Shown here piece by piece: positions 1 through 64,000 of a stretch of 64,000 bases of DNA; positions within the stretch are counted from its first letter, which is position 1; the number at the start of each line of letters is the position of its first letter. Both the position numbers and the translations under genes were made by a program. The DNA lies in assembly GCA_947496175.1 (NCBI GenBank), contig CANMBU010000002.1, positions 1-64,000 of the forward strand. Direction: 5' to 3'. The notes beneath the pieces were generated by a model. That model was not told the DNA's origin and made no database searches. It saw nothing but the letters and a program-made list of their open reading frames with translations. Source of the DNA: an uncultured Roseovarius sp. (GTDB taxonomy: Bacteria > Pseudomonadota > Alphaproteobacteria > Rhodobacterales > Rhodobacteraceae).

Positions 1-1
1 C

Positions 2-76
2 TTCCACGCCACGCAGAAAGACGCGCATGTGAAGCTGATCGAACAGGTCGGCGCAGACGCAATCACTGGCGAATAA
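2..76 (+). CDS. C-terminal end of a gene entering from the left, probably TctC-family tripartite tricarboxylate transporter substrate-binding protein
   Basis: Open frame ...FHATQKDAHVKLIEQVGADAITGE* running in from the window edge, directly upstream of tctB/tctA-like genes. Confidence 0.55.
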   Translation, partial: FHATQKDAHVKLIEQVGADAITGE

Positions 77-89
77 AACTGTAAACACT

Positions 90-112
90 GCTCCCGCGTA
101 ACCTGCGGGAGC
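90..112 (+). terminator. Intercistronic hairpin between tctC-like and tctB-like genes
   Basis: GCTCCCGC-gtaacct-GCGGGAGC perfect 8-bp stem followed by CTTT. Confidence 0.5.
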
Positions 113-204
113 CTTTACTTCCTGAAAACTGCATCCGGCGCCGCAATATACGCCGGGTGAATGGCTAAACGTGTGTCCAAAACCTGAAGCAATGGAGACT
201 CTAC

Positions 205-732
205 ATGACGGTCCGTATCGCAGAACTCTTGATGGGAATTGCTACACTGCTTGTGTCGCTAGGCCTTATGTACAATGTTTACGCAGACGGTCTGAACATT
301 GGTTGGGTTGAAGGGCGCGGCCCTGGCGCAGGGGTTTGGCCGTTCTGGCTTTCTTTCGGCATGGCGCTGGCATCACTGGTGACGCTCTTACGGTGGTTTC
401 GTGGAGTTACACCAGAGTCGCAATCCAGTGAGCCCTATATCGCTCCGGACACGGTTTTCCTCGTTACGGTATCAGCCGGATCCATTCTGGCATTGCTCAT
501 CCTGATGAACATTGTCGGCACTTACATCGCGCTGATGTTGTTCATGCTGTTTTTTGTTCGCTTCCTTGGCAGGCACTCTTGGCCAATGACTGCTGGGTTT
601 GTGCTGGGCACACCAATTTTTGTCTACCTGATGTTTGAGGTCGCTCTGACCAAATATCTGCCTAAGGGACTGCCGATCTTCGAGGAAGGCTTCTTGGTGA
701 TCGATAACCTGCGCTACGAATGGTTCTATTGA
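205..732 (+). CDS. Tripartite tricarboxylate transporter TctB family protein
   Basis: About 4 hydrophobic helices, size, and position immediately before a TctA-type permease. Confidence 0.8.
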   Translation: MTVRIAELLMGIATLLVSLGLMYNVYADGLNIGWVEGRGPGAGVWPFWLSFGMALASLVTLLRWFRGVTPESQSSEPYIAPDTVFLVTVSAGSILALLILMNIVGTYIALMLFMLFFVRFLGRHSWPMTAGFVLGTPIFVYLMFEVALTKYLPKGLPIFEEGFLVIDNLRYEWFY

Positions 733-745
733 AAGGACTGATGTC

Positions 746-2272
746 ATGGAAACGATTTTAGTCTCACTTGGAGCAGGCCTCCTGCAGGCGTTTGAGCCGC
801 TCAACCTGTTCATGATCTTCGCGGGCTGCCTTGCGGGCCTTTTCGTCGGCTGCATGCCGGGGTTGGGGTCTGTGAACGGCGTTGCGATCCTGTTGCCAAT
901 TACATTCCTTGTGCCGCCCACCGCTGCGATTATCTTTCTAGCGGCACTTTATTACGGGGCCATGTATGGCGGCGCGATCAGTTCGATCACTTTGGGCATA
1001 CCGGGGGCCTCAACGGCGGTGGCCACAGTGTTTGACGGCAGACCCATGGCGCAAAGTGGTAAGGCCGACCAAGCGTTAATGGCGGCGGCAATTGCCAGCT
1101 TTATCGGTGGGACGGTTTCAATCATCCTGTTTACACTGTTTGCTCCACCCTTGGCGGCTTTCGCGCTGAAGTTTGGACCACAAGAAGAGTTCGCTTTGAT
1201 GCTGTTGGCCTTTGCTACTTTCATCGGGCTTGGCGGCGATGACATTCCCAAGACGATTTTCTCAATTTTGCTCGGTCTGGTCCTGGCTGCTGTTGGTTTT
1301 GACATTATTTCAGGTCAGCCGCGGATGATCTTCTTTGACATGGTCGAGTTTCAGCGCGGGATTGGTTTTTTGGTCTTGGCCATTGGCATCTACGGGATCG
1401 GAGAGATGCTTTGGACGCTCGAAAGTACCGCCGGCAAAGTCCAGATGCACAACGTCAAGATCACCTGGCAAAGAATGAAGGATAACTTTAGGCAAATCAA
1501 AGACTACATCAATTCAACTTGGGTAGGGTCCTTCTTGGGTTTCTTTGTCGGCACGCTGCCCGCTGCTGGGGCGACGCCAGCGGCTCTCATGTCCTATGGG
1601 TTGAGCAAGACTTTTTCTAAAGATCCTGACAGCTTCGGGAAGGGCAATGTGGCCGGTGTTGCGGCGCCCGAGGCGGCCAATAACGCCGCGTCGACCGGAT
1701 CAATGCTGCCCATGATCACACTAGGCATTCCCGGATCGCCTACTACGGCGATCTTGCTGGGTGGGATGATAATTTGGGGACTGCGACCAGGCCCACTGTT
1801 GTTCACGGAAAGTCCGGACTTCGTCTGGGGCCTCATTGGGTCCATGTACGTGGCCAATGGTGTGACGTTGCTTCTGAATCTTGCCTTGATTCCGATTTTT
1901 ATCCGTGTCCTCGCCATGCCGTTCACATTGTTGACGCCGATCATCTTCGTACTGTGCGTGCTGGGTGTGTTTGCCACAACGGACCGGATGTTTGACACCT
2001 GGATCATGTTGATTATCGGGATCGTTGGGTATCTCATGCGCAAGCTCAACTACCCGGTGGCGCCTGCCGTTCTGGCCATCGTTCTGGGGCCATTGGCGGA
2101 ACGTTCTATGCGGCAGTCACTGATTGGCAGCCAGGGCGATGTGACGACCTTCTTTACACGTCCGATCTCGCTGGTTTGTATTATGATCGCGGTTGCGCTT
2201 GTAAGCTATCCAATCATCCAGAAAATACTAAGGAAGAGAAAAGAACGCGCAAACAGTGTGGTTGGGAACTGA
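746..2272 (+). CDS. Tripartite tricarboxylate transporter permease, TctA family
   Basis: 508 aa polytopic protein with typical TctA motifs (GCMPGLGSVNG, YYGAMYGGAISSITLGIPG, GTLPAAGATPAAL). Confidence 0.9.
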   Translation: METILVSLGAGLLQAFEPLNLFMIFAGCLAGLFVGCMPGLGSVNGVAILLPITFLVPPTAAIIFLAALYYGAMYGGAISSITLGIPGASTAVATVFDGRPMAQSGKADQALMAAAIASFIGGTVSIILFTLFAPPLAAFALKFGPQEEFALMLLAFATFIGLGGDDIPKTIFSILLGLVLAAVGFDIISGQPRMIFFDMVEFQRGIGFLVLAIGIYGIGEMLWTLESTAGKVQMHNVKITWQRMKDNFRQIKDYINSTWVGSFLGFFVGTLPAAGATPAALMSYGLSKTFSKDPDSFGKGNVAGVAAPEAANNAASTGSMLPMITLGIPGSPTTAILLGGMIIWGLRPGPLLFTESPDFVWGLIGSMYVANGVTLLLNLALIPIFIRVLAMPFTLLTPIIFVLCVLGVFATTDRMFDTWIMLIIGIVGYLMRKLNYPVAPAVLAIVLGPLAERSMRQSLIGSQGDVTTFFTRPISLVCIMIAVALVSYPIIQKILRKRKERANSVVGN

Positions 2273-2634
2273 AGACGGCTAAATAGGCGGTTTGGTTTGG
2301 CCTCACTAGGGAACAGTGTTTTTTTATTGACCTGTATTGGCTCGTTAGTTCCATCAACTACTTCGAACTGTTTTCAGTCATTGGAGGCAGAGCAGCACTA
2401 TCGTGGATTGCACATCATCGACCTGTTACAAACGGCCCATTCCTGCCGTTCATTTACCACATGGTGCTCGGATCTGCCGGACAGGAGACTGTTTCGCGAG
2501 GAAAGAAAGCCAACTCTCTCTCATTTAGAGCTTCAAGGTTGTTCGACAAAGCTGGTTGCGAGCCCCCGCAACCAACACACAAGCCGACCACCGGGCGGTT
2601 TTTTATTGATCAGGCATCCGCCGCAAAAAAGAAG

Positions 2635-2661
2635 AGCCGCCCCCAAGGACGGCTTTTCTAT
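2635..2661. terminator. Putative bidirectional terminator hairpin
   Basis: AGCCG...CGGCT stem with A-rich left and T-rich right flank, just downstream of the minus-strand binding protein gene. Confidence 0.4.
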
Positions 2662-2679
2662 TCCGTTAAACGCAACTTC

Positions 2680-3828
2680 TTACATCTTGCATTCGCTGAC
2701 ATAGACGTTCGAATGATCTTCGAGCGCCACGTTTAGGATTTTGTTGGTGAAGACGTCACCCTCTTTGATCACCTCGCGCACGTAGATGTCCTGTATCGGG
2801 TGATGATTGTCTGCAAAAGCAAAGTCACCGCGCACTGACGCAAAATCCGCTGCCTTCAAAGCTGCGCGGAAGGCATCAGGATCGTTGATGTCTGCTGATC
2901 CAATGGCAGAGAGAAGCAGGTTTGCGGTGTCATAACCTTGTGACGCATAGAGCGAAGGCAGGCGATCGTACTCGGCCTGGAACGCCTCGACAAACGCCTT
3001 GTTGGCTTCATTGTCGATATCCTTGTTCCACTGACTGGTGTTCTTCACACCCATCGCAGCATCGCCGACGGCCTGCAGGATGCCTTGATCAAAGCTGAAG
3101 GCTGGGCCGACAACGGGAAGGTCAATGCCGCTGTCAGCATATTGCTTGAGAAAAGAAATGCCCATTCCACCGGGAAGGAAGAAAAAGACACTGTCAGCAC
3201 CTGAGGCACGGATCTGCGCAAGTTCCGCGGCATAGTCTTTCTGACCCAGCTCCGTGAAGATTTCACCGGCCAGCTCCCCTTCGTAAATTCGCTTGTAACC
3301 TGTTAGAGCATCTGCGCCTGCAGGATAGTTGGGGGCCAGAATGAAAGACTTCTTAAAGCCTGCGGCATTGGCATAGCCGCCGGCAGCCTCGTGCAGGTTA
3401 TCATTCTGCCAGGCAACGTTGAAGTAATTCGGATGACAGCCCGCACCTGCGAGCGCAGATGGGCCAGCATTGGGAGAGAGGTAAAACTTGCCCTGAGCGG
3501 TTGCAGCAGGCACCACCGCCATTGCAAGGTTCGACCAGATGATCCCCGTCAGCACGTCCACCTTTTCGGATTGAATCATCTTGTCCGCTAATTGCACTGC
3601 GATATCAGGTTTGCGCTGATCATCCTCGACCACAACTTCAATATGGTCGTTGCCCGACATCTTCACGGCCAGCATAAAGCCGTCTCTTACATCGATGCCT
3701 AGCCCGGCCCCTCCGCCGGAAAGTGTAGTGATCATTCCGACTTTGACATTGGATTGATGCCCGTCTGCAAGCGCCAGCGACCCCGTCGCTGTCAGCGCAG
3801 CCGCAGCCACAAGTGATGTCAGTTTCAT
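2680..3828 (-). CDS. ABC transporter substrate-binding protein (branched-chain amino acid / type 1 periplasmic binding fold)
   Basis: Signal peptide MKLTSLVAAAALTATGSLALA then VKVGMITTLSGGGAGLGIDVRDGFMLAV. Confidence 0.85.
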   Translation of the reverse strand: MKLTSLVAAAALTATGSLALADGHQSNVKVGMITTLSGGGAGLGIDVRDGFMLAVKMSGNDHIEVVVEDDQRKPDIAVQLADKMIQSEKVDVLTGIIWSNLAMAVVPAATAQGKFYLSPNAGPSALAGAGCHPNYFNVAWQNDNLHEAAGGYANAAGFKKSFILAPNYPAGADALTGYKRIYEGELAGEIFTELGQKDYAAELAQIRASGADSVFFFLPGGMGISFLKQYADSGIDLPVVGPAFSFDQGILQAVGDAAMGVKNTSQWNKDIDNEANKAFVEAFQAEYDRLPSLYASQGYDTANLLLSAIGSADINDPDAFRAALKAADFASVRGDFAFADNHHPIQDIYVREVIKEGDVFTNKILNVALEDHSNVYVSECKM

Positions 3829-3850
3829 ATTTTTCCTCCCAAGTGTTTTT

Positions 3851-4087
3851 CTAAAACGCTTTGAATGTTAGCGTCGTTTCCGTGCGTTCGATCTGAGCAA
3901 TGTCGAGCAATTTATCGTTGATGAATTTTCCGATATCGTCGCCCTCTGGCACATAGAGCTTGAGCAAAAGGTCAAACGGGCCCGAGGTCGAATAAAGCTC
4001 GGAGTGAATTTCGCGCAAGGCAATCTCTTCGGCGACTTGATAGGATGTGCCGGGCTTGCATCGGATGTTTATGAAGACTGGGCGCAT
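3851..4087 (-). CDS. Stand-alone Lrp/AsnC ligand-binding (RAM) domain protein
   Basis: 78 aa: RPVFINIRCKPGTSYQVAEEIALREIHSELYSTSGPFDLLLKL; no HTH. Confidence 0.75.
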   Translation of the reverse strand: MRPVFINIRCKPGTSYQVAEEIALREIHSELYSTSGPFDLLLKLYVPEGDDIGKFINDKLLDIAQIERTETTLTFKAF

Positions 4088-4179
4088 GATGTACCTCTCT
4101 TCCGGTATGCCTCACTAAACCTCAAAGCACCGTTGAATCAAAAGCGGAAAATCACGGAATCCCGGTGAATCGTGCGGAA

Positions 4180-4605
4180 TCAGCCTTTGAGATGGCGCGC
4201 ACGCGAACCGCGTTCAATAGCAGCGGCGTGCAGACGGTCGATATTCAACTCATAGCGGATCTCTTCGAGAATGCGCAGCTCGGTCTCATCCAGTGTGCCA
4301 TCAGCGGCGGCCACGTCACAGGCCAGCGCATAGGCCGTCTCGTAAAGACGGTCTTCTAGGTTGTCACGCACCAGGCCAAAGAGCGCATCCAATCCGTCCT
4401 CGACACTGAAAAGATCAAACACGATTTGCGCCACGACCTTGATGCGGTCGGGGTCATAATCCGCAAAAACCGGCAGGTTGTTGACGGCGGATTCGATCTT
4501 AACCAATTCCGACGTTCGTATGTCTTCATCCGAGGCCGAAACGGCGATCATGACCATCACCAGGCAATCCTGGGGGCTGAGGGGGTGTGGGGTCTGCTCG
4601 CTCAT
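4180..4605 (-). CDS. TerB-like (tellurite resistance TerB family) protein
   Basis: MSEQTPHPLSPQDCLVMVMIAVSASDEDIRTSELVKIESAV; repeated acidic EF-like DxxL/ADGxLDExE motifs; internal start chosen from the 4180..4707 ORF. Confidence 0.65.
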   Translation of the reverse strand: MSEQTPHPLSPQDCLVMVMIAVSASDEDIRTSELVKIESAVNNLPVFADYDPDRIKVVAQIVFDLFSVEDGLDALFGLVRDNLEDRLYETAYALACDVAAADGTLDETELRILEEIRYELNIDRLHAAAIERGSRARHLKG

Positions 4606-4719
4606 TGGTTTTCCTTTGGCATGTCTTGTCGCAGTGCAGAATATTGACTGTGCCGCCCCTCGGCAATAGGAAGCGGACGGTCTTGTCCTATTGATAAGGC
4701 GCACCAATCGGAGAATGAG

Positions 4720-6294
4720 ATGTCTGATCTACGCGACGCTGCAATGAGCTCGAAAGCCTGGCCTTTTGAAGAAGCGCGTCGTTTGCTCAAACGGTATGAG
4801 AAGGCGCCTCCTGACAAGGGGTATGTTCTCTTTGAGACGGGCTATGGACCGTCGGGCCTGCCGCATATTGGCACCTTTGGAGAGGTGCTGCGCACGACCA
4901 TGGTGCGGCACGCCTTTGAACAGATCAGCGACATTCCGACAAAGCTCATTTGTTTTTCAGATGACCTTGATGGCATGCGCAAGGTTCCGGGCAATGTGCC
5001 GAACTCCGAGATGTTGCAAGAGCACTTGCACAAACCTCTGACGGTGGTGCCTGACCCCTTCGGGGAATACGAGAGCTTTGGCCACCACAACAACGCCATG
5101 CTGCGTCGCTTCCTCGATACGTTCGGGTTTGAATACGAATTCATCTCGGCCCGCGAGTTTTACCGCACCGGGCAGTTTGACGAGATCCTGCTGCGCTGTG
5201 CCGAGCGGTACGATGATCTGATGAAGATCATGCTGAAGTCGCTGCGCGAAGAACGGCAACAGACCTATTCGATCTTCCTGCCGATCCACCCCGAAACCGG
5301 TCGTGTGCTCTATGTGCCGATGAAACATGTGGATGCCAAGGAAGGCACAGTCACCTTTGACGATGAGGAAGGTCAGGAGTGGACGCTGCCCGTCACAGGC
5401 GGAAACGTAAAGCTTCAGTGGAAGCCGGATTTTGGCGCACGCTGGGCCGCGCTTGGCGTGGATTTCGAGATGTATGGCAAGGAACATGCCACCAACGAGA
5501 AAATCTATGACGCCATTTGCCGAACCCTAGGGGTCCGTCCGCCCGAGCATTTCAGCTATGAACTTTTCCTCGATGACCAGGGTCAGAAAATTTCCAAATC
5601 CTCGGGCAACGGGATCAGCATTGATGAATGGCTGAGCTATGCCGCGACCGAGAGCCTGTCTTACTTCATGTACCAAAAGCCGAAAACGGCCAAACGGCTC
5701 TATTTTGACGTGATCCCGCGAGCCGTTGATGAGTACCACCAACAGCTGCGGGCCTATCCCGGTCAGGATGCTGCGCAAAAGGTCAATAACCCGGTGCATC
5801 ACATCCACAACGGCGATGTGCCCGAGAGCAAGATGGTCGTGCCATTTGCGATGCTCTTGAATCTGGCGTCTGTATCTGCGGCCGAGGACAAGGATACGCT
5901 TTGGGGGTTCATTCGCCGCTATGCGCCCGAGGCCAGTGCCGAGACGCATCCAGACATGGATGCTGCAGCAGGCTGCGCCGTGAAATACTATGAGGATTTC
6001 GTTGCACCCACCAAAACCTATCGCGCCCCCAGCGATCTGGAACGTGAGGCACTCAGCGATCTGCGTGACCAGCTGGCTGCCTATGACGGCCCCGTTGAAG
6101 ATGAGGCGCTACAATCCATCGTCTATGCCGTAGGCCGTGACCGGTTCGAGCCGCTGCGCGATTGGTTCAAGGCCATATACGAGGTGCTACTTGGCGCGAG
6201 CCAAGGCCCACGCTTTGGTGGTTTCATTGCGCTTTATGGTCTGGAGGAGACCGTTGCTCTCATCGACAAGGCGCTGGCGGGCGAACTCGTTTGA
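4720..6294 (+). CDS. lysK: Lysine--tRNA ligase, class I
   Basis: 524 aa, HIGH-like [14 protein letters not shown] and [16 protein letters not shown] signature. Confidence 0.93.
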
Positions 6295-6353
6295 TCTGTA
6301 TCAACGCAGGGCGCAACCGGGCCTGAGATCATGCTCCTCAAAACAGGAGCAGG

Positions 6354-6758
6354 GTGATGATCATAAGACGACTTATTCCGTTCGCTGGGGCGCTGGTCTT
6401 ACTGGCCTGTACGCAAATCTCCATGCCAGAACCGAGTGAGGGGCGGGCGCTTTTTGCAGAGAACTGTGTGCAATGCCATGGGACATCGGGCAAGGGTAAT
6501 GGCCCTTGGGCGGGATCATTTGATCCGCCGCCAGCGGATCTGACACGGTTGACCGAAGATGGCGTGTTCCCGCGGTCACGCGTGTTGTCGACCATAGATG
6601 GATATGACCGCACCGGACTTCCTGGACATCAAATGCCGGAATTTGGTCTGCTCTTAATCGGGGACACTGTGCCCGTAGATGTCGGAGATGGCGTGTTGAC
6701 CCCCACGCCACGCCCCCTGGCGGCACTTCTGGAATACTTAGAGAGTATTCAGGAATAA
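6354..6758 (+). CDS. Small c-type cytochrome
   Basis: Lipoprotein-like leader (LVLLACTQ) and single heme site CVQCH; start may be the ATG at 6357. Confidence 0.8.
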   Translation: MMIIRRLIPFAGALVLLACTQISMPEPSEGRALFAENCVQCHGTSGKGNGPWAGSFDPPPADLTRLTEDGVFPRSRVLSTIDGYDRTGLPGHQMPEFGLLLIGDTVPVDVGDGVLTPTPRPLAALLEYLESIQE

Positions 6759-6765
6759 CAGATCT

Positions 6766-7443
6766 TCAGACCCGGCAGATGCCTTTGACCTCGGCACCAT
6801 CCCAGGGCAGGACCACTTCGTTTGGGATGCGCAGGTCTTGCAGCGGGAAACCATCGCGCAACAGCTCTTTCAAGCGCTTGGTGCGCGGTGCTGTTGGATC
6901 CAGCGCGGCACAGCAGACATATTCTTCGACGATCGACGCCTGTTGTTCATAGGCGTAATCCAAAAACCGCGTCTCGGTGGAAATATCGAAGAGATATGGG
7001 TCGTCCTTGGCGGCATGTTCTGATGCGGCCTTGAGCGGGGTGTAGCCCGTCTTGGCGCGGTTCTGCCATTGCCAGACATGGGTGATCTCATGGGCAAAGA
7101 TCATTGCGTGGACCAGGCTCATGCGCTCTGGATAAACTGGCAGGTAGTCGCGGTCGTACCATTCCTTGGAATAGAACACTTTGTTGAACAGCACGAAAGC
7201 GGCAGGACCAACTGTGACGGTCTCGGTCCTGGGTTCAGGGAAAATGCGTTCGCGACAGGCGAGACGCGGACGTTTCTGACGCTTATAGGTGACCTTGCCG
7301 ATGAGCGCGCCATCCACAAAGCGGATGCGGGATGTGTCAATGGAGTCGCCGTGAATCTGCTCTGCAAAGCTCTTTTCATTGTCTGTCAGGGGCCGCCCAC
7401 ATGACAATACAAACACCAGACAGAAAAGCAGAACCACACGCAT
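6766..7443 (-). CDS. Putative zinc-metallopeptidase-like exported protein (HEITH motif)
   Basis: Signal peptide/lipobox LSCG and FAHEITHVWQWQ motif. Confidence 0.6.
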   Translation of the reverse strand: MRVVLLFCLVFVLSCGRPLTDNEKSFAEQIHGDSIDTSRIRFVDGALIGKVTYKRQKRPRLACRERIFPEPRTETVTVGPAAFVLFNKVFYSKEWYDRDYLPVYPERMSLVHAMIFAHEITHVWQWQNRAKTGYTPLKAASEHAAKDDPYLFDISTETRFLDYAYEQQASIVEEYVCCAALDPTAPRTKRLKELLRDGFPLQDLRIPNEVVLPWDGAEVKGICRV

Positions 7444-7533
7444 GTCTGGACGTTAGCAAGGCTTGGCAAAAGTGGATAGAGGAAGTTTAGAGTTTAGATC
7501 GATGCGCGCGGACTAAATGTTGCATGGTTTCTA

Positions 7534-8604
7534 TTATTTGGGGCGGCACTCCAGGTCGCGAACCTGACAAAGCCCTGCGTAGAGCGCATCGAAACCAACG
7601 CTGTAATTCTGTGGGGCTGAATTGAACAAAACCACGACAACATGCCCATCCGAAAATCGGAACATGGCCGTGAAGACACCCGTAAGACCGCCCCAATGGG
7701 TAAGCTGTCTGCCATCAGGGCCGGGCCAAATGCGCCAGCCCAGAGCATAGAAATCACCATTCTCACCCGATGGGGCGGCGGCATCGCTGGCCTTGGGTGT
7801 TCGCGCGGCAAAGCGCCAGACATCTTCCGCACGACCCATCGCACTTCCCGCCGCGCCAAGTCCGGCAATCCACATGCGTTCAGCCTCTGAACCTTGCACC
7901 TGTTTCCAACCCGTCTCGCTCTGTTCCCAGTTGGGGCCAGCTGCGCGGCTGAGCGTGACGCGCGCCTGCGCTTGCAGCACATCTTCCAGGGTATAGGTGC
8001 CGTTTTGCGTAAGCAGGCCGGTCAAAAGGCAAAAGCCGATATTGGAATAGGCTGTGGTGCTGTCTGGGATATGGTCAAGCGGCAGAGTGCCCCATACTGC
8101 GTGGGCAAGGGTTTGGCAGCTTTCCTCCCGCGTGCGCCCCATTTTTTCTGGCTCAAAAACGGGATCAAAGGTTAGGCTTCGATCAAAGCCCCCTCGATGG
8201 GCAAGCAGATCGCGGGGGGTGATGGCCATGGCTCTGGGGTCATGCGGTGTTGGCAAGTTTATTTGTTCTGCCAGAGGCTTGTCCAGGCTGACCTCGCCGG
8301 CATTCACCAGCGACAGCAGGGCTGCGGCAGTGATGGGTTTGGTGAGGGACGCCAAAGGCAACACCTGATCGACCTGCATGGGCGTGGCTTTGATCGGGTC
8401 TGATACGCCGAAGGCCTTGAGCATTGGCGCACCGTCCGAGGGACCATAGGCCAGCACCGCACCGGGGATGCCGGTCGCCTTCAGGAACGCATCGACCACG
8501 TCTTCTTCGGTGGGGTCCTCGCGCATGAACACAAACGCGACCGCCGCGATGGCAATCACGGCCAATGCGCCGAGGCGGAAGATGCGTTTGCCGCTTTGAG
8601 ACAT
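7534..8604 (-). CDS. Serine hydrolase, beta-lactamase / class C family
   Basis: SxxK motif (LASLTKPITAAAL), N-terminal TM anchor, YSN motif. Confidence 0.85.
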   Translation of the reverse strand: MSQSGKRIFRLGALAVIAIAAVAFVFMREDPTEEDVVDAFLKATGIPGAVLAYGPSDGAPMLKAFGVSDPIKATPMQVDQVLPLASLTKPITAAALLSLVNAGEVSLDKPLAEQINLPTPHDPRAMAITPRDLLAHRGGFDRSLTFDPVFEPEKMGRTREESCQTLAHAVWGTLPLDHIPDSTTAYSNIGFCLLTGLLTQNGTYTLEDVLQAQARVTLSRAAGPNWEQSETGWKQVQGSEAERMWIAGLGAAGSAMGRAEDVWRFAARTPKASDAAAPSGENGDFYALGWRIWPGPDGRQLTHWGGLTGVFTAMFRFSDGHVVVVLFNSAPQNYSVGFDALYAGLCQVRDLECRPK

Positions 8605-8780
8605 GCCTGTACCTTTTGCTCAGGTCGCAGGTTAGCCGCGCACCTAGGTCAAATCGGGGCAGGCATGGGGAAGATTTGCGGCGTGTCTATGAGGTGATGC
8701 ATGACGATTTCCCCTTTGATTTCTCACTCTTTGCCATGACACTGAGGGCACAAACAACTGGGATGCGAAAGGGCAAGACC

Positions 8781-9194
8781 ATGGGTTTTTGGAATTTCTG
8801 GAAGGGTGGCGATGAGACGCCCGAAGCCGAGGCACTGGAAAAAGAGGTGCAGGATCTGGGGCTTAACACCGCCGGGCTCAACATTGCGGTAGATGGCGAT
8901 GTGGTTAAGGTTTCGGGTGAGGCCGTGGATCAGGAGACCAAGGAAAAGGTCATCATGGCCGTGGGCAACGCCAAGGGCGTGGCGGCGGTTGAGGACACGG
9001 TTACCGGGGCCGATCCGGTGTTTCACGAGGTGGCCAAGGGCGACACGCTTTGGAAAATCGCCGAGAAAGCGCTGGGCAACGGCGCGCGCTATACCGAGAT
9101 TTTCGAGGCCAACTGCCCGATGCTCAGCGACCCGGACAAGATCTATCCCGGCCAGCGCCTGCGCATCCCGCAGGATGGCAGCACGACCGCCTGA
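8781..9194 (+). CDS. BON + LysM domain protein (YgaU/Kbp-like)
   Basis: VQDLGLNTAGLNIAVDGDVVKVSGEAVDQ (BON) followed by VAKGDTLWKIAEKALGNGARYTEIFEANCPMLSDPDKIYPGQRLRIP (LysM). Confidence 0.88.
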   Translation: MGFWNFWKGGDETPEAEALEKEVQDLGLNTAGLNIAVDGDVVKVSGEAVDQETKEKVIMAVGNAKGVAAVEDTVTGADPVFHEVAKGDTLWKIAEKALGNGARYTEIFEANCPMLSDPDKIYPGQRLRIPQDGSTTA

Positions 9195-9217
9195 TCGAGG
9201 TTCGAGAGATGTAAGAG

Positions 9218-9244
9218 AGGCCGGGTGCACGCCCGGCCTTTTTT
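9218..9244 (+). terminator. Rho-independent terminator of the LysM gene
   Basis: AGGCCGGG-tgcacg-CCCGGCCT stem followed by TTTTTT. Confidence 0.85.
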
Positions 9245-9356
9245 GTTGGACAGAGGTTAACGAAGGGTGAACGGGTCAGGAGGCGAGACACATGACTGTG
9301 GCGTGGCAGGCCTGAAAACCCCTGGTTAACAAGGGTTTTGAGCGATTTTGCCACAT

Positions 9357-9393
9357 CGGTATCACGTCGGTATTGCGTCGGTATCACGTCGGT
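9357..9393. repeat. Tandem 11-bp repeat (CGGTATCACGT/CGGTATTGCGT), three full units plus partial
   Basis: Direct reading: cggtatcacgt cggtattgcgt cggtatcacgt cggt. Confidence 0.85.
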
Positions 9394-9454
9394 GCGGATG
9401 GGGGAATCGGGTAAAAACGGATGTGTTAAACCCCCGTGCGCGCAACGTTTCGCG

Positions 9455-9509
9455 GTAGGCCGGGGTTTCACCCCGGCAATGGGTGTGGAGGGGTGAAACC
9501 CCGCCCTAC
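9455..9509. repeat. REP/BIME-like palindromic repeat copy 1
   Basis: GTAGGCCGGGGTTTCACCCC ... GGGGTGAAACCCCGCCCTAC, 20-bp arms with one mismatch; related copy at 62877. Confidence 0.85.
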
Positions 9510-9545
9510 GGAGGGGAATTGATGCCGAGCGATGGTCTGGGGAGC

Positions 9546-9569
9546 AAGGTGGGCAGAACTGCCCACCTT
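9546..9569. repeat. Perfect short palindrome
   Basis: AAGGTGGGCAG-AA-CTGCCCACCTT, 11-bp arms, next to the end of the minus-strand hypothetical gene. Confidence 0.75.
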
Positions 9570-9576
9570 ACGCTTG

Positions 9577-9969
9577 TTAATAGCTCTGATTTGTGTCGTT
9601 ATCTGGCGACTCATAGAAGCTCACAATGCCGTTGACTAAGAACGGTTGCAGCTCTTCGGACTGGAACAAAACGGAGCGCCTGTTCCAGTGGATTGTGAAG
9701 ATCTTGTTCACGCTGTTTGGCATGTTGTTTTGTTGTGGTGAGCCTTGTCCGGTGTATACAAAGATCCAATCTCCTGGCAAAACTTCTCCTTGGCCAAGCC
9801 AGAGTAAATTGTCGTTAATGGGGAGTATTCGCCTTAACTCCGTTCGAATTCCGATGCCGATCCAATATCGGCTTAGGTTGGTAGCATCAACTACTTCTAT
9901 CGGAATACGTTCTTTGTTTGGAACTCCGCGGTCTATGACATCTAGAATATTCAGGTTGTACTCAATCAT
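9577..9969 (-). CDS. Hypothetical soluble protein (start MIEYNLNILDVIDRG)
   Basis: ORF coupled by overlap to the upstream minus-strand ORF; lower GC than neighbours by eye; ORF track extends the start to 10029. Confidence 0.55.
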   Translation of the reverse strand: MIEYNLNILDVIDRGVPNKERIPIEVVDATNLSRYWIGIGIRTELRRILPINDNLLWLGQGEVLPGDWIFVYTGQGSPQQNNMPNSVNKIFTIHWNRRSVLFQSEELQPFLVNGIVSFYESPDNDTNQSY

Positions 9970-10492
9970 TGGGGCTTTTTCCGAACATACTAGGGGCAAA
10001 AAGTCCAGCAATGATGCATACACCTGCAATTCCGTAGAGAGGCATCGAAAAAGATGAAGCGGTTTCGGTCGTTGCGATTCCAGTCAGAATAGTGGCAACG
10101 ACATACAACAAGCCACTCACCCAATGGATAGTTCTGAGCGTTCTTATTCGTTCGTCTTTCACACTATTCGATTCGGACAGGGAGGAGCTCGTCTTGCGTT
10201 CTGCGGCTAGATCAGCTCGGAGCCTCTCAGTAGTCTCTTCTAGCCTACGGTTCTCTATCACTTTCTGTTCCAGCGCGCCCAGAGTTAAGTGGCTGGAAGA
10301 TTGGTTAGCCAACCCTCGCTGACTGTTCGAAACGACATCTTGTAGGGCTTCGACAAACCTGTCTTGAGGTACCGTGTTGGCGGTTACTTTTGATAGAACC
10401 TCGCCCTCAAGTGCTGTTTGCTTGCCGTCACTTCCAGATTGAGAAACTGCAGGAACAGCAACTCCCGTCTCTCTGTTTTCGTTCTCATCCAT
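9962..10492 (-). CDS. Hypothetical protein with coiled coil and two C-terminal TM helices
   Basis: EQKVIENRRLEETTERLRADLAAERK heptad-like region; IHWVSGLLYVVATILTGIAT and MPLYGIAGVCIIAGLFAP hydrophobic segments. Confidence 0.65.
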   Translation of the reverse strand: MDENENRETGVAVPAVSQSGSDGKQTALEGEVLSKVTANTVPQDRFVEALQDVVSNSQRGLANQSSSHLTLGALEQKVIENRRLEETTERLRADLAAERKTSSSLSESNSVKDERIRTLRTIHWVSGLLYVVATILTGIATTETASSFSMPLYGIAGVCIIAGLFAPSMFGKSPND

Positions 10493-10521
10493 GGATCAAT
10501 TTCCAAGTGACTTTTTCACCC

Positions 10522-12477
10522 TCAAACATCCAACTCCTCCACGAACCGCGCATTCTCCTGAATATACTGAAACCGCAGTTCCGGCTTTTTGCCCATCAGG
10601 CGCTCGACCAAATCGCCAGTCTCCCCCGGCTCGTCCTCGTCGATGGTCACGCGGATGAGTTTGCGGGTTTTGGGGTCCATGGTGGTCTCTTTGAGATCCT
10701 TGGCGTCCATCTCCCCCAGGCCCTTGAAACGGCTGACGTCGATCTTGGCTTTGCCTCCTAAACCTTTCTCCAGCCACGCGTCGCGCTCGGCCTCATCGAG
10801 GCAATAGACCCGCTTGGCCCCCTGCGTCAGTCGGTACAAAGGCGGGCATGCCAGATAAAGATGCCCCGCATCAATCATCGGGCGCATCTGGGTGAAGAAG
10901 AAGGTCATCAGAAGCGAGGCGATATGCGCGCCGTCCACATCGGCGTCGGTCATGATGATGATCTTGTCATAGCGCAGATCGTCGATGTTGAACCGCGTGC
11001 CAAGGCCAACCCCAAGCGCTTGGGTGAGGTCGCTGATCTCGGCGTTGGTGCCCAGTTTGGAGGACGCCGCCCCCAGCACGTTCAGGATCTTGCCGCGCAG
11101 GGGCAGAAGGGCCTGCGTCTTGCGATCCCGCGCCATTTTGGCCGAGCCGCCCGCGCTGTCGCCTTCCACAATGAATAATTCTGTGCCCTCGCGTGTTGAG
11201 GAACTGCAGTCCACCAATTTGCCGGGGAGGCGCAGTTTCTTGGTGGCGGATTTGCGTTGTGTCTCCTTCTCGGCCCTGCGGCGCAGGCGTTCCTCAGCAC
11301 GCAGCACCAGAAAATCAAGGATCGCCCCCGCCGATTTCGTATCCGCCGCGAGCCAGTTGTCGAAATGGTCGCGCACAGAATTTTCGACCATCCGCTGGGC
11401 TTCGACCGTGGCAAGGCGGTCCTTGGTCTGGCCCACGAATTCCGGCTCACGGATAAAGCAGGAGACCAGCGCGCCCGCCCCTGTGATCAGGTCTTCGCGC
11501 GTGATAGTCCCGGCTTTTTTGTTGCTGACCAGTTCGCCATAGGCCTTGATGCCTTTCAGGATCGCCGCCCAAAACCCGGCCTCATGCGTGCCGCCCTCAG
11601 GCGTGGGCACGGTGTTGCAGTAGGATTGAATGAACCCGTCGCGCGCGGGCGTCCAGTTGATCGCCCATTCGACCTTTCCGGGGACCTGGAATTTGTCGAA
11701 GGACACCGATCCGGCAAAGGGCGCGTCGGCATAGGTTGAGGCCCCGGCGAAGGTTTCCGACAGATAGTCCGCAAGACCACCGGGGAAGTGGAATTTCGCC
11801 TCTGCCGGGGTTTCACCGTCTTCGATGGCAGTTTTCCAGCGGATTTCGACACCGGAAAAGAGGTAAGCCTTGGACCGCGCCATCTTGAAGAGCCGTGCGG
11901 GTTTGAGTTTGAGAGAGCCGAAAATGTCAGGATCAGGATGAAAGGTCACGGCAGTGCCGCGCCGGTTGGGAGCTGCGCCGACTTTCTCCAAAGGGCCTTG
12001 TGGCAGGCCACGGGAAAACTCCATCGCGAAGAGTTCCTTGTTGCGGGCCACTTCGACGCGCAGGTGATCCGAGAGCGCGTTGACCACCGATGACCCCACA
12101 CCGTGCAGACCGCCGGAGGTCTGATAGCTGTCGCCAGAGAACTTGCCGCCTGCGTTTAGGGTGCAAAAGATGATTTCAAGTGCGGTTTTGGATGGATCCT
12201 TGGGGTGTGGATCAGTGGGAATACCGCGCCCGTTGTCGCGCACCGAGACATGGCCGTTCTCGTGCAGTTCGACTTCGATCCAGGTGGCGTGTCCGGCCAC
12301 GGCCTCGTCCATGGAGTTGTCGATGATTTCAGCGACCATGTGGTGCAGCGCTCGGTCATCCTTGCCGCCGATATACATGCCAGGACGCAGGCGCACATGC
12401 TCCATGTCCTCCAGGACTTGAATGGAGGAGGCGTCGTAGTCCCCCGACCCAGGGGCTGTCAAAAGATCGTCGGCCAT
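10522..12477 (-). CDS. parE: DNA topoisomerase IV subunit B
   Basis: GHKL motifs (EIIDNSMDEAVAGHA, GRGIPTDPHPKDPSKTALE), TOPRIM EGDSAGGSAKMARDR; start MADDLLTAPG inside the larger ORF. Confidence 0.95.
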   Translation of the reverse strand: MADDLLTAPGSGDYDASSIQVLEDMEHVRLRPGMYIGGKDDRALHHMVAEIIDNSMDEAVAGHATWIEVELHENGHVSVRDNGRGIPTDPHPKDPSKTALEIIFCTLNAGGKFSGDSYQTSGGLHGVGSSVVNALSDHLRVEVARNKELFAMEFSRGLPQGPLEKVGAAPNRRGTAVTFHPDPDIFGSLKLKPARLFKMARSKAYLFSGVEIRWKTAIEDGETPAEAKFHFPGGLADYLSETFAGASTYADAPFAGSVSFDKFQVPGKVEWAINWTPARDGFIQSYCNTVPTPEGGTHEAGFWAAILKGIKAYGELVSNKKAGTITREDLITGAGALVSCFIREPEFVGQTKDRLATVEAQRMVENSVRDHFDNWLAADTKSAGAILDFLVLRAEERLRRRAEKETQRKSATKKLRLPGKLVDCSSSTREGTELFIVEGDSAGGSAKMARDRKTQALLPLRGKILNVLGAASSKLGTNAEISDLTQALGVGLGTRFNIDDLRYDKIIIMTDADVDGAHIASLLMTFFFTQMRPMIDAGHLYLACPPLYRLTQGAKRVYCLDEAERDAWLEKGLGGKAKIDVSRFKGLGEMDAKDLKETTMDPKTRKLIRVTIDEDEPGETGDLVERLMGKKPELRFQYIQENARFVEELDV

Positions 12478-12597
12478 CGGTCTGCTCTTTATTTGTTGAT
12501 TGTGTGCAGTATGGCAGAGGCAAGCGTTCTGGAAAAGCGGCTTCCTGCAGGAAACTGTCAGGGGTAGACTGCTATACGCGCGCGAAAGGAGCATGCG

Positions 12598-13263
12598 ATG
12601 CGGAGTTTTCAAGAGATATTTGACATCAGTGCCGAACGGCACGGCGGAACGGATGCGCTGGACGCAATGCTTGGTAAGCCGAAGACTCCAGAAGAGCTTG
12701 CCAGAATTCCCGAGGACCGCTGGCTGGCGGAGATGTCAAAGTACATTTTTGCCACCGGACTCAACTGGACCGTGATTGAAAAGAAGTGGCCTGGGTTTGA
12801 AGAAGCGTTTCACGGCTTTGACCTCGGTCGCTGCGCCTTCATGGATGACGGGATGTTTGACAGTCTGTTGCAGGACACGCGCATCGTTAGGCATGGCGCC
12901 AAGATTCAGTCTGTGCGGGACAATGCGGCGTTTCTGCTTGAACTGCGCGAGGAGGGAGGTGTGGGCCACGTCCTGGGTGGCTGGCCGTCTGATGCCTTTG
13001 CGGACCTGCTTGAGATGATGAAAAAGCGTGGCTCCCGGTTAGGTGGGATGACAGGCGCTTACTCCATGCGGATGCTCGGGCGGGACAGTTATATCCTGTC
13101 AAAGGATGTTGTGGCGCGTTTGATTGCAGAGGGTGTGGTGGACAAGGCACCGGGATCCAAGTCGTCGATGAAAGCGGTGCAGGCGGCGTTCAACGCGTGG
13201 ATGGATCAATCTGGTCGGTCATTGACCGAAATCAGCCGGGTTTTGGCACTGAGCACTGGGTAG
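12598..13263 (+). CDS. DNA-3-methyladenine glycosylase I family protein
   Basis: SFQEIFDISAERHGG...LNWTVIEKKWPGFEEAFHGFD...RIVRHGAKIQSVRDNA motifs. Confidence 0.8.
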   Translation: MRSFQEIFDISAERHGGTDALDAMLGKPKTPEELARIPEDRWLAEMSKYIFATGLNWTVIEKKWPGFEEAFHGFDLGRCAFMDDGMFDSLLQDTRIVRHGAKIQSVRDNAAFLLELREEGGVGHVLGGWPSDAFADLLEMMKKRGSRLGGMTGAYSMRMLGRDSYILSKDVVARLIAEGVVDKAPGSKSSMKAVQAAFNAWMDQSGRSLTEISRVLALSTG

Positions 13264-13271
13264 CGTGCCAA

Positions 13272-13314
13272 GGCGTTTCGCGATGAACCTGAGACGTAGA
13301 TGATCGCGGAACGC
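13272..13314. repeat. Palindromic intergenic repeat, copy A
   Basis: GCGTTTCGCGATGAACCTGAGACGTAGATGATCGCGGAACGC; nearly identical to 13562..13603. Confidence 0.85.
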
Positions 13315-13561
13315 TTTAACGTATTGGCGCTCCGGACACCTTGAAAGAAAACGGGCTTTGGGCGTGGTGGAATTTTGCAAAACTCCACTCTGGTTTCTTG
13401 CAAGAAACCAGTCTCAATCATCGAGGTATTGAGACACCCCGATGACAATGCCGTCATGAACGGCAGCCGCGATGCGCGTTCTTTCCCCAGTCAGGTTTGG
13501 ACGCTCGGGCAGATTAACTGGTTAGTCCGGTCAACACGTTGGCAGACTTAAAAACCCGAAA

Positions 13562-13603
13562 GCGTTTCGCGATGAACCTGTGACGTAGATGATCGCGAAA
13601 CGC
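13562..13603. repeat. Palindromic intergenic repeat, copy B
   Basis: GCGTTTCGCGATGAACCTGTGACGTAGATGATCGCGAAACGC; two mismatches to copy A. Confidence 0.85.
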
Positions 13604-13679
13604 CGCGTGACACGCAATCGTTGCACGCGTTTCGCTTTTCGCTGAAGTATCAGGCTAAAGGCGAAGCCCTTTAGACTCC

Positions 13680-14591
13680 CTATTCCTTTTGTGACAGATA
13701 GCGCGCACATCCCAAGAGCGCGGCGTTGTCGTCATGGATCACCGTCACCGGGATGCGTTTCAGGATATCCGTGTAAGGCCCACGCGGATGGAATGTGTCG
13801 GTGAAACCCATCGGTGTGAGGAAGGGGGCGATGGCACGTGCGGTGCCGCCGATGAGGTAGAGGCCGCCTGTGGCCATATGCGACAAACAAAGGTTACTGG
13901 CGACAAGGCCGAGCAAGGACGCAAAACACTGGAGTGTCTTGCGCGGCTGAGCCGCGATGATCTGCGTCGGCGTCAAAGTCTCGCCGCTAAAAAAGGCGTG
14001 GATGCGCGTGAGACCGGAACCCGAAAGTGCCGCTTCTATCGGCAAATGCCCGGCTTGTTTGTACAAGGCATCAAAGAGCGGGCGGAAGCCGGGCGCGTCT
14101 GGCAAGGTGGTGTGCCCGCTCTCTGAGGCGGGGACAAACACCCTGTCCTTTTGTTGATGCGCCACTGCGATGTTGCAGCCTGTTCCGAGACCCAATACCA
14201 GACGCGGACCGCCCGGCTCGGACATTCCTTTGACCAGGGTTTGCTGGGCGTCTTCATGCAGATCATCTAAAGCATAAGCCTGGGCCTGTAGATCATTGAG
14301 TAAATGAATTTCGGGAATGCCTGTGCTGCGACGCAAGGTGGTGGCATCGATAAACCAGTTATGATTGGTAAGCTGCGCAGAGCCATCGCGAACAGGTCCG
14401 GCCACGCCAGCACATATGGCTTGGATGCTGCCCTGTGGTCTGTCCATCAGATAGGTTTGCAGCAGCTGCGACAGGTCTTCAAACGGGTCAATGGCAAAGC
14501 GTTGAACAGTTTCAGGATCAAGCTTGTTTTGGAGAGCCAAACCGACGCGGCAATGCGTGCCCCCAAGGTCAATCAGAAGATGCTCAGCCAT
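13680..14591 (-). CDS. glk: Glucokinase (ROK/Glk-type)
   Basis: MAEHLLIDLGGTHCRVGLAL, LVLGLGTGCNIAV; start chosen at 14591, overlapping the aldolase stop. Confidence 0.82.
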   Translation of the reverse strand: MAEHLLIDLGGTHCRVGLALQNKLDPETVQRFAIDPFEDLSQLLQTYLMDRPQGSIQAICAGVAGPVRDGSAQLTNHNWFIDATTLRRSTGIPEIHLLNDLQAQAYALDDLHEDAQQTLVKGMSEPGGPRLVLGLGTGCNIAVAHQQKDRVFVPASESGHTTLPDAPGFRPLFDALYKQAGHLPIEAALSGSGLTRIHAFFSGETLTPTQIIAAQPRKTLQCFASLLGLVASNLCLSHMATGGLYLIGGTARAIAPFLTPMGFTDTFHPRGPYTDILKRIPVTVIHDDNAALLGCARYLSQKE

Positions 14592-15354
14592 CACGCCACT
14601 TTGCCGCCAAAGCGCGGGCAGATTGCGCAAAGAGCAGAACGTCAATGCCCACCGCAAGCATTTGCCCGCCCCAGTCGCGATACATCAAAGCTGTGTCATG
14701 ATCGACGGCCAGAATGCCGGGCGCTTTGCCAGAGGCTTTGATCCGGGCGAGCGCGTCTTGCATGGCGTCCATCACCTCTGGCTGGGTGGCGTCGCCGCGG
14801 TAGCCCATGTCATTGGCCAGATCGGACGGTCCTATGAAGGCGGCATCAACGCCGTCGATGGCGCAAATGGCATCGAGGTTTTCGAGCGCCGCGCGGCTTT
14901 CGATTTGCACAATGAGGCACATCTGATCATTGGCGGTTGTGATGTAATCCGGGATCGCGCCAAAGCCTGAGGCACGGGCCAGAGCCGCACCGGACCCACG
15001 CACACCTTCGGGCGGGTAGCGCATGGCTTTGACCAGCGCTTGGGCCTGCTCTGCTGTGTCGACCATTGGCACCAGAAGCGATTGCACCCCGATATCGAGC
15101 ACCTGTTTGATGATCCAGTCTTCGCCAATCGGCACGCGCACCACCGGGTGGCTTGACGACCCTTGCAGTGCTTGTATCTGCGCAGAGAGTGTGCGGATGT
15201 CATTGGGCGCATGCTCCCCATCCAGCACCAGCCAGTCAAACCCGGCGGTGCCCAGCACTTCGGTCGCATAAGGATCGCAAAACCCGGCCCAGCAGCCATA
15301 GAGGTTCTGACCCGAAGCCAGTTTGGTTTTGAACGAGTTGTGGGGTGTGCGCAT
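14584..15354 (-). CDS. HpcH/HpaI aldolase/citrate lyase family protein
   Basis: GFDWLVLDGEHAPND, VRVPIGEDWIIKQVLDIGVQSLLVPMVDTAEQA, RYPPEGVRGSG. Confidence 0.88.
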   Translation of the reverse strand: MRTPHNSFKTKLASGQNLYGCWAGFCDPYATEVLGTAGFDWLVLDGEHAPNDIRTLSAQIQALQGSSSHPVVRVPIGEDWIIKQVLDIGVQSLLVPMVDTAEQAQALVKAMRYPPEGVRGSGAALARASGFGAIPDYITTANDQMCLIVQIESRAALENLDAICAIDGVDAAFIGPSDLANDMGYRGDATQPEVMDAMQDALARIKASGKAPGILAVDHDTALMYRDWGGQMLAVGIDVLLFAQSARALAAKWRDG

Positions 15355-15433
15355 CGCATCTCTCCGGCTGAGGCTTGTGCCCAAGTTAAGCGTGGTGTTG
15401 ATTGGAGGTCCAGCATTGAGGCGGAGGACGGCC

Positions 15434-15844
15434 ATGAAACTGACATTGCACCACATCAATCTCAGCACCGAAAAGGTGGAGGCGATGGATACGTTCTACC
15501 GCGATGTTATGCAGCTCGACCGAGCTGAAACGGACCTGCCTGCGCTGAAGAATGACGAGGATGTCTACACCGGGGATGTGGCCTTTTTGGAGGATGGGCA
15601 TGTGCATCTGCATGTGGCGCGCAAGGATGTGAAGGCAGGGTTTCGCACCGGCCAGATCGTGAACCCGGTGAGCCATGGCCATATCGCCTATCGATGCGAC
15701 GATCTGGAGGCGTTTAAGGCGCATTTGGAGGCGCAGGGCGTGGCGTATTCCGATTGGGGTGAAAGCGCCGTCAAAGGCTGGCACCAGATTTATTTTTACG
15801 ACCCGGATGGCAACGTGATCGAAGTGCATCAGGTGGTGGAGTGA
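15434..15844 (+). CDS. VOC (glyoxalase/dioxygenase) family protein
   Basis: MKLTLHHINLSTEKVEAMDTFYRDVM...YFYDPDGNVIEVHQVVE. Confidence 0.88.
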   Translation: MKLTLHHINLSTEKVEAMDTFYRDVMQLDRAETDLPALKNDEDVYTGDVAFLEDGHVHLHVARKDVKAGFRTGQIVNPVSHGHIAYRCDDLEAFKAHLEAQGVAYSDWGESAVKGWHQIYFYDPDGNVIEVHQVVE

Positions 15845-15936
15845 GGGGGAAAGTGGTGGCGGTGATGCGGAAGACGTCGACTTTGAAGAATTGGGGCCGA
15901 CGTCAGTACCGGGGTCATTGCGGTTTCTATACAAAT

Positions 15937-15966
15937 AAGCCCGACCGGACGATGCCAGCCGGGCTT
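15937..15966. terminator. Terminator-like hairpin between convergent genes
   Basis: AAGCCCG...CGGGCTT stem. Confidence 0.6.
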
Positions 15967-15989
15967 CTCGCTTGCCTCTTGAAGGGAAT

Positions 15990-16493
15990 TTAAGGCAAGA
16001 GCACCTTGTCGATCACGTGAATAACACCGTTGGTTGCGATGATGTCTGCTGATGTGACATTGGCATCGTTTACACGCACAGCAGCACCGTACTTGCCACC
16101 CGTACCGTTCACACGCACTGTATCGCCTTGTACTGTCGCAACGTCCAGTTTCTGCCCAATCACTTGGTCTGATGTTATTGCACCAGGAACAACATGGTAG
16201 GTCAGAATATTGACCAGTTGATCTTTGTTTTCTGGCAGAAGAAGGGTTTCAACAGTGCCGGCTGGCAGCGCGTCAAATGCTGCATTTGTCGGGGCAAACA
16301 CTGTGAATGGTCCTGGCCCTTTAAGCGTTTCTACCAGATCCGCAGCCTGCAAAGCAGCCACAAGAGTTGAGAAATCTGGGTTGGATGCTGCGATATCTAC
16401 AATATCGTCCCCGGTTTCAGTTTGCGCACATGCTCCAACTGCCGATACCAGTCCAACAGCTGCAAACGATTTTATAAGGCCACGACGATTCAT
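15990..16493 (-). CDS. Fasciclin (FAS1) domain exported protein
   Basis: FSTLVAALQAADLVETLKGPGPFTVFAPTNAAFDALPAGTVETLL ... ATNGVIHVIDKVLLP. Confidence 0.93.
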   Translation of the reverse strand: MNRRGLIKSFAAVGLVSAVGACAQTETGDDIVDIAASNPDFSTLVAALQAADLVETLKGPGPFTVFAPTNAAFDALPAGTVETLLLPENKDQLVNILTYHVVPGAITSDQVIGQKLDVATVQGDTVRVNGTGGKYGAAVRVNDANVTSADIIATNGVIHVIDKVLLP

Positions 16494-16610
16494 AGTATTT
16501 CCTTTTTTGGTTATTGATTGGTTCTGCAGGTTTGCACTGGTCCATATTCGTCAGTACGGGAGTAAGCAGTGAACAGATCACAAATAGTTGAAGCTAGAGC
16601 GGGCACATCA

Positions 16611-16636
16611 GCATAAAGTCGTGGTGCACGCTTTAT
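16611..16636. other. Intergenic stem-loop
   Basis: CATAAAG-t-CGTG-gtg-CACG-CTTTATG. Confidence 0.5.
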
Positions 16637-16666
16637 GGGCTAAGAGCGGTCATTGACCCTGGCTGC

Positions 16667-16858
16667 TCATCCCTGTTTCGCCATCTCCAACGCTTCCTCG
16701 ATCACTCCTGCATCCCCGATATGATTGACCAGTAAAAGCACCAGCCGGGCGTTTAGGGCAGTGCTGCCTTCCAGGCTGAGGTCTTCATGGGCGGCCAGCA
16801 GCATGGCGTATATGTCATCGGCATTCTTAAGGTTGGGCGTTGTGATGAGCGTGCTCAT
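16667..16858 (-). CDS. DUF2783 family small protein
   Basis: 63 aa, overlaps the hydroxylase gene by 4 nt; MSTLITTPNLKNADDIYAMLLAAHEDLS. Confidence 0.7.
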   Translation of the reverse strand: MSTLITTPNLKNADDIYAMLLAAHEDLSLEGSTALNARLVLLLVNHIGDAGVIEEALEMAKQG

Positions 16859-18438
16859 AGGGCGTGTCCTTTGGCGCGGGTGAGAGCTTGGGTCACATGC
16901 TCTGCCGTAGCGCTGGGCCAGCGGGCGGCGATGTGTTGATCTGGGCGGATGAGGTAGAGGGCGGAGGCGGCCTCTGCCAGATAGCGGGTGCGGAGATCGT
17001 CGGTGATCTCGGGCGACAGGATGGTCAGGCCGGTACCTTCGGGTGCGGTTGTGTTTAAAGCCAGAAGGCAGAAGTCCCCTTCTAAACTGTCTAAAAAATA
17101 GCCATCCGTCAGGCGTGCATCCGGGCAGGGGGCGCCTGGGCGGGTTTGACTCGGACCTGTCGGCAGAGCATCCGGTGTGTTGAGCGGTGAGGCGTCATAG
17201 GTGCTGGGTTGGGACAGGCGGCCGGAATTCACAAAAGGCCGGGCGAAAGCGTGCTCTTTTGCGAGGTCCAGCACGGCATCGCGGAAGATGCGGCTCATCT
17301 CGGATTTGGGCGTGATGAAATCAGTTGAGCGTGTGGAATTGAGAATGTTCTCATCCGCTGCCTGCACACGCTCTGCCGTGTAGCTGTCGAGCAGGGCTTC
17401 CGGCGCGTCGCCTTGCACCACGGATGCCAGCTTCCAACCCAGATTATCCGCATCCTGGAGACCCGAATTGGCCCCGCGCGCGCCGAAGGGTGAGACCTGA
17501 TGGGCGGCATCTCCGGCAAAGAGCACATGGCCGTGGCGGAAGCTCCGCATCCGGCGGCATTGGAATGTGTAGATTGAGACCCATTCAAGCTCAAAGTCCA
17601 CATCCGGTCCGAGCATTTGCGCCACACGGGCACGCACGCGGTCTGGGTCTTGCTCTGCCTTGCGGTCAATTTCCCAGCCCAGTTGCAAATCAATCCGCCA
17701 GACGCCATCGGGTTGTTTGTGCAGCAGCGCGGATTGACCGGGGTTGAAGGGGGGATCGAACCAGAACCACCGCTCGGTCGGGAAGTCGGCCTGCATGGTG
17801 ACATCGGCGATGAGGAAGTTGTCCTCAAAGACGCGGCCTTCGAAGTCCTGATGAAGCATGTGGCGGACCGGCGAGTTGGCCCCATCGCAGGCAATCAGCC
17901 AGTCAGTGGTGATCGCATAAGGCCCGTCTTGGGTTTGAATGACGCAGACCAGTTTGTTGTTCACCCATTCTGGTCGGGTCGCAAAGCGATGTCCGCCGCG
18001 CAGATCAACTGGCGCGCCCTCCGCCTGAAGCGCGCGCAGCCGGGTGATGAGTTCGGTTTCAAGATGGTATTGCTGCAGGTTGATGAAAGCAGGGTTCTTG
18101 TGCCCGGCTTCGGTTTGTAGGTTGAACTCATAGATTTTCTGCGCGCCAGAGAAGACCTTGCCGAGGTTCCATTGTACGCCTTTCTCGACCAGTGCCTCCC
18201 CCACACCCAGACGATCGGCAATCTCCAACGTGCGTTTGGCAAAACAGATCGCGCGCGAGCCGGTAGAGACATGGGTGTTGTCATCCAGGATCAGCGTGGG
18301 AATGCCGCGCTGGGCAAGGTCAAGGGCGAGGGCCAGACCAACAGGGCCGGCCCCCACGATGGTGACTGGGTGATGGGGAGGGCGTGCGGCATCCTGATCT
18401 CGGTGGCGCTGGTAGGGGTAGTGTTCGGGGGTGGTCAT
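16855..18438 (-). CDS. FAD-dependent aromatic hydroxylase (MhpA/PheA-TfdB type)
   Basis: VTIVGAGPVGLALALDLAQRGIPTLILDD, VLFAGDAAHQVSPFGARGANSGLQDADNLGWKL. Confidence 0.88.
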   Translation of the reverse strand: MTTPEHYPYQRHRDQDAARPPHHPVTIVGAGPVGLALALDLAQRGIPTLILDDNTHVSTGSRAICFAKRTLEIADRLGVGEALVEKGVQWNLGKVFSGAQKIYEFNLQTEAGHKNPAFINLQQYHLETELITRLRALQAEGAPVDLRGGHRFATRPEWVNNKLVCVIQTQDGPYAITTDWLIACDGANSPVRHMLHQDFEGRVFEDNFLIADVTMQADFPTERWFWFDPPFNPGQSALLHKQPDGVWRIDLQLGWEIDRKAEQDPDRVRARVAQMLGPDVDFELEWVSIYTFQCRRMRSFRHGHVLFAGDAAHQVSPFGARGANSGLQDADNLGWKLASVVQGDAPEALLDSYTAERVQAADENILNSTRSTDFITPKSEMSRIFRDAVLDLAKEHAFARPFVNSGRLSQPSTYDASPLNTPDALPTGPSQTRPGAPCPDARLTDGYFLDSLEGDFCLLALNTTAPEGTGLTILSPEITDDLRTRYLAEAASALYLIRPDQHIAARWPSATAEHVTQALTRAKGHAL

Positions 18439-19079
18439 GTTTTTCTAGGATGTCTCTCACCCCAGCGTCGTGAGGTTTTGCGAGGTATGACATAGGCGTT
18501 CGGCTCTTTTTCGGGCGTATTCCATGTGCGATGGAACACGCACCACTTCAGAAAGAAGAGAAAGCTGAGGCCGAGAATGGCGACTGCTTTTACCACGCTG
18601 CTATGAAGCCTGTAGATATGTGCTGAACTGCAGTTTCTTTGTAAAATGACTGGTGCCTGATCATCGGTTGTTGAATACACAAAACTGTCGCGCATCTGTT
18701 CATCTAATGAGCGCTTATCAGGGTACCTTAAACCGAACAGAATTGGATTTGGCGTGCTCCACGTTTCTGGAATTCCGAAGACGTGATTGCTCCAGTTTAC
18801 AGTTAAAGGCTGGTCGACCCACCCTGTTAGGATTTGCACCGCATCAATTTGGAACTGCCCATGTAAAACGCGTCCGGATGTTTCTGTGACCAATTCATAG
18901 TTTGTGACGTTACCAACAACGATTGCATCGGCATGCAAAAGGTCAAAAACAGAGCTGCTTCTATACGTCAAACAGGCATGCGCTGAGCTTCCACTCAGTA
19001 TCAGCGCTAATCCGAATGCCGTGACCCACCTCAACCCTGCAAAGCCTCCCACATTTCTATATCGCGCTGAGCTGTCCAA
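18435..19079 (-). CDS. Hypothetical secreted/membrane-anchored protein
   Basis: Signal peptide FGLALILSGSSAHAC, internal beta-rich domain, C-terminal TM KAVAILGLSFLFFLKWCVF; coupled to neighbours. Start uncertain. Confidence 0.55.
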   Translation of the reverse strand: MDSSARYRNVGGFAGLRWVTAFGLALILSGSSAHACLTYRSSSVFDLLHADAIVVGNVTNYELVTETSGRVLHGQFQIDAVQILTGWVDQPLTVNWSNHVFGIPETWSTPNPILFGLRYPDKRSLDEQMRDSFVYSTTDDQAPVILQRNCSSAHIYRLHSSVVKAVAILGLSFLFFLKWCVFHRTWNTPEKEPNAYVIPRKTSRRWGERHPRKT

Positions 19080-19981
19080 ATCCTTGGCGTGTCGATGCCA
19101 CGGGCTTCGTCATAGGCGCGGGCGACGTTGAAGGGCAGGCAATGCTCGTAGATTGCGTAGTCCGAGAATTTAGGATCACAGGCCGCGCGCACGGCATCCC
19201 AGGCGTCTTTCAGCGACCCGCCCCGAGCGGCCACACGCGCGGCAGGGGCATAGGTGCTGCGGACAAAGTCACGCGTGCTTTCAATTGCGGCATCCACCAT
19301 CTCACGCCCCATCAGCGCCCCGCCGCGCCCCGGCGCGATGGCATCGACCTCAAAGGCTTTGACGGCATCCAGCGTGTCGCCCCAATCGGCGAAATGCCCA
19401 TCTCCGCAGTAGCAAGCCGAGTGATACTCAACGATGTCGCCTGTGAACATCACGTTCTCATCGGGTACATGAATAACGATATCGCCGGCCGTGTGCGCCC
19501 GGCCCAGATGCATCAGGTCGATGCGGCGGTTGCCCAGATAAACACTCATCGCCTCGGAGAAGGTTGTCGTGGGCCAGGTCAAGCCCGGAATGCTCTCATG
19601 CCCCTCAAAAAGGCGCGGGAAGCGCTGGAATTCGCTGTCCCAGTCTTCCTGGCCGCGTTCGGCCACCATGGCACGGGCGGCATCTGACATGATCACCTGA
19701 TCCGCGCCGTAAGCCGACGCGCCGAGCACACGCACAGCATGGTAGTGGGTCAGCGCCAGATGGGTGATCGGCTTGTCGGTCACTTGCCGCACGCATTCAA
19801 TCACCTTTCCAGCCAGGCGCGGTGTCGCCTGCGCCTCGATGATCATTACGCTGTCATCGCCGATGATCACACCGGAATTCGGATCCCCTTCGGCGGTAAA
19901 GGCATAAAGACCTCGGCCAATTTCGGTGAAACTGATGGTCTTTTCGCTGAGGTCACTTTGAGAGGCAAACGCCTTGGCCAT
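19031..19981 (-). CDS. MBL-fold metallo-hydrolase
   Basis: LALTHYHAVRVLGASAYGADQVIM, HVPDENVMFTGDIVEYHSACYCGDG. Confidence 0.82.
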   Translation of the reverse strand: MAKAFASQSDLSEKTISFTEIGRGLYAFTAEGDPNSGVIIGDDSVMIIEAQATPRLAGKVIECVRQVTDKPITHLALTHYHAVRVLGASAYGADQVIMSDAARAMVAERGQEDWDSEFQRFPRLFEGHESIPGLTWPTTTFSEAMSVYLGNRRIDLMHLGRAHTAGDIVIHVPDENVMFTGDIVEYHSACYCGDGHFADWGDTLDAVKAFEVDAIAPGRGGALMGREMVDAAIESTRDFVRSTYAPAARVAARGGSLKDAWDAVRAACDPKFSDYAIYEHCLPFNVARAYDEARGIDTPRIWTAQRDIEMWEALQG

Positions 19982-20028
19982 GGGTCATCCTTTCCTTACT
20001 CGACAGTCATGCAAGGGTGTGATTCCTT

Positions 20029-20592
20029 ATGCACATGACCGAGATACGTCTTCCATATGTAATTGTCGCAGTGATCAGCCTTGCCACGCTCGTGACACTG
20101 ATCCTGATGGGCCGCAACCTGACTTGCCCCTGCGGATGGGTGGATTTGTGGGGCACGGTGAACACGTCGGAGGGCAGCCAGCAGGTGTTCGACTGGTACT
20201 GGCCCAGCCATTTGCTGCACGGGTTCATTTTTTACGCCATCTTGTGGGCCGTGGCCCGGCGGGTTGAGCTCAGCTGGCGGTTGGTCATTGCCGCGCTGTT
20301 GGAATGCGCCTGGGAGATTGTTGAGAACACCAATGCGGTGATTGAGCGGTATCGTGAGGTGACGATCTCGCTGGATTACTACGGCGACAGCGTGCTCAAC
20401 TCTGCGTCCGACATTGCGGCGATGCTGTTTGGGTTCTGGCTGGCACGGGTGCTGCCGATCTGGGCCAGCCTGACCATCGTCGTGGGGTTTGAACTGCTGA
20501 CCCTGTGGATCATCCGCGACAACCTGACCCTGAACGTGATCATGCTGATCGCCCCCGTTGAGGCGATTGCCGACTGGCAGGCTGGCGGCTAG
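20029..20592 (+). CDS. DUF2585 / UPF0314 family membrane protein
   Basis: GRNLTCPCGWVDLWGTVNTSEGSQQVFDWYWPSHLLHGFIFYAILW. Confidence 0.82.
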   Translation: MHMTEIRLPYVIVAVISLATLVTLILMGRNLTCPCGWVDLWGTVNTSEGSQQVFDWYWPSHLLHGFIFYAILWAVARRVELSWRLVIAALLECAWEIVENTNAVIERYREVTISLDYYGDSVLNSASDIAAMLFGFWLARVLPIWASLTIVVGFELLTLWIIRDNLTLNVIMLIAPVEAIADWQAGG

Positions 20593-21548
20593 GGCCATGG
20601 TGCCACTTTCTGGTTGATCGTGCCAAAGATCGACCGGCCCGCATCATCCTGCATCCAGATTTTCACCGTATCGCCGGGCCGAAGGAACGGTGTGTGCGCC
20701 TGACCCGTCAGGATCGTTTCAACCATGCGCTGTTCGGCGATGCAGGAATACCCCCGCCCGCCCCGGGCCACCGGTTGGCCCGGCCCAGCATCCGCATCGC
20801 GGTTTGAAATCGTGCCCGATCCGATGATTGTCCCGGCTGGCAAGGGCCGGGTCTTCGCGGCATGGGCAATCAGCGTGCCGAAATCAAAGGTCATGTCGAC
20901 ACCTGCATCGGCCCGGCCAAAGGGCTGGCCGTTCAGGTCCACATGCAGGATGCCGTGCAGTTTCCGCCCGTCCCACCCCGGCAGCGCAGCGGGGGTCACC
21001 GCCAGCGGCGACGTGGCCGAGGGCGGTTTGGATTGTACAAACCCAAACCCCTTGGACAGCTCGTCGGAGATCAGCGCGCGCAGCGAGATATCATTGATCA
21101 ACAGGACGTATTCGATGAACCCCGCGGCCTCATCCGCGCTGACGCCTTGCGGCACGTCACCGGTAATCACGGCAATCTCGGCCTCAAAGTCGATGCCCCA
21201 ATCCGGGTCTCCGGTGATGTCGTCCTGCGGACCGATGAAGGTGGAACAGCCCTGATACATCAACGGATCGGTCCAAAAGCTTGGGGGCATATCGGCGCCG
21301 CGCGCACGACGCACCAAATCCACATGGTTCACATAGGCGGATCCATCCAGAAACTGCGTTGCCCGGGGCAGCACAGCACCGCAAGATCCCTCGTCAAAGG
21401 GCTGTTCGGTGAACTCTGGCACAAGGCGCTTCATGTCCAGTGCGTCGCGCAGGGTGCGGTCGGTGCAGGGCCGCTGCATGCTGTGGTCATCAGAAACGAC
21501 AACCAGCGCGCCATCCGGCGACCCATCGTCAAGCGACGCAATCTTCAT
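20589..21548 (-). CDS. Fumarylacetoacetate hydrolase family protein
   Basis: DWGIDFEAEIAVITGDVPQGVSADEA, PAGTIIGSGTISN. Confidence 0.85.
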   Translation of the reverse strand: MKIASLDDGSPDGALVVVSDDHSMQRPCTDRTLRDALDMKRLVPEFTEQPFDEGSCGAVLPRATQFLDGSAYVNHVDLVRRARGADMPPSFWTDPLMYQGCSTFIGPQDDITGDPDWGIDFEAEIAVITGDVPQGVSADEAAGFIEYVLLINDISLRALISDELSKGFGFVQSKPPSATSPLAVTPAALPGWDGRKLHGILHVDLNGQPFGRADAGVDMTFDFGTLIAHAAKTRPLPAGTIIGSGTISNRDADAGPGQPVARGGRGYSCIAEQRMVETILTGQAHTPFLRPGDTVKIWMQDDAGRSIFGTINQKVAPWP

Positions 21549-22435
21549 GCGTCCTTCCCAAAGGCAATGACCATCCCGTCATGGCCCACATGCAGCGGGC
21601 CATCGTAATGCGGCGTGACGGCCGCCCGCCAATCCGCTTCGGTGATGCCCGGCTCGTGTCCCGGCACAAAATGGTTCAGTGCCAGCGCGCCCACCCCGGC
21701 AGCGGCTGCGATGCGGCCCACTTCGGCAGCCGGGGAGTGACTGCGCAGGATGTGATCTATCAGCCGGGTGGCATCGTCATACCCCATGCGATCCACAATG
21801 GCCTGAATGCCCTCGGGCAACATCGCCTCGTGCACCAGCAGGTCGGCTCCCCGGGCAAACGGGATCATCTCGGGCATCGGCGCAGTGTCGCCCGACAGCA
21901 CCAACGTGTCCGCGCCATGTTGGAATTTCAACGCAAAGCTGTCGGCAACGGGCGGATGGATATTGCGCAAGGCGGTCACCAACACGCCATCCAGATCAAT
22001 CGGGCGTTCGTCGGTGATATGCCCAATGGTGAACAGGCTATGAAAATCGGGGCGGCCCTCGTCGACCTCTCGCAGGGCGATGTCGTAATTCATCGCGTTC
22101 AAAAAGCCTTCCCAGTAATCTTCCAGACCGGGCGGGCCGAAGATGGGCAATTGCTGGCGCAGGCCCGTGGTCCAGGCGGTGTGCAACAGCGGCCCCAATT
22201 CCATCACATGATCGGAATGCATATGGGTGATCAACACCGCATCAATCGCGGTCAACGGCAGGCCCGCATCGCAAATGGCGCGGGTGGCGCCCAGGCCGGC
22301 ATCCACCAACAGGGTCCGCCCGCCCATCTGCACCAGGGTCGAGGTCGGCATGGGCGAGCCGGGTTGAATGCCCGGACCACCTTTGGTGCCCAACAGCACC
22401 ACGGAGCTTTGTGTGTCACTGCCTGTCGTCATCAT
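21545..22435 (-). CDS. MBL-fold metallo-hydrolase (RNase Z-like)
   Basis: VLITHMHSDHVMELGPLL, LVLSGDTAPMPEM, LLVHEAML; start chosen at MTTGSDTQSS region after coupled small ORF. Confidence 0.85.
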   Translation of the reverse strand: MMTTGSDTQSSVVLLGTKGGPGIQPGSPMPTSTLVQMGGRTLLVDAGLGATRAICDAGLPLTAIDAVLITHMHSDHVMELGPLLHTAWTTGLRQQLPIFGPPGLEDYWEGFLNAMNYDIALREVDEGRPDFHSLFTIGHITDERPIDLDGVLVTALRNIHPPVADSFALKFQHGADTLVLSGDTAPMPEMIPFARGADLLVHEAMLPEGIQAIVDRMGYDDATRLIDHILRSHSPAAEVGRIAAAAGVGALALNHFVPGHEPGITEADWRAAVTPHYDGPLHVGHDGMVIAFGKDA

Positions 22436-22442
22436 TTTCGTC

Positions 22443-22532
22443 CTATTCATCCCACGCGCCGCCACTTTCGCGGACCCCTACCATGATCAGCGCGACAATG
22501 ACGATGCCCAGCAGGATGACAACACCGATCAT
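22443..22532 (-). CDS. 29-aa single-TM microprotein candidate (not in supplied ORF track)
   Basis: MIGVVILLGIVIVALIMVGVRESGGAWDE*; GGGGAGGA Shine-Dalgarno upstream; stop TAGGA supplies the Shine-Dalgarno for the next gene. Confidence 0.7.
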   Translation of the reverse strand: MIGVVILLGIVIVALIMVGVRESGGAWDE

Positions 22533-22602
22533 CAACCGTCCTCCCCGGCAACGTTCCCCGGCGCACAGCCCGTACCCGCCCGGCATCCATGCCGCGTGAC
22601 GG

Positions 22603-23964
22603 TCATTTCACTCCCGGCGTGCCATCAAACTTCTTTTCGATATCCCCCCAACAGTCGATGTAGTCCTCCTGCAATGGGGCCTCCTTGGCGGCAAAGCGCG
22701 TAAGATGTTGCGGAAAGCGGGTCTCGAACATGAATGACATCGTATTGTCGAGCTTATCAGGCCCCAGATTGGCATTAGACGCCTTCTCAAACGCTTCGCG
22801 GTCAGGCCCGTGCGGCAGCATCATGTTGTGCAGCGACATGCCGCCGGGAATGAACCCCTGAGGCTTGGCATCATACTGGCCATAGATGTTGCCCATCAGT
22901 TCGGACATGATGTTCTTGTGATACCAGGGCGGGCGGAACGTGTGTTCAGCCACCATCCAGCGTTCGCGGAACAGGACAAAGTCGATATTGGCCGTGCCTT
23001 CGACGCCCGAAGGCGCGGTGAGCACGGTGAAAATCGACGGATCAGGATGATCAAACAGCACCGCGCCCACAGGGCAATAGGTGGTCAGATCGTATTTGCA
23101 GGGCGCGTAATTGCCATGCCATGCCACGACATCCAAAGGCGAATGCCCGATCCGTGTCTCGTGAAACTGCCCACACCATTTGATTGTGACGGTCGAAGGT
23201 GTTTCGCGGTCTTCAAAGGCGGCTACGGGGGTTTTGAAATCCCTCCGGTTGGCCATGCAATTCGCACCGATCGGACCGCGACCGGGCAGGGCAAATTTCT
23301 GACCATAGTTTTCGCAAACGAAGCCACGTGCAGGGCCTTTTAGAACCTCAACGCGATAGAGCAGGCCGCGAGGCAGTATCGCGATCTCCTGTGGTGCGAC
23401 ATCAATAATCCCAAGTTCGGTGCAAAAGCGCAGATGGCCCGCCTGCGGGACCACCAGAAGCTCACTGTCAGCGGAATAGAAATAGCTGTCTTTCATGGAG
23501 GCTGTGACCAGATAAACGTGGCTCGCCATGCCCACTTGAGTGTTTACATCGCCAGCCGTGGTCATGGTGCGCATGCCCGTCAGCCATGTCAGAGGCGCGT
23601 CCGAATGCGGGACGGGATCCCAGCGGTATTGACCAAGCGAGGTCACATCTTCCACTACATGCGGCGCTGATTTCCAATAGGGCAGGTCAATCCGGGCAAG
23701 GCGGTGCGTGTGTTTCACCGATGGTCTTATACGATAGCACCAGGTGCGCTCATTCTGATGATTGGGGGCGGTGAAGGCGGTGCCCGAAAGTTGCTCGCCA
23801 TAAAGGCCATAGGCGCATTTTTGGGGGCTATTCTGGCCCTGTGGCAGGGCGCTGGGCAAAGCCTCGGTTTCAAAGTCGTTGCCGAAACCGGGCATATAGC
23901 CCTCATGTGCGCCTGTGAGACTGGGCGCTTGCGTCAGTCCATGCGGATGCGCGGGACGGGTCAT
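22603..23964 (-). CDS. hmgA: Homogentisate 1,2-dioxygenase
   Basis: [68 protein letters not shown]. Confidence 0.97.
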
Positions 23965-24148
23965 GGGCGGTCTCCTGTCGGAACGGGGTCAGGCCTGCGC
24001 GGTCGGCACGCGGCCCCTTTGGCATAGAATTTCGCGAAACATGTCAGACATGCAAGCCATGTTGTTGTTTGCCGCACAGATCGCCTTCGGGCTTGCAGGG
24101 TTTGGCGGTGCTTTACAAACGCCGCCAAACACGGGACAGCTTGCGGCC

Positions 24149-25018
24149 ATGAATACACATCTCAAGGGTCTCATCATCACCACACTGGGCGTGCTCTTTG
24201 TTGTCCCGGACTCGCTCTTTGTCCGTTTGATAGAGGCCGAACCTTTGGTCGTTGCCTTCTGGCGGGGCCTGACGGCGGGTGTGCTGATCCTGATTGGTGT
24301 GCTGGCGTTTCAGGGTGTTGGCGCGATCAAAGCCTCGCTCAACACGGGCCGCGCCGGGCTTGTCTACATCGTGTTGATGGGGTCCACGGCGCCGGGTTTT
24401 GTTATGGCCGTCACGCAAACCAGTGTGGCGAATGTTGTTTTCATTTTCGCCTCGATGCCTGTCTTTTCGTCGATCTTTGCCCGGGTGTTTCTGGGCGAAC
24501 GCATCGGACGGCGCATGGTGCTGACCATGGTAGGAGTCTTTGTGGGCCTAGGCATTCTGGCCTATGGCAGCCACGAAAGCGAGATCGCGTCCTGGAAAGG
24601 TGATCTGTGGGCCGTGTTCGTATCCGCTGCCTATGCCGCAGCATTAACGGCGGTGCGCCGGGTCAAAGATGTGTCAATGATCCCGGCGATCCCTATTTCC
24701 TACATTGGGGCGGCACTGGTGGTGTTGCCGTTTGTTTCGCCGCTGGAACCGGTTGCGGCGCAGTGGGATCTGTTCGTGTACCATGGGCTGTTCATCGCTG
24801 TGGCGACCTGCTTTCTCACCCTGGGCCCGCGCTACATCAGCTCAGTTGAAGTCTCATTGCTGATCTTGCTGGAATCGGTTTTGGCGCCGCTGCTCGTCTG
24901 GGCTGTGGTCGGCGAAGACCCCGGTCGCTGGGCGCTGGTCGGTGGCGCGGTGGTGATCGGTGTTCTATTGATCTCCAACATGGTTTTGCTCAGGCGGGGC
25001 AAGGAGCGCGCCGCGTGA
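24149..25018 (+). CDS. EamA/DMT family transporter
   Basis: About 10 TM helices; MNTHLKGLIITTLGVLFVVPDSLFVRLIEAEPLVVAFWRGL. Confidence 0.85.
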   Translation: MNTHLKGLIITTLGVLFVVPDSLFVRLIEAEPLVVAFWRGLTAGVLILIGVLAFQGVGAIKASLNTGRAGLVYIVLMGSTAPGFVMAVTQTSVANVVFIFASMPVFSSIFARVFLGERIGRRMVLTMVGVFVGLGILAYGSHESEIASWKGDLWAVFVSAAYAAALTAVRRVKDVSMIPAIPISYIGAALVVLPFVSPLEPVAAQWDLFVYHGLFIAVATCFLTLGPRYISSVEVSLLILLESVLAPLLVWAVVGEDPGRWALVGGAVVIGVLLISNMVLLRRGKERAA

Positions 25019-25605
25019 CGCCACTTGGAGCAAAACAGCTCGTGCTGGAAACTGATCGATTGCGACTGATCCCGTTCAGCCTTGATGATCTAGATATTGC
25101 GCGGGCTTTGCTTTGCGACAGAGACGTCATGAGGTATGTCGCCGACCCGATGTCGCCCGTGCAGGTGGCCGAGCAAATGCACAACTATATCAGACGTGGT
25201 GCAGGAGGGCGGATCGGTATCTGGTGTGTGGCCCGCAAGGACACGGGCCAGAAAATCGGTGATTGCGTGTTGTTGCCAGTTCCCATTGAAACGGAGGACT
25301 ATGACTGGAGCCTGCTGTCCGAACATGCCTACCCTGATGCGCATATCGAGGTGGGGTATCTCTTGATCCCAGAGGCGTGGGGGCAAGGGTATGCCACTGA
25401 AATCTGTGCGCGGCTGTTGAAGTTTGCGTTTGAGCAAACCGCTTTAGACCAAGTCGTCGCAACGACAGACAGCGCAAACCACAAATCACGCCATGTTCTG
25501 GGCAAATGCGGCCTCCAATTTAAGGGGCAAAGGCGCGCCTATGGGTATGACGATGTGGACTGGTTCGAAATCGAGAGAGGCGACTGGAGGTCTGACACGA
25601 TCTAG
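25015..25605 (+). CDS. GNAT family N-acetyltransferase
   Basis: LETDRLRLIPFSLDDLDIA ... EVGYLLIPEAWGQGYATEICARLLKFAF; ATGA overlap with upstream gene. Confidence 0.88.
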   Translation: MTPLGAKQLVLETDRLRLIPFSLDDLDIARALLCDRDVMRYVADPMSPVQVAEQMHNYIRRGAGGRIGIWCVARKDTGQKIGDCVLLPVPIETEDYDWSLLSEHAYPDAHIEVGYLLIPEAWGQGYATEICARLLKFAFEQTALDQVVATTDSANHKSRHVLGKCGLQFKGQRRAYGYDDVDWFEIERGDWRSDTI

Positions 25606-27002
25606 GCGCCGTATTCCGCACTGAGCCTGGTCAACCCCGCTTCCATGATGTCGAACATCTCGTCTATTTGCGCCTCGGTCATGATAAGCGGTGGCGAGAA
25701 GACGGCCATATTGCCGAAGGGGCGTAACAAGAGTCCCATCTCTTCACAGGCCGCATCCAGTTTGTTGCCGAATTGCAGATGCGCGGCATAGGTCTCGTCA
25801 GACAATTCCGGGCGACACTCCAGACACCCCAGAAGGCCCATGCCACGGGCGTCCCCAACGATGTCGAATTTCTCACCAATGGCGCGCAGGCGCCCTTGGA
25901 AATATGGCGTGATACGCTGCACGTGACCGAGGATGTCTTCGCGCTCCATGATCTCGATGTTCTTAAGCGCCGCGGCACAGCCTACCGGATGCCCGGAATA
26001 GGTGTAGCCGTTGTAGAAGGTGTCATTCTCGGCGTTGCCGCGCATCTGGTCGACCACGCGATCAGACAAAATACAGGCCCCCAGCGGGATGTACCCCGAG
26101 GTCAGGCCCTTGGCGCAGGTGATGATGTCAGGCACGATGTCAAAGACCGGCTCAGACGCAAACCAATGCCCCATGCGACCAAAGCCGGTGACGACCTCAT
26201 CCGAGATGTAGAGGATGTCATGCTTGTGACACAGATCCAGCGTGCGTTTATGATAGCCCGGCGGTGGCACGATGATCCCGCCCGAGCACAGGACCGGCTC
26301 AGCGATGAAGGCGGCGATTTTATCTGCGCCGACCTCGGCGATGGCGGCTTCCATATCGGCCAGTTTCGCATCGCACCAATCCTCAAGGCTCATGCCATCT
26401 GGGCGGCCATAGGGGTTAATGTCGGGCAGGAAATGCACAAGCTCATCGGCCTTGTCGAACTGTGTCTTGAAGCGTTCCTTTCCGGTCATGGTCGAGGCCA
26501 GATAGGTCGAGCCGTGATAGGCTTTTTCACGCGATAGTATGATCTTTTTCTCGGGCCGACCCATTCGATTGTTCATGAACTGAACCGCGCGCAGGGCTGT
26601 GTCCACTGCTGTCGAACCCCCGGTCGTGAAATGCACGGTGTTGAGGTCCCCCGGCGCAAATTCGGCCAGTTTGCGCGCCAAGACGGCGGCAGGCTCTGAG
26701 GTAAAGGACCATGGCGAAGCGTAGGGCATTTGCATGGTCTGCTCTGCAATCGCCTTGGCCATTTCCTCGCGGCCATAGCCAATTTGCACGCACCACATGC
26801 CGCCCGGACCGTCGATGTAACGTTTGCCTGCACTGTCCCAGAGATAGATACCCTCGCCGGTGTTCACGCGCATGTATTCGTCTTTCCCCACACCTTCGAC
26901 CCCGGCCCACGGGTGCAGATGGTGATCGCGGTCCCAGCGAGTCAGATCCTCTTCGCTGGGTGAGTTTGACTTTGTCTTTTGGTTGAGCGTTGTGTTCGAC
27001 AT
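25602..27002 (-). CDS. Class III PLP-dependent aminotransferase (amine/omega-amino acid:pyruvate type)
   Basis: GVGKDEYMRVNTGEGIYLWDSAGKRYIDGPGGMWCVQIGYG; DEVVTGFGRMGHWFA; TCAKGLTSGYIPLGA. Confidence 0.88.
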   Translation of the reverse strand: MSNTTLNQKTKSNSPSEEDLTRWDRDHHLHPWAGVEGVGKDEYMRVNTGEGIYLWDSAGKRYIDGPGGMWCVQIGYGREEMAKAIAEQTMQMPYASPWSFTSEPAAVLARKLAEFAPGDLNTVHFTTGGSTAVDTALRAVQFMNNRMGRPEKKIILSREKAYHGSTYLASTMTGKERFKTQFDKADELVHFLPDINPYGRPDGMSLEDWCDAKLADMEAAIAEVGADKIAAFIAEPVLCSGGIIVPPPGYHKRTLDLCHKHDILYISDEVVTGFGRMGHWFASEPVFDIVPDIITCAKGLTSGYIPLGACILSDRVVDQMRGNAENDTFYNGYTYSGHPVGCAAALKNIEIMEREDILGHVQRITPYFQGRLRAIGEKFDIVGDARGMGLLGCLECRPELSDETYAAHLQFGNKLDAACEEMGLLLRPFGNMAVFSPPLIMTEAQIDEMFDIMEAGLTRLSAEYGA

Positions 27003-27006
27003 CGGT

Positions 27007-27405
27007 TCAATCGCCTTTTGTTTTCTCAACGGGCCCGCCCTGTTTTTCCCAGGTCGAGAACCCTTCTTTAAGATGTGCTGCCTCAAATCCCATATCCTGA
27101 AGCGTGGCCACGGTCAGAGCTGAGCGCCAGCCGCTGGCGCAGTGAAACACGTATCTTTTGTCCTGCCCGAAAACCTCTTTGTAATAGGGGCTGTCGGGGT
27201 CGACCCAGAACTCGACCATGCCGCGCGGGGCATGAACACTGCCGGGGATGTATCCGGTTCTTTCGCGCTCGCGCACGTCACGGATGTCAACAATAACGGT
27301 GTTGGGATCGTCCACCTGCGCAATCAGGTCTGCGGTTTCAACCTCTTCAATCCGTGCCCGCGCATCAGCCACCATCTGCGCTGCGGTCTTTTTGAGCTTT
27401 GGCAT
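27007..27405 (-). CDS. Cytosolic rhodanese-like domain protein
   Basis: VIVDIRDVRERERTGYIPGSVHAPRG; YVFHCASGWRSALTVATLQDMGF. Confidence 0.88.
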   Translation of the reverse strand: MPKLKKTAAQMVADARARIEEVETADLIAQVDDPNTVIVDIRDVRERERTGYIPGSVHAPRGMVEFWVDPDSPYYKEVFGQDKRYVFHCASGWRSALTVATLQDMGFEAAHLKEGFSTWEKQGGPVEKTKGD

Positions 27406-27465
27406 TGATCAGTCCCTTCTCGTCTTGCCGGGCTTTGCTGCATTCAGAACCAAACGTGCTTTGAG

Positions 27466-28113
27466 TTAAGCCTTGTCCAGTGGAAAATGCTTGGGAAACA
27501 AAAGGCTCAGCGCATGTAGGCTGTCTTGATAACATGTCTCACCGTCAGTCTCTGACGGGTAGAGCATCAAGCAAAGCCAATGACCATCTGAGATGGACTC
27601 AATCAGTCGCGTCGCACGCTGTGCGCTCAGATCTGAATATCCACCATCTTCAATCAGCCGGGCACAGATGCGCATAATCTCTTCAAACCGTTGATTGTCA
27701 TAGCGGTTGTGGATCTTGAGGTAGTTTGGCCGGTACTTGGCCTGTCCCCAAAATGCGAACCAAACGGCCAGCTTTTTGTGGGTGCAGACCTTCTTGTCAA
27801 AATCTGCACGCAGGATCGCGGCGAGTTGCTGTGCAGGGTCTGAACCCGCCTCCTTCTGATACTTGGTCCACAGATCAAAATGCTCTTGCGCCAGATAGCC
27901 GAGCGTTGCGTCATAGAGCGCTTCTTTGCTGGCAAAGTGATAGTTCACAACGCCATGCGAAACCTTTGCCTTTTCCGTTACATGACGCAATGTGGTGTCG
28001 GAAAAGCCGCGTTTGGAGATTGAATCCATCGCCGCCATGATGAGTTGTTTGCGCCGCACGTCCCGCGGGGCTGTGCGTTTACTGGTGGTCTCATGGCGCG
28101 TTTTAACTGGCAT
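27466..28113 (-). CDS. TetR/BetI-like transcriptional regulator
   Basis: IMAAMDSISKRGFSDTTLRHVTEKAKVSHGVVNYHFASKEALYDATL. Confidence 0.88.
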   Translation of the reverse strand: MPVKTRHETTSKRTAPRDVRRKQLIMAAMDSISKRGFSDTTLRHVTEKAKVSHGVVNYHFASKEALYDATLGYLAQEHFDLWTKYQKEAGSDPAQQLAAILRADFDKKVCTHKKLAVWFAFWGQAKYRPNYLKIHNRYDNQRFEEIMRICARLIEDGGYSDLSAQRATRLIESISDGHWLCLMLYPSETDGETCYQDSLHALSLLFPKHFPLDKA

Positions 28114-28955
28114 CAGTCGGCTCGCTCAGCCAATTGCTGATCCAACAGGTCCCGCTTGTGCTGGCGGTACATGATGAGGGCTGCAATGGTCACACAGATC
28201 GCCACGACCAAGATGATGATTGTGGCAAGGGCGTTGATGTCAGGCCGAAGGCCCAAACGGATGCGCGAGAAGATGAGTATTGGAAGCGTGTTTGCCCCGG
28301 GGCCGGTGACAAAGCTTGCGATCACCAGATCATCAAGCGAAAGGGTGAAGGCCAACAGCCAGCCCGATACCAGCGCAGGGGTAAGGCGCGGGATGGTGAT
28401 TGCCGTGAGAACCTTAAACGGTTTTGCGCCCAGGTCTGCGGCAGCTTCTTCAAGGTCCTGACCCATACCGGTCAGGCGCGCTTGCACTGTGACGGCGACA
28501 AACGCCATGGAGAAAGTGATATGCGCGATCGTGATGGTGGTGAATCCACGCTCTGCAGGCCAGCCGATCAATTCTTGCAGGGATATGAAAAACACCAGCA
28601 AGGACAGACCCGTTATGACTTCTGGCATCACCAGTGGCGCGACAAGCATCCCGCCGAAAAGCGTGCGTCCTTTGAATCGGCCAAACCGGACCATCGCAAG
28701 CGCTGCAAGTGTGCCAAGTATGGTGGCGAAAGTCGCATTCACGAAAGCGATCTTGAGACTGAGCGCCACGGCGCTCCAGACTTCGGGGGACTCGAAAAAC
28801 AGCACTTTGTACCAGCGCGTGGACCACCCGCCCCAAACTGGCACCAGCTTGGAGTGGTTGAAAGAGTAGATCACCAAAAGCAAGAGCGGGATGTAAAAGA
28901 AGGCCAGCCCGAGGCTCACCATGACCGTCAGAAAGCGAGAGCGTTTGTTGTACAT
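28113..28955 (-). CDS. ABC transporter permease, PotC/PotI type
   Basis: Polytopic; EEAAADLGAKPFKVLTAITIPRLTPALVSGWLLAFTLSLDD. Confidence 0.9.
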   Translation of the reverse strand: MYNKRSRFLTVMVSLGLAFFYIPLLLLVIYSFNHSKLVPVWGGWSTRWYKVLFFESPEVWSAVALSLKIAFVNATFATILGTLAALAMVRFGRFKGRTLFGGMLVAPLVMPEVITGLSLLVFFISLQELIGWPAERGFTTITIAHITFSMAFVAVTVQARLTGMGQDLEEAAADLGAKPFKVLTAITIPRLTPALVSGWLLAFTLSLDDLVIASFVTGPGANTLPILIFSRIRLGLRPDINALATIIILVVAICVTIAALIMYRQHKRDLLDQQLAERAD

Positions 28956-28958
28956 CTC

Positions 28959-29921
28959 CTAACGCCCCTCGTTTTCTTTGCCTTGGTAGTGCTGGAAGAC
29001 GGCGATAGGCACCACGAGAAGGAACAGAAGGACAATGGCGACTGCCGAGGCGACGGGCCAGTCGGTGTTGCGCGAAAACTCGTTAAAGAGCACGCGGCCA
29101 ATCATCTGCACGTTGCCGCCGCCAAGAAGATCGGGAATGACATATTCGCCCGTGGCCGGGATGAACACCAAAAGAGAGCCCGCGATGATACCCGGGATCG
29201 TCAGCGGCAAGGTCACTTTGAAAAAGGTGTTGGTCGGCTTTGATCCAAGATCGGCTGCTGCTTCATTCAGGCTGGTGTCGAGCTTTTCCATATTGGCGTA
29301 AAGCGGCAGGATCATGAACGGCATGTAGGTGTAGACAATACCCACAAAGACCGCGAATTCGGTGTAAAGCATGCGGATCGGCTCATCGATGAGCCCGATC
29401 GAGATCAGCAGGTTGTTGATTGTGCCCTGATCCGCCAAAAGGCCCATCCAGGCATAGACGCGCAACAAGAAAGACGTCCAGAATGGCAAAATCACCAGGA
29501 AAAGCAAAAGCGGCTTCATCACAGGACCGGATCGCACGATCCCATAAGCAATGGGATAGCCAAACAACAGACAGATCAGTGTTGAGAGAACCGAGATCTT
29601 GAGCGAGTTGAGATAAGTGTTGGAATACAGATTGTCGGTCAGGATGTAGGTGAAATTGTCAAAAACAATCCGGATGTTCATTACACCCGTGTCCGTCCAC
29701 TCAATCAGCTTGGTGAACGGGGGGCTTGCGATGGCCAGCTCTGCCAAACTGATCTTGGCGACAATGAAAAACGGAAAGAGAAAGAAGAAGAGCAGCCACA
29801 CAAAAGGGATCAGTATGACGATCTTGCGCCAATTGTTCTGTGCCCGTCTGGCGAGAGATTGCAGAAAACCGATGTCTTGCTGAGAGGTCGCAGAGACCGG
29901 GCTGTTCGTTAGATCGGTCAT
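28959..29921 (-). CDS. ABC transporter permease, PotB/PotH type
   Basis: Polytopic; NEAAADLGSKPTNTFFKVTLPLTIPGIIAGSLLVFIPATGEYVIPDLLGG. Confidence 0.9.
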   Translation of the reverse strand: MTDLTNSPVSATSQQDIGFLQSLARRAQNNWRKIVILIPFVWLLFFFLFPFFIVAKISLAELAIASPPFTKLIEWTDTGVMNIRIVFDNFTYILTDNLYSNTYLNSLKISVLSTLICLLFGYPIAYGIVRSGPVMKPLLLFLVILPFWTSFLLRVYAWMGLLADQGTINNLLISIGLIDEPIRMLYTEFAVFVGIVYTYMPFMILPLYANMEKLDTSLNEAAADLGSKPTNTFFKVTLPLTIPGIIAGSLLVFIPATGEYVIPDLLGGGNVQMIGRVLFNEFSRNTDWPVASAVAIVLLFLLVVPIAVFQHYQGKENEGR

Positions 29922-31060
29922 GAATTTAACAACATCGCGCTGGATGGCTCCCAGCTTAGGTAGACCGTGTCTTCCCAGGTGATGGATTGCTCATTACTCC
30001 GCGACCTGACCTGATTTGGAGCAGTCACATCGACAAGTTGGCCTGTTTTGAGCTTAACCTTATAGATTGAGGTCTCACCCAGATATCCGATCTCTTCAAC
30101 TTCACCGCTGACCTGATTGGGACCCGCCTTTTTGGGCGCTGTTTTGCTCACATGAATTTTTTCGGGCCTTAGGCCAACCCAGATTTGTTTGCCTTCGGTC
30201 ACCGATTGACCGTGGTCGATGTAAACTTCACCAAGGTCAGTATCGACGCGCACATGGTCGGTGCCATCTTCGCTGACGCGTCCGGCAAAAATATTGGCCG
30301 ATCCGATAAAGTCCGCGACAAAGCGCGACTGAGGAAATTCGTAGATCTCATTCGGTGTGCCGATCTGCATGAAGCGTCCGGCATCCATCACGGCCATGCG
30401 GGTGGCCAGTGTCATGGCCTCTTCCTGGTCGTGGGTGACAACGATGAACGTCACGCCGACCTGTTCCTGAATGTTGGCCAACTCAAACTGCGTTTGCTTG
30501 CGCAGTTTCTTGTCCAAAGCGGCGAGCGGTTCATCAAGCAAGAGCAAGCGTGGTTTCTTGACGAGCGCGCGGGCCAAAGCAACTCGTTGCCTTTGACCAC
30601 CAGAAAGCTGTTGCGGTTTGCGTTTCTTGAAGTCCTGTAATTCGACCAGTTGCAGAATTTCATCCACGCGGTCGGTGATTTCGCTTTTGGGAACGCGGTC
30701 TTGTTGCAATCCGAACGCGATGTTCTTTTCAACCGTCATATGCGGGAAAAGCGCATAGCTTTGGAACATCATGTTGGTGGGGCGTTCATAGGCCGAGACA
30801 TTCGACATGTCTTCGCCCCCAATGTTGATCGAGCCGGATTCAGGAAACTCGAACCCTGCAAGCATCCGTAGCAAAGTTGATTTGCCACAACCCGAGCCGC
30901 CCAAAAGGCAAAAAAGCTCACCCTGATAGATGTCGAGATCAATGTTGTCGACAGCGGTAACTGAACCGAATTTCTTTGTCAGGCCACGTATTTGGACCAA
31001 TGGAGTGTTGTTCTCATGGTCAAGCCACGGCGCATCGGTCACGGACGGTCCCCCAGTCAA
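29918..31060 (-). CDS. ABC transporter ATP-binding protein, PotA/PotG type
   Basis: Walker A GGSGCGKSTLLRMLAGFE, signature QLSGGQRQRVALARAL, TOBE-like C-terminus. Confidence 0.93.
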   Translation of the reverse strand: MTGGPSVTDAPWLDHENNTPLVQIRGLTKKFGSVTAVDNIDLDIYQGELFCLLGGSGCGKSTLLRMLAGFEFPESGSINIGGEDMSNVSAYERPTNMMFQSYALFPHMTVEKNIAFGLQQDRVPKSEITDRVDEILQLVELQDFKKRKPQQLSGGQRQRVALARALVKKPRLLLLDEPLAALDKKLRKQTQFELANIQEQVGVTFIVVTHDQEEAMTLATRMAVMDAGRFMQIGTPNEIYEFPQSRFVADFIGSANIFAGRVSEDGTDHVRVDTDLGEVYIDHGQSVTEGKQIWVGLRPEKIHVSKTAPKKAGPNQVSGEVEEIGYLGETSIYKVKLKTGQLVDVTAPNQVRSRSNEQSITWEDTVYLSWEPSSAMLLNS

Positions 31061-31087
31061 AAATGCTCAATATTTTTGCGAGCGTGG

Positions 31088-31117
31088 GGTGGTGGCATAA
31101 AACCTCACGCCACCACC
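31088..31117. other. Stem-loop between binding-protein and ATPase genes
   Basis: GGTGGTGGC-ataaaacctcac-GCCACCACC. Confidence 0.65.
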
Positions 31118-31132
31118 TGTTTCAAAAAGCGA

Positions 31133-32242
31133 TCAGTTGCCCGCTTTGAAATTGGTCCAAGTTCGCGTTTGCAGACGCTCGACCTTCGGCGGGAGCACTT
31201 TTGTGGTGTACATCTTGGCAACCTGATCAGAAGTTGGGAAAGCCGCCGGGCTTGATGTCACTTCTTCATCCACCAGTTCTTTGCCGGTCTTGTTGGCCGT
31301 CGCATACCAGGTGAAGTTACTGTCCGCCGCGCCAACTTCAGGCCGCATCATGTAGTTAAGGAACAAATGTGCGTCTTCTTTGTTTGCGGCATCCGCAGGG
31401 ATCAACCAGCCGTCAATCCAGAGCTGCGCTGCGCCTTGGCCTTCGGGCAGGAAGAAATCAAGAATGACGCCTGTATCTGCTTCGGCTGCGCCGGACATCG
31501 CCAAAAGCCCATCAGGCCCCCAAGTTGTGGAGATGCAGAACTCTTTCTGTGGCATCCGCTGATACGCATAGTTATCGAACGTTTTGATATGCGGACGGAT
31601 CTTCGCCAGCATTTCCCCAACCGCCTCATAGTCTTCGGAATTGGTCGAGTTCGGGTCGAGCCCCAGATAAGCAAGCGCCATTGGAATGATGTCACCTGGA
31701 GAATCCAGGAATGACACACCACAGGAGGCAACTTTCTCCAGGTGCTCAGGGTTAAAGATAAGATCCATGGAGCCGATTGGTGCGTCAGGATAAGTCGCCT
31801 TCACCAGCTCTTCATTATAGGTCACTCCATGTGTGCCCCACATATACGGAATGAAGTGCTTGTTGCCTGGGTCCCATTCACTGTCGAGCTGCGCCATAAG
31901 GGCCGGGTCAATATGTTTAATGTTGTCCAGCTTTGACATATCGAGCGGAGCGACGATGCCCGCCTTGATCAGGCGCGCTGTATCACTACCGGCGTGGCTC
32001 ACGACATCATAACCGCTATTGCCCGCAAGCAGTTTCGCGTCGATCGACTCAGCGGAATCGTAGGTGTCGTAAATGACCTTGATCCCGTATTCTTTTTCGA
32101 AGTTGGCGATCGTGTCTTCTGCGATGTATTCACCCCAGTTTGTAACCTTCAGCACACGATCTTCAGCAACAGCCGATCCGGCCATCAAAACGCCAACTGC
32201 AACCGTGCAGGTCAGTCCCTTCAGTTTGTATGTAAGTGTCAT
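31133..32242 (-). CDS. Spermidine/putrescine-type (PotD/PotF) extracellular substrate-binding protein
   Basis: Signal peptide; VLKVTNWGEYIAEDTIANFEKEYGIKVIYDTYDSAESIDAKLLAGNSGYDVV. Confidence 0.9.
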   Translation of the reverse strand: MTLTYKLKGLTCTVAVGVLMAGSAVAEDRVLKVTNWGEYIAEDTIANFEKEYGIKVIYDTYDSAESIDAKLLAGNSGYDVVSHAGSDTARLIKAGIVAPLDMSKLDNIKHIDPALMAQLDSEWDPGNKHFIPYMWGTHGVTYNEELVKATYPDAPIGSMDLIFNPEHLEKVASCGVSFLDSPGDIIPMALAYLGLDPNSTNSEDYEAVGEMLAKIRPHIKTFDNYAYQRMPQKEFCISTTWGPDGLLAMSGAAEADTGVILDFFLPEGQGAAQLWIDGWLIPADAANKEDAHLFLNYMMRPEVGAADSNFTWYATANKTGKELVDEEVTSSPAAFPTSDQVAKMYTTKVLPPKVERLQTRTWTNFKAGN

Positions 32243-32390
32243 ATTGCGGAATTCCTCTCCCTAGGACGACGTTCAATTTTTTGATGAGTGCATCGCGCCT
32301 TTTGTCCGGCGCAGTCCCTCGTTGAGTGATTAACTGGTTGAACGTTCGAAAAAACGTTATTCGGTGCAAATCAAACGAGTCAAGCTGTAC

Positions 32391-32420
32391 GGTCGCCAGA
32401 TTTGATCAAATCTGACGACC
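32391..32420. promoter_or_regulatory. 30-bp near-perfect palindrome, putative operator upstream of the binding-protein gene
   Basis: GGTCGCCAGATTTGATCAAATCTGACGACC; one mismatched pair. Confidence 0.7.
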
Positions 32421-32612
32421 CTTTCAGAGTATGATCAATTCATGACCAAATCCGCACGGTGGGGTTCTTGACACAAGAAATGGATTTCCGAGATTTAGCA
32501 CTGATGCTGAAGTTAGTATCGAGAAACACATAACAACGGGAAAGTGCATTACCTTATGCGGTGCTTTTCTTGTTTGCCGGGATATCCTGAACGAGTTTGG
32601 AAAGTGACACAA

Positions 32613-32951
32613 ATGATCCATATGCTTTGCCGTTTCGATCTCAAGCCGGGCGCGTCAATGGAGGCGGTGCGTGGCTATTATGCCCAGTTTTTCAAAGACA
32701 TGAAGTCAATGGGATATGCGGAGGCAACCGGAGAGATCGGCACCCGAATTGACGACACACCAATGTCCACCGAAGCACCAGAAGCACAACGGTTCTACGT
32801 TGTGATGACCTTCCGGGATCGCGCGCAGCTTGATGAGTCATATGCGTATTTCACTGGCGGACACCTTACTCCGGACCAGCTTGCCGCGCATAACGGGATC
32901 CGGCGCTGGATCACCAATGAGGTGTTCACCTGTTGGGACGATCAGGTTTAG
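32613..32951 (+). CDS. Conserved hypothetical protein
   Basis: MIHMLCRFDLKPGASMEAVRGYYAQFFKDMKSMGYAEATGEIGTR; complete ORF between two cluster promoters. Confidence 0.65.
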   Translation: MIHMLCRFDLKPGASMEAVRGYYAQFFKDMKSMGYAEATGEIGTRIDDTPMSTEAPEAQRFYVVMTFRDRAQLDESYAYFTGGHLTPDQLAAHNGIRRWITNEVFTCWDDQV

Positions 32952-33022
32952 CTACCCCAAAATTTCTTTCAAAAAAAACTGCGTCTAGCTCCGCTGCCCT
33001 TGGTTGTGTAGTCTCTTTTTGA

Positions 33023-33038
33023 CTGACTGTTCAGTCAG
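33023..33038. promoter_or_regulatory. TetR-type operator candidate
   Basis: CTGACTG-TT-CAGTCAG perfect dyad about 50 bp upstream of the flavoprotein start codon. Confidence 0.7.
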
Positions 33039-33086
33039 ATTCGGAATCAGAATTGGCTTTGTGAAGGTTTTGAGGAGCACTTTCAT

Positions 33087-35174
33087 ATGACGATGGAACC
33101 CAATCACAGGATCCTTTTCGAGCCGCTGAAGATCGGCCCCAAGACGACCAAGAACCGGTTCTACCAAGTGCCGCATTGCAATGGCATGGGACACCGCTGG
33201 CCGCGGACCATGGCAGAAATGCGAGGCGTCAAAGCCGAAGGCGGTTGGGGTGTGGTGTGCACTGAAGAATGCTCGATCCACCCGACAAGCGATCTGACCC
33301 CGGCCACCCTGATGCGGCTCTGGGATGACAGCGATCTGCCGGTTCACCGTCTGATGGTCGACAAGGTGCATGAACACGGTGCTCTCGCAGGCATTCAGCT
33401 TGTCCACAATGGTCAGTCGGTCAGCAACTACCTGTCGCGTATTCCGTCCATCGCCCCGTCGCCCGCGCCGAATGAGACGTCAAACTCGACGCAGGCGCGT
33501 GGGATGGACAAAGAAGACATCAAAACCCTGCGCCGATGGTTTCGCGAAGCCGCGTTGAGGTCGCGTGAGGCGGGGTACGACATTATCTATGTCTACGCCG
33601 CACATGGCATCATGACGCTGCTTTATCAATTCCTGCTCAAACGCTTCAATCACCGCACGGATGAATATGGCGGAAGCCTGGAAAACCGGGTGCGGCTGGT
33701 GCGTGAGGTGCTGGAGGACACCAAGGACGCGGTCGGGCATGACTGCGCCGTGGCGTTCCGCTTTGCTGTGGATGAATTGATGGGTGAGGATGGCATGAAC
33801 AGCGCCGAGGCCGAGGATATTGTCGGGTCTCTCGCTGAGTTGCCAGACCTGTGGGATGTGAATGTGGCGGATTGGGGCAATGACTCGCTCCCGTCGCGGT
33901 TTGGCAATGAAGGATCGCAGGAAGACTATGTGCGCTTCGTCAAGAAACTGACCACCAAGCCGGTGGTGGGTGTGGGGCGGTTCACTTCTCCCGATACGAT
34001 GGTGTCTCAAATCAAACGTGGCGTACTTGACCTGGTTGGGGCTGCGCGTCCCTCGATTGCTGACCCGTTCCTGCCGACCAAGATTGAAGAAGGCCGGTCA
34101 CATGAAATCCGCGAATGCATCGGCTGCAACATGTGCACGACAGGCGACTACGTGGCCTATCCGATGCGCTGTACGCAAAACCCGACGATGGGAGAGGAAT
34201 GGCGAAAAGGTTGGCATCCTGAACGTATCCCGGCGTCGATATCCGAGGATAATGTGCTGGTGGTCGGAGGTGGACCTGCCGGGCTTGAGGCCGCGCTGGC
34301 GCTGTCCAATCGCGGATATCCTGTCACTCTTGCGGAAGCCAGGGAAAAGCTTGGCGGTCGTGTTCTGTGCGAAACAGCACTGGCCCCGCTGCGGCAATGG
34401 AACCGCGTGGCCGATTACCGCGTGAACCTGTTGTCGGCCCGAGCCAATGTCAGCACATTCACGCAAAGCGAAATGACCGCGCAGTCTGTGATGGAGCTGG
34501 GGCATGCCCATGTGGCCATTGCCACCGGATCGTATTGGCGCACCGATTTTGTGGGCATCCACCACCGGTTTGCACCCGAAAAGCTTCACAGCCCGATGAT
34601 TGTTGCGCCAGAGGTCATTATGGCCGGTGAGGTGCCAAAGGGTCCGGTGCTTATCTTTGACGACGATCACTACTACCTTGGCAGTGCTCTGGCCGAACAA
34701 CTGGCGGGAAACGGTGTCGATGTGGTGCTTGTCACGCCAGCAGCGGAAGCGGCGGGCTGGACGCATTTCACGCTGGAGTATGAACATATTCAGGTGCGGC
34801 TGCGTGAGCTTGGGGTTGAGATCATCTGCAACCATGGGATCGCGGCTGTGGGCGATGGCTTTGTCGATCTGGCTTGCGTGTTCACCGAGAAAACGCAGCG
34901 CAAGGATGTGTCCGCCGTGGTCCCCGTCACGTCGCGGATCAGTGACGACAGCCTGTATCATGATCTTTTGGCACAGAAAGACGCCTGGTCGGATCATGGC
35001 ATTAAGTCGGTCACGCGCATCGGCGATTGCTATGCGCCGGGAACCATAGCAATGGCAGTTTATGGAGGGCACGATTTTGCCCGAACGCTGGAAGCGCCTG
35101 TTGATCCGGATGCGCCGTTCCGTCGTGAAAATGACTTTGAAGCCCACAAGCTATGGCCCGAGTTTGCTTCATGA
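33087..35174 (+). CDS. Trimethylamine dehydrogenase-family FMN/[4Fe-4S] oxidoreductase of unknown amine specificity
   Basis: ILFEPLKIGPKTTKNRFYQVPHCNGMG (conserved flavinylated Cys), CIGCNMC...C cluster site, GEEWRKGWHPER, C-terminal FAD/ADP-binding half. Confidence 0.88.
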   Translation: MTMEPNHRILFEPLKIGPKTTKNRFYQVPHCNGMGHRWPRTMAEMRGVKAEGGWGVVCTEECSIHPTSDLTPATLMRLWDDSDLPVHRLMVDKVHEHGALAGIQLVHNGQSVSNYLSRIPSIAPSPAPNETSNSTQARGMDKEDIKTLRRWFREAALRSREAGYDIIYVYAAHGIMTLLYQFLLKRFNHRTDEYGGSLENRVRLVREVLEDTKDAVGHDCAVAFRFAVDELMGEDGMNSAEAEDIVGSLAELPDLWDVNVADWGNDSLPSRFGNEGSQEDYVRFVKKLTTKPVVGVGRFTSPDTMVSQIKRGVLDLVGAARPSIADPFLPTKIEEGRSHEIRECIGCNMCTTGDYVAYPMRCTQNPTMGEEWRKGWHPERIPASISEDNVLVVGGGPAGLEAALALSNRGYPVTLAEAREKLGGRVLCETALAPLRQWNRVADYRVNLLSARANVSTFTQSEMTAQSVMELGHAHVAIATGSYWRTDFVGIHHRFAPEKLHSPMIVAPEVIMAGEVPKGPVLIFDDDHYYLGSALAEQLAGNGVDVVLVTPAAEAAGWTHFTLEYEHIQVRLRELGVEIICNHGIAAVGDGFVDLACVFTEKTQRKDVSAVVPVTSRISDDSLYHDLLAQKDAWSDHGIKSVTRIGDCYAPGTIAMAVYGGHDFARTLEAPVDPDAPFRRENDFEAHKLWPEFAS

Positions 35175-36487
35175 CTGCATCCGCCAAATCAGACGCTTGG
35201 TACAAATCATCGTGCCACATAAAGACCTCGCTCTGGGGCAAGACCGCAGATGACCTGCCCGAACTTGAGCCTTTGACATCTGATATGTCTGCGGACGTCG
35301 CTGTCATTGGCGCTGGGTTTTGCGGTTTGTCCTCTGCCCTGCACCTCGCTGAACAGGGCGTCGATGTCGCCATTGTAGAAGCACATGAGCCGGGATGGGG
35401 TGCCTCGGGCCGAAATGGTGGACAGGTTATACCGGGTCTCAAAATTCTGCCTGATGAGATGATCGCGCGTTACGGGACGGAACGCGGAGAACGGATCGCC
35501 GAGACCGCGGGAGGCGCGCCGCAGGTGGTTTATGACCTTATCGAGAATTACGGCATTGAGTGTGATCTGCGACGCACGGGGTGGATTCAATTGGCCAAAG
35601 GACCAGCAGGTCGCGTGACCACGGATGCGCATGTGGCCCAATGGGGGGCACGGGGCGTTGCAACGCGCACGCTTGATCGGGATGAGATCGAGACAAAAGT
35701 GGGGACCTCGGCCTATGCCTCGGCCTTGCTGGATGAGCGTGGCGGGAACTTGCATCCTTTGAAGTATGCCCGCGGGCTTGCAAAGGCGTGTCTGTCACAA
35801 GGCGCACGTATTTTTCCGCAATCCCCTGCGGTTGCCGTGGAACATGACGGGGCGCATTGGGTTGTGAAAACCGAGCAAGGTCAGGTCAATGCACAGACAG
35901 TGATTGTCTGCACCAACGGCTATACAGGGTCGATGTTGCCGGGGCTGTCAGACTCGATTGTGCCGGTTCTGACGGGTGTGCTGGCCACCGATCCGTTGAG
36001 CGACAACCTGAAACATAAGATCTTGCCAAAGCGCCAAGGCGCAGCGGATACGCGGCGGCTCTTGTCGTGGTTCGGCATCGACAGCCAGGACCGTTTGATC
36101 TTTGGCAGCCGCATCAATTCGCAGCAAGAACTGATTGACGAGGCCAATTTTGGCTTTGGCTTTCGCCGAATGCGAGAGATTTTTCCCGAAGTTGACGCCA
36201 GCCGCGTCAACCACCTGTGGACGGGGCGCGTCGCGCTGACGCTCGACCACGTGCCGCACATTCACAAGCTGGGCGACGGCCTTTACAGTGGCCTTGGATT
36301 CAACGGGCGTGGCGTTGCCATGGCCAGTATGTTTGGCAAGGCGCTTGCGGCGCATTGTTTGGGCAAAGCTGGTGACGATTTTCTACCCGTGACCCCGATG
36401 CCCAAAGTGCCGTTCAGCCGATTTCGGGGGCAGGGTCTGGCCGTGGCCTTAACGTGGAAACGCCTGATGGATGCGGTACGGCCCTAG
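35171..36487 (+). CDS. FAD-dependent oxidoreductase, PuuB/DAO type
   Basis: DVAVIGAGFCGLSSALHLAEQGVDVAIVEAHEPGWGASGRNGGQVIPG; ATGA overlap with upstream gene. Confidence 0.88.
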   Translation: MTASAKSDAWYKSSCHIKTSLWGKTADDLPELEPLTSDMSADVAVIGAGFCGLSSALHLAEQGVDVAIVEAHEPGWGASGRNGGQVIPGLKILPDEMIARYGTERGERIAETAGGAPQVVYDLIENYGIECDLRRTGWIQLAKGPAGRVTTDAHVAQWGARGVATRTLDRDEIETKVGTSAYASALLDERGGNLHPLKYARGLAKACLSQGARIFPQSPAVAVEHDGAHWVVKTEQGQVNAQTVIVCTNGYTGSMLPGLSDSIVPVLTGVLATDPLSDNLKHKILPKRQGAADTRRLLSWFGIDSQDRLIFGSRINSQQELIDEANFGFGFRRMREIFPEVDASRVNHLWTGRVALTLDHVPHIHKLGDGLYSGLGFNGRGVAMASMFGKALAAHCLGKAGDDFLPVTPMPKVPFSRFRGQGLAVALTWKRLMDAVRP

Positions 36488-36535
36488 AAAGAATTTTGCT
36501 GTGCCAGAAAGAATGGATGGAAAAGGACTTGAACC

Positions 36536-37729
36536 ATGAGAGATATCCAGATTCCCAATGACTGGGACCGCAAGGGCCTGCCTGGTTGGTGCTACCATAG
36601 CGCCGAATTGCTGGAGCTTGAAAAGGAAGAGCTGTTCAAGACCCATTGGCAGATCGCCTGTCACGTGTCGGATATCCCAAATTCGGGCGATTTCCAGACA
36701 TTTGATGTGTGTGGGGAGCGTGCCATCATCCTGCGTGACACCGAAGGCAATGTGCGCGCGTTTCAAAATGTATGTCGCCATCGCGGCTCTCGTCTGGTGG
36801 CCGAAGACAGCGGAAACTGCCCGAGTGCCATGATCTGTCCCTTCCATGGCTGGGTCTACAATCTCGATGGCACCTTGCGCGGCGCCGCACGGCCCGACTC
36901 CTATCCGCCGCTCGACAAGCATGAGTTTGCCTTGCGCAGCTTGGATATGGAGATTTGGAACGGGTTCATTTTCATCCGGTTCAAACAGGGGCCCCAGCCA
37001 TCGGTGGCCGAGTTGTTACGACCTTTTGCCGAAGAAGCGGCAGGGTACCGAATGGCGGATCATGTGCCAACGGACGGCATCTGGACCGAAGAGACCCCGG
37101 TCAACTGGAAATCCATCCGCGACGTCGACAACGAGGGCTATCACGTGGCCATGGCGCATCCGGCGCTACAGGATCTCTACGGCACAACCTACTACGATGA
37201 ACCCTATGTCGATGGGGTGAGTCGCACCGAAGGTCTCTACACGCCCACAAAAGGGCGGCGCTGGGCCGTTCGAAACTACAAAAAGATGTCCAAGCCACAG
37301 GACTTCTTGCCCGAAGATCTGCACCGCAAGTGGCTGTACTATGGTCTTTTCCCAAATGCCGTCATCGCCGCGACCCCAGAGACCGTATTGTTTTATCAAG
37401 AGTTCCCAACCTCGGTGAATTCTTCGGTCATTCGGTCTGCCACCTATCGTCACGCGAATGAAGACCGCCAACAACGGGCCGCACGCTACTTGGCCAGCCG
37501 TATCGACCGCGAAACCGTTGACGAAGATATTCAACTCACTATCTGGTCTAACGAGTCCATGGCGTCAGAATTTTTTGAGGGGTTCTACCTGTCCGATCTG
37601 GAGTACGGCGTGCGCACGCATCACGACCACCTGCGTGCGGTTCTGCCGATCTACAACGTCGAAGAGGCACCCGCCGAGGATCAGGTTCGGAAGGTCAATG
37701 CATCCATGGCGACCCAAAGCACCTCATGA
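36536..37729 (+). CDS. Rieske non-heme iron oxygenase alpha subunit (quaternary-amine type)
   Basis: CRHRG...CPFHGW Rieske site; DVDNEGYHVAMAH mononuclear iron site with Glu in bridging position. Confidence 0.9.
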   Translation: MRDIQIPNDWDRKGLPGWCYHSAELLELEKEELFKTHWQIACHVSDIPNSGDFQTFDVCGERAIILRDTEGNVRAFQNVCRHRGSRLVAEDSGNCPSAMICPFHGWVYNLDGTLRGAARPDSYPPLDKHEFALRSLDMEIWNGFIFIRFKQGPQPSVAELLRPFAEEAAGYRMADHVPTDGIWTEETPVNWKSIRDVDNEGYHVAMAHPALQDLYGTTYYDEPYVDGVSRTEGLYTPTKGRRWAVRNYKKMSKPQDFLPEDLHRKWLYYGLFPNAVIAATPETVLFYQEFPTSVNSSVIRSATYRHANEDRQQRAARYLASRIDRETVDEDIQLTIWSNESMASEFFEGFYLSDLEYGVRTHHDHLRAVLPIYNVEEAPAEDQVRKVNASMATQSTS

Positions 37730-37968
37730 TATCCGAAGACCCTGACCCGGCCCAACTGCAGCAGCAAAAAAACCTGCTTGAGTCACCCATTGGTCAACGC
37801 GGGTCAGGTGCTGCGCGCTATGGGGCTGCGATGTTTTTCTATCAGGAAAAAATGATGTCGGCCGAGTTGCTCGAAATTTACCGAAGATGCTGCAAGTTCG
37901 ATCATGAAGACCCCGTTGATCTGGCCGCGTTTGAAGGTATCCCAAACGCGTTGCTGTTGGATCAATAG
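37726..37968 (+). CDS. 80-aa hypothetical protein, translationally coupled to the Rieske gene
   Basis: MISEDPDPAQLQQQKNLLESPIGQRGSGAARYGAAMFFYQEKMMSAELLEIYRRCCKFDHEDP; 4-nt ATGA overlap. Confidence 0.65.
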   Translation: MISEDPDPAQLQQQKNLLESPIGQRGSGAARYGAAMFFYQEKMMSAELLEIYRRCCKFDHEDPVDLAAFEGIPNALLLDQ

Positions 37969-37978
37969 GCTGCCGGTC

Positions 37979-39238
37979 ATGAGTGGATTGCCAACAGAAA
38001 CGGATGTGATTGTTGTCGGCGCGGGTGTCGCGGGTCTGTCGGCGGCAAGCGCGCTGCGCGCGCGCGGGGTTCAGGTCGTCGTTCTGGAAGCTGCGGACCA
38101 TACAGGCGGACGCTGTGTCACGGACACAACTCTGGTATCGCAACCCTTCGACAAAGGCGCGTCCTGGCTGCATTCCGCACAGATCAACCCGCTGGCGCGC
38201 ATAGGCGAACGGATGGATGTGGAGTTCCACAAATCCCCCTGGGCCTGGCGATGGGTCCATGCAGAGGGGCATGCGCTGAACCACGCCGAAGTCGAAGACT
38301 ACAACACCTATCAAGACACAATGTGGGAGGCCATCAATCAAGCGGGGACCACGCAGAAGGACTGCGCCGTCGCTTCTGTGCTTCCCGATAGCACGTGGCG
38401 CGAAACAGCCAAGCATTTTGTGGAGCAGATGCAAGGCGGTGATGCTGATGCGGTCTCAATTCACGATGTCGCGCAATACAGTGATTCCGAGGGAGATTGG
38501 TTGGTTGCCGGTGGCTTGGGCGCTTTTGTGCAAAGCCTGTTTGCTGATGTGCCGGTGCATTTGGCCTGCCCGGTCAGCAAGATCGACACATCCGGTCCTG
38601 GCGTCAAAGCTGTAACTCCCAAAGGCACGGTATTGGCTAACCACCTTGTCCTGACAGTCTCCACTGGTGTTTTGGCGGCAGAGACCATTTCGTTTACCCC
38701 GGCTTTGCCTGTGAGCAAGCTGCAAGCTGTCGAAAACCTGCCCATGGGGTTGTTAAACAAGATCGCGCTGGATTTTGATCCAAGCTGGACGAAAGCGCAT
38801 CAAGGTCAAATTGCCGACTATCACACCAGTGGTGACGCGTATTGCACGACACTTTTTGGGTTTTACGACACCAGCGTCGCCGTTGGTTTCGTCGCTGGAC
38901 GATTTGCGGATCAATTGGAGCAGCAGGGATCAGGGGCTGCCGCCGAATTTTGCCTGCAAGGCCTGTCAGCCATTTTTGGCAACGATGTTCGAAAACACAT
39001 TCGCAGAACAGCTGAGACCGCGTGGCGAAGTAGCCCGCTAGCTCTGGGATCCTATAGCTATGCCCGCCCCGGAGGTGCGAAGGCGCGCAGGGTGTTAGCG
39101 AAGCCCGTGGATAACAAACTGTTCTTTGCGGGCGAAGCAACAGCTTCGGATGCCTACGCTACTGTGCACGGCGCTTTCAAAAGCGGTCAAAGAGCGGCGC
39201 GCGAGGTTTTGAGTCAAGGAGCGGAAGCCAAAGCATAG
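37979..39238 (+). CDS. Flavin monoamine/polyamine oxidase family protein
   Basis: DVIVVGAGVAGLSAASALRARGVQVVVLEAADHTGGRCVTD; C-terminal FAGEATASDAYATVHGAFKSGQRAA. Confidence 0.88.
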   Translation: MSGLPTETDVIVVGAGVAGLSAASALRARGVQVVVLEAADHTGGRCVTDTTLVSQPFDKGASWLHSAQINPLARIGERMDVEFHKSPWAWRWVHAEGHALNHAEVEDYNTYQDTMWEAINQAGTTQKDCAVASVLPDSTWRETAKHFVEQMQGGDADAVSIHDVAQYSDSEGDWLVAGGLGAFVQSLFADVPVHLACPVSKIDTSGPGVKAVTPKGTVLANHLVLTVSTGVLAAETISFTPALPVSKLQAVENLPMGLLNKIALDFDPSWTKAHQGQIADYHTSGDAYCTTLFGFYDTSVAVGFVAGRFADQLEQQGSGAAAEFCLQGLSAIFGNDVRKHIRRTAETAWRSSPLALGSYSYARPGGAKARRVLAKPVDNKLFFAGEATASDAYATVHGAFKSGQRAAREVLSQGAEAKA

Positions 39239-39307
39239 ATGGCCTCTCGGAGTGTCTTTTAATCAGTGGCGTGAACCTGCGGCTTAGAGTTACACAAACA
39301 ACAAAAA

Positions 39308-39329
39308 CGGCCCGCTTTTAGGCGGGCCG
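39308..39329 (-). terminator. Rho-independent terminator of the minus-strand chrR-like gene
   Basis: CGGCCCGC-ttttag-GCGGGCCG with A-run on the left (U-run on minus transcript). Confidence 0.75.
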
Positions 39330-39356
39330 CTTGAAAAACGTCTGAGCAGCTTGCCC

Positions 39357-40013
39357 TCACATCCGCAGGAAGGGTTGCGCGATGCGCGGTATCAGGCTGC
39401 GGAAGCGAAGGGGCGCATCGGTCGCGGCCAGACAAATACAATCCTCGCTGATATCCGCAATCGGAGTGTGATCCACCTCTTCATTGGCAATTTCAATATC
39501 ACCTGCACCAAAGTGATCCACTTCGTCCGAAAAAGCGCCTTGCAGAACAAGTGTCAGCTCTGTTCCCCGGTGACCGTGATCCGGTACTGCCGCACCTGCA
39601 GGGATGAATAGCAAACGTGCTGTCGCATCTTTGGACGTCGGCAGGATGGCTTGCTTTACGCCCATTCCCACGGGCCGCCATTTCACAGCTTCAAGATCGC
39701 CACCGACGTAATCCTGAATAGGCTTAGGCAACACACCTTTCGCACGAATGACAGATTTTGACGCCGTTTGCATCGGAGCAGACTGGATTTTGGCAAGCGT
39801 GGCCTCAAAACTGTCATCAGCCAAACTCACGTCCGTGTCTGCCTCCATCAATGCGCCACCAACTGTGTCAAACGCACCAAGACGCGCGCGGCATTCATCA
39901 CACATGGAGATATGCGCAGCTACGGTCAGGCTGAATGCCTCGGGAAGTGTTCCCGCTGAATAGGCCATCAGCAAAGCGTCGCTCAAATGATGTTTAATCA
40001 TATCGTTCACCAA
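39357..40013 (-). CDS. chrR: ChrR-family zinc anti-sigma factor (ZAS + cupin domains)
   Basis: HHLSDALLMAYSAGTL, AAHISMCDECRARLG; cupin-like C-terminal half DHGHRGTELTLVLQGAFSDEVDHFGAGDIEIA. Confidence 0.88.
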   Translation of the reverse strand: MVNDMIKHHLSDALLMAYSAGTLPEAFSLTVAAHISMCDECRARLGAFDTVGGALMEADTDVSLADDSFEATLAKIQSAPMQTASKSVIRAKGVLPKPIQDYVGGDLEAVKWRPVGMGVKQAILPTSKDATARLLFIPAGAAVPDHGHRGTELTLVLQGAFSDEVDHFGAGDIEIANEEVDHTPIADISEDCICLAATDAPLRFRSLIPRIAQPFLRM

Positions 40014-40017
40014 ACTC

Positions 40018-40566
40018 TCAAGTCATGGCGTGGCGCAAACGATCAAGCGCCAGCCGAATTCTCGATTTGATCGTACCCAGAGGCAAACCTGTCTGCTCAG
40101 CGATTTCGCTGTGACTCAGGTCGCCGAAATAGGCTTTTTCGATCAGCTCCTTTTGTTTTGCCGGCAGCGACGCAATCGCCTCTCCCAACCTTTCACTCTC
40201 CTGTTGCAGCGCCAGAGCGTCTGCCTGGTCGGGTTCCTCGCTAGGTCCCCATGGCAAGTCCTCGGGCTCGGGACGCCGCTGTTTGCGAAGCGCGTCGATC
40301 TTACGATTCCGCGCTATCGTAAAAATCCAGGTCGCCGCACTTGCGCGGGTTGGATCAAAAAGATGGGCCTTGTTCCACAAAGTGGCCATGACCTCTTGCG
40401 TACATTCCTCCGCCAGCGATGGATCGGCTCCGGAGCGCATCAAGAATGCTTTGACCCGAGGCGCGAAATGATCAAAGAGCGCTTTGAACGCAGCCCTATC
40501 CTGACTGTCGCGCACCTTGGCGATGTTGATCGACCAATCGGTGCCATCCTGGTTGCTCTGTTGCAT
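40018..40566 (-). CDS. rpoE: ECF sigma factor, RpoE family (ChrR partner)
   Basis: ECTQEVMATLWNKAHLFDPTRASAATWIFTIARNRKIDALRKQRRPE; start at MQQSNQDGTDW; adjacent chrR. Confidence 0.88.
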   Translation of the reverse strand: MQQSNQDGTDWSINIAKVRDSQDRAAFKALFDHFAPRVKAFLMRSGADPSLAEECTQEVMATLWNKAHLFDPTRASAATWIFTIARNRKIDALRKQRRPEPEDLPWGPSEEPDQADALALQQESERLGEAIASLPAKQKELIEKAYFGDLSHSEIAEQTGLPLGTIKSRIRLALDRLRHAMT

Positions 40567-40696
40567 CACTGTCTTTGCACCCCTACGCCCACGCGCTTTG
40601 TGCTCGGTTCGTTCCTTGGATTCAAGGACCGTGCGATCACTTGCCGCGCGTCGGGCAGGAGAGGCTTCAACAGTTTGAACATCACTGAACATGCAG

Positions 40697-40777
40697 AGCA
40701 TACGTGCCACATTCTGGCTCGGATCAGATTTTTGTTAAATTTCTTTGTCATCCGTTTTGGGTTTTTGTGCGTAAACC
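40697..40777. promoter_or_regulatory. Candidate divergent RpoE-type promoters
   Basis: Minus: TGATCC(40726-40721)-N18-TATGCT; plus: TCATCC(40748-40753)-N18-TAAACC(40772-40777). Confidence 0.5.
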
Positions 40778-40812
40778 AGCCTAGATACAAAAAAACACAG
40801 GTTAAAGACAGA

Positions 40813-42114
40813 ATGCCATTCGAAACTACAGCGCCGGCGCGTGAGAAAATTGCTATAATCGGCGCGGGGATCACCGGGCTTGGGGCTGCATGGCGCCTTT
40901 CGGATGTCCATGATGTTACGCTCTACGAAGCCGAGCCGCGATTGGGCGGGCATGCGCGTACCATTATGGCCGGTAAGAACGGTGATCAGCCAGTGGATAC
41001 CGGCTTCATTGTGTTCAACTACGCCAATTATCCCAACTTGGCGCAGCTCTTTGAAGAGCTTGACGTGCCGGTGGCCAAGTCAACAATGAGTTTTGGCGCT
41101 TCAGTACGCGGCGGCAGGATGGAATACGGTCTTGACGGCGCGCCCGCTTTCTTCGCTCAAAAGCGTAACGCTGTAAGCCCGAAGTTCTGGGGTATGCTGC
41201 GGGATATCTTTCGGTTTAATGCCAAGGCCACGCAACTGGCGGCCGCCAACGAGGATCTTACCATCGGTGAATTCCTGGACCGTTTGGGTATGGGGGTGTG
41301 GTTTCGAAACTACTACCTTTTGCCGCTCACCGGCGCGATCTGGTCAACGCCGACCGAAAAGATTCTCGACTTCCCTGCGCATGCCATGATCCGGTTCATG
41401 GAGAACCATGCGCTGCTCAACTACTCCGGTCAGCACCAGTGGTACACTGTTGCCGGAGGATCCCGCTCTTATGTAGACCGTTTGGAGACGGCACTCCTTG
41501 GACGCGGTGTCCGTCTGCGGCTGGGAGCGCCAATTTCAGGTGTGCGTCGCAAGACAACCTGCGTAGAGCTTCGAGCCGAAGGGGCAGAATGGGAGCTCTA
41601 TGATCATGTGATTTTTGCCACGCATGGTGATGACTCCCTGAAGATGCTCGCTGATGCGTCACCGCAAGAACAAGCAGCCTTGGGTGCGGTGAAGTATCAG
41701 GCTAACGATGTGGTGCTGCATTGCGATACGGCTGTTATGCCCAAGCGGCGTGCGGTCTGGTCGTCTTGGAACTACGCCGAGGCTCCGGCGCGGCGCGCGG
41801 GGCAGATTGATATCACGTATTGGATGAACAGCCTGCAGCCCATTCCGATGGATGACCTCCATTTCGTGACGCTGAATTCAGAGCGTCCAATCCGCGAAGA
41901 GCTGATCTATGACCAGACAGTGCTGCGCCATCCGATCTACGATCTGGAGATGTTGCAGGCGCAGGATGAAGTTCGGGCCTTCAACGGCACGCAAAACACA
42001 TGGTTCTGCGGGGCCTGGATGCGCAATGGATTTCATGAGGATGGGCTGGCCACAGGTCTTGAGGTTGCTGATGCTATCTTGGGGCAAGACACCATGGTCG
42101 TCGCAGCCGAATGA
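40813..42114 (+). CDS. NAD(P)/FAD-dependent amine oxidase-fold protein (RpoE/ChrR-regulon type)
   Basis: KIAIIGAGITGLGAAWRLSDVHDVTLYEAEPRLGGHARTI; start MPFETTAPA; divergent from rpoE-chrR. Confidence 0.88.
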   Translation: MPFETTAPAREKIAIIGAGITGLGAAWRLSDVHDVTLYEAEPRLGGHARTIMAGKNGDQPVDTGFIVFNYANYPNLAQLFEELDVPVAKSTMSFGASVRGGRMEYGLDGAPAFFAQKRNAVSPKFWGMLRDIFRFNAKATQLAAANEDLTIGEFLDRLGMGVWFRNYYLLPLTGAIWSTPTEKILDFPAHAMIRFMENHALLNYSGQHQWYTVAGGSRSYVDRLETALLGRGVRLRLGAPISGVRRKTTCVELRAEGAEWELYDHVIFATHGDDSLKMLADASPQEQAALGAVKYQANDVVLHCDTAVMPKRRAVWSSWNYAEAPARRAGQIDITYWMNSLQPIPMDDLHFVTLNSERPIREELIYDQTVLRHPIYDLEMLQAQDEVRAFNGTQNTWFCGAWMRNGFHEDGLATGLEVADAILGQDTMVVAAE

Positions 42115-42866
42115 GCAAAGTCGACCATATCGCGGGCCATACCTGGCATGGGCGCAAAGGCGGGATTGAGAACGCCTTTCGCTACAGCATTGATTACGTG
42201 CTGCTGGATGCAGAGGCACCTGTGCGCTCGTCCTGGGTCTTTGGGCGCAACCGATCGGGGCTCTTTTCGCTGCGCGACCGCGATCATGGCGGGGCACCGG
42301 GTGATGGGCACGGCGCAGCTTGGGTGCGCGATGTGTTGCAGGCACATGGGCTGCAAAGCCCCAAGCGGATCGAAATTCTCGCTCAGCCACGGGTGATGGG
42401 GCATATCTTTAACCCTGTCTCGTTCTGGCTGTGCTATGACGCCAAAGACGCGCTGCGCGTTGTGATCGCAGAAGTCAGCAACACCTATGGAGACCGGCAT
42501 TCATACCTCTGCCTGCGCGACGATCATGGCCCCATCGGGCCTGAGGACCGGCTGACCGCGGCCAAGATATTTCACGTCTCACCGTTTCAGGAAATCTCGG
42601 GCGGCTATCAGTTCCGCTTTGATATTCGGCCTGACCGGTTGGGCATCTTCATTGACCATACTGCTGGCAATGGCGGGGTGACGGCCACGCTGGTGGGTAA
42701 CCGCAAACCGCTGGGCATGCCAGGTGTCTTGCGCGCGCTCCTGCGTCGTCCGTTTGGGTCGCGGCGGGTGCTGGCGCTCATTCACTGGCAGGCGCTGAAG
42801 CTGTGGTGGAAAGGCGCGCGCTTCCGCAATCGCCCTGAGCCGCCGACGCAAGAGGTCAGCAGATGA
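42111..42866 (+). CDS. DUF1365 family protein
   Basis: HTWHGRKGGIENAFRYSIDYVLLDAE; RIEILAQPRVMGHIFNPVSFWLCYD. Confidence 0.88.
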   Translation: MSKVDHIAGHTWHGRKGGIENAFRYSIDYVLLDAEAPVRSSWVFGRNRSGLFSLRDRDHGGAPGDGHGAAWVRDVLQAHGLQSPKRIEILAQPRVMGHIFNPVSFWLCYDAKDALRVVIAEVSNTYGDRHSYLCLRDDHGPIGPEDRLTAAKIFHVSPFQEISGGYQFRFDIRPDRLGIFIDHTAGNGGVTATLVGNRKPLGMPGVLRALLRRPFGSRRVLALIHWQALKLWWKGARFRNRPEPPTQEVSR

Positions 42867-44116
42867 CACTTGCGCCCTCACCACGCCTTCCGGCCTTTGC
42901 GCTTTTTGGTGCCATGCTCGCGGCTGCAGGGCTGCCGCTTTACATGCATGCGCCCAAGTTTTTCGTGGACCAGTATGGCGTGTCCCTTGCCGCCTTGGGC
43001 GCGGTGCTGTTCGGGCTGAGGCTCTTTGACGTGGTTCAGGACCCGCTCTTGGGCAAACTCGCAGCAAAACTGCGGGCGCACCGTGGTCTTTCTGTTACCC
43101 TGGCTGTCGCGGTTATGACGTTTGGTATGGTCGGGATGTTCGCCGTCACAGCTCCGATTGCGCCGCTTTGGTGGTTCGCGATCATGCTCACGCTGGTGTT
43201 CACCGCGTTCAGTTACCTGACCATTTGCTTTTATGCGCAGGGTGTGGCGGTGGCCTCTGGCATCGGAGAGCAAGGCCACCTGAAGGTCGCGCGCTGGCGT
43301 GAAACCGGCGCGCTTCTCGGGATTTGCGCCGCCGCCGCAGCGCCGGTTTTACTGGGCGGCTACACCGGATTTGCCCTCGCTTTCGTCATTCTTGCGATCA
43401 CGGCTGTCTTGGCTATGGGGCGCGAATGGCAAGGTCGGGATGTGCCTCAATCAGAGCTTGGCGTTGTATTCGGCGATCCAGTGGCGCGACGCTTGCTTTT
43501 GGTGGCGCTCGCCAATTCCGCGCCCGTCGCGGTCAGCTCAACGCTGTTTCTCTTTTTCGTCGAAGACCGGCTTGGCCTTCCGGGCTGGGAAGGGCCATTC
43601 CTGTTGCTCTTCTTCCTCTTTGCGGCCTTTGCAGCTCCGTTCTGGAGCCGAGCGGCAGAGCGGTTTGGAACGCGGCCCGTTTTGATCTTTGGCATGATCC
43701 TGTCGATTGCAGCCTTCGCCTATGCACTGATGCTGGGAACTGGTGACTTGGTGCCATTTGCTGTGATCTGCGCGGCGTCAGGCATCGCGCTGGGCGCAGA
43801 TATGACGCTGCTTCCCGCGCTCTTCGCCAAACGCATGGAAGAGATTTCGCCCGGGGCCGCTGAAGGGTTCAGCCTTTGGTCCTTTGTCAGCAAAATGACT
43901 TTGGCTATCGCGGCTGTAGCGCTTTTACCGCTTCTGGAAACATCCGGCTACGTGCCAGGGCAAGTCAACGATCAGGCAGCGCTCTGGACGTTGTCACTAC
44001 TCTACGGGGCGGTGCCCTGTGTTTTGAAACTCGTCGCAATTGCACTGTTGGTGAGCACGCCTTCTGCCGCAATTCAAACCCCTTCAACCCCCTTGAACAA
44101 AAGGAGGCTTACGTGA
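42863..44116 (+). CDS. MFS transporter, GPH symporter-like
   Basis: 12 TM-like; YMHAPKFFVDQYGVSLAALGAVLFGLRLFDVVQDPLLGKLA. Confidence 0.88.
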   Translation: MTLAPSPRLPAFALFGAMLAAAGLPLYMHAPKFFVDQYGVSLAALGAVLFGLRLFDVVQDPLLGKLAAKLRAHRGLSVTLAVAVMTFGMVGMFAVTAPIAPLWWFAIMLTLVFTAFSYLTICFYAQGVAVASGIGEQGHLKVARWRETGALLGICAAAAAPVLLGGYTGFALAFVILAITAVLAMGREWQGRDVPQSELGVVFGDPVARRLLLVALANSAPVAVSSTLFLFFVEDRLGLPGWEGPFLLLFFLFAAFAAPFWSRAAERFGTRPVLIFGMILSIAAFAYALMLGTGDLVPFAVICAASGIALGADMTLLPALFAKRMEEISPGAAEGFSLWSFVSKMTLAIAAVALLPLLETSGYVPGQVNDQAALWTLSLLYGAVPCVLKLVAIALLVSTPSAAIQTPSTPLNKRRLT

Positions 44117-44676
44117 TGTCTGCACTGTATATCGGGATCGGTGCCAGTCTGATCCTAATCCTAATGTATTTTAAGAAACGATTTGCCAGTTTCTCTGCGC
44201 AAACACTCAGTGACTATGAGGGGTCCGGTCCAGAGATGGATCTTCGGACACATCTCAATGGTCCGATCCGCTGCGAGGGTATCATCTATGGCCCTCTGGG
44301 TCGGGTGACGTCACGCTTTTCAGCGGATTTTCACGCCAACTGGAACGGAAACAAAGGTGTCATGAAAGAGCATTTCCGCTATGACAGCGGCAACACGCAA
44401 GACCGTGAATGGCGGCTTGAGCTTGGGAATGACGGCGCGATCAAGGCGGATGCCGATGACCTGGTGGGTGAGGGCACAGGTCAGCAGTCCGGCTCAAGCG
44501 TAAAGCTCAACTACAACATTCGCCTGCCGAAAGAGGCGGGTGGTCACGTGCTGAATGTGGTAGACTGGATGTATCTGACGCCAGGTGGCACAATTGTGAA
44601 TCGCAGTCAGTTCCGTAAATTCGGTATCAAGGTCGCAGAACTGGTGGCGACAATGCAAAGGTTAGACGCGGCGTGA
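44116..44676 (+). CDS. DUF3833 family protein
   Basis: FASFSAQTLSDYEGSGPEMDLRTHLNGPIRCEGIIYGPLGRVTSRFSADF. Confidence 0.85.
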   Translation: MSALYIGIGASLILILMYFKKRFASFSAQTLSDYEGSGPEMDLRTHLNGPIRCEGIIYGPLGRVTSRFSADFHANWNGNKGVMKEHFRYDSGNTQDREWRLELGNDGAIKADADDLVGEGTGQQSGSSVKLNYNIRLPKEAGGHVLNVVDWMYLTPGGTIVNRSQFRKFGIKVAELVATMQRLDAA

Positions 44677-45407
44677 CAGAGTTAAGCGGCAAACGGTATT
44701 GGCTGGTCGGGGCAAGTGAGGGTCTTGGCGCTGCGTTGGCTGCGAAACTGAGTGCAGTGGGGGCCGATGTTGTTCTGTCGGCCCGAAATGCCGAGCGTCT
44801 GGCCGAAGTGGCCGCAGGTCTGCCACGCCCAGCCGATATTGTGCCGGTGGATATCGCCGATGATGCCAGTGTCGCAGAGGCGGCCAAGGCCGTGGGCGAC
44901 ATTGACGGTGTGGTTCTTTTGGCCGGTGTGTACTGGCCCATGCCAGCAACGGAATGGAAGCCGGAAGACGCCGTCAAAATGGCGGACATCAATTTCACGG
45001 GGTTCATTCGCGTGCTAGGTCACGTCGTGCCGCAGATGGTGGAAAAAGACGCAGGTCACATCGTGATCACCGGATCCCTCTCTGGCTTTCGCGGGTTGCC
45101 CGGGGCCATTGGCTATGGAGCTTCCAAGGCCGGGGTGATGTCCTTGGCTGAAAGCATGCGCGCGGATTTACGCAAAACCGGCGTGCGTGTGCAACTGGCC
45201 AATCCCGGCTTCATCAAAACGCGTCTCACAGACAAAAACGAGTTCAAAATGCCGTTTCTTATGACGCCAGAAGAAGCGGCACAGGAGATGCTCGAACTGA
45301 TGTTCGATGAGGATGCATTTGACCGCCATTTCCCGCGCGTCTTCTCCTGGATGTTCCGTTTGTCCCGTTTCATGCCCAACTGGCTCTACTACCGCCTATT
45401 TGCGTGA
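44673..45407 (+). CDS. Short-chain dehydrogenase/reductase
   Basis: LVGASEGLGAALAAKLSAVGADVVLSAR; YGASKAGVMSLAESMRADL; GTG start. Confidence 0.88.
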   Translation: MTELSGKRYWLVGASEGLGAALAAKLSAVGADVVLSARNAERLAEVAAGLPRPADIVPVDIADDASVAEAAKAVGDIDGVVLLAGVYWPMPATEWKPEDAVKMADINFTGFIRVLGHVVPQMVEKDAGHIVITGSLSGFRGLPGAIGYGASKAGVMSLAESMRADLRKTGVRVQLANPGFIKTRLTDKNEFKMPFLMTPEEAAQEMLELMFDEDAFDRHFPRVFSWMFRLSRFMPNWLYYRLFA

Positions 45408-45474
45408 GATCAAAGACGCGCCCGCCGTTTCCGACGAGTCTGCTATAAGGAGTCGCGGAACGGGAGGGCCGTAC

Positions 45475-45801
45475 ATGCTTGACATCAGTACACATAAAAT
45501 AGCGCAAATTATTCTCATGTCGCGCGAGTTGGATCGCGCAGAAGGAGAACTTCGCGCCTTTATCGAGGGTCTGACCGAAGAGGAGCAGATCAGTCTTGTG
45601 GCCGTGATGTGGATCGGCAGAGGAAGCTTTGGGCCGGATGAACTGGGCGAAGCGTTGCAGACGGCCTCTTCAGAGGCGTCCACTCCGACAGCGGACTACA
45701 TGCTGGGGACACCCCATATGTCGGACCATCTGGAAAACGGTCTGGATGAATTGGGCATCTCCGTTGTCGATGACGAAGACGATCTCGTGCGCGGTGGCTG
45801 A
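45475..45801 (+). CDS. DUF3775 family protein
   Basis: MLDISTHKIAQIILMSRELDRAEGELRAFIEGLTEEEQISLVAVMWIGRG. Confidence 0.75.
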   Translation: MLDISTHKIAQIILMSRELDRAEGELRAFIEGLTEEEQISLVAVMWIGRGSFGPDELGEALQTASSEASTPTADYMLGTPHMSDHLENGLDELGISVVDDEDDLVRGG

Positions 45802-45877
45802 GGTCTTTTGACTGGCGGCCTTGGCGCAAACGACATCAATGCTTAAAGAGCGGATGTGATGCCAAAAGGACAGTCTC

Positions 45878-46636
45878 ATGCCGCGCTTTTCAGCCAATCT
45901 AGGGTTCCTCTGGGCCGAGCTTGACCTGCCGGACGCCATCCGTGCTGCAGGTAAGGCGGGTTTTGATGCGGTGGAGTGCCATTGGCCCTACAATATCGAT
46001 CCTGCTGCGATAGATGCGGCTTTGCGCGAAACCGGGTTGCCGATGCTCGGCCTGAATACCCGGCGCGGGAACGTCGCGGTCGGCGAAAATGGATTGGCGG
46101 CATTGACTGGCAGAGAAAGGGACGCGCGCTCAGCAATTGATGAGGCATTTGACTATGCCGAGGCTATCGATGCGCATGCGGTACATGTGATGGCAGGGGT
46201 GGCCTGTGGCACGGACGCGCGGACAACTTTCCTGAGCAATTTGCAATATGCCTCAGATCGTGCAGGACGTCGCACCGTGCTTATCGAGCCGTTGAACGCC
46301 CATGATGCGCCGGGCTACTTCCTTCGCTCGACGGAACAAGCCTGTGCACTCATCGCAGAGCTCGGTGCGCCGAACCTGAAGCTGATGTTTGATTTTTACC
46401 ATGTGGGACGCACCGAGGGCGACGTGATCGCACGGCTTGAAGCGTGCTTTAGCTATGTTGGGCATATTCAGTTTGCCGCCATCCCGAACAGGGGCGCGCC
46501 GGATCAGGGAACTCTGGACTACCAAGAGGTTTTTCGCACCGTTGATGCCTTGGGATGGACCCGTCCGCTGGGAGCAGAGTATCGTCCACACGGGGCTACC
46601 GGGTCTTCTCTGGGGTGGATGACGACCCTGCGGTAA
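45878..46636 (+). CDS. Hydroxypyruvate isomerase family TIM-barrel protein
   Basis: MPRFSANLGFLWAELDLPDAIRAAGKAGFDAVECHWPY; LKLMFDFYHVGRTEGD. Confidence 0.85.
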   Translation: MPRFSANLGFLWAELDLPDAIRAAGKAGFDAVECHWPYNIDPAAIDAALRETGLPMLGLNTRRGNVAVGENGLAALTGRERDARSAIDEAFDYAEAIDAHAVHVMAGVACGTDARTTFLSNLQYASDRAGRRTVLIEPLNAHDAPGYFLRSTEQACALIAELGAPNLKLMFDFYHVGRTEGDVIARLEACFSYVGHIQFAAIPNRGAPDQGTLDYQEVFRTVDALGWTRPLGAEYRPHGATGSSLGWMTTLR

Positions 46637-46729
46637 CCAAATTTTGTTTATTTGGCACTTTCCGCAGCGCTGACAAATCACTGCAAGCAGCCTATTCTAA
46701 TGGTACCTTGAGTAATGTGAGAGGTCACG

Positions 46730-47203
46730 ATGAACGACCCAGAAAAGTCTTCTATTTTATCTCGCCGGGCAGTGCTTGGTCTTGGGGCAATAGGCGCTGT
46801 GGGGCTGACCGCCGCAGGATGGATCACGTTTTCCCGTCCAAGTTTCGCCGGACAGGCCCTGAGCGTGAGCGAGGCGCATAGGGCAGCCACGGGTGGTCAG
46901 GTGTTTCTGATCGATATCCGGCGACCGGATGAATGGCAAAACACGGGCGTCGGCGAAGGCGCGCATCCTATCGACATGCGCCGTAAGGACTTCGTTGAGG
47001 CCCTTGATCAGGTGACAGGAGGCGACAAATCTGCGCCTGTGGCACTCATCTGCGCGCGCGGTGTGCGATCAGCGCGGCTCAGCAACCGTTTGACGGAGGC
47101 GGGTTACTCCAACATCATCGATGTGCCCGAAGGGATGCTTGGATCATCTGCGGGCCCCGGATGGATAAAATCCGGTTTGCCTTTGCGTGAGTTCGAAGGC
47201 TGA
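46730..47203 (+). CDS. Exported (Tat-type signal) rhodanese-like protein
   Basis: SRRAVLGLGAIGAVGLTAAGW leader; FLIDIRRPDEWQNTGVGEGAHPIDMR; CARGVRSA loop. Confidence 0.85.
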   Translation: MNDPEKSSILSRRAVLGLGAIGAVGLTAAGWITFSRPSFAGQALSVSEAHRAATGGQVFLIDIRRPDEWQNTGVGEGAHPIDMRRKDFVEALDQVTGGDKSAPVALICARGVRSARLSNRLTEAGYSNIIDVPEGMLGSSAGPGWIKSGLPLREFEG

Positions 47204-47208
47204 AACCG

Positions 47209-48033
47209 GTGCGCGTAACTCTAGCGAGCGCAGCCGTGGCGTTTACAATGGCGGCGGGCACGGCACACGCCTCGTGCGGTCCTGAACCAGTGGCCTGCGA
47301 AATTCAGAGCGGATCTTATCACATTAAGCTGCCCGAAACGCCGGGTGATGACATGCCAGTGGTTGTCTTCTTGCATGGCTTTGGCGGCAGTGGACAAGGC
47401 GCAATATCGCGTGACGTTATGGTCGAGCCGCTGCGCGCACGCGGCTATGCCGTGATTGCTCCGAACGGAGTGCCACGCGCAGAAGGCCGTCCGGCGAGCT
47501 GGACGTTTTATCCGGGTTGGTCGGGCCGGGATGAGGCGGCGTTTCTGAAAGATGTTGTCGATGATGCCGCCGAACGTTTTGGCACAAGCGCGGATACTGT
47601 ACTTTTGTCAGGGTTTTCCGCAGGCGGGTTCATGGTGAACTATCTGGCCTGCGATGCGCCGGATACCTTCAGCGCCTATGCTCCCGTATCGGGTGGTTTC
47701 TGGCGGCCTCACCCTGTGGAATGCAACGGGCCTGTAAAGCTCTTTCACACCCATGGCTGGTCGGATGGCACTGTTCCACTTGAAGGTCGCAAGCTGGCAG
47801 GCGGGCGATTTCAGCAGGGGGATATCTTTGCCGGGCTGGAAATCTGGCGCGCGGCAAACCAGTGCTCTGATGAAAAGCCGACAGGTTTTGGCCGCGATGG
47901 AAACTTCATGCTGCGCGTATGGGGCAATTGTGCCGAGGGCGGTGCGCTTGAAATGGCGCTGTTCCCAGGTGGTCACACTGTGCCCGAAGGATGGGCAGAT
48001 CTTGCGTTAGATTGGTTTGAGGGTCTCGACTAA
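47209..48033 (+). CDS. PHB depolymerase/LpqC-type alpha/beta hydrolase
   Basis: Signal peptide; VVVFLHGFGGSGQGAIS; LLSGFSAGGFMVNYLACDAPDTFSAYAPVSG. Confidence 0.85.
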   Translation: MRVTLASAAVAFTMAAGTAHASCGPEPVACEIQSGSYHIKLPETPGDDMPVVVFLHGFGGSGQGAISRDVMVEPLRARGYAVIAPNGVPRAEGRPASWTFYPGWSGRDEAAFLKDVVDDAAERFGTSADTVLLSGFSAGGFMVNYLACDAPDTFSAYAPVSGGFWRPHPVECNGPVKLFHTHGWSDGTVPLEGRKLAGGRFQQGDIFAGLEIWRAANQCSDEKPTGFGRDGNFMLRVWGNCAEGGALEMALFPGGHTVPEGWADLALDWFEGLD

Positions 48034-48034
48034 G

Positions 48035-48076
48035 GCGTTTCGCGGTAAACCACCCGAACAGATGATCTCCAAACGC
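48035..48076. repeat. Diverged member of the GCGTTTCGCG palindromic repeat
   Basis: GCGTTTCGCGGTAAACCACCCGAACAGATGATCTCCAAACGC. Confidence 0.55.
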
Positions 48077-48085
48077 ATGAGACAC

Positions 48086-49957
48086 TTACTCTGCTGCGGT
48101 CGCGCGCGAGTCACCGTCAAGCGTTGTCTTCAGTTCTTTGCGATAGTGCCGAGCGGCTTTTGTGATCTGCGGCTCGCGCCACATCTCCCGCGTGCCCATG
48201 AGCCGTGACACCAGCCCGCGAAGGGACACGCCGCTGAGTGCTGAGAGCGGTACGGCAAGAACAAGGCTGATTGCGATGGGCAAAAGCCAGAGCGAAACAA
48301 GACCAGCGGCCATCCCCGCAATCAGCGCGGCACCGCTGAGGGTTTCGAGCGCATGGCAAATGACGAGTGTCCGAAGCCCGTAACGCCCGCCATTGCGCAG
48401 TTGAGGGGTCCAACCCTTTTGGATGCCAAACATCGTTCGGAAGACCGCAATCATCTGTTGCACCATGAGGATTGGCGCATAGGCAACGGACAGGATCAGT
48501 TCAGAGAAGAACGACAATACAAACCGCCCCGGTCCGCCATAATCGGCAAACCGCGTGCGGGTCAGTGGGATGGCCAGAATGCCCATGAGCTTGGGCGCTA
48601 GCAGGAGCGAATACATCAAGGCGATAATAAGCACATGACGTTCTTCGGTCATCTCAGGCCAGGTCGGCATCAGTGGATTGTCCGGCGAGAAATAGGTCAG
48701 CACCGACGCGTCACTGCCACGACCCATCAGCGCCCACATCACCAGAAGAGCAAACCAGATGGGCGACGCCAGATAGCTCATTGCGCCATGGAACATGTGG
48801 AAGCGCGAGGCAGGACGCAGGCCACGGGTCGTGAGAAGGCGCAGGTGCTGCAGGTTGCCCTGACACCAGCGTCGGTCGCGCAGGATGTGGTCAATGAGCG
48901 TAGGGGGTGTCTCTTCATATGACCCACGAATACGCGGTTGGACACGCACGCTCCATCCAGCGCGACGCAGAAGACCTGCTTCGACAAAATCATGGCTCAT
49001 GATGAGTTTGTCTTCACGTCCTGAAAGCGACCGCATCAGCGGCAGGCCCGCTGATGACGCAAAGGCGCGGGTGCGGATGATCGCATTGTGGCCCCAGTAG
49101 TTGCCCTCCTGACCCGTCCAGCGGGCGAGACCCTCAGAAAGCGCTGAGCCGTAGACACCATTGGCAAACTGCTGCATCCGCGAGAATACGGTCTGTGCGC
49201 CGATAAGCTGGGGACAGCTTTGAATAAGGCCCGCGCCGGGATCGCTTGCCATGGCATCTGAGAGACGCGCGATGGCGCGTCCGGTCATCAGACTGTCTGC
49301 ATCAAGAACCAGCATCGCAGGCCAGTCCGCGCCCCAGCGAGTGACCCAATCTGCAATGTTGCCGACCTTGCGACCTGTATTCATCTCGCGGCGGCGGTAG
49401 TAGATTTGCAGACCTGGCGACAATGTAGCCTGCAAGGCAAGTACGCTGTCCTGTTCGGCCTGGGCAATCTCAGGGTCTTGCGTGTCGCTGAGAATGAACA
49501 TTGCATACTCATGCCGCCCCCCATACGCGCGCAGCTCTTCCAGCATGGAGCGCGCGTTGCCCAGCACATACCAAGGCACTTCATTATAGATGGGCATCAG
49601 GAGCGCAACTTTCAGGCGCTCGCTTGTCTGGGTGCGCGGCATGGTGCGTGTGAGCGAGCCAAGTCCGAGACCCACAGTGCTCACTGTCAGGCACAGCCAG
49701 AAGAAGTTGAACGCCATCAACGTCAACAGGATTCCCTCAACGGTGTTGAGGCCATCCAGGCCAAACCAGCTCCACATAAACCAGCCGAAGCCGAACGTTG
49801 CCAAAATAGCAGGGATAAAGACGATGGCACGCCACAGCACCACCTTGTTATCCGAAAGCTGTGCCGGTGCCTTGGGATCTTCGTAGAAGACATCAAAATT
49901 CTGCGCTGGCATTTCCAGCGGGGCTTCGGGCGGCATGATATGTAGACTGTGGCTCAT
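48086..49957 (-). CDS. opgH: Glucans biosynthesis glucosyltransferase MdoH/OpgH
   Basis: LPIYNEVPWYVLGNARSMLEEL; VLDADSLMTGRAI; YWGHNAIIRTRAF; RRWCQGNLQHLRLL. Confidence 0.95.
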   Translation of the reverse strand: MSHSLHIMPPEAPLEMPAQNFDVFYEDPKAPAQLSDNKVVLWRAIVFIPAILATFGFGWFMWSWFGLDGLNTVEGILLTLMAFNFFWLCLTVSTVGLGLGSLTRTMPRTQTSERLKVALLMPIYNEVPWYVLGNARSMLEELRAYGGRHEYAMFILSDTQDPEIAQAEQDSVLALQATLSPGLQIYYRRREMNTGRKVGNIADWVTRWGADWPAMLVLDADSLMTGRAIARLSDAMASDPGAGLIQSCPQLIGAQTVFSRMQQFANGVYGSALSEGLARWTGQEGNYWGHNAIIRTRAFASSAGLPLMRSLSGREDKLIMSHDFVEAGLLRRAGWSVRVQPRIRGSYEETPPTLIDHILRDRRWCQGNLQHLRLLTTRGLRPASRFHMFHGAMSYLASPIWFALLVMWALMGRGSDASVLTYFSPDNPLMPTWPEMTEERHVLIIALMYSLLLAPKLMGILAIPLTRTRFADYGGPGRFVLSFFSELILSVAYAPILMVQQMIAVFRTMFGIQKGWTPQLRNGGRYGLRTLVICHALETLSGAALIAGMAAGLVSLWLLPIAISLVLAVPLSALSGVSLRGLVSRLMGTREMWREPQITKAARHYRKELKTTLDGDSRATAAE

Positions 49958-49959
49958 TC

Positions 49960-51504
49960 TCACACAGTCCACCGATACAACCACACCTCAGAGGCCATTT
50001 GACCATCTTTGAGCAACTGTGCCCGCAACTCGATATGCCGGCGCTCACCGGGATCAAAGTTGAAGGCAAGGCGTAGACCACCCGTGGCCGGGTTGCGTTG
50101 CAAGACACCTTCGCTGGTCTCGACATGGGGCGAATAGGTATGAACCGTAAGCGCCTCTGGCCCCTCATCAAAGAGCGGGCTGTTTTCAAAATCAATCACC
50201 ACAAGACGACCGGGTCCAAACAAACGGCGTCCCATAGAGGTGTTGATCACCTTTGGTAGCCTTGGCTCGATCGGGGCGTCTGCGCTCCATGTGAGCTTGT
50301 AAGAGAGATCCACTTGTTGACCGGCAGGCATCGGTTCGGCTGGGCGCCAGTAGGCGACGATGTTGTCATAGATCTCTTCATCGGTAGGAATCTCGACCAG
50401 TGTCACGGTTCCCTTGCCCCAATCGCCCTTGGGTTCCACCCAAAGACCCGGACGGTTGTGATAGAGCGCCTCGAGATCCGCAAAATCCTCAAGCTTGCGC
50501 GCCCGTTGCATCAGGCCAAAACCGCGTGGATTGGTGTCCACAAAGCTCGAAATCTGAAGCTGTGTGGGGTTGGCCAGAGGGCGCCAGATGACCTCACCAT
50601 TGCCGTTCCACATCATCAACCCGTCATTGTCATGCACGGCAGGGCGGAAATCATCAAACCGGTGGCGATTGGTTTGGTCGAAAAGAAACATTGAGGTCAG
50701 CGGCCCAAGACCCACGTTATCGAGTTCAACGCGCGGAAAGAGCGTTGCCTCGACCTCCATCACACAATCGGCCCCGGGTGTGATGTCAAACCGATAGGCG
50801 CCTGTCACGCTCGGGCTGTCCATGAGCGCATGCACAATCATGTTCTTTTGGTCTGATCCCGGCGCCTCCAACCAGAACTTCACGAAATCAGGGAATTCTT
50901 CGCCTTCCGGTGCGCCGGTGCGAAGGGCCAGTCCGCGCCCCGAGAGGCCATAAGTCTGTCCAATGCCGATCGCCCGGAAATAACTGGCGCCCTGGAAGAC
51001 ACAGAACTCGGTTTTGTATTCCGGATGGCCTAGTTTTGTCCGCAGGCGCAGACCGGAATAGCCGAGTGTCTCTGCGGTTTTGATCAGGTCGGGAACCAGT
51101 TTGCCTTTGTTGAAGTTGTCGAGTGTGAACGGCACTGCTGCGGCTACGTTGTTTTCAACCGAGTAAACCTTCGTGGCGCGTGGGAAATAGAGGCCAGGCG
51201 CAAAGAAATCGACCTCATATGAGCGATCCGTACCGGCCCAAAGTGCGTTTTTACGCGGAAACCGAATGTCGCGATACTGGTCATATGTCAGGTTTTGCCA
51301 ATCTTCCGGCACCATGTCGCGGGGTTCATAATCGCGTGTGGCCAGATCACGGGCCATATCGATCACCACATCACGTGAAAACTCGGCTGAACCTGTGGCG
51401 GCGCGCGATGCCAAAGGCAGCAGACCCGGAACCAGTGCCGACGCCGCAGCACCGCCAAGCAACGCGCGGCGTGTCACAGTCGCAGAGTTGGTCAATCGGC
51501 TCAT
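49960..51504 (-). CDS. opgG: Glucan biosynthesis protein G (Tat-exported)
   Basis: TRRALLGGAAASALVPG leader; YDQYRDIRFPRKNALWAG; YHNRPGLWVEPKGDWGKGTVTLVEIPT. Confidence 0.95.
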   Translation of the reverse strand: MSRLTNSATVTRRALLGGAAASALVPGLLPLASRAATGSAEFSRDVVIDMARDLATRDYEPRDMVPEDWQNLTYDQYRDIRFPRKNALWAGTDRSYEVDFFAPGLYFPRATKVYSVENNVAAAVPFTLDNFNKGKLVPDLIKTAETLGYSGLRLRTKLGHPEYKTEFCVFQGASYFRAIGIGQTYGLSGRGLALRTGAPEGEEFPDFVKFWLEAPGSDQKNMIVHALMDSPSVTGAYRFDITPGADCVMEVEATLFPRVELDNVGLGPLTSMFLFDQTNRHRFDDFRPAVHDNDGLMMWNGNGEVIWRPLANPTQLQISSFVDTNPRGFGLMQRARKLEDFADLEALYHNRPGLWVEPKGDWGKGTVTLVEIPTDEEIYDNIVAYWRPAEPMPAGQQVDLSYKLTWSADAPIEPRLPKVINTSMGRRLFGPGRLVVIDFENSPLFDEGPEALTVHTYSPHVETSEGVLQRNPATGGLRLAFNFDPGERRHIELRAQLLKDGQMASEVWLYRWTV

Positions 51505-52814
51505 GCCTGACCCCCTGCACTGCGCTTGGGTTTCCAGGGAGAGGACTTGAACCAGCCCGCCACGTAGGCGCAGAGCACCAAAAGCGCAAAGCCCACGAGG
51601 TTCACATACGTGTTGATCCACGGATCCCGTACGAACCGGTCGTTCACGAGTGTTGACGTCTCATCGAGCCAGACGCCCAGTAAGCGCGCCAGCAGCATGG
51701 AAAAGACGAAGACTGCCAGCGATTGCTGGCCGACTTTCATGATTATGTTCTTGACCACCCAGCTCCAGATACGGCCCACCTTGAGATACTTGCCGCCTTC
51801 ACCCACCAGCGCCCAGGCCAGATAGCCGAGCGACAGCATGTGGAGATAGCGGAAGATGCCGAAATCTGTCTTGCCGCGCAGTGGGGCCATATCCCGGAAT
51901 GTCTGGCGCTGCCAGCTGCGGATATTGTCGTCCCACCATTCCGACTGCCAGCTGAAACTGCGCACGCCCACGGCTGAGAACACAAACGAAAAGAGCACAA
52001 AGGCCAGCGCGAGACCCACAAGCCATTTGTTGACCGGAGGACGAGGGATCCAACCAATCATGAGCGCAAAGCCTGTAAAGAAACAAAGCTGCCAGCCAAA
52101 CGGGTTGAAGAACCATGGCCGGGTGTTCTGACCCTCGGCGAACCAGTACTGCGCCGGCAGTTGCAGCGGTGTGATGTCGTCGTCGGTGAACAGCTCGCCA
52201 ATCTCCATGTTGGCAAAGCCCCACAGCACCAGACACGCTCCAAGCGCCACGTAGGGATGAATCTTCGCCAGCGCCATGACAACGGGAATCATGATCAGGA
52301 TCACCATATACATGGGCAGAATGTCGAAGTAGTTCGGCACATAGGTAAGGGTCATCAGACCAACCAGATTGCCCTCGATATTGTTCAGAAACGGCTTGAG
52401 GTTGAGCTGTCCGGTGTAATCCCGAAGCTCAAATCCAAGATGCGGCAGCGCCAGCAGCGTGGCCGTTGTGATGATGAAAAGCCCAATATGCGCCCAATAG
52501 ACCTGCCAGGTGCGAAAGGCGATGCGCGCGGATCCCATCGAAAGGCCTTGTGTCTGGAACAGTTTGCCAAAGGCAATGGCCGAGGCCATGCCCGAGCAAA
52601 AGACAAACATCTCGGTGGCATCAGAAAAACCCCAGCGCGCGGGAATCCAGCGCGTCCAGAGGTTTCCCGGCGTATGCGCCAGAAGGATAATGAACATGGC
52701 GACACCGCGAAAGAAATCGAGGCGCGGATCGCGCATTGTCACCTGTGGCAGTGCAGAGACATCTACACGTCCAGGGGATTTTTCAAAGTCAGTTGATGGC
52801 GAAATGGTCGCCAT
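51501..52814 (-). CDS. opgC: OpgC family acyltransferase-like membrane protein
   Basis: RDPRLDFFRGVAMFIILLAHTPGNLWTRWIPARWGFSDATEMFVFCSGMASAIAFG. Confidence 0.93.
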   Translation of the reverse strand: MATISPSTDFEKSPGRVDVSALPQVTMRDPRLDFFRGVAMFIILLAHTPGNLWTRWIPARWGFSDATEMFVFCSGMASAIAFGKLFQTQGLSMGSARIAFRTWQVYWAHIGLFIITTATLLALPHLGFELRDYTGQLNLKPFLNNIEGNLVGLMTLTYVPNYFDILPMYMVILIMIPVVMALAKIHPYVALGACLVLWGFANMEIGELFTDDDITPLQLPAQYWFAEGQNTRPWFFNPFGWQLCFFTGFALMIGWIPRPPVNKWLVGLALAFVLFSFVFSAVGVRSFSWQSEWWDDNIRSWQRQTFRDMAPLRGKTDFGIFRYLHMLSLGYLAWALVGEGGKYLKVGRIWSWVVKNIIMKVGQQSLAVFVFSMLLARLLGVWLDETSTLVNDRFVRDPWINTYVNLVGFALLVLCAYVAGWFKSSPWKPKRSAGGQA

Positions 52815-52858
52815 GGGCTCGGTCTTTCTTTTCAGCAGGCAGGCAGGTGTCTTAGCTG

Positions 52859-54253
52859 TTATTCGGCGGGAACGGAAGCCGCATCGTAGTCGCCGCGTCC
52901 TGTGGCGATGAGCGTCCGGCGGGCGGCGGTGTATCCGTCTTCGCGACCCGCGCGTTTCGCTTGGCGGTCATCCAGAATGGCCTCGGCCTGATCCAGAAGA
53001 CCTGCGCGAATACCCGCGTCAATCGTCATGCGCTCAAAGACGTCACGCTGTGCATGGCTTCCGCCGGCGCGCTGCATGCCGCCACGTGCCTGGAACAGCT
53101 TGTGGAATGCCTCGGTATAGCGCGCTTCACCAAAGGCTTCGAGCCCTTCGGCCGCGGCGATACCCGGGTCGCTCATCCGGCTTCCCATTTCGCAATTCGA
53201 CTTGGCGTCGCGGGCAATCCGCTGAAGCATCTTGGCGGTGGCGTCCGGCTTGCGCTCTCCTGTGAGGGCCAGCATGTAATGCAAATCTGCAAAAATCAGA
53301 CAGCCATCTTCTGTGCGTTCGGCACTCAACTCAGCCAGCTCATCCCAACGATTACCCACATTCACACCATCAAGCTCAAGCCGCATCAAAAGCGATGTGG
53401 CATTAGAGATGTCGCGGTAGTCATCCGTCTGATCCTTGCGGATTTCGGTGTCATAGAGATCAAGCACAGCATCCATCTGACCCAGGTCAAGATGCATCAA
53501 AGCCTTGTGCCACCATACGTGATACCGGAAATTGTTGCAATGCGCCCAGGCTTCCTCGCGCCCCGAGAGCCACTCCAGGCCTTTTTTGGCATTGGCTGTC
53601 ATGTCATGCACATGCGCCACTGCATGCAGGCCCCAGGCATCATCCGGCGCCATCCAAAGCGCCTGCCGCCCGGCAATCTCGGCCTTTTCGTAGTCACCTG
53701 TTTCTTCCAATGCGAAGGAATGGCACCCAAGAAGATAGCCACGTCCTTTGTGGTCAGGCGTGTAGGCAGGCATCACACGTTCGATCGACTCGCGCATACC
53801 AGTCGCATCGCCCAGTACAAAGCGGATCGCGTGGCTCAATTTCATGGCCAGCGAATCTGCGGGGTGATCGCGCAGAATGTCTTCCAGTTTGGCAATCGCG
53901 CCGCTGGGCTGGCCATCCAGCCAAACACCGAGCGCCTCGACATAGAGTTGCTCTCGCGGCGTTATGTGGCCCTCTACTGCGGCTGTCTGAGCGGCTGCAT
54001 ATGCGTCGTGAGCCGTTTGCATGAGTTCGCGACGACCCAGAAGAATGTAGAACATGCCTTTGACAGCATGACCCAAAGCAAAGTTCGGCTCAGCGTCCAA
54101 TACGTCTCCAAGATGCTTCGGTGTCACGGCCGCATGCGCCAAAAAAGCCAATAGTGTGTCATTCCAGGCATCCATAGCGCGGGGACTGGTAAGAGTGGTC
54201 GGTTGACCGAAAACATCAAACTGCATGTGTACTTCCATTTCTGTAGCGGTCAT
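52859..54253 (-). CDS. Tetratricopeptide repeat protein (TPR-38 type)
   Basis: 464 aa helical repeats; GYLLGCHSFALEETGDYEKAEIAGRQALWMAPDDAWGLHAVAHVHDM; true start may be internal. Confidence 0.8.
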   Translation of the reverse strand: MTATEMEVHMQFDVFGQPTTLTSPRAMDAWNDTLLAFLAHAAVTPKHLGDVLDAEPNFALGHAVKGMFYILLGRRELMQTAHDAYAAAQTAAVEGHITPREQLYVEALGVWLDGQPSGAIAKLEDILRDHPADSLAMKLSHAIRFVLGDATGMRESIERVMPAYTPDHKGRGYLLGCHSFALEETGDYEKAEIAGRQALWMAPDDAWGLHAVAHVHDMTANAKKGLEWLSGREEAWAHCNNFRYHVWWHKALMHLDLGQMDAVLDLYDTEIRKDQTDDYRDISNATSLLMRLELDGVNVGNRWDELAELSAERTEDGCLIFADLHYMLALTGERKPDATAKMLQRIARDAKSNCEMGSRMSDPGIAAAEGLEAFGEARYTEAFHKLFQARGGMQRAGGSHAQRDVFERMTIDAGIRAGLLDQAEAILDDRQAKRAGREDGYTAARRTLIATGRGDYDAASVPAE

Positions 54254-54559
54254 TTCCGCTGTCTGTGATTAACAAACAGATAGGGTGAGCGCATAACGGT
54301 ATCGGTGCGTCTAACGAATTGGTGAAGTCATGTGTGAGTTTTCGTTATCATAGTCGCGAAATATTGCCGAAAACCGCACGCGTTTAGGTAGAAAGCGTGA
54401 TAAACTTCAACAGTTTGCCGGATATCGGGTGTTATTTGCTATGGTAATAATGCTGCACTGCAACATACGATTCGGGGAAATGGCTTAGAATCTGCTCAAG
54501 TGCAGGTGCTTAAATTCCAGCGCCGCGCTTAAAATTTAATAAGCTTGCGAAAACCAACG

Positions 54560-56182
54560 TTACAGGCGACCGTCATATGCGCCAGGTTCGATCTCTGCGG
54601 CAATGACTGAGAAACGGTCTGCGGTCATCGCTTCTTTTAGGGCCGACCGCAGTTGCGCGCGCGTCGTGACGGTATGTCCGTATCCGCCAAATGCCCGACC
54701 CATTGCCGCAAAATCATGTCGCGCAAAATCCACGCCCTTGTTGGCAAGCTGCCTTTGGCGTTGTTTCAATTCGATCAGCGCAAGGCTGGCATCTACGAAG
54801 ACCAGAAAGATCGGTGCCACCCCCATCTCGGCGGCTGTGGCCAACTCGCCTGCGACCATCAAAAACCCGGCGTCGCCAGAAAAGCTGATCACCGGTCGAT
54901 CAGGTTCGGCCAGCTTTAGGCCCATCGCCATCGGCACCGCACAGCCCATGGTGCAAAGTGCCGAGGATTGAATGAGGCCGCGCGGCTCGTCACAGCGCCA
55001 CATCTGGCTTAGCAGGATGCGATGCGCACCACTATCCGCCGTCGCCAGCGTTGTCTTCGGCAGCACGGCGCGCGCCTCAGCGATCACACCGGCAGGACCC
55101 CAGTCATCGTCTTGCGGGAAAGCCTCAGCCAGCGCCTTCTGTACGGCTTTTGGTTCTCCTCCGGACCAAGTGGCGCGGGTTGGCGTCGTGTTGGCCAGCA
55201 TTTCCAGCGTTTCGCAAGTGTCGGCGACAAAGTTCAGCGTTGCCTGATGCATGTAGTGGGTATTGGGCGCCGCAGCGATGTCGATCACCATCTGCCGAGA
55301 CGGATCAAACGCATCGCGCCAGCCGACGCGCATTTCAATCGGATCATACCCGATGCAAAGCACCACATCAGCCTGCGCCACGAGAGGCAAGAGATGCTTG
55401 TCTGCCAAAGGCGACAACCCGGCCCCGCCCAGGCAAAGCGGATGATCCTCGGGCAGAATGCCCTTGGCTTTGTAAGTTGTGATGAATGGGATATTGAACT
55501 GTTCCAAAAAGGCACGCAGCACGGTTTGCGCGTCTTCGTAGAGCACATCCAGGCCCACGATGGCGATGGGCCGGTTGGTTTTGGCCAATGCCTCTCGTGC
55601 TTTGGCGGCATCGCCGCCGCTCGGCGCAACTCTGCTGGTCGAAGGACGGTAAGGGCGTGCGATATCGTTTGGCGCGGGCGCATCCGCCACGCTGATTGGC
55701 ACATCAATATGCACCGGACCACAGCGCGGCTCGGTCGCAATCGCCACAGCCTTGTCAGCGATGATGCCAGCACCTGCGGCGGTCAGCCGAAAGCTCTCCT
55801 TCGTGATCGGACGCAGCACCTGTTGGTGGTCCAGCACCTGATGCGTGTAGGTCAGCGCCTCATCTGCATCGACACAGCCCGTCAACACAATCATCGGCAC
55901 GCGGTCCTGCTCGGCATTCGCGATAACGTTGACGCCGTTCATGGCTCCGGGGCCGACCGTGGCCACTAGGATGGCCGGGGCTCCGTCGCGATGATGCACG
56001 CCCTCGGCCATAAAGCCACCGGCATTTTCATGCTTGATCAGGTTAAACTGAATGCCAGCCTTTTCCAGCGCATCCACAAGTGTCAGGACTTCACCGCCAG
56101 GCATCCCGAACGCGTGGCGACAACCCGCATCGTATAGTCGCTCGGCCAACACATCGGCGGCGCGTTTGGTCGTCGTGCTCAT
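54560..56182 (-). CDS. Thiamine pyrophosphate-binding (acetolactate synthase-like) enzyme
   Basis: ADVLAERLYDAGCRHAFGMPGGEVLTLVDAL; KHENAGGFMAEG; SFSGDAGFLMVAGELATA. Confidence 0.88.
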   Translation of the reverse strand: MSTTTKRAADVLAERLYDAGCRHAFGMPGGEVLTLVDALEKAGIQFNLIKHENAGGFMAEGVHHRDGAPAILVATVGPGAMNGVNVIANAEQDRVPMIVLTGCVDADEALTYTHQVLDHQQVLRPITKESFRLTAAGAGIIADKAVAIATEPRCGPVHIDVPISVADAPAPNDIARPYRPSTSRVAPSGGDAAKAREALAKTNRPIAIVGLDVLYEDAQTVLRAFLEQFNIPFITTYKAKGILPEDHPLCLGGAGLSPLADKHLLPLVAQADVVLCIGYDPIEMRVGWRDAFDPSRQMVIDIAAAPNTHYMHQATLNFVADTCETLEMLANTTPTRATWSGGEPKAVQKALAEAFPQDDDWGPAGVIAEARAVLPKTTLATADSGAHRILLSQMWRCDEPRGLIQSSALCTMGCAVPMAMGLKLAEPDRPVISFSGDAGFLMVAGELATAAEMGVAPIFLVFVDASLALIELKQRQRQLANKGVDFARHDFAAMGRAFGGYGHTVTTRAQLRSALKEAMTADRFSVIAAEIEPGAYDGRL

Positions 56183-56273
56183 TCAAAATCCTCAGGCGTT
56201 CAATTTGTCCCGACATCGCTGGGAATGTGGTTAGAGGCAAGTCCCTTCACGCCACTGTTATCGGCAAGCAGCC

Positions 56274-56768
56274 TTATTGTGTAGCCTCAGCCGCAATACT
56301 TGCAAAGATCACATCCAGCTCAGTTGCAAGACGTGTCAGAGTGTCACCACCCTCTTCGGAATAGGGTGCAAAAACAAAGCTGGGCCGCTTGTAAGAGAGG
56401 GTCGCGCTGCCATCTTCGTTCTCTGTGACATAAAGCCGGATAGGGGCTTCGATCATCGCAGCGGTCGATGTCGCGAGAACCTTGACCGCAAAGTCGTTGT
56501 TAAATGCCCCGATGACCAGATTGCCCGGGATTTTGATGCCACGGCTGGCAGCAGCTTTGGTTGGCCCGGCCTGCGTGACGACGATAAGCCCATTGGACTT
56601 CACGGCCGCGCGTGTGTCGCTCACCAGATCGCCATAAGCCTTGGACGTCGGAAATACCTCGAACCCGCTTTGCGCTGACATATCTGCGGCAAGGGCACGC
56701 GCGGCGAAAAGCATGACAAGCAGACATGACATCATCAATTTGGAAAGCATAGTCGTCCCCCGGAACAT
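56274..56768 (-). CDS. DUF302 domain exported protein
   Basis: Signal peptide; GNLVIGAFNNDFAVKVLATSTAAMIEAPIRLYVTENEDGSATLSYKRPSFVF. Confidence 0.82.
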   Translation of the reverse strand: MFRGTTMLSKLMMSCLLVMLFAARALAADMSAQSGFEVFPTSKAYGDLVSDTRAAVKSNGLIVVTQAGPTKAAASRGIKIPGNLVIGAFNNDFAVKVLATSTAAMIEAPIRLYVTENEDGSATLSYKRPSFVFAPYSEEGGDTLTRLATELDVIFASIAAEATQ

Positions 56769-56851
56769 GTATTTGAGGTCTCTTACGTGATTTATCCACC
56801 TGTTGAGGTCACATTTCGTTGTGTGGCGTTCAATCGCCCAACAGAAACGAA

Positions 56852-56876
56852 AAAAGGCCCCAAACTGGGGCCTTTT
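56852..56876 (-). terminator. Rho-independent terminator downstream of malyl-CoA lyase gene
   Basis: AAAAGGCCCC-aaact-GGGGCCTTTT. Confidence 0.85.
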
Positions 56877-56897
56877 GCTATCGTTTGCCCGGGTCGA

Positions 56898-57857
56898 TTA
56901 GCCCTCGGCGATCATCTCTGCGGACTTCACGATGACTTCAGCTTGCTTGATCGAGGCAATGTCGATCAGGCGGCCTTTGTACGTGGTGGCTCCAAGACCC
57001 TTGGCTTTGGCGTCTTCCATGGCGGCGAGGATTTCACGCGCCTCGTTGACCGATTCCTCAGATGGCGTGAAAATCGCATTACACGCGTCTACCTGATTTG
57101 GGTGAATGGCCCATTTGCCCACCATACCCAGCGTCAGCGAACGCAGCGCCTGCGCCTTGAATCCTTCGGGGTCTGAGAAGTCCCCAAACGGGCCGTCCAC
57201 CGGCAGAAGACCATGTGTCCGGCAGGCCGCCACGATATTGGCCGTGGCCCAGTGCCATGGGTCGCCCCAGTAGTTCTCACCATTGCGGTGCATGTAGTAG
57301 TTTTCCTGTGTGCCGCCGATGCCGGTCGTCTGCATCCCCATATAGGCCGCGAAATCCGCCGCACCGAGGCTCATCGCCTGCATGCGCGGGCTGCCCTTGG
57401 CGATATCTTCGACATGCGCGATGCCCATGGCCGTCTCAATGATGCACTCGAACGCAAGGCGTTTCTTGTGACCCATCGCAATCTCAATTGAGCTAACCAA
57501 AGCGTCCACGGCATAGATGTCATCACCCGATCCCGCCTTGGGGATCATGATCATGTCGAGACGGCCGTTGGTCTGTTCCAGCAGATCGACAACGTCTTTG
57601 TACCAGTATTGGGTGTCCAGCCCGTTGATCCGCACGCTCAGCGTTTTGTTGCCCCAGTCAATATCATTGATCGCTTCAATGGCATTTTTGCGGGCGATAT
57701 CCTTGTCCGAAGGCGCAACCGCATCTTCGAGGTCCAGGTTGATCACGTCCGCCTTGGACGCCGCCATTTTCTCAAAAAGGGAAGGGTTGGATGCCGGGCC
57801 AAATAGCTGACAACGGTTGGGGCGGGCCGGTGCAGGCGGTTGCGGACGAAAACTCAT
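56898..57857 (-). CDS. mcl1: L-malyl-CoA/beta-methylmalyl-CoA lyase
   Basis: MSFRPQPPAPARPNRCQLFGPASNPSLFEKMAASKADVINLDLEDAVAPSDK; INDIDWGNKTLSVRINGLDT. Confidence 0.93.
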   Translation of the reverse strand: MSFRPQPPAPARPNRCQLFGPASNPSLFEKMAASKADVINLDLEDAVAPSDKDIARKNAIEAINDIDWGNKTLSVRINGLDTQYWYKDVVDLLEQTNGRLDMIMIPKAGSGDDIYAVDALVSSIEIAMGHKKRLAFECIIETAMGIAHVEDIAKGSPRMQAMSLGAADFAAYMGMQTTGIGGTQENYYMHRNGENYWGDPWHWATANIVAACRTHGLLPVDGPFGDFSDPEGFKAQALRSLTLGMVGKWAIHPNQVDACNAIFTPSEESVNEAREILAAMEDAKAKGLGATTYKGRLIDIASIKQAEVIVKSAEMIAEG

Positions 57858-58023
57858 TTTGAGACCTCTTTGTTTAAATCTTGCCGAAAGGCGCTGCGCG
57901 ACTGCTATAAAATTGCGTGCAGGCGCGCAAGACGCTCTGAACATTTGGCGCTTTCCATCAGTTTGGGATTAATCCTTCGAATTTTATCCGTTTATTCGAC
58001 AAAAATTTAGAAGAAACTTTCGA

Positions 58024-58048
58024 AATATACAGCATACCGCCGTATATT
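58024..58048. promoter_or_regulatory. Dyad upstream of the dgcN-like gene
   Basis: AATATAC-N11-GTATATT. Confidence 0.45.
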
Positions 58049-58115
58049 AACGATGAAATCGCATGGATTTCGAAGCAAACTGCCGCAAAACTGATTCCTG
58101 GATGGGAGACGCGCC

Positions 58116-59117
58116 ATGATTGAAACACCGTATCTTTTGTTCCTTGGGGACGCGCCTGACATGCTGGCGGCCAAAGTGGCCATTGGCATTCGCGATTGGC
58201 GTCCCGATCACGCTTTGGGTCAGATTCGTCTGCCCGGATGCGGTGCCGATCTTGGATTGAAGGACCTCACCTTGGCCGAGGCCCAGGCTGCAGGTGCAAA
58301 AACGCTGGTCATTGGTGTGGCCAACCGCGGCGGCGTGATCAGCCAGGCCTGGAAAGAGGTGCTCATCGAGGCGCTTGAGATGGGTTATGACCTAGCCTCG
58401 GGCCTGCATAACCTGTTGCGGGACGAAGGCGATCTGGTTGCGGCTGCGCAGACCTATGGCGGCACGCTGCATGATGTGCGGGTGCCAACTGTGGGTTATC
58501 CTATTGCCAATGGGGTGAAACGCAGCGGCAAACGCTGTCTCGCCGTGGGCACCGATTGCTCTGTCGGCAAGATGTATACCGCCATGGCGATGGAACGCGA
58601 CATGGTCGCGCGCGGCATGAAGGCCACGTTTCGCGCTACGGGCCAGACGGGCATCCTCATTACCGGACATGGCGTTCCTTTGGATGCGGTGGTGGCTGAT
58701 TTCATGGCAGGGTCCATTGAATACCTGACGCCTGACAATGAAGACGACCATTGGGATCTGATCGAAGGGCAGGGCAGCCTTTTCCACGTCTCCTATTCCG
58801 GCGTAACCATGGCCTTGATCCATGGAGGTCAGCCTGATGCGCTGATCCTGTGTCACGAGCCAACCCGCGCGCATATGCGGGGCCTGCCGGATTACACCCT
58901 GCCGAGCCTGGAACGCCTGCGTGATACCGCGCTCCCGCTGGCGCAGGTGGCCAACCCGGCCTGTCAGGTGGTGGGCGTTTCGGTCAACACTCAGCATATG
59001 AGCGAAGCGGATGCCAAGTCCTATCTGGCCGAGGTGGAGGGCGAACTTGGGTTGCCTGCGACCGATCCCTATCGCTTTGGATCTGACAAGCTGGTGGATG
59101 CGCTGGCCGCGCTTTAA
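58116..59117 (+). CDS. dgcN: DgcN/DUF1611 family protein
   Basis: GVKRSGKRCLAVGTDCSVGKMYTAMAMERDM; RATGQTGILITGHGVPLDAVVADFMAG. Confidence 0.85.
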   Translation: MIETPYLLFLGDAPDMLAAKVAIGIRDWRPDHALGQIRLPGCGADLGLKDLTLAEAQAAGAKTLVIGVANRGGVISQAWKEVLIEALEMGYDLASGLHNLLRDEGDLVAAAQTYGGTLHDVRVPTVGYPIANGVKRSGKRCLAVGTDCSVGKMYTAMAMERDMVARGMKATFRATGQTGILITGHGVPLDAVVADFMAGSIEYLTPDNEDDHWDLIEGQGSLFHVSYSGVTMALIHGGQPDALILCHEPTRAHMRGLPDYTLPSLERLRDTALPLAQVANPACQVVGVSVNTQHMSEADAKSYLAEVEGELGLPATDPYRFGSDKLVDALAAL

Positions 59118-59190
59118 CTTGCCGCGTGCATGTGATCCCTGTCGGATGCCTCCGGCGGGGATATTTTGAGCAAAAAGAAAGGGCAGTGTC

Positions 59191-60156
59191 GTGCAGGTTT
59201 CCGTGACACGCGACGTGTTCAAATTGGCGCAGGTGTTTACCATCTCGCGCGGCTCACGCACTGAGGCCAAGGTGCTTACCGTACAGATCGAAAAAGACGG
59301 CGTTGCGGGATGGGGCGAATGCGTGCCCTATGCGCGGTATGATGAAACTCTGGAGAGCGTGACGGCTGAGATCGAGGGCCTGCCTGCGGAGTTTGACCGT
59401 GCCGGTCTCTACGACCTGCTGCCAGCTGGAGCTGCGCGCAATGCAGTGGATTGTGCGCTGTGGGATCTGGAGGCGAAGGCGTCAGGTCGTCGCGTCTGGG
59501 AGCTGGCCGGTCTGCCAAAGCCTGGACCAGAAATCACCGCCTACACGCTCTCGCTCGACACACCCGAAAAGATGCAGGCGCAGGCCGCAGAGCACGCGCA
59601 CCGCCCTTTGCTGAAGATCAAGCTGGGCACACCTGATGACATGCCCCGGCTGGAGGCCGTGCGCGCCGGTGCCCCCAAGGCGCGCATCATCGTGGATGCC
59701 AATGAAGGTTGGAGTGCTGCGGTTTATGCCGATCTTGCGCCGCATCTGGTGCGTCTGGGTGTTGATCTCGTGGAGCAACCTTTGCCTGCCGGAGAGGACG
59801 ACGCGCTCATTGGTATGAAACGTCCCGTGCCGGTCTGCGCGGACGAAAGCTGCCATGACCGCGCCAGCCTGCCCAAGCTGAAGGGCAAATACGATGTGGT
59901 GAACATCAAGCTCGACAAAACCGGAGGCCTGACTGAGGCACTGGCGCTCAAAAAGGCGGCGCTGGCCGAAGGCTACGAGGTCATGGTCGGCTGCATGGTT
60001 GGCTCAAGCCTTGCCATGGCCCCTGCCACGCTGGTGGCACAAGGGGCGATGGTCACTGACCTTGACGGTCCGCTGCTTCTGGCCGAAGACCGGGAGACGC
60101 CTTTGACATTTGACACCGCCGGGGTGCATCCACCTTCGGCCGAGCTATGGGGTTAA
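59191..60156 (+). CDS. dgcA: DgcA-like enolase-superfamily epimerase/racemase
   Basis: GWGECVPYARYDET; LKIKLGTPDD; IIVDANEGWS; NIKLDKTGGLTEAL; adjacent dgcN. Confidence 0.85.
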   Translation: MQVSVTRDVFKLAQVFTISRGSRTEAKVLTVQIEKDGVAGWGECVPYARYDETLESVTAEIEGLPAEFDRAGLYDLLPAGAARNAVDCALWDLEAKASGRRVWELAGLPKPGPEITAYTLSLDTPEKMQAQAAEHAHRPLLKIKLGTPDDMPRLEAVRAGAPKARIIVDANEGWSAAVYADLAPHLVRLGVDLVEQPLPAGEDDALIGMKRPVPVCADESCHDRASLPKLKGKYDVVNIKLDKTGGLTEALALKKAALAEGYEVMVGCMVGSSLAMAPATLVAQGAMVTDLDGPLLLAEDRETPLTFDTAGVHPPSAELWG

Positions 60157-60160
60157 GCGC

Positions 60161-61018
60161 ATGAGAACCGTTTACGTGAATGGAGACTACCTGCCCGAAG
60201 ATGAGGCGAAGGTGTCGATCTTTGACCGGGCCTTTCTGATGGGCGACGGGGTTTATGAAGTGACGTCCGTCTTGGGGGGCAAGTTGATTGACTTTGACGG
60301 TCACCGCGCGCGTCTGGAACGTTCTCTCGATGAACTGGACATGCCGCATCCCGCAGTGATGGACGATCTTCTGGACATCCACCGCGAGTTGGTGCGCGTC
60401 AATGAGATCACCGATGGGCTGGTTTACTTGCAGATCACACGCGGCGCGCCGGGCGACCGGGACTTTGCCTTCCCGGAGCGCGACACGCCGCCGACGGTGG
60501 TTCTGTTTACCCAAAACAAGCCCGGCCTCGCCGACAGCCCGGCCGCCAAACAAGGCCTCAAGATCGTCAGCATCGAAGACCTGCGCTGGGGCCGTCGCGA
60601 CATCAAGACGACACAACTTCTTTATCCCTCAATGGGCAAGATGATGGCCAAGAAAGCCGGCTGCGATGACGCCTGGATGGTGCAGGACGGGCATGTGACC
60701 GAGGGTACCTCAAACAACGCTTACATTGTCAAAGGCAACAAGATCATCACACGGGCGCTGTCAAACGACATTCTGCACGGGATCACGCGGGCGGCTGTGC
60801 TGCGCTTTGCCAAAGAGGCGCAGATGCAGGTGGAAGAACGCAATTTTACGATTGATGAGGCGAAAGAGGCCGACGAGGCCTTTGTCACCTCGGCCAGCGC
60901 CTTTGTCATGCCCGTGGTCGAGATTGATGGCGCGTCCATTGGGACCGGCTCGCCGGGCGCTCTGGTTCCGCGCCTGCGCGAAATTTATCTGGAAGAAAGC
61001 CTGAAAGTCGCGATCTGA
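60161..61018 (+). CDS. D-amino acid aminotransferase (class IV)
   Basis: YVNGDYLPEDEAKVSIFDRAFLMGDGVYEVTSVLGG; YLQITRGAPGDRDFAFP. Confidence 0.9.
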   Translation: MRTVYVNGDYLPEDEAKVSIFDRAFLMGDGVYEVTSVLGGKLIDFDGHRARLERSLDELDMPHPAVMDDLLDIHRELVRVNEITDGLVYLQITRGAPGDRDFAFPERDTPPTVVLFTQNKPGLADSPAAKQGLKIVSIEDLRWGRRDIKTTQLLYPSMGKMMAKKAGCDDAWMVQDGHVTEGTSNNAYIVKGNKIITRALSNDILHGITRAAVLRFAKEAQMQVEERNFTIDEAKEADEAFVTSASAFVMPVVEIDGASIGTGSPGALVPRLREIYLEESLKVAI

Positions 61019-61075
61019 AAATTGTTGCCAGAATTTCCCCCTGTGGCAGAGTGAACGCCGCAAGGGAGAGGTGCG

Positions 61076-62104
61076 ATGAAATTCAGTATTCAGTTATCGG
61101 CGGATTACCCTGATAAAAGTTACGGCGGGGACCGGGTCTACGCCGACATGCTCGATCAGGCGCGGCTGGCCGACAGGCTGGGCTTTGATGCGGTCTCACT
61201 GACCGAACATCACCTGATGAATTGCCTGATGATGCCGGCACCCTTGCAGTTTGCGGTGCATATCGCCGGGCAAACTCAACAGATCAGCATTATGACCTCC
61301 GTCGTCGTTCTGCCCCTGCATGACATGCGCTCCTATGCGGGCGAAGTGGTGGTCGCCGATATCTTTACCGAAGGGCGGCTGATGCTAGGCGTCGGGCGCG
61401 GTGCGTTCAAGTATGAGATGGAGCGTTTGGGCGTGCCGATGGACGAAACGCGCGCACGGTTCGATGAATCGCTTGACGTGCTGCAGGCGCTTTTGACCAA
61501 GGAAGAGGTGAGCTGGGACGGAAAATATTATCAATTCCCGCCGCTCACCATCATGCCGCGCCCGGTGCGTCCCATTCAGATGATGATGGCGGTGATGAAC
61601 CCCGAGGGGATCTATCACTGCACCAAACGCGGCTTTCACATCCAGACCACGCCGCTCTCAGGCAATCATCAGCTTTTGATCGACCAGGTAAGCGCCTTCA
61701 CCCGCGCCAAAGGGGAAATGGGGGCAAAGGGCAGTGGCCTGACACTGAGCCTGTCGCGCGTGGCGCATCTGGCGCGCGATGAGGCCGAAAAGCAGCGCAA
61801 GATTGCGGCGGCGCATACCTACTACGGACGCTTCGACAACGTGTTCACCGGGCCGGGCACGGTCAAGAATGGCATGATCGAGGAACTGCCCTGCGCCACG
61901 CCGATGGACGAACTGGGCGACAGCCTTCTCATCTGCACCCCGCAGGAAATGATCGACAAGCTCGCACCCTATGCCGAACTGGGTGTGGACCGGGTTATCC
62001 TCAACGTGAATTTCGGGCTGGCAGCACAGGACACATTGGACACGATCCAGATGTTCGCCGAAGAGGTCATGCCCGCCTTTGAAGCACAGGTGGCCGCACA
62101 ATGA
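61076..62104 (+). CDS. LLM-class flavin-dependent oxidoreductase
   Basis: MKFSIQLSADYP...LGFDAVSLTEHHLM; DIFTEGRLMLGVGRGAFKYE. Confidence 0.9.
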   Translation: MKFSIQLSADYPDKSYGGDRVYADMLDQARLADRLGFDAVSLTEHHLMNCLMMPAPLQFAVHIAGQTQQISIMTSVVVLPLHDMRSYAGEVVVADIFTEGRLMLGVGRGAFKYEMERLGVPMDETRARFDESLDVLQALLTKEEVSWDGKYYQFPPLTIMPRPVRPIQMMMAVMNPEGIYHCTKRGFHIQTTPLSGNHQLLIDQVSAFTRAKGEMGAKGSGLTLSLSRVAHLARDEAEKQRKIAAAHTYYGRFDNVFTGPGTVKNGMIEELPCATPMDELGDSLLICTPQEMIDKLAPYAELGVDRVILNVNFGLAAQDTLDTIQMFAEEVMPAFEAQVAAQ

Positions 62105-62880
62105 CGGATGTAATCGACTGCGAATACACGGTTGAAGGCAGCGGCCCACCGCTCTGTCTTATCCACGGCATTGGCGCTGCACGCGATACCTGGCGCAAGG
62201 CACTCCCCGTTCTCACGCCGCATTTCACCGTGGTGACCTATGATCTGCGTGGACATGGCGCGTCGCCCATGCCAGATGGCGAATTTGGCCTTGATGAGCT
62301 GGTGAATGACCTGGAACGCGTCCGCGAACGCACCGGGTTTGAGCGTGCGCATTTTGCGGGCCACTCGCTGGGTGGCATGATCGGCCCGGCCTATGCGCGG
62401 CGGTTTCCCGACCGGGTCTTGTCGCTGGGTTTGCTCTCGACCGCCGCCTTCCGCACCGAGGAGGACAGCACCAAGGTCTGGGCCGTGGTCAAGGCCATGG
62501 AGGACAAAGGCATCCCGCAGGTACTGGGCACTCTGACGGACCGCTGGTTCACTGACGGGTTTATCGCGGAGCACGGGGATGTGGTCGAACGCCGTTTGCA
62601 GCAGGTGATCGGCACGGATGCAGAGGTGTTCCTCAACGTCTTCCGCATCTACGCAGGCACCGAAATGTCCCCCTGGCTGCAAGACGTCACAGCGCCGTCT
62701 TTGGTGCTGACCGGCGAAAACGACGGCGGCTGCAACCCGCGCCTGAACCGGCTGATCGACGAGGCGTTGCCGAACTCAGAGCTGGTGATCCTGGAGGGGT
62801 ATAAACATTCGCTGTTGCTTGAAGCCGGGGATGTGGTCGCGCGGCATATCGTGGAGTTTGTGCGAGGATTGGAGGCGTAG
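62101..62880 (+). CDS. Alpha/beta fold hydrolase
   Basis: PPLCLIHGIGAARDTW; FAGHSLGGMIGPAYARRFPDRV; ATGA overlap with LLM gene. Confidence 0.9.
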   Translation: MTDVIDCEYTVEGSGPPLCLIHGIGAARDTWRKALPVLTPHFTVVTYDLRGHGASPMPDGEFGLDELVNDLERVRERTGFERAHFAGHSLGGMIGPAYARRFPDRVLSLGLLSTAAFRTEEDSTKVWAVVKAMEDKGIPQVLGTLTDRWFTDGFIAEHGDVVERRLQQVIGTDAEVFLNVFRIYAGTEMSPWLQDVTAPSLVLTGENDGGCNPRLNRLIDEALPNSELVILEGYKHSLLLEAGDVVARHIVEFVRGLEA

Positions 62881-62940
62881 GCCGGGATTTCATCCCGGCA
62901 TATCCAACTCCTCGATTGGCGGGGTGGAACCCCGCCCTAC
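62877..62940. repeat. REP/BIME-like palindromic repeat copy 2
   Basis: GTAGGCCGGGATTTCATCCCGGC ... GGGGTGGAACCCCGCCCTAC; overlaps the TAG stop of the hydrolase gene. Confidence 0.8.
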
Positions 62941-63007
62941 CGCATTGAATTATAGACAGACTTTTCACTCCCCCGCGCGGAATCAAGGGCCGAAGGCCCG
63001 CCACGCG

Positions 63008-63036
63008 ATCGCCAGACCGCCCCCCGGGCTGGCGAT
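63008..63036. repeat. Palindromic intergenic element
   Basis: ATCGCCAG-accgccccccggg-CTGGCGAT. Confidence 0.6.
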
Positions 63037-63163
63037 TGGTTGACGTAAGCGCTTCAATTGTTGGCTTTGCAGATTTGGCAGGCATAAAGTGCCTTGAACC
63101 ACCGATGGCTCGCCACCCCGCGGTCTGACGATCACGCGGCTTTGGGCACATTTTGCTACTCTC

Positions 63164-64000
63164 TCAAACCCCCGCCACAGCCTCCACAAACCGCGCAATC
63201 TCATCTTCGGTGTTATAGTAATGCACGGAAGCGCGGGCGAGGTGGTCTATCCCGCGCGGACCCAGATCAAGCTGCGCGCTGGTGCGGTGTGAGACAGAGA
63301 TATTCATGCCCTGCGCGTGCAGATTGGCGGTGATGTCCTGCGGCGCAACACCATCCTTGGTGAAGGTTACAATCCCGCACTTACGGGTGCCGAGGTCTTG
63401 CACGGTGACGCCCCTTACATCACTGAGCGCGTCCCGCAACGCCGCGCCAAGTTCTTCCACTCGCGCCTCAATCGCAGGCAGACCGACAGCGCGGGCATAC
63501 CCCACCGCTGCGCCCAGCCCGATCTGCCCGGCCACAAACCGTTCCCAGTTCTCAAACCGTAGCGCATCTGGGGCCAGTTCATAGCTGTCCGCACTGGTCC
63601 AGGTGGCCGAGAAGAGATCAATGAAAGGCGGCTCCAGATCGGCGATCAGCCCTTCGCGCACGTAAAGAAACCCGGTTCCGCGCGGTCCACGCAGGTATTT
63701 CCGCCCCGTGCCCGAGAGCATGTCACAGCCCAGCTTGTCCACATCCAGATCAATCTGCCCCGCCGACTGGCACGCATCGAGCAGGTAGAAAAGCCCATGT
63801 TCTTTCGCAATCTTGCCCACCTCCGCAGCCGGGTTCACCAACCCGCCTTGCGTGGGCACATGCGTCAGCGCAATAAGCCGCGTCTTGGGTCCAATAAGCC
63901 CCGCAATCGCATCCACATCCACCTGACCACTGGCATCTGACGGGATAAGGTCAATCTCAAGCCCCCGCCGCTTGGCCTGCAACATGAGACCCAGATAATT
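63164..64000 (-). CDS. Class V aminotransferase / cysteine desulfurase-like protein (truncated at window end)
   Basis: [75 protein letters not shown]; frame open to the window edge. Confidence 0.88.

Follow-up and report, generated by a model that had tools for sequence, protein, structure and literature searches.

The locus described here raises the question of whether the genes for an amine importer and those for an oxygenase and several flavin enzymes, which lie on divergent strands (the Pot, AT3 and TetR side on the minus strand, the enzyme side on the plus strand), form one system, and which kind of amine such a system would break down. The locus spans positions 25602–39238 of the 64-kb stretch of DNA from a marine bacterium that was analysed (the window), and every gene listed for it in the earlier note, a reading made from the letters alone, is present in one contiguous locus and matches the family given there. 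It is probable that these genes make up a single regulated system for the catabolism of an amine that is quaternary or N-methylated and most likely has a second amino group (diamine- or polyamine-like). What was observed is the set of genes and how it is conserved, the co-occurrence of its parts, the retention of catalytic residues, and an operator that accompanies the TetR gene; the substrate, the order of reactions, the electron donor and the role of the small protein p80 are what we infer. No description of the locus was found in open-licence papers (Rieske with TMADH, histamine dehydrogenase with Rieske, polyamine with demethylation), consistent with its having been called undescribed.

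Gene Content and Distribution of the Locus

Table 1. Features of the locus, with positions in the window.
Feature	Position	Strand	Evidence
AT3, class III (PRK07036-type) aminotransferase	25602..27002	-	NCBIfam PRK07036 642 bits, above cut-off 618; Pfam Aminotran_3
Rhodanese-like protein	27007..27405	-	Pfam Rhodanese; 3/106 loci
TetR repressor, BetI-type ligand domain	27466..28113	-	Pfam TetR_N, TetR_C_6
PotI-like permease	28113..28955	-	NCBIfam PotI 353 bits, below cut-off 476
PotH-like permease	28959..29921	-	NCBIfam PotH 397 bits, below cut-off 489
PotG/PotA-like ATPase	29918..31060	-	TIGR01187 potA 413 bits, above cut-off 356
PotF-like binding protein	31133..32242	-	PDB PotF 320 bits and site alignment
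30-bp near-perfect palindrome	32391..32420		150 nt upstream of PotF; also in L021
112-aa ORF, weak DUF6614 match	32613..32951	+	Sub-threshold, E 0.014
Candidate TetR operator ACTGACTGTTCAGTCAGA	33022..33039		48 nt before HADH
HADH, histamine-dehydrogenase/TMADH-family flavoprotein	33087..35174	+	Family match and residue alignment
DAO-family flavin oxidase (amine/amino-acid oxidase type)	35171..36487	+	64-69% orthologues in L133, L134
Rieske oxygenase, a subfamily of its own	36536..37729	+	Rieske C80/H82/C101/H104, mononuclear site H203/H208, bridging Glu200
p80, 80-aa protein, predicted all-helical	37726..37968	+	New domain, confined to genomes that carry this Rieske gene
AMO, flavin amine oxidase (spermine oxidase/LSD1 family)	37979..39238	+	Pfam Amino_oxidase E 3e-58
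Terminator-like hairpin, strong	39305..39332	-	Between AMO and convergent gene; consensus match only

The start of AT3 is most likely the ATG at 27002 rather than the TTG of the mechanical ORF, and that of DAO is most likely 35171, where an ATGA overlaps the HADH stop (the mechanical ORF begins at 35153). The p80 start overlaps the Rieske stop in the same ATGA form, and AMO most likely begins at 37979, directly after p80, the 65-bp overlap of its mechanical ORF being an over-extended start. The 112-aa ORF is a gene that had been missed earlier and is kept beside HADH in loci L134 (44%) and L129 (36%).

The order of PotFGHI divergent from the DUF6614-like ORF, HADH, DAO, Rieske, p80 and AMO, together with AT3 and TetR, recurs in L134, from a different genus, and variants of the locus are also found in Ruegeria, Sulfitobacter, Tateyamaria, Rhizobium, Shinella and SAR116. 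Orthologues of AT3 (63–76%) lie beside the locus in L134, L137, L037–39 and L135, and those of AMO (52–62%) follow p80 or Pot in L035, L036, L048, L129, L134 and L137. The rhodanese, which the earlier note had counted as a general member, was dropped as a core part as only 3 of 106 loci contain it, and is probably lineage-specific. Carriers of the gene set, in its varying forms, include many ocean and soil bacteria. Cultured carriers include Ruegeria denitrificans and R. arenilitoris, of a locus type without HADH.

Amongst 80 loci that were fetched independently and found by the Rieske gene alone, Pot genes lie near that gene in 70 and AT3 in 54; the clustering is therefore not chance. The two halves of the locus belong together. 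A close PotF and the Rieske gene occur together in 10 of 13 family genomes, against a background of 55 of 397 (p = 2.5e-7), and in nine of those 10 genomes they are within about 5 kb of each other. Three family genomes (G309, G185 and G224) have a close PotF and no Rieske gene at the strict cut-off, and in G224 a partial Rieske gene adjoins Pot at a contig edge (L130). This co-occurrence, along with a palindrome common to both halves in L134, runs counter to a picture of halves that never meet and are not co-regulated, and it supports the single system of Pot-type uptake and stepwise N-demethylation that had been proposed.

A motif scan of the loci found neither a dedicated Rieske reductase nor a linked aldehyde dehydrogenase, except for one Fer2 protein in L070. 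A CntB-type reductase (NAD(P)H, FNR and 2Fe-2S domains) is absent from the window locus, and a search of the genome for one returned nothing beyond an FNR protein fused to PNPOx and an Fpr-like protein that lacks Fer2. A SAM-methyltransferase-like gene is present in 36 of 106 loci, which a purely demethylating pathway leaves unexplained. The homarine operon was considered as a candidate, and no gene-level description of that operon was found in open-licence literature.

The Rieske Oxygenase and p80

The Rieske enzyme is a distinct subfamily. Judged from its sequence and a predicted model, the solved structures nearest to it are those of CntA and stachydrine demethylase, both quaternary-ammonium enzymes. 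Residues C80, H82, C101, H104, E200, H203 and H208 are invariant in 14 homologues, and form the C-x-H / C-x2-H motif, the two histidine ligands and the Glu-for-Asp bridge of the CntA/Stc2 kind; a glutamate at the bridging position is a mark of CntA too. CntA is the best sequence match among solved structures, and when the predicted model (pLDDT 74.7 on average, but weak over 192–206 and 342–379) was searched against PDB folds, ranks 1–17 were all CntA or stachydrine demethylase (Stc2 structures 3vca and 4qup), with quaternary-ammonium enzymes preceding aromatic dioxygenases. The glycine betaine monooxygenase model GbcA (NF058607) gave 128 bits, below its cut-off of 670.

Carnitine monooxygenase CntAB is likewise a quaternary-ammonium-type, alpha-only Rieske system and the closest by both sequence and fold, but the enzyme here is only about 24–25% identical to it in structural alignment, has another transporter and other partners, and lacks the CntB-type reductase. 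In the stachydrine (Stc2) and proline betaine pathways, a Rieske demethylase is paired with an OYE/TMADH-family demethylase. The same pairing is seen in the window, although identity is about 22%, and the locus here adds a polyamine-type ABC importer, an aminotransferase, p80 and AMO.

The p80 gene is a real, conserved gene that, across 397 family genomes, is restricted to those holding this Rieske gene. No Pfam or NCBIfam family and no PDB fold match at E<=0.001 was found for p80, a conserved domain that is new to all three. In Fuscovulum-type loci it is fused, as the N-terminal domain, to a PF16867 cupin of the DMSP-lyase-like (DLL) kind, whereas in the window it stands alone.

Flavin Enzymes and Demethylation Modules

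The HADH-like protein is a full-length family match to histamine dehydrogenase and TMADH, and keeps the equivalents of Cys30 (the cysteinyl-FMN cysteine), the catalytic residues Tyr169 and His172, Arg222, Trp264, Asp267 and the four 4Fe-4S cluster cysteines of that superfamily. The protein had been called TMADH-like, but its match to histamine dehydrogenase is the closer one, with 763 bits against 546 for TMADH. In sequence it is nearest to histamine dehydrogenase, at 57–61% identity over the aligned N-terminal region (about 48–61% for the two enzymes together), in a gene context that is not histamine- or TMA-type. The aromatic bowl of TMADH (Tyr60/Trp264/Trp355) is replaced by Glu, Trp and no aligned residue, respectively; histamine dehydrogenase has Gln at the Tyr60 position. 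For DAO, the name PuuB-like has no curated model behind it, as no PuuB model was among the matches and the best curated match was pipecolate oxidase AmaA, at 322 bits far below the cut-off of 600. The best PDB match of AMO is spermine oxidase (124 bits).

Across the loci, the neighbours of the Rieske gene include interchangeable N-demethylation modules, namely TMADH/histamine-dehydrogenase-like FMN enzymes, DMGDH-like DAO-GcvT proteins, and CrtO-like flavoproteins (FAD1/FAD2) with a folate-binding GcvT protein whose GcvT part is nearest to TMAO demethylase. MttB homologues are found in L096 and L105. DAO-GcvT or GcvT proteins, resembling dimethylglycine/sarcosine dehydrogenase and TMAO demethylase, hold the same place in relatives, but are absent from the window, which has HADH and DAO instead. 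In the SAR116 locus L091, an agmatinase gene (above cut-off) and glutamine-synthetase/PuuA-like genes (below cut-off) lie at the flanks, weak support for a polyamine link. A further such link, through a gene of L094 that looks like an acetylpolyamine hydrolase, was dropped, its neighbours being ectoine genes (EutC).

Uptake and Regulation

The importer shares its four subunits with the E. coli putrescine transporter PotFGHI, but the NCBIfam equivalog cut-offs for PotF (351 of 636 bits), PotG, PotH and PotI were not reached, and that of the potA subfamily was. In the site alignment (E. coli PotF numbering) the binding protein keeps the amine-binding aspartates and aromatic residues of such importers (W37, Y40, W244, D247, D278 and Y314), and differs from E. 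coli PotF in having Asp at E185, Trp at 276 and Gly at 38. This site favours a diamine or polyamine, rather than a betaine amino acid, as the substrate, which we still infer. Rhizobial and several marine relatives have another (type II) binding protein without D247 and D278, and the substrate may therefore differ between clades.

TetR is proposed to regulate both halves. It scores 104 and 96 bits against the BetI NCBIfam models, under the cut-offs of 201 and 118, and only its C-terminal domain is of BetI type. The palindrome TCTGAMTGNNCAKTCAGA is found in promoters of both halves, precedes both in L134, and is present across loci where the TetR gene is present, much of this evidence coming from the same loci that were used to derive the motif. 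In the window, 33022–33039 is the only site within one mismatch in the whole genome, and the PotF promoter has only a three-mismatch match, at about chance level. The palindrome is a new candidate operator that tracks the local TetR gene and is unique in the genome of the window. The 30-bp palindrome at 32391–32420 is not claimed as an operator, since it was found only in the window and L021.

Proposed Pathway and Alternatives

In the proposed pathway, the amine would be imported by PotFGHI, and the Rieske oxygenase with p80 would release a first methyl group of the quaternary nitrogen in the form of formaldehyde, drawing electrons from a shared ferredoxin/FNR in place of a dedicated reductase. 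The histamine-dehydrogenase-like FMN/4Fe-4S protein and DAO may then remove the remaining methyls, or oxidise tertiary and secondary amines. The backbone of the amine would next be degraded by AMO and the class III aminotransferase. Both promoter regions would be kept repressed by TetR through TCTGAMTGNNCAKTCAGA until the substrate or an intermediate binds.

A betaine or methylated amino acid (such as trimethyllysine, gamma-butyrobetaine or beta-alanine betaine), demethylated as stachydrine or glycine betaine is and imported by a Pot-type transporter of changed specificity, is a somewhat unlikely substrate. The closeness of the Rieske enzyme to CntA and stachydrine demethylase, the BetI-type domain of TetR, the pipecolate oxidase match of DAO and the loss of D247 and D278 from the type II binding proteins of relatives are all in keeping with it, but the window PotF retains acidic residues for the binding of a second amine, which disfavours a carboxylate, and the Rieske enzyme is well short of the GbcA cut-off. 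Ordinary catabolism of spermidine or putrescine, in which the Rieske enzyme has been co-opted for an unrelated reaction (carbon hydroxylation, for example), would account for PotFGHI, AT3, the spermine-oxidase-like AMO and the flanks of L091; it leaves unexplained the recurrent DMGDH-like, GcvT and MttB modules and the quaternary-amine fold neighbours of the Rieske enzyme, and is unlikely.

Cleavage of a C–N bond in the manner of CntA, releasing TMA or DMA for oxidation by the TMADH-family enzyme, is quite unlikely. CntA is the top structural and sequence match and a TMADH-family enzyme does lie within the operon, but that enzyme is of the histamine-dehydrogenase type, with Glu for Tyr60 and nothing aligned at Trp355, and many homologous loci have folate-linked demethylation modules instead. 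That two unrelated operons merely adjoin is extremely improbable given the significant co-occurrence, the tight linkage across genera, and the conserved order and common operator in L134, despite the divergent strands and the three genomes with a close PotF and no Rieske gene at the strict cut-off.

Demethylation of a quaternary or N-methylated, diamine- or polyamine-like substrate remains the preferred reading. More tentatively, and with low confidence, the locus could be the first recognised pathway for the breakdown of N-methylated or quaternary polyamines (diatom silica polyamines, silaffins, plant methylated diamines), with a new class of Rieske enzyme, an obligate p80 and no dedicated reductase.

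Implications

The polyamines of diatom cell walls are N-methylated, terminally dimethylated and sometimes charged (PMC4557024), and no bacterial pathway for these methylated polyamines was found in open-licence literature. If the proposed reading is right, it would give a function to a set of genes carried by marine and plant-associated Alphaproteobacteria, and a new, testable route for methylated amines, which are part of dissolved organic nitrogen. The p80 gene and the TetR operator would serve as specific markers of the pathway in metagenomes and transcriptomes, and the p80-cupin fusions would place DMSP-lyase-like orphan proteins into a pathway.

Gene content and linkage of the two halves

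Every gene named in the earlier note was found in the window. An apparent overlap between the flavin amine oxidase (AMO) and the 80-aa protein (p80) proved to be an artefact of an over-extended start.

Genes of the locus, with coordinates where assigned
Feature	Half	Strand	Position	Remark
Class III aminotransferase (AT3)	left	minus	start 27002	start corrected
Rhodanese	left	minus		
TetR with BetI-type ligand domain	left	minus		
PotI-H-G-F, transporter genes	left	minus		
112-aa ORF	right	plus	32613-32951	overlooked in the earlier note
FMN dehydrogenase (HADH), TMADH/histamine dehydrogenase family	right	plus		
DAO-family oxidase (DAO)	right	plus	start 35171	start corrected; ATGA overlap with HADH
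Rieske oxygenase	right	plus		
p80	right	plus		
AMO	right	plus	start 37979	start corrected

The two halves, previously treated as one candidate locus, do belong together, as evidenced through co-occurrence in other genomes, linkage and the gene order of a related locus, L134. With the Rieske alignment as sole query, ∼85,000 named genomes yielded 80 loci, with Pot genes within 10 kb of the Rieske gene in 70 and AT3 in 54. A close PotF (at least 66% identity) occurs in 13 of 397 family genomes, ten of which carry this Rieske gene, itself present in 55 of the 397 (hypergeometric p = 2.5e-7), and nine of the ten pairs lie about 5 kb or less apart. Locus L134, from another genus, is complete and ordered as in the window (AT3, TetR, PotI-H-G-F, 112-aa ORF, HADH, DAO, Rieske, p80, AMO), with identities of 76% for HADH, 69% for DAO, 72% for Rieske, 67% for p80 and 55% for AMO; L133 has Pot genes, HADH (74%) and DAO (64%), its Rieske gene being more distant. 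Congeners G012 and G015 lack the system, keeping the neighbouring HmgA-EamA without AT3 to AMO, and the locus therefore looks like an accessory cassette. Adjoining it at 40030-44116 is a tight row encoding an FAD oxidoreductase (694 aa), a DUF1365 protein and an MFS transporter, a separate unit that is not beside the cassette in the examined stretch of the close relative L021.

A candidate shared operator

Comparison of PotF upstream regions revealed the palindrome TCTGAMTGNNCAKTCAGA. The 2.05 Mb of locus DNA contains it 24 times at up to two mismatches, and 22 of these sites are in promoters of PotF, Rieske, HADH, FAD1 or DMGDH; that count is partly circular, the motif having been derived from some of the loci later scanned. 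Independent evidence comes from sites upstream of HADH (window, L021, L134), before DMGDH in L038 and at rhizobial FAD1 (L041, L046, L115), and from a genome-wide search. At up to one mismatch, the window's genome holds a single site, 33022-33039, which lies 48 nt upstream of HADH; across six genomes eight of nine sites fall in this locus. All 11 window-type loci with a local TetR have a site, and none of the four without (L035, L048, L133, L137) does. In L134, PotF and HADH each have a site upstream; at the window's PotF promoter there is only a weak, three-mismatch site. The divergent promoter region of the window also holds a 30-bp near-perfect palindrome, GGTCGCCAGATTTGATCAAATCTGACGACC (32391-32420), common only to L021.

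The Rieske oxygenase and its partners

In a tree, the 63 dereplicated members of the window's Rieske subfamily are set apart from ten paralogues (SH-aLRT 99), a claim limited to the clade, as outgroup branches are long. The window's own clade has eight members, each with an AMO, AT3, p80 and a binding protein of polyamine type. The best PDB sequence match is the carnitine monooxygenase component CntA (110 bits), followed by stachydrine demethylase. When the predicted model, which is of low confidence over 192-206 and 342-379, was used for a fold search, ranks 1-17 were all one or other of these, above aromatic dioxygenases. In the ligand pattern, Glu200 links the Rieske centre to the mononuclear one, as in CntA. 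The protein falls short of the GbcA equivalog (128 of 670 bits).

A motif scan of the related loci found no CntB/GbcB-type reductase but one Fer2 protein (L070), and searches of the window's genome with PF00970, PF00175 and PF00111 likewise found none. That genome has about ten Rieske oxygenase genes (L138-L145), and its candidates for electron supply are separate ferredoxins together with an Fpr-like protein of 306 aa; electrons are likely supplied by a shared ferredoxin/FNR system. The motif scan also found no aldehyde dehydrogenase in the related loci. A three-subunit molybdenum hydroxylase of the aldehyde oxidase/CO dehydrogenase family adjoins L035, L048 and L129 (L129:1062-4662), where it may perform the aldehyde step, and another adjoins a different Rieske locus of the window's genome (L138:5631-9224).

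Demethylation modules and substrate

The demethylation modules differ between loci around a constant core. The window type has HADH and DAO; the Ruegeria type (L037-39, L135) has a protein of 819 aa that combines DAO, FAO_M and GcvT domains and resembles dimethylglycine dehydrogenase; and the rhizobial and Fuscovulum types have two CrtO-like flavoproteins and a GcvT protein, for which the folate part of TMAO demethylase is the best match among curated models. MttB homologues (trimethylamine methyltransferase family) also stand beside the Rieske-Pot locus at L096 and L105 (L105:611-2122). The strongest argument for stepwise removal of N-methyl groups is that one module replaces another while the adjacent Rieske, transporter and aminotransferase stay the same. 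A gene for which demethylation does not account, resembling SAM-dependent methyltransferases, recurs in 36 of the 106 related loci (among them L037:1296-2090 and L094:11204-11989). Also recurrent is a small 120-aa ChrR-type cupin, in 17 related loci (e.g., L137:14389-14757) and absent from the window.

Compared with E. coli PotF, the window's PotF-like protein keeps W37, Y40, W244, D247, D278 and Y314, differing in Asp for Glu185 and Trp at 276; in PotF and PotD structures these positions grip putrescine or spermidine by its amino ends. Given this conservation, a dication would be a more likely substrate than a betaine. In rhizobial relatives and several marine ones, a binding protein of another type, lacking both aspartates, takes its place, and the substrate may therefore differ between clades. 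The window's HADH keeps the catalytic and cluster residues of the TMADH family, but differs from TMADH in having Glu for Tyr60 and no residue aligned with Trp355. SAR116 locus L091 has the system between an agmatinase gene and glutamine-synthetase/PuuA-like genes. The leading guess for the substrate is a diamine or polyamine. Long-chain polyamines that are N-methylated and built on putrescine, spermidine or diaminopropane occur in the cell walls of diatoms, as do quaternary lysine derivatives (PMC4557024), which makes such substrates plausible in the sea.

The p80 domain

The p80 protein has a conserved domain of ∼57 residues (GSGxxRYxAAM...LExYRxC...DxxDP) with no Pfam or NCBIfam match, and its confidently predicted four-helix fold (mean pLDDT 84.7) has no PDB fold match. 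All 29 of the 397 family genomes with a strong p80 match carry this Rieske gene (p = 4e-29), 27 of them within 5 kb and the remaining two on separate draft contigs, as do all six plasmid records with p80. The domain stands alone or forms the N-terminus of a DMSP-lyase-like (PF16867) cupin protein (L026:4016-4894; L117:17207-18058; L078, L083, L084, L086, L097), with the same Rieske gene and usually Pot genes.

The locus is a real system, conserved and regulated, and its features fit the removal of N-methyl groups in steps from a quaternary or methylated amine. As a whole it is a variation on known demethylation pathways, its newest parts being the small p80 domain and the specific operator. 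The p80-cupin loci may give a context to DLL proteins, whose function is unknown.
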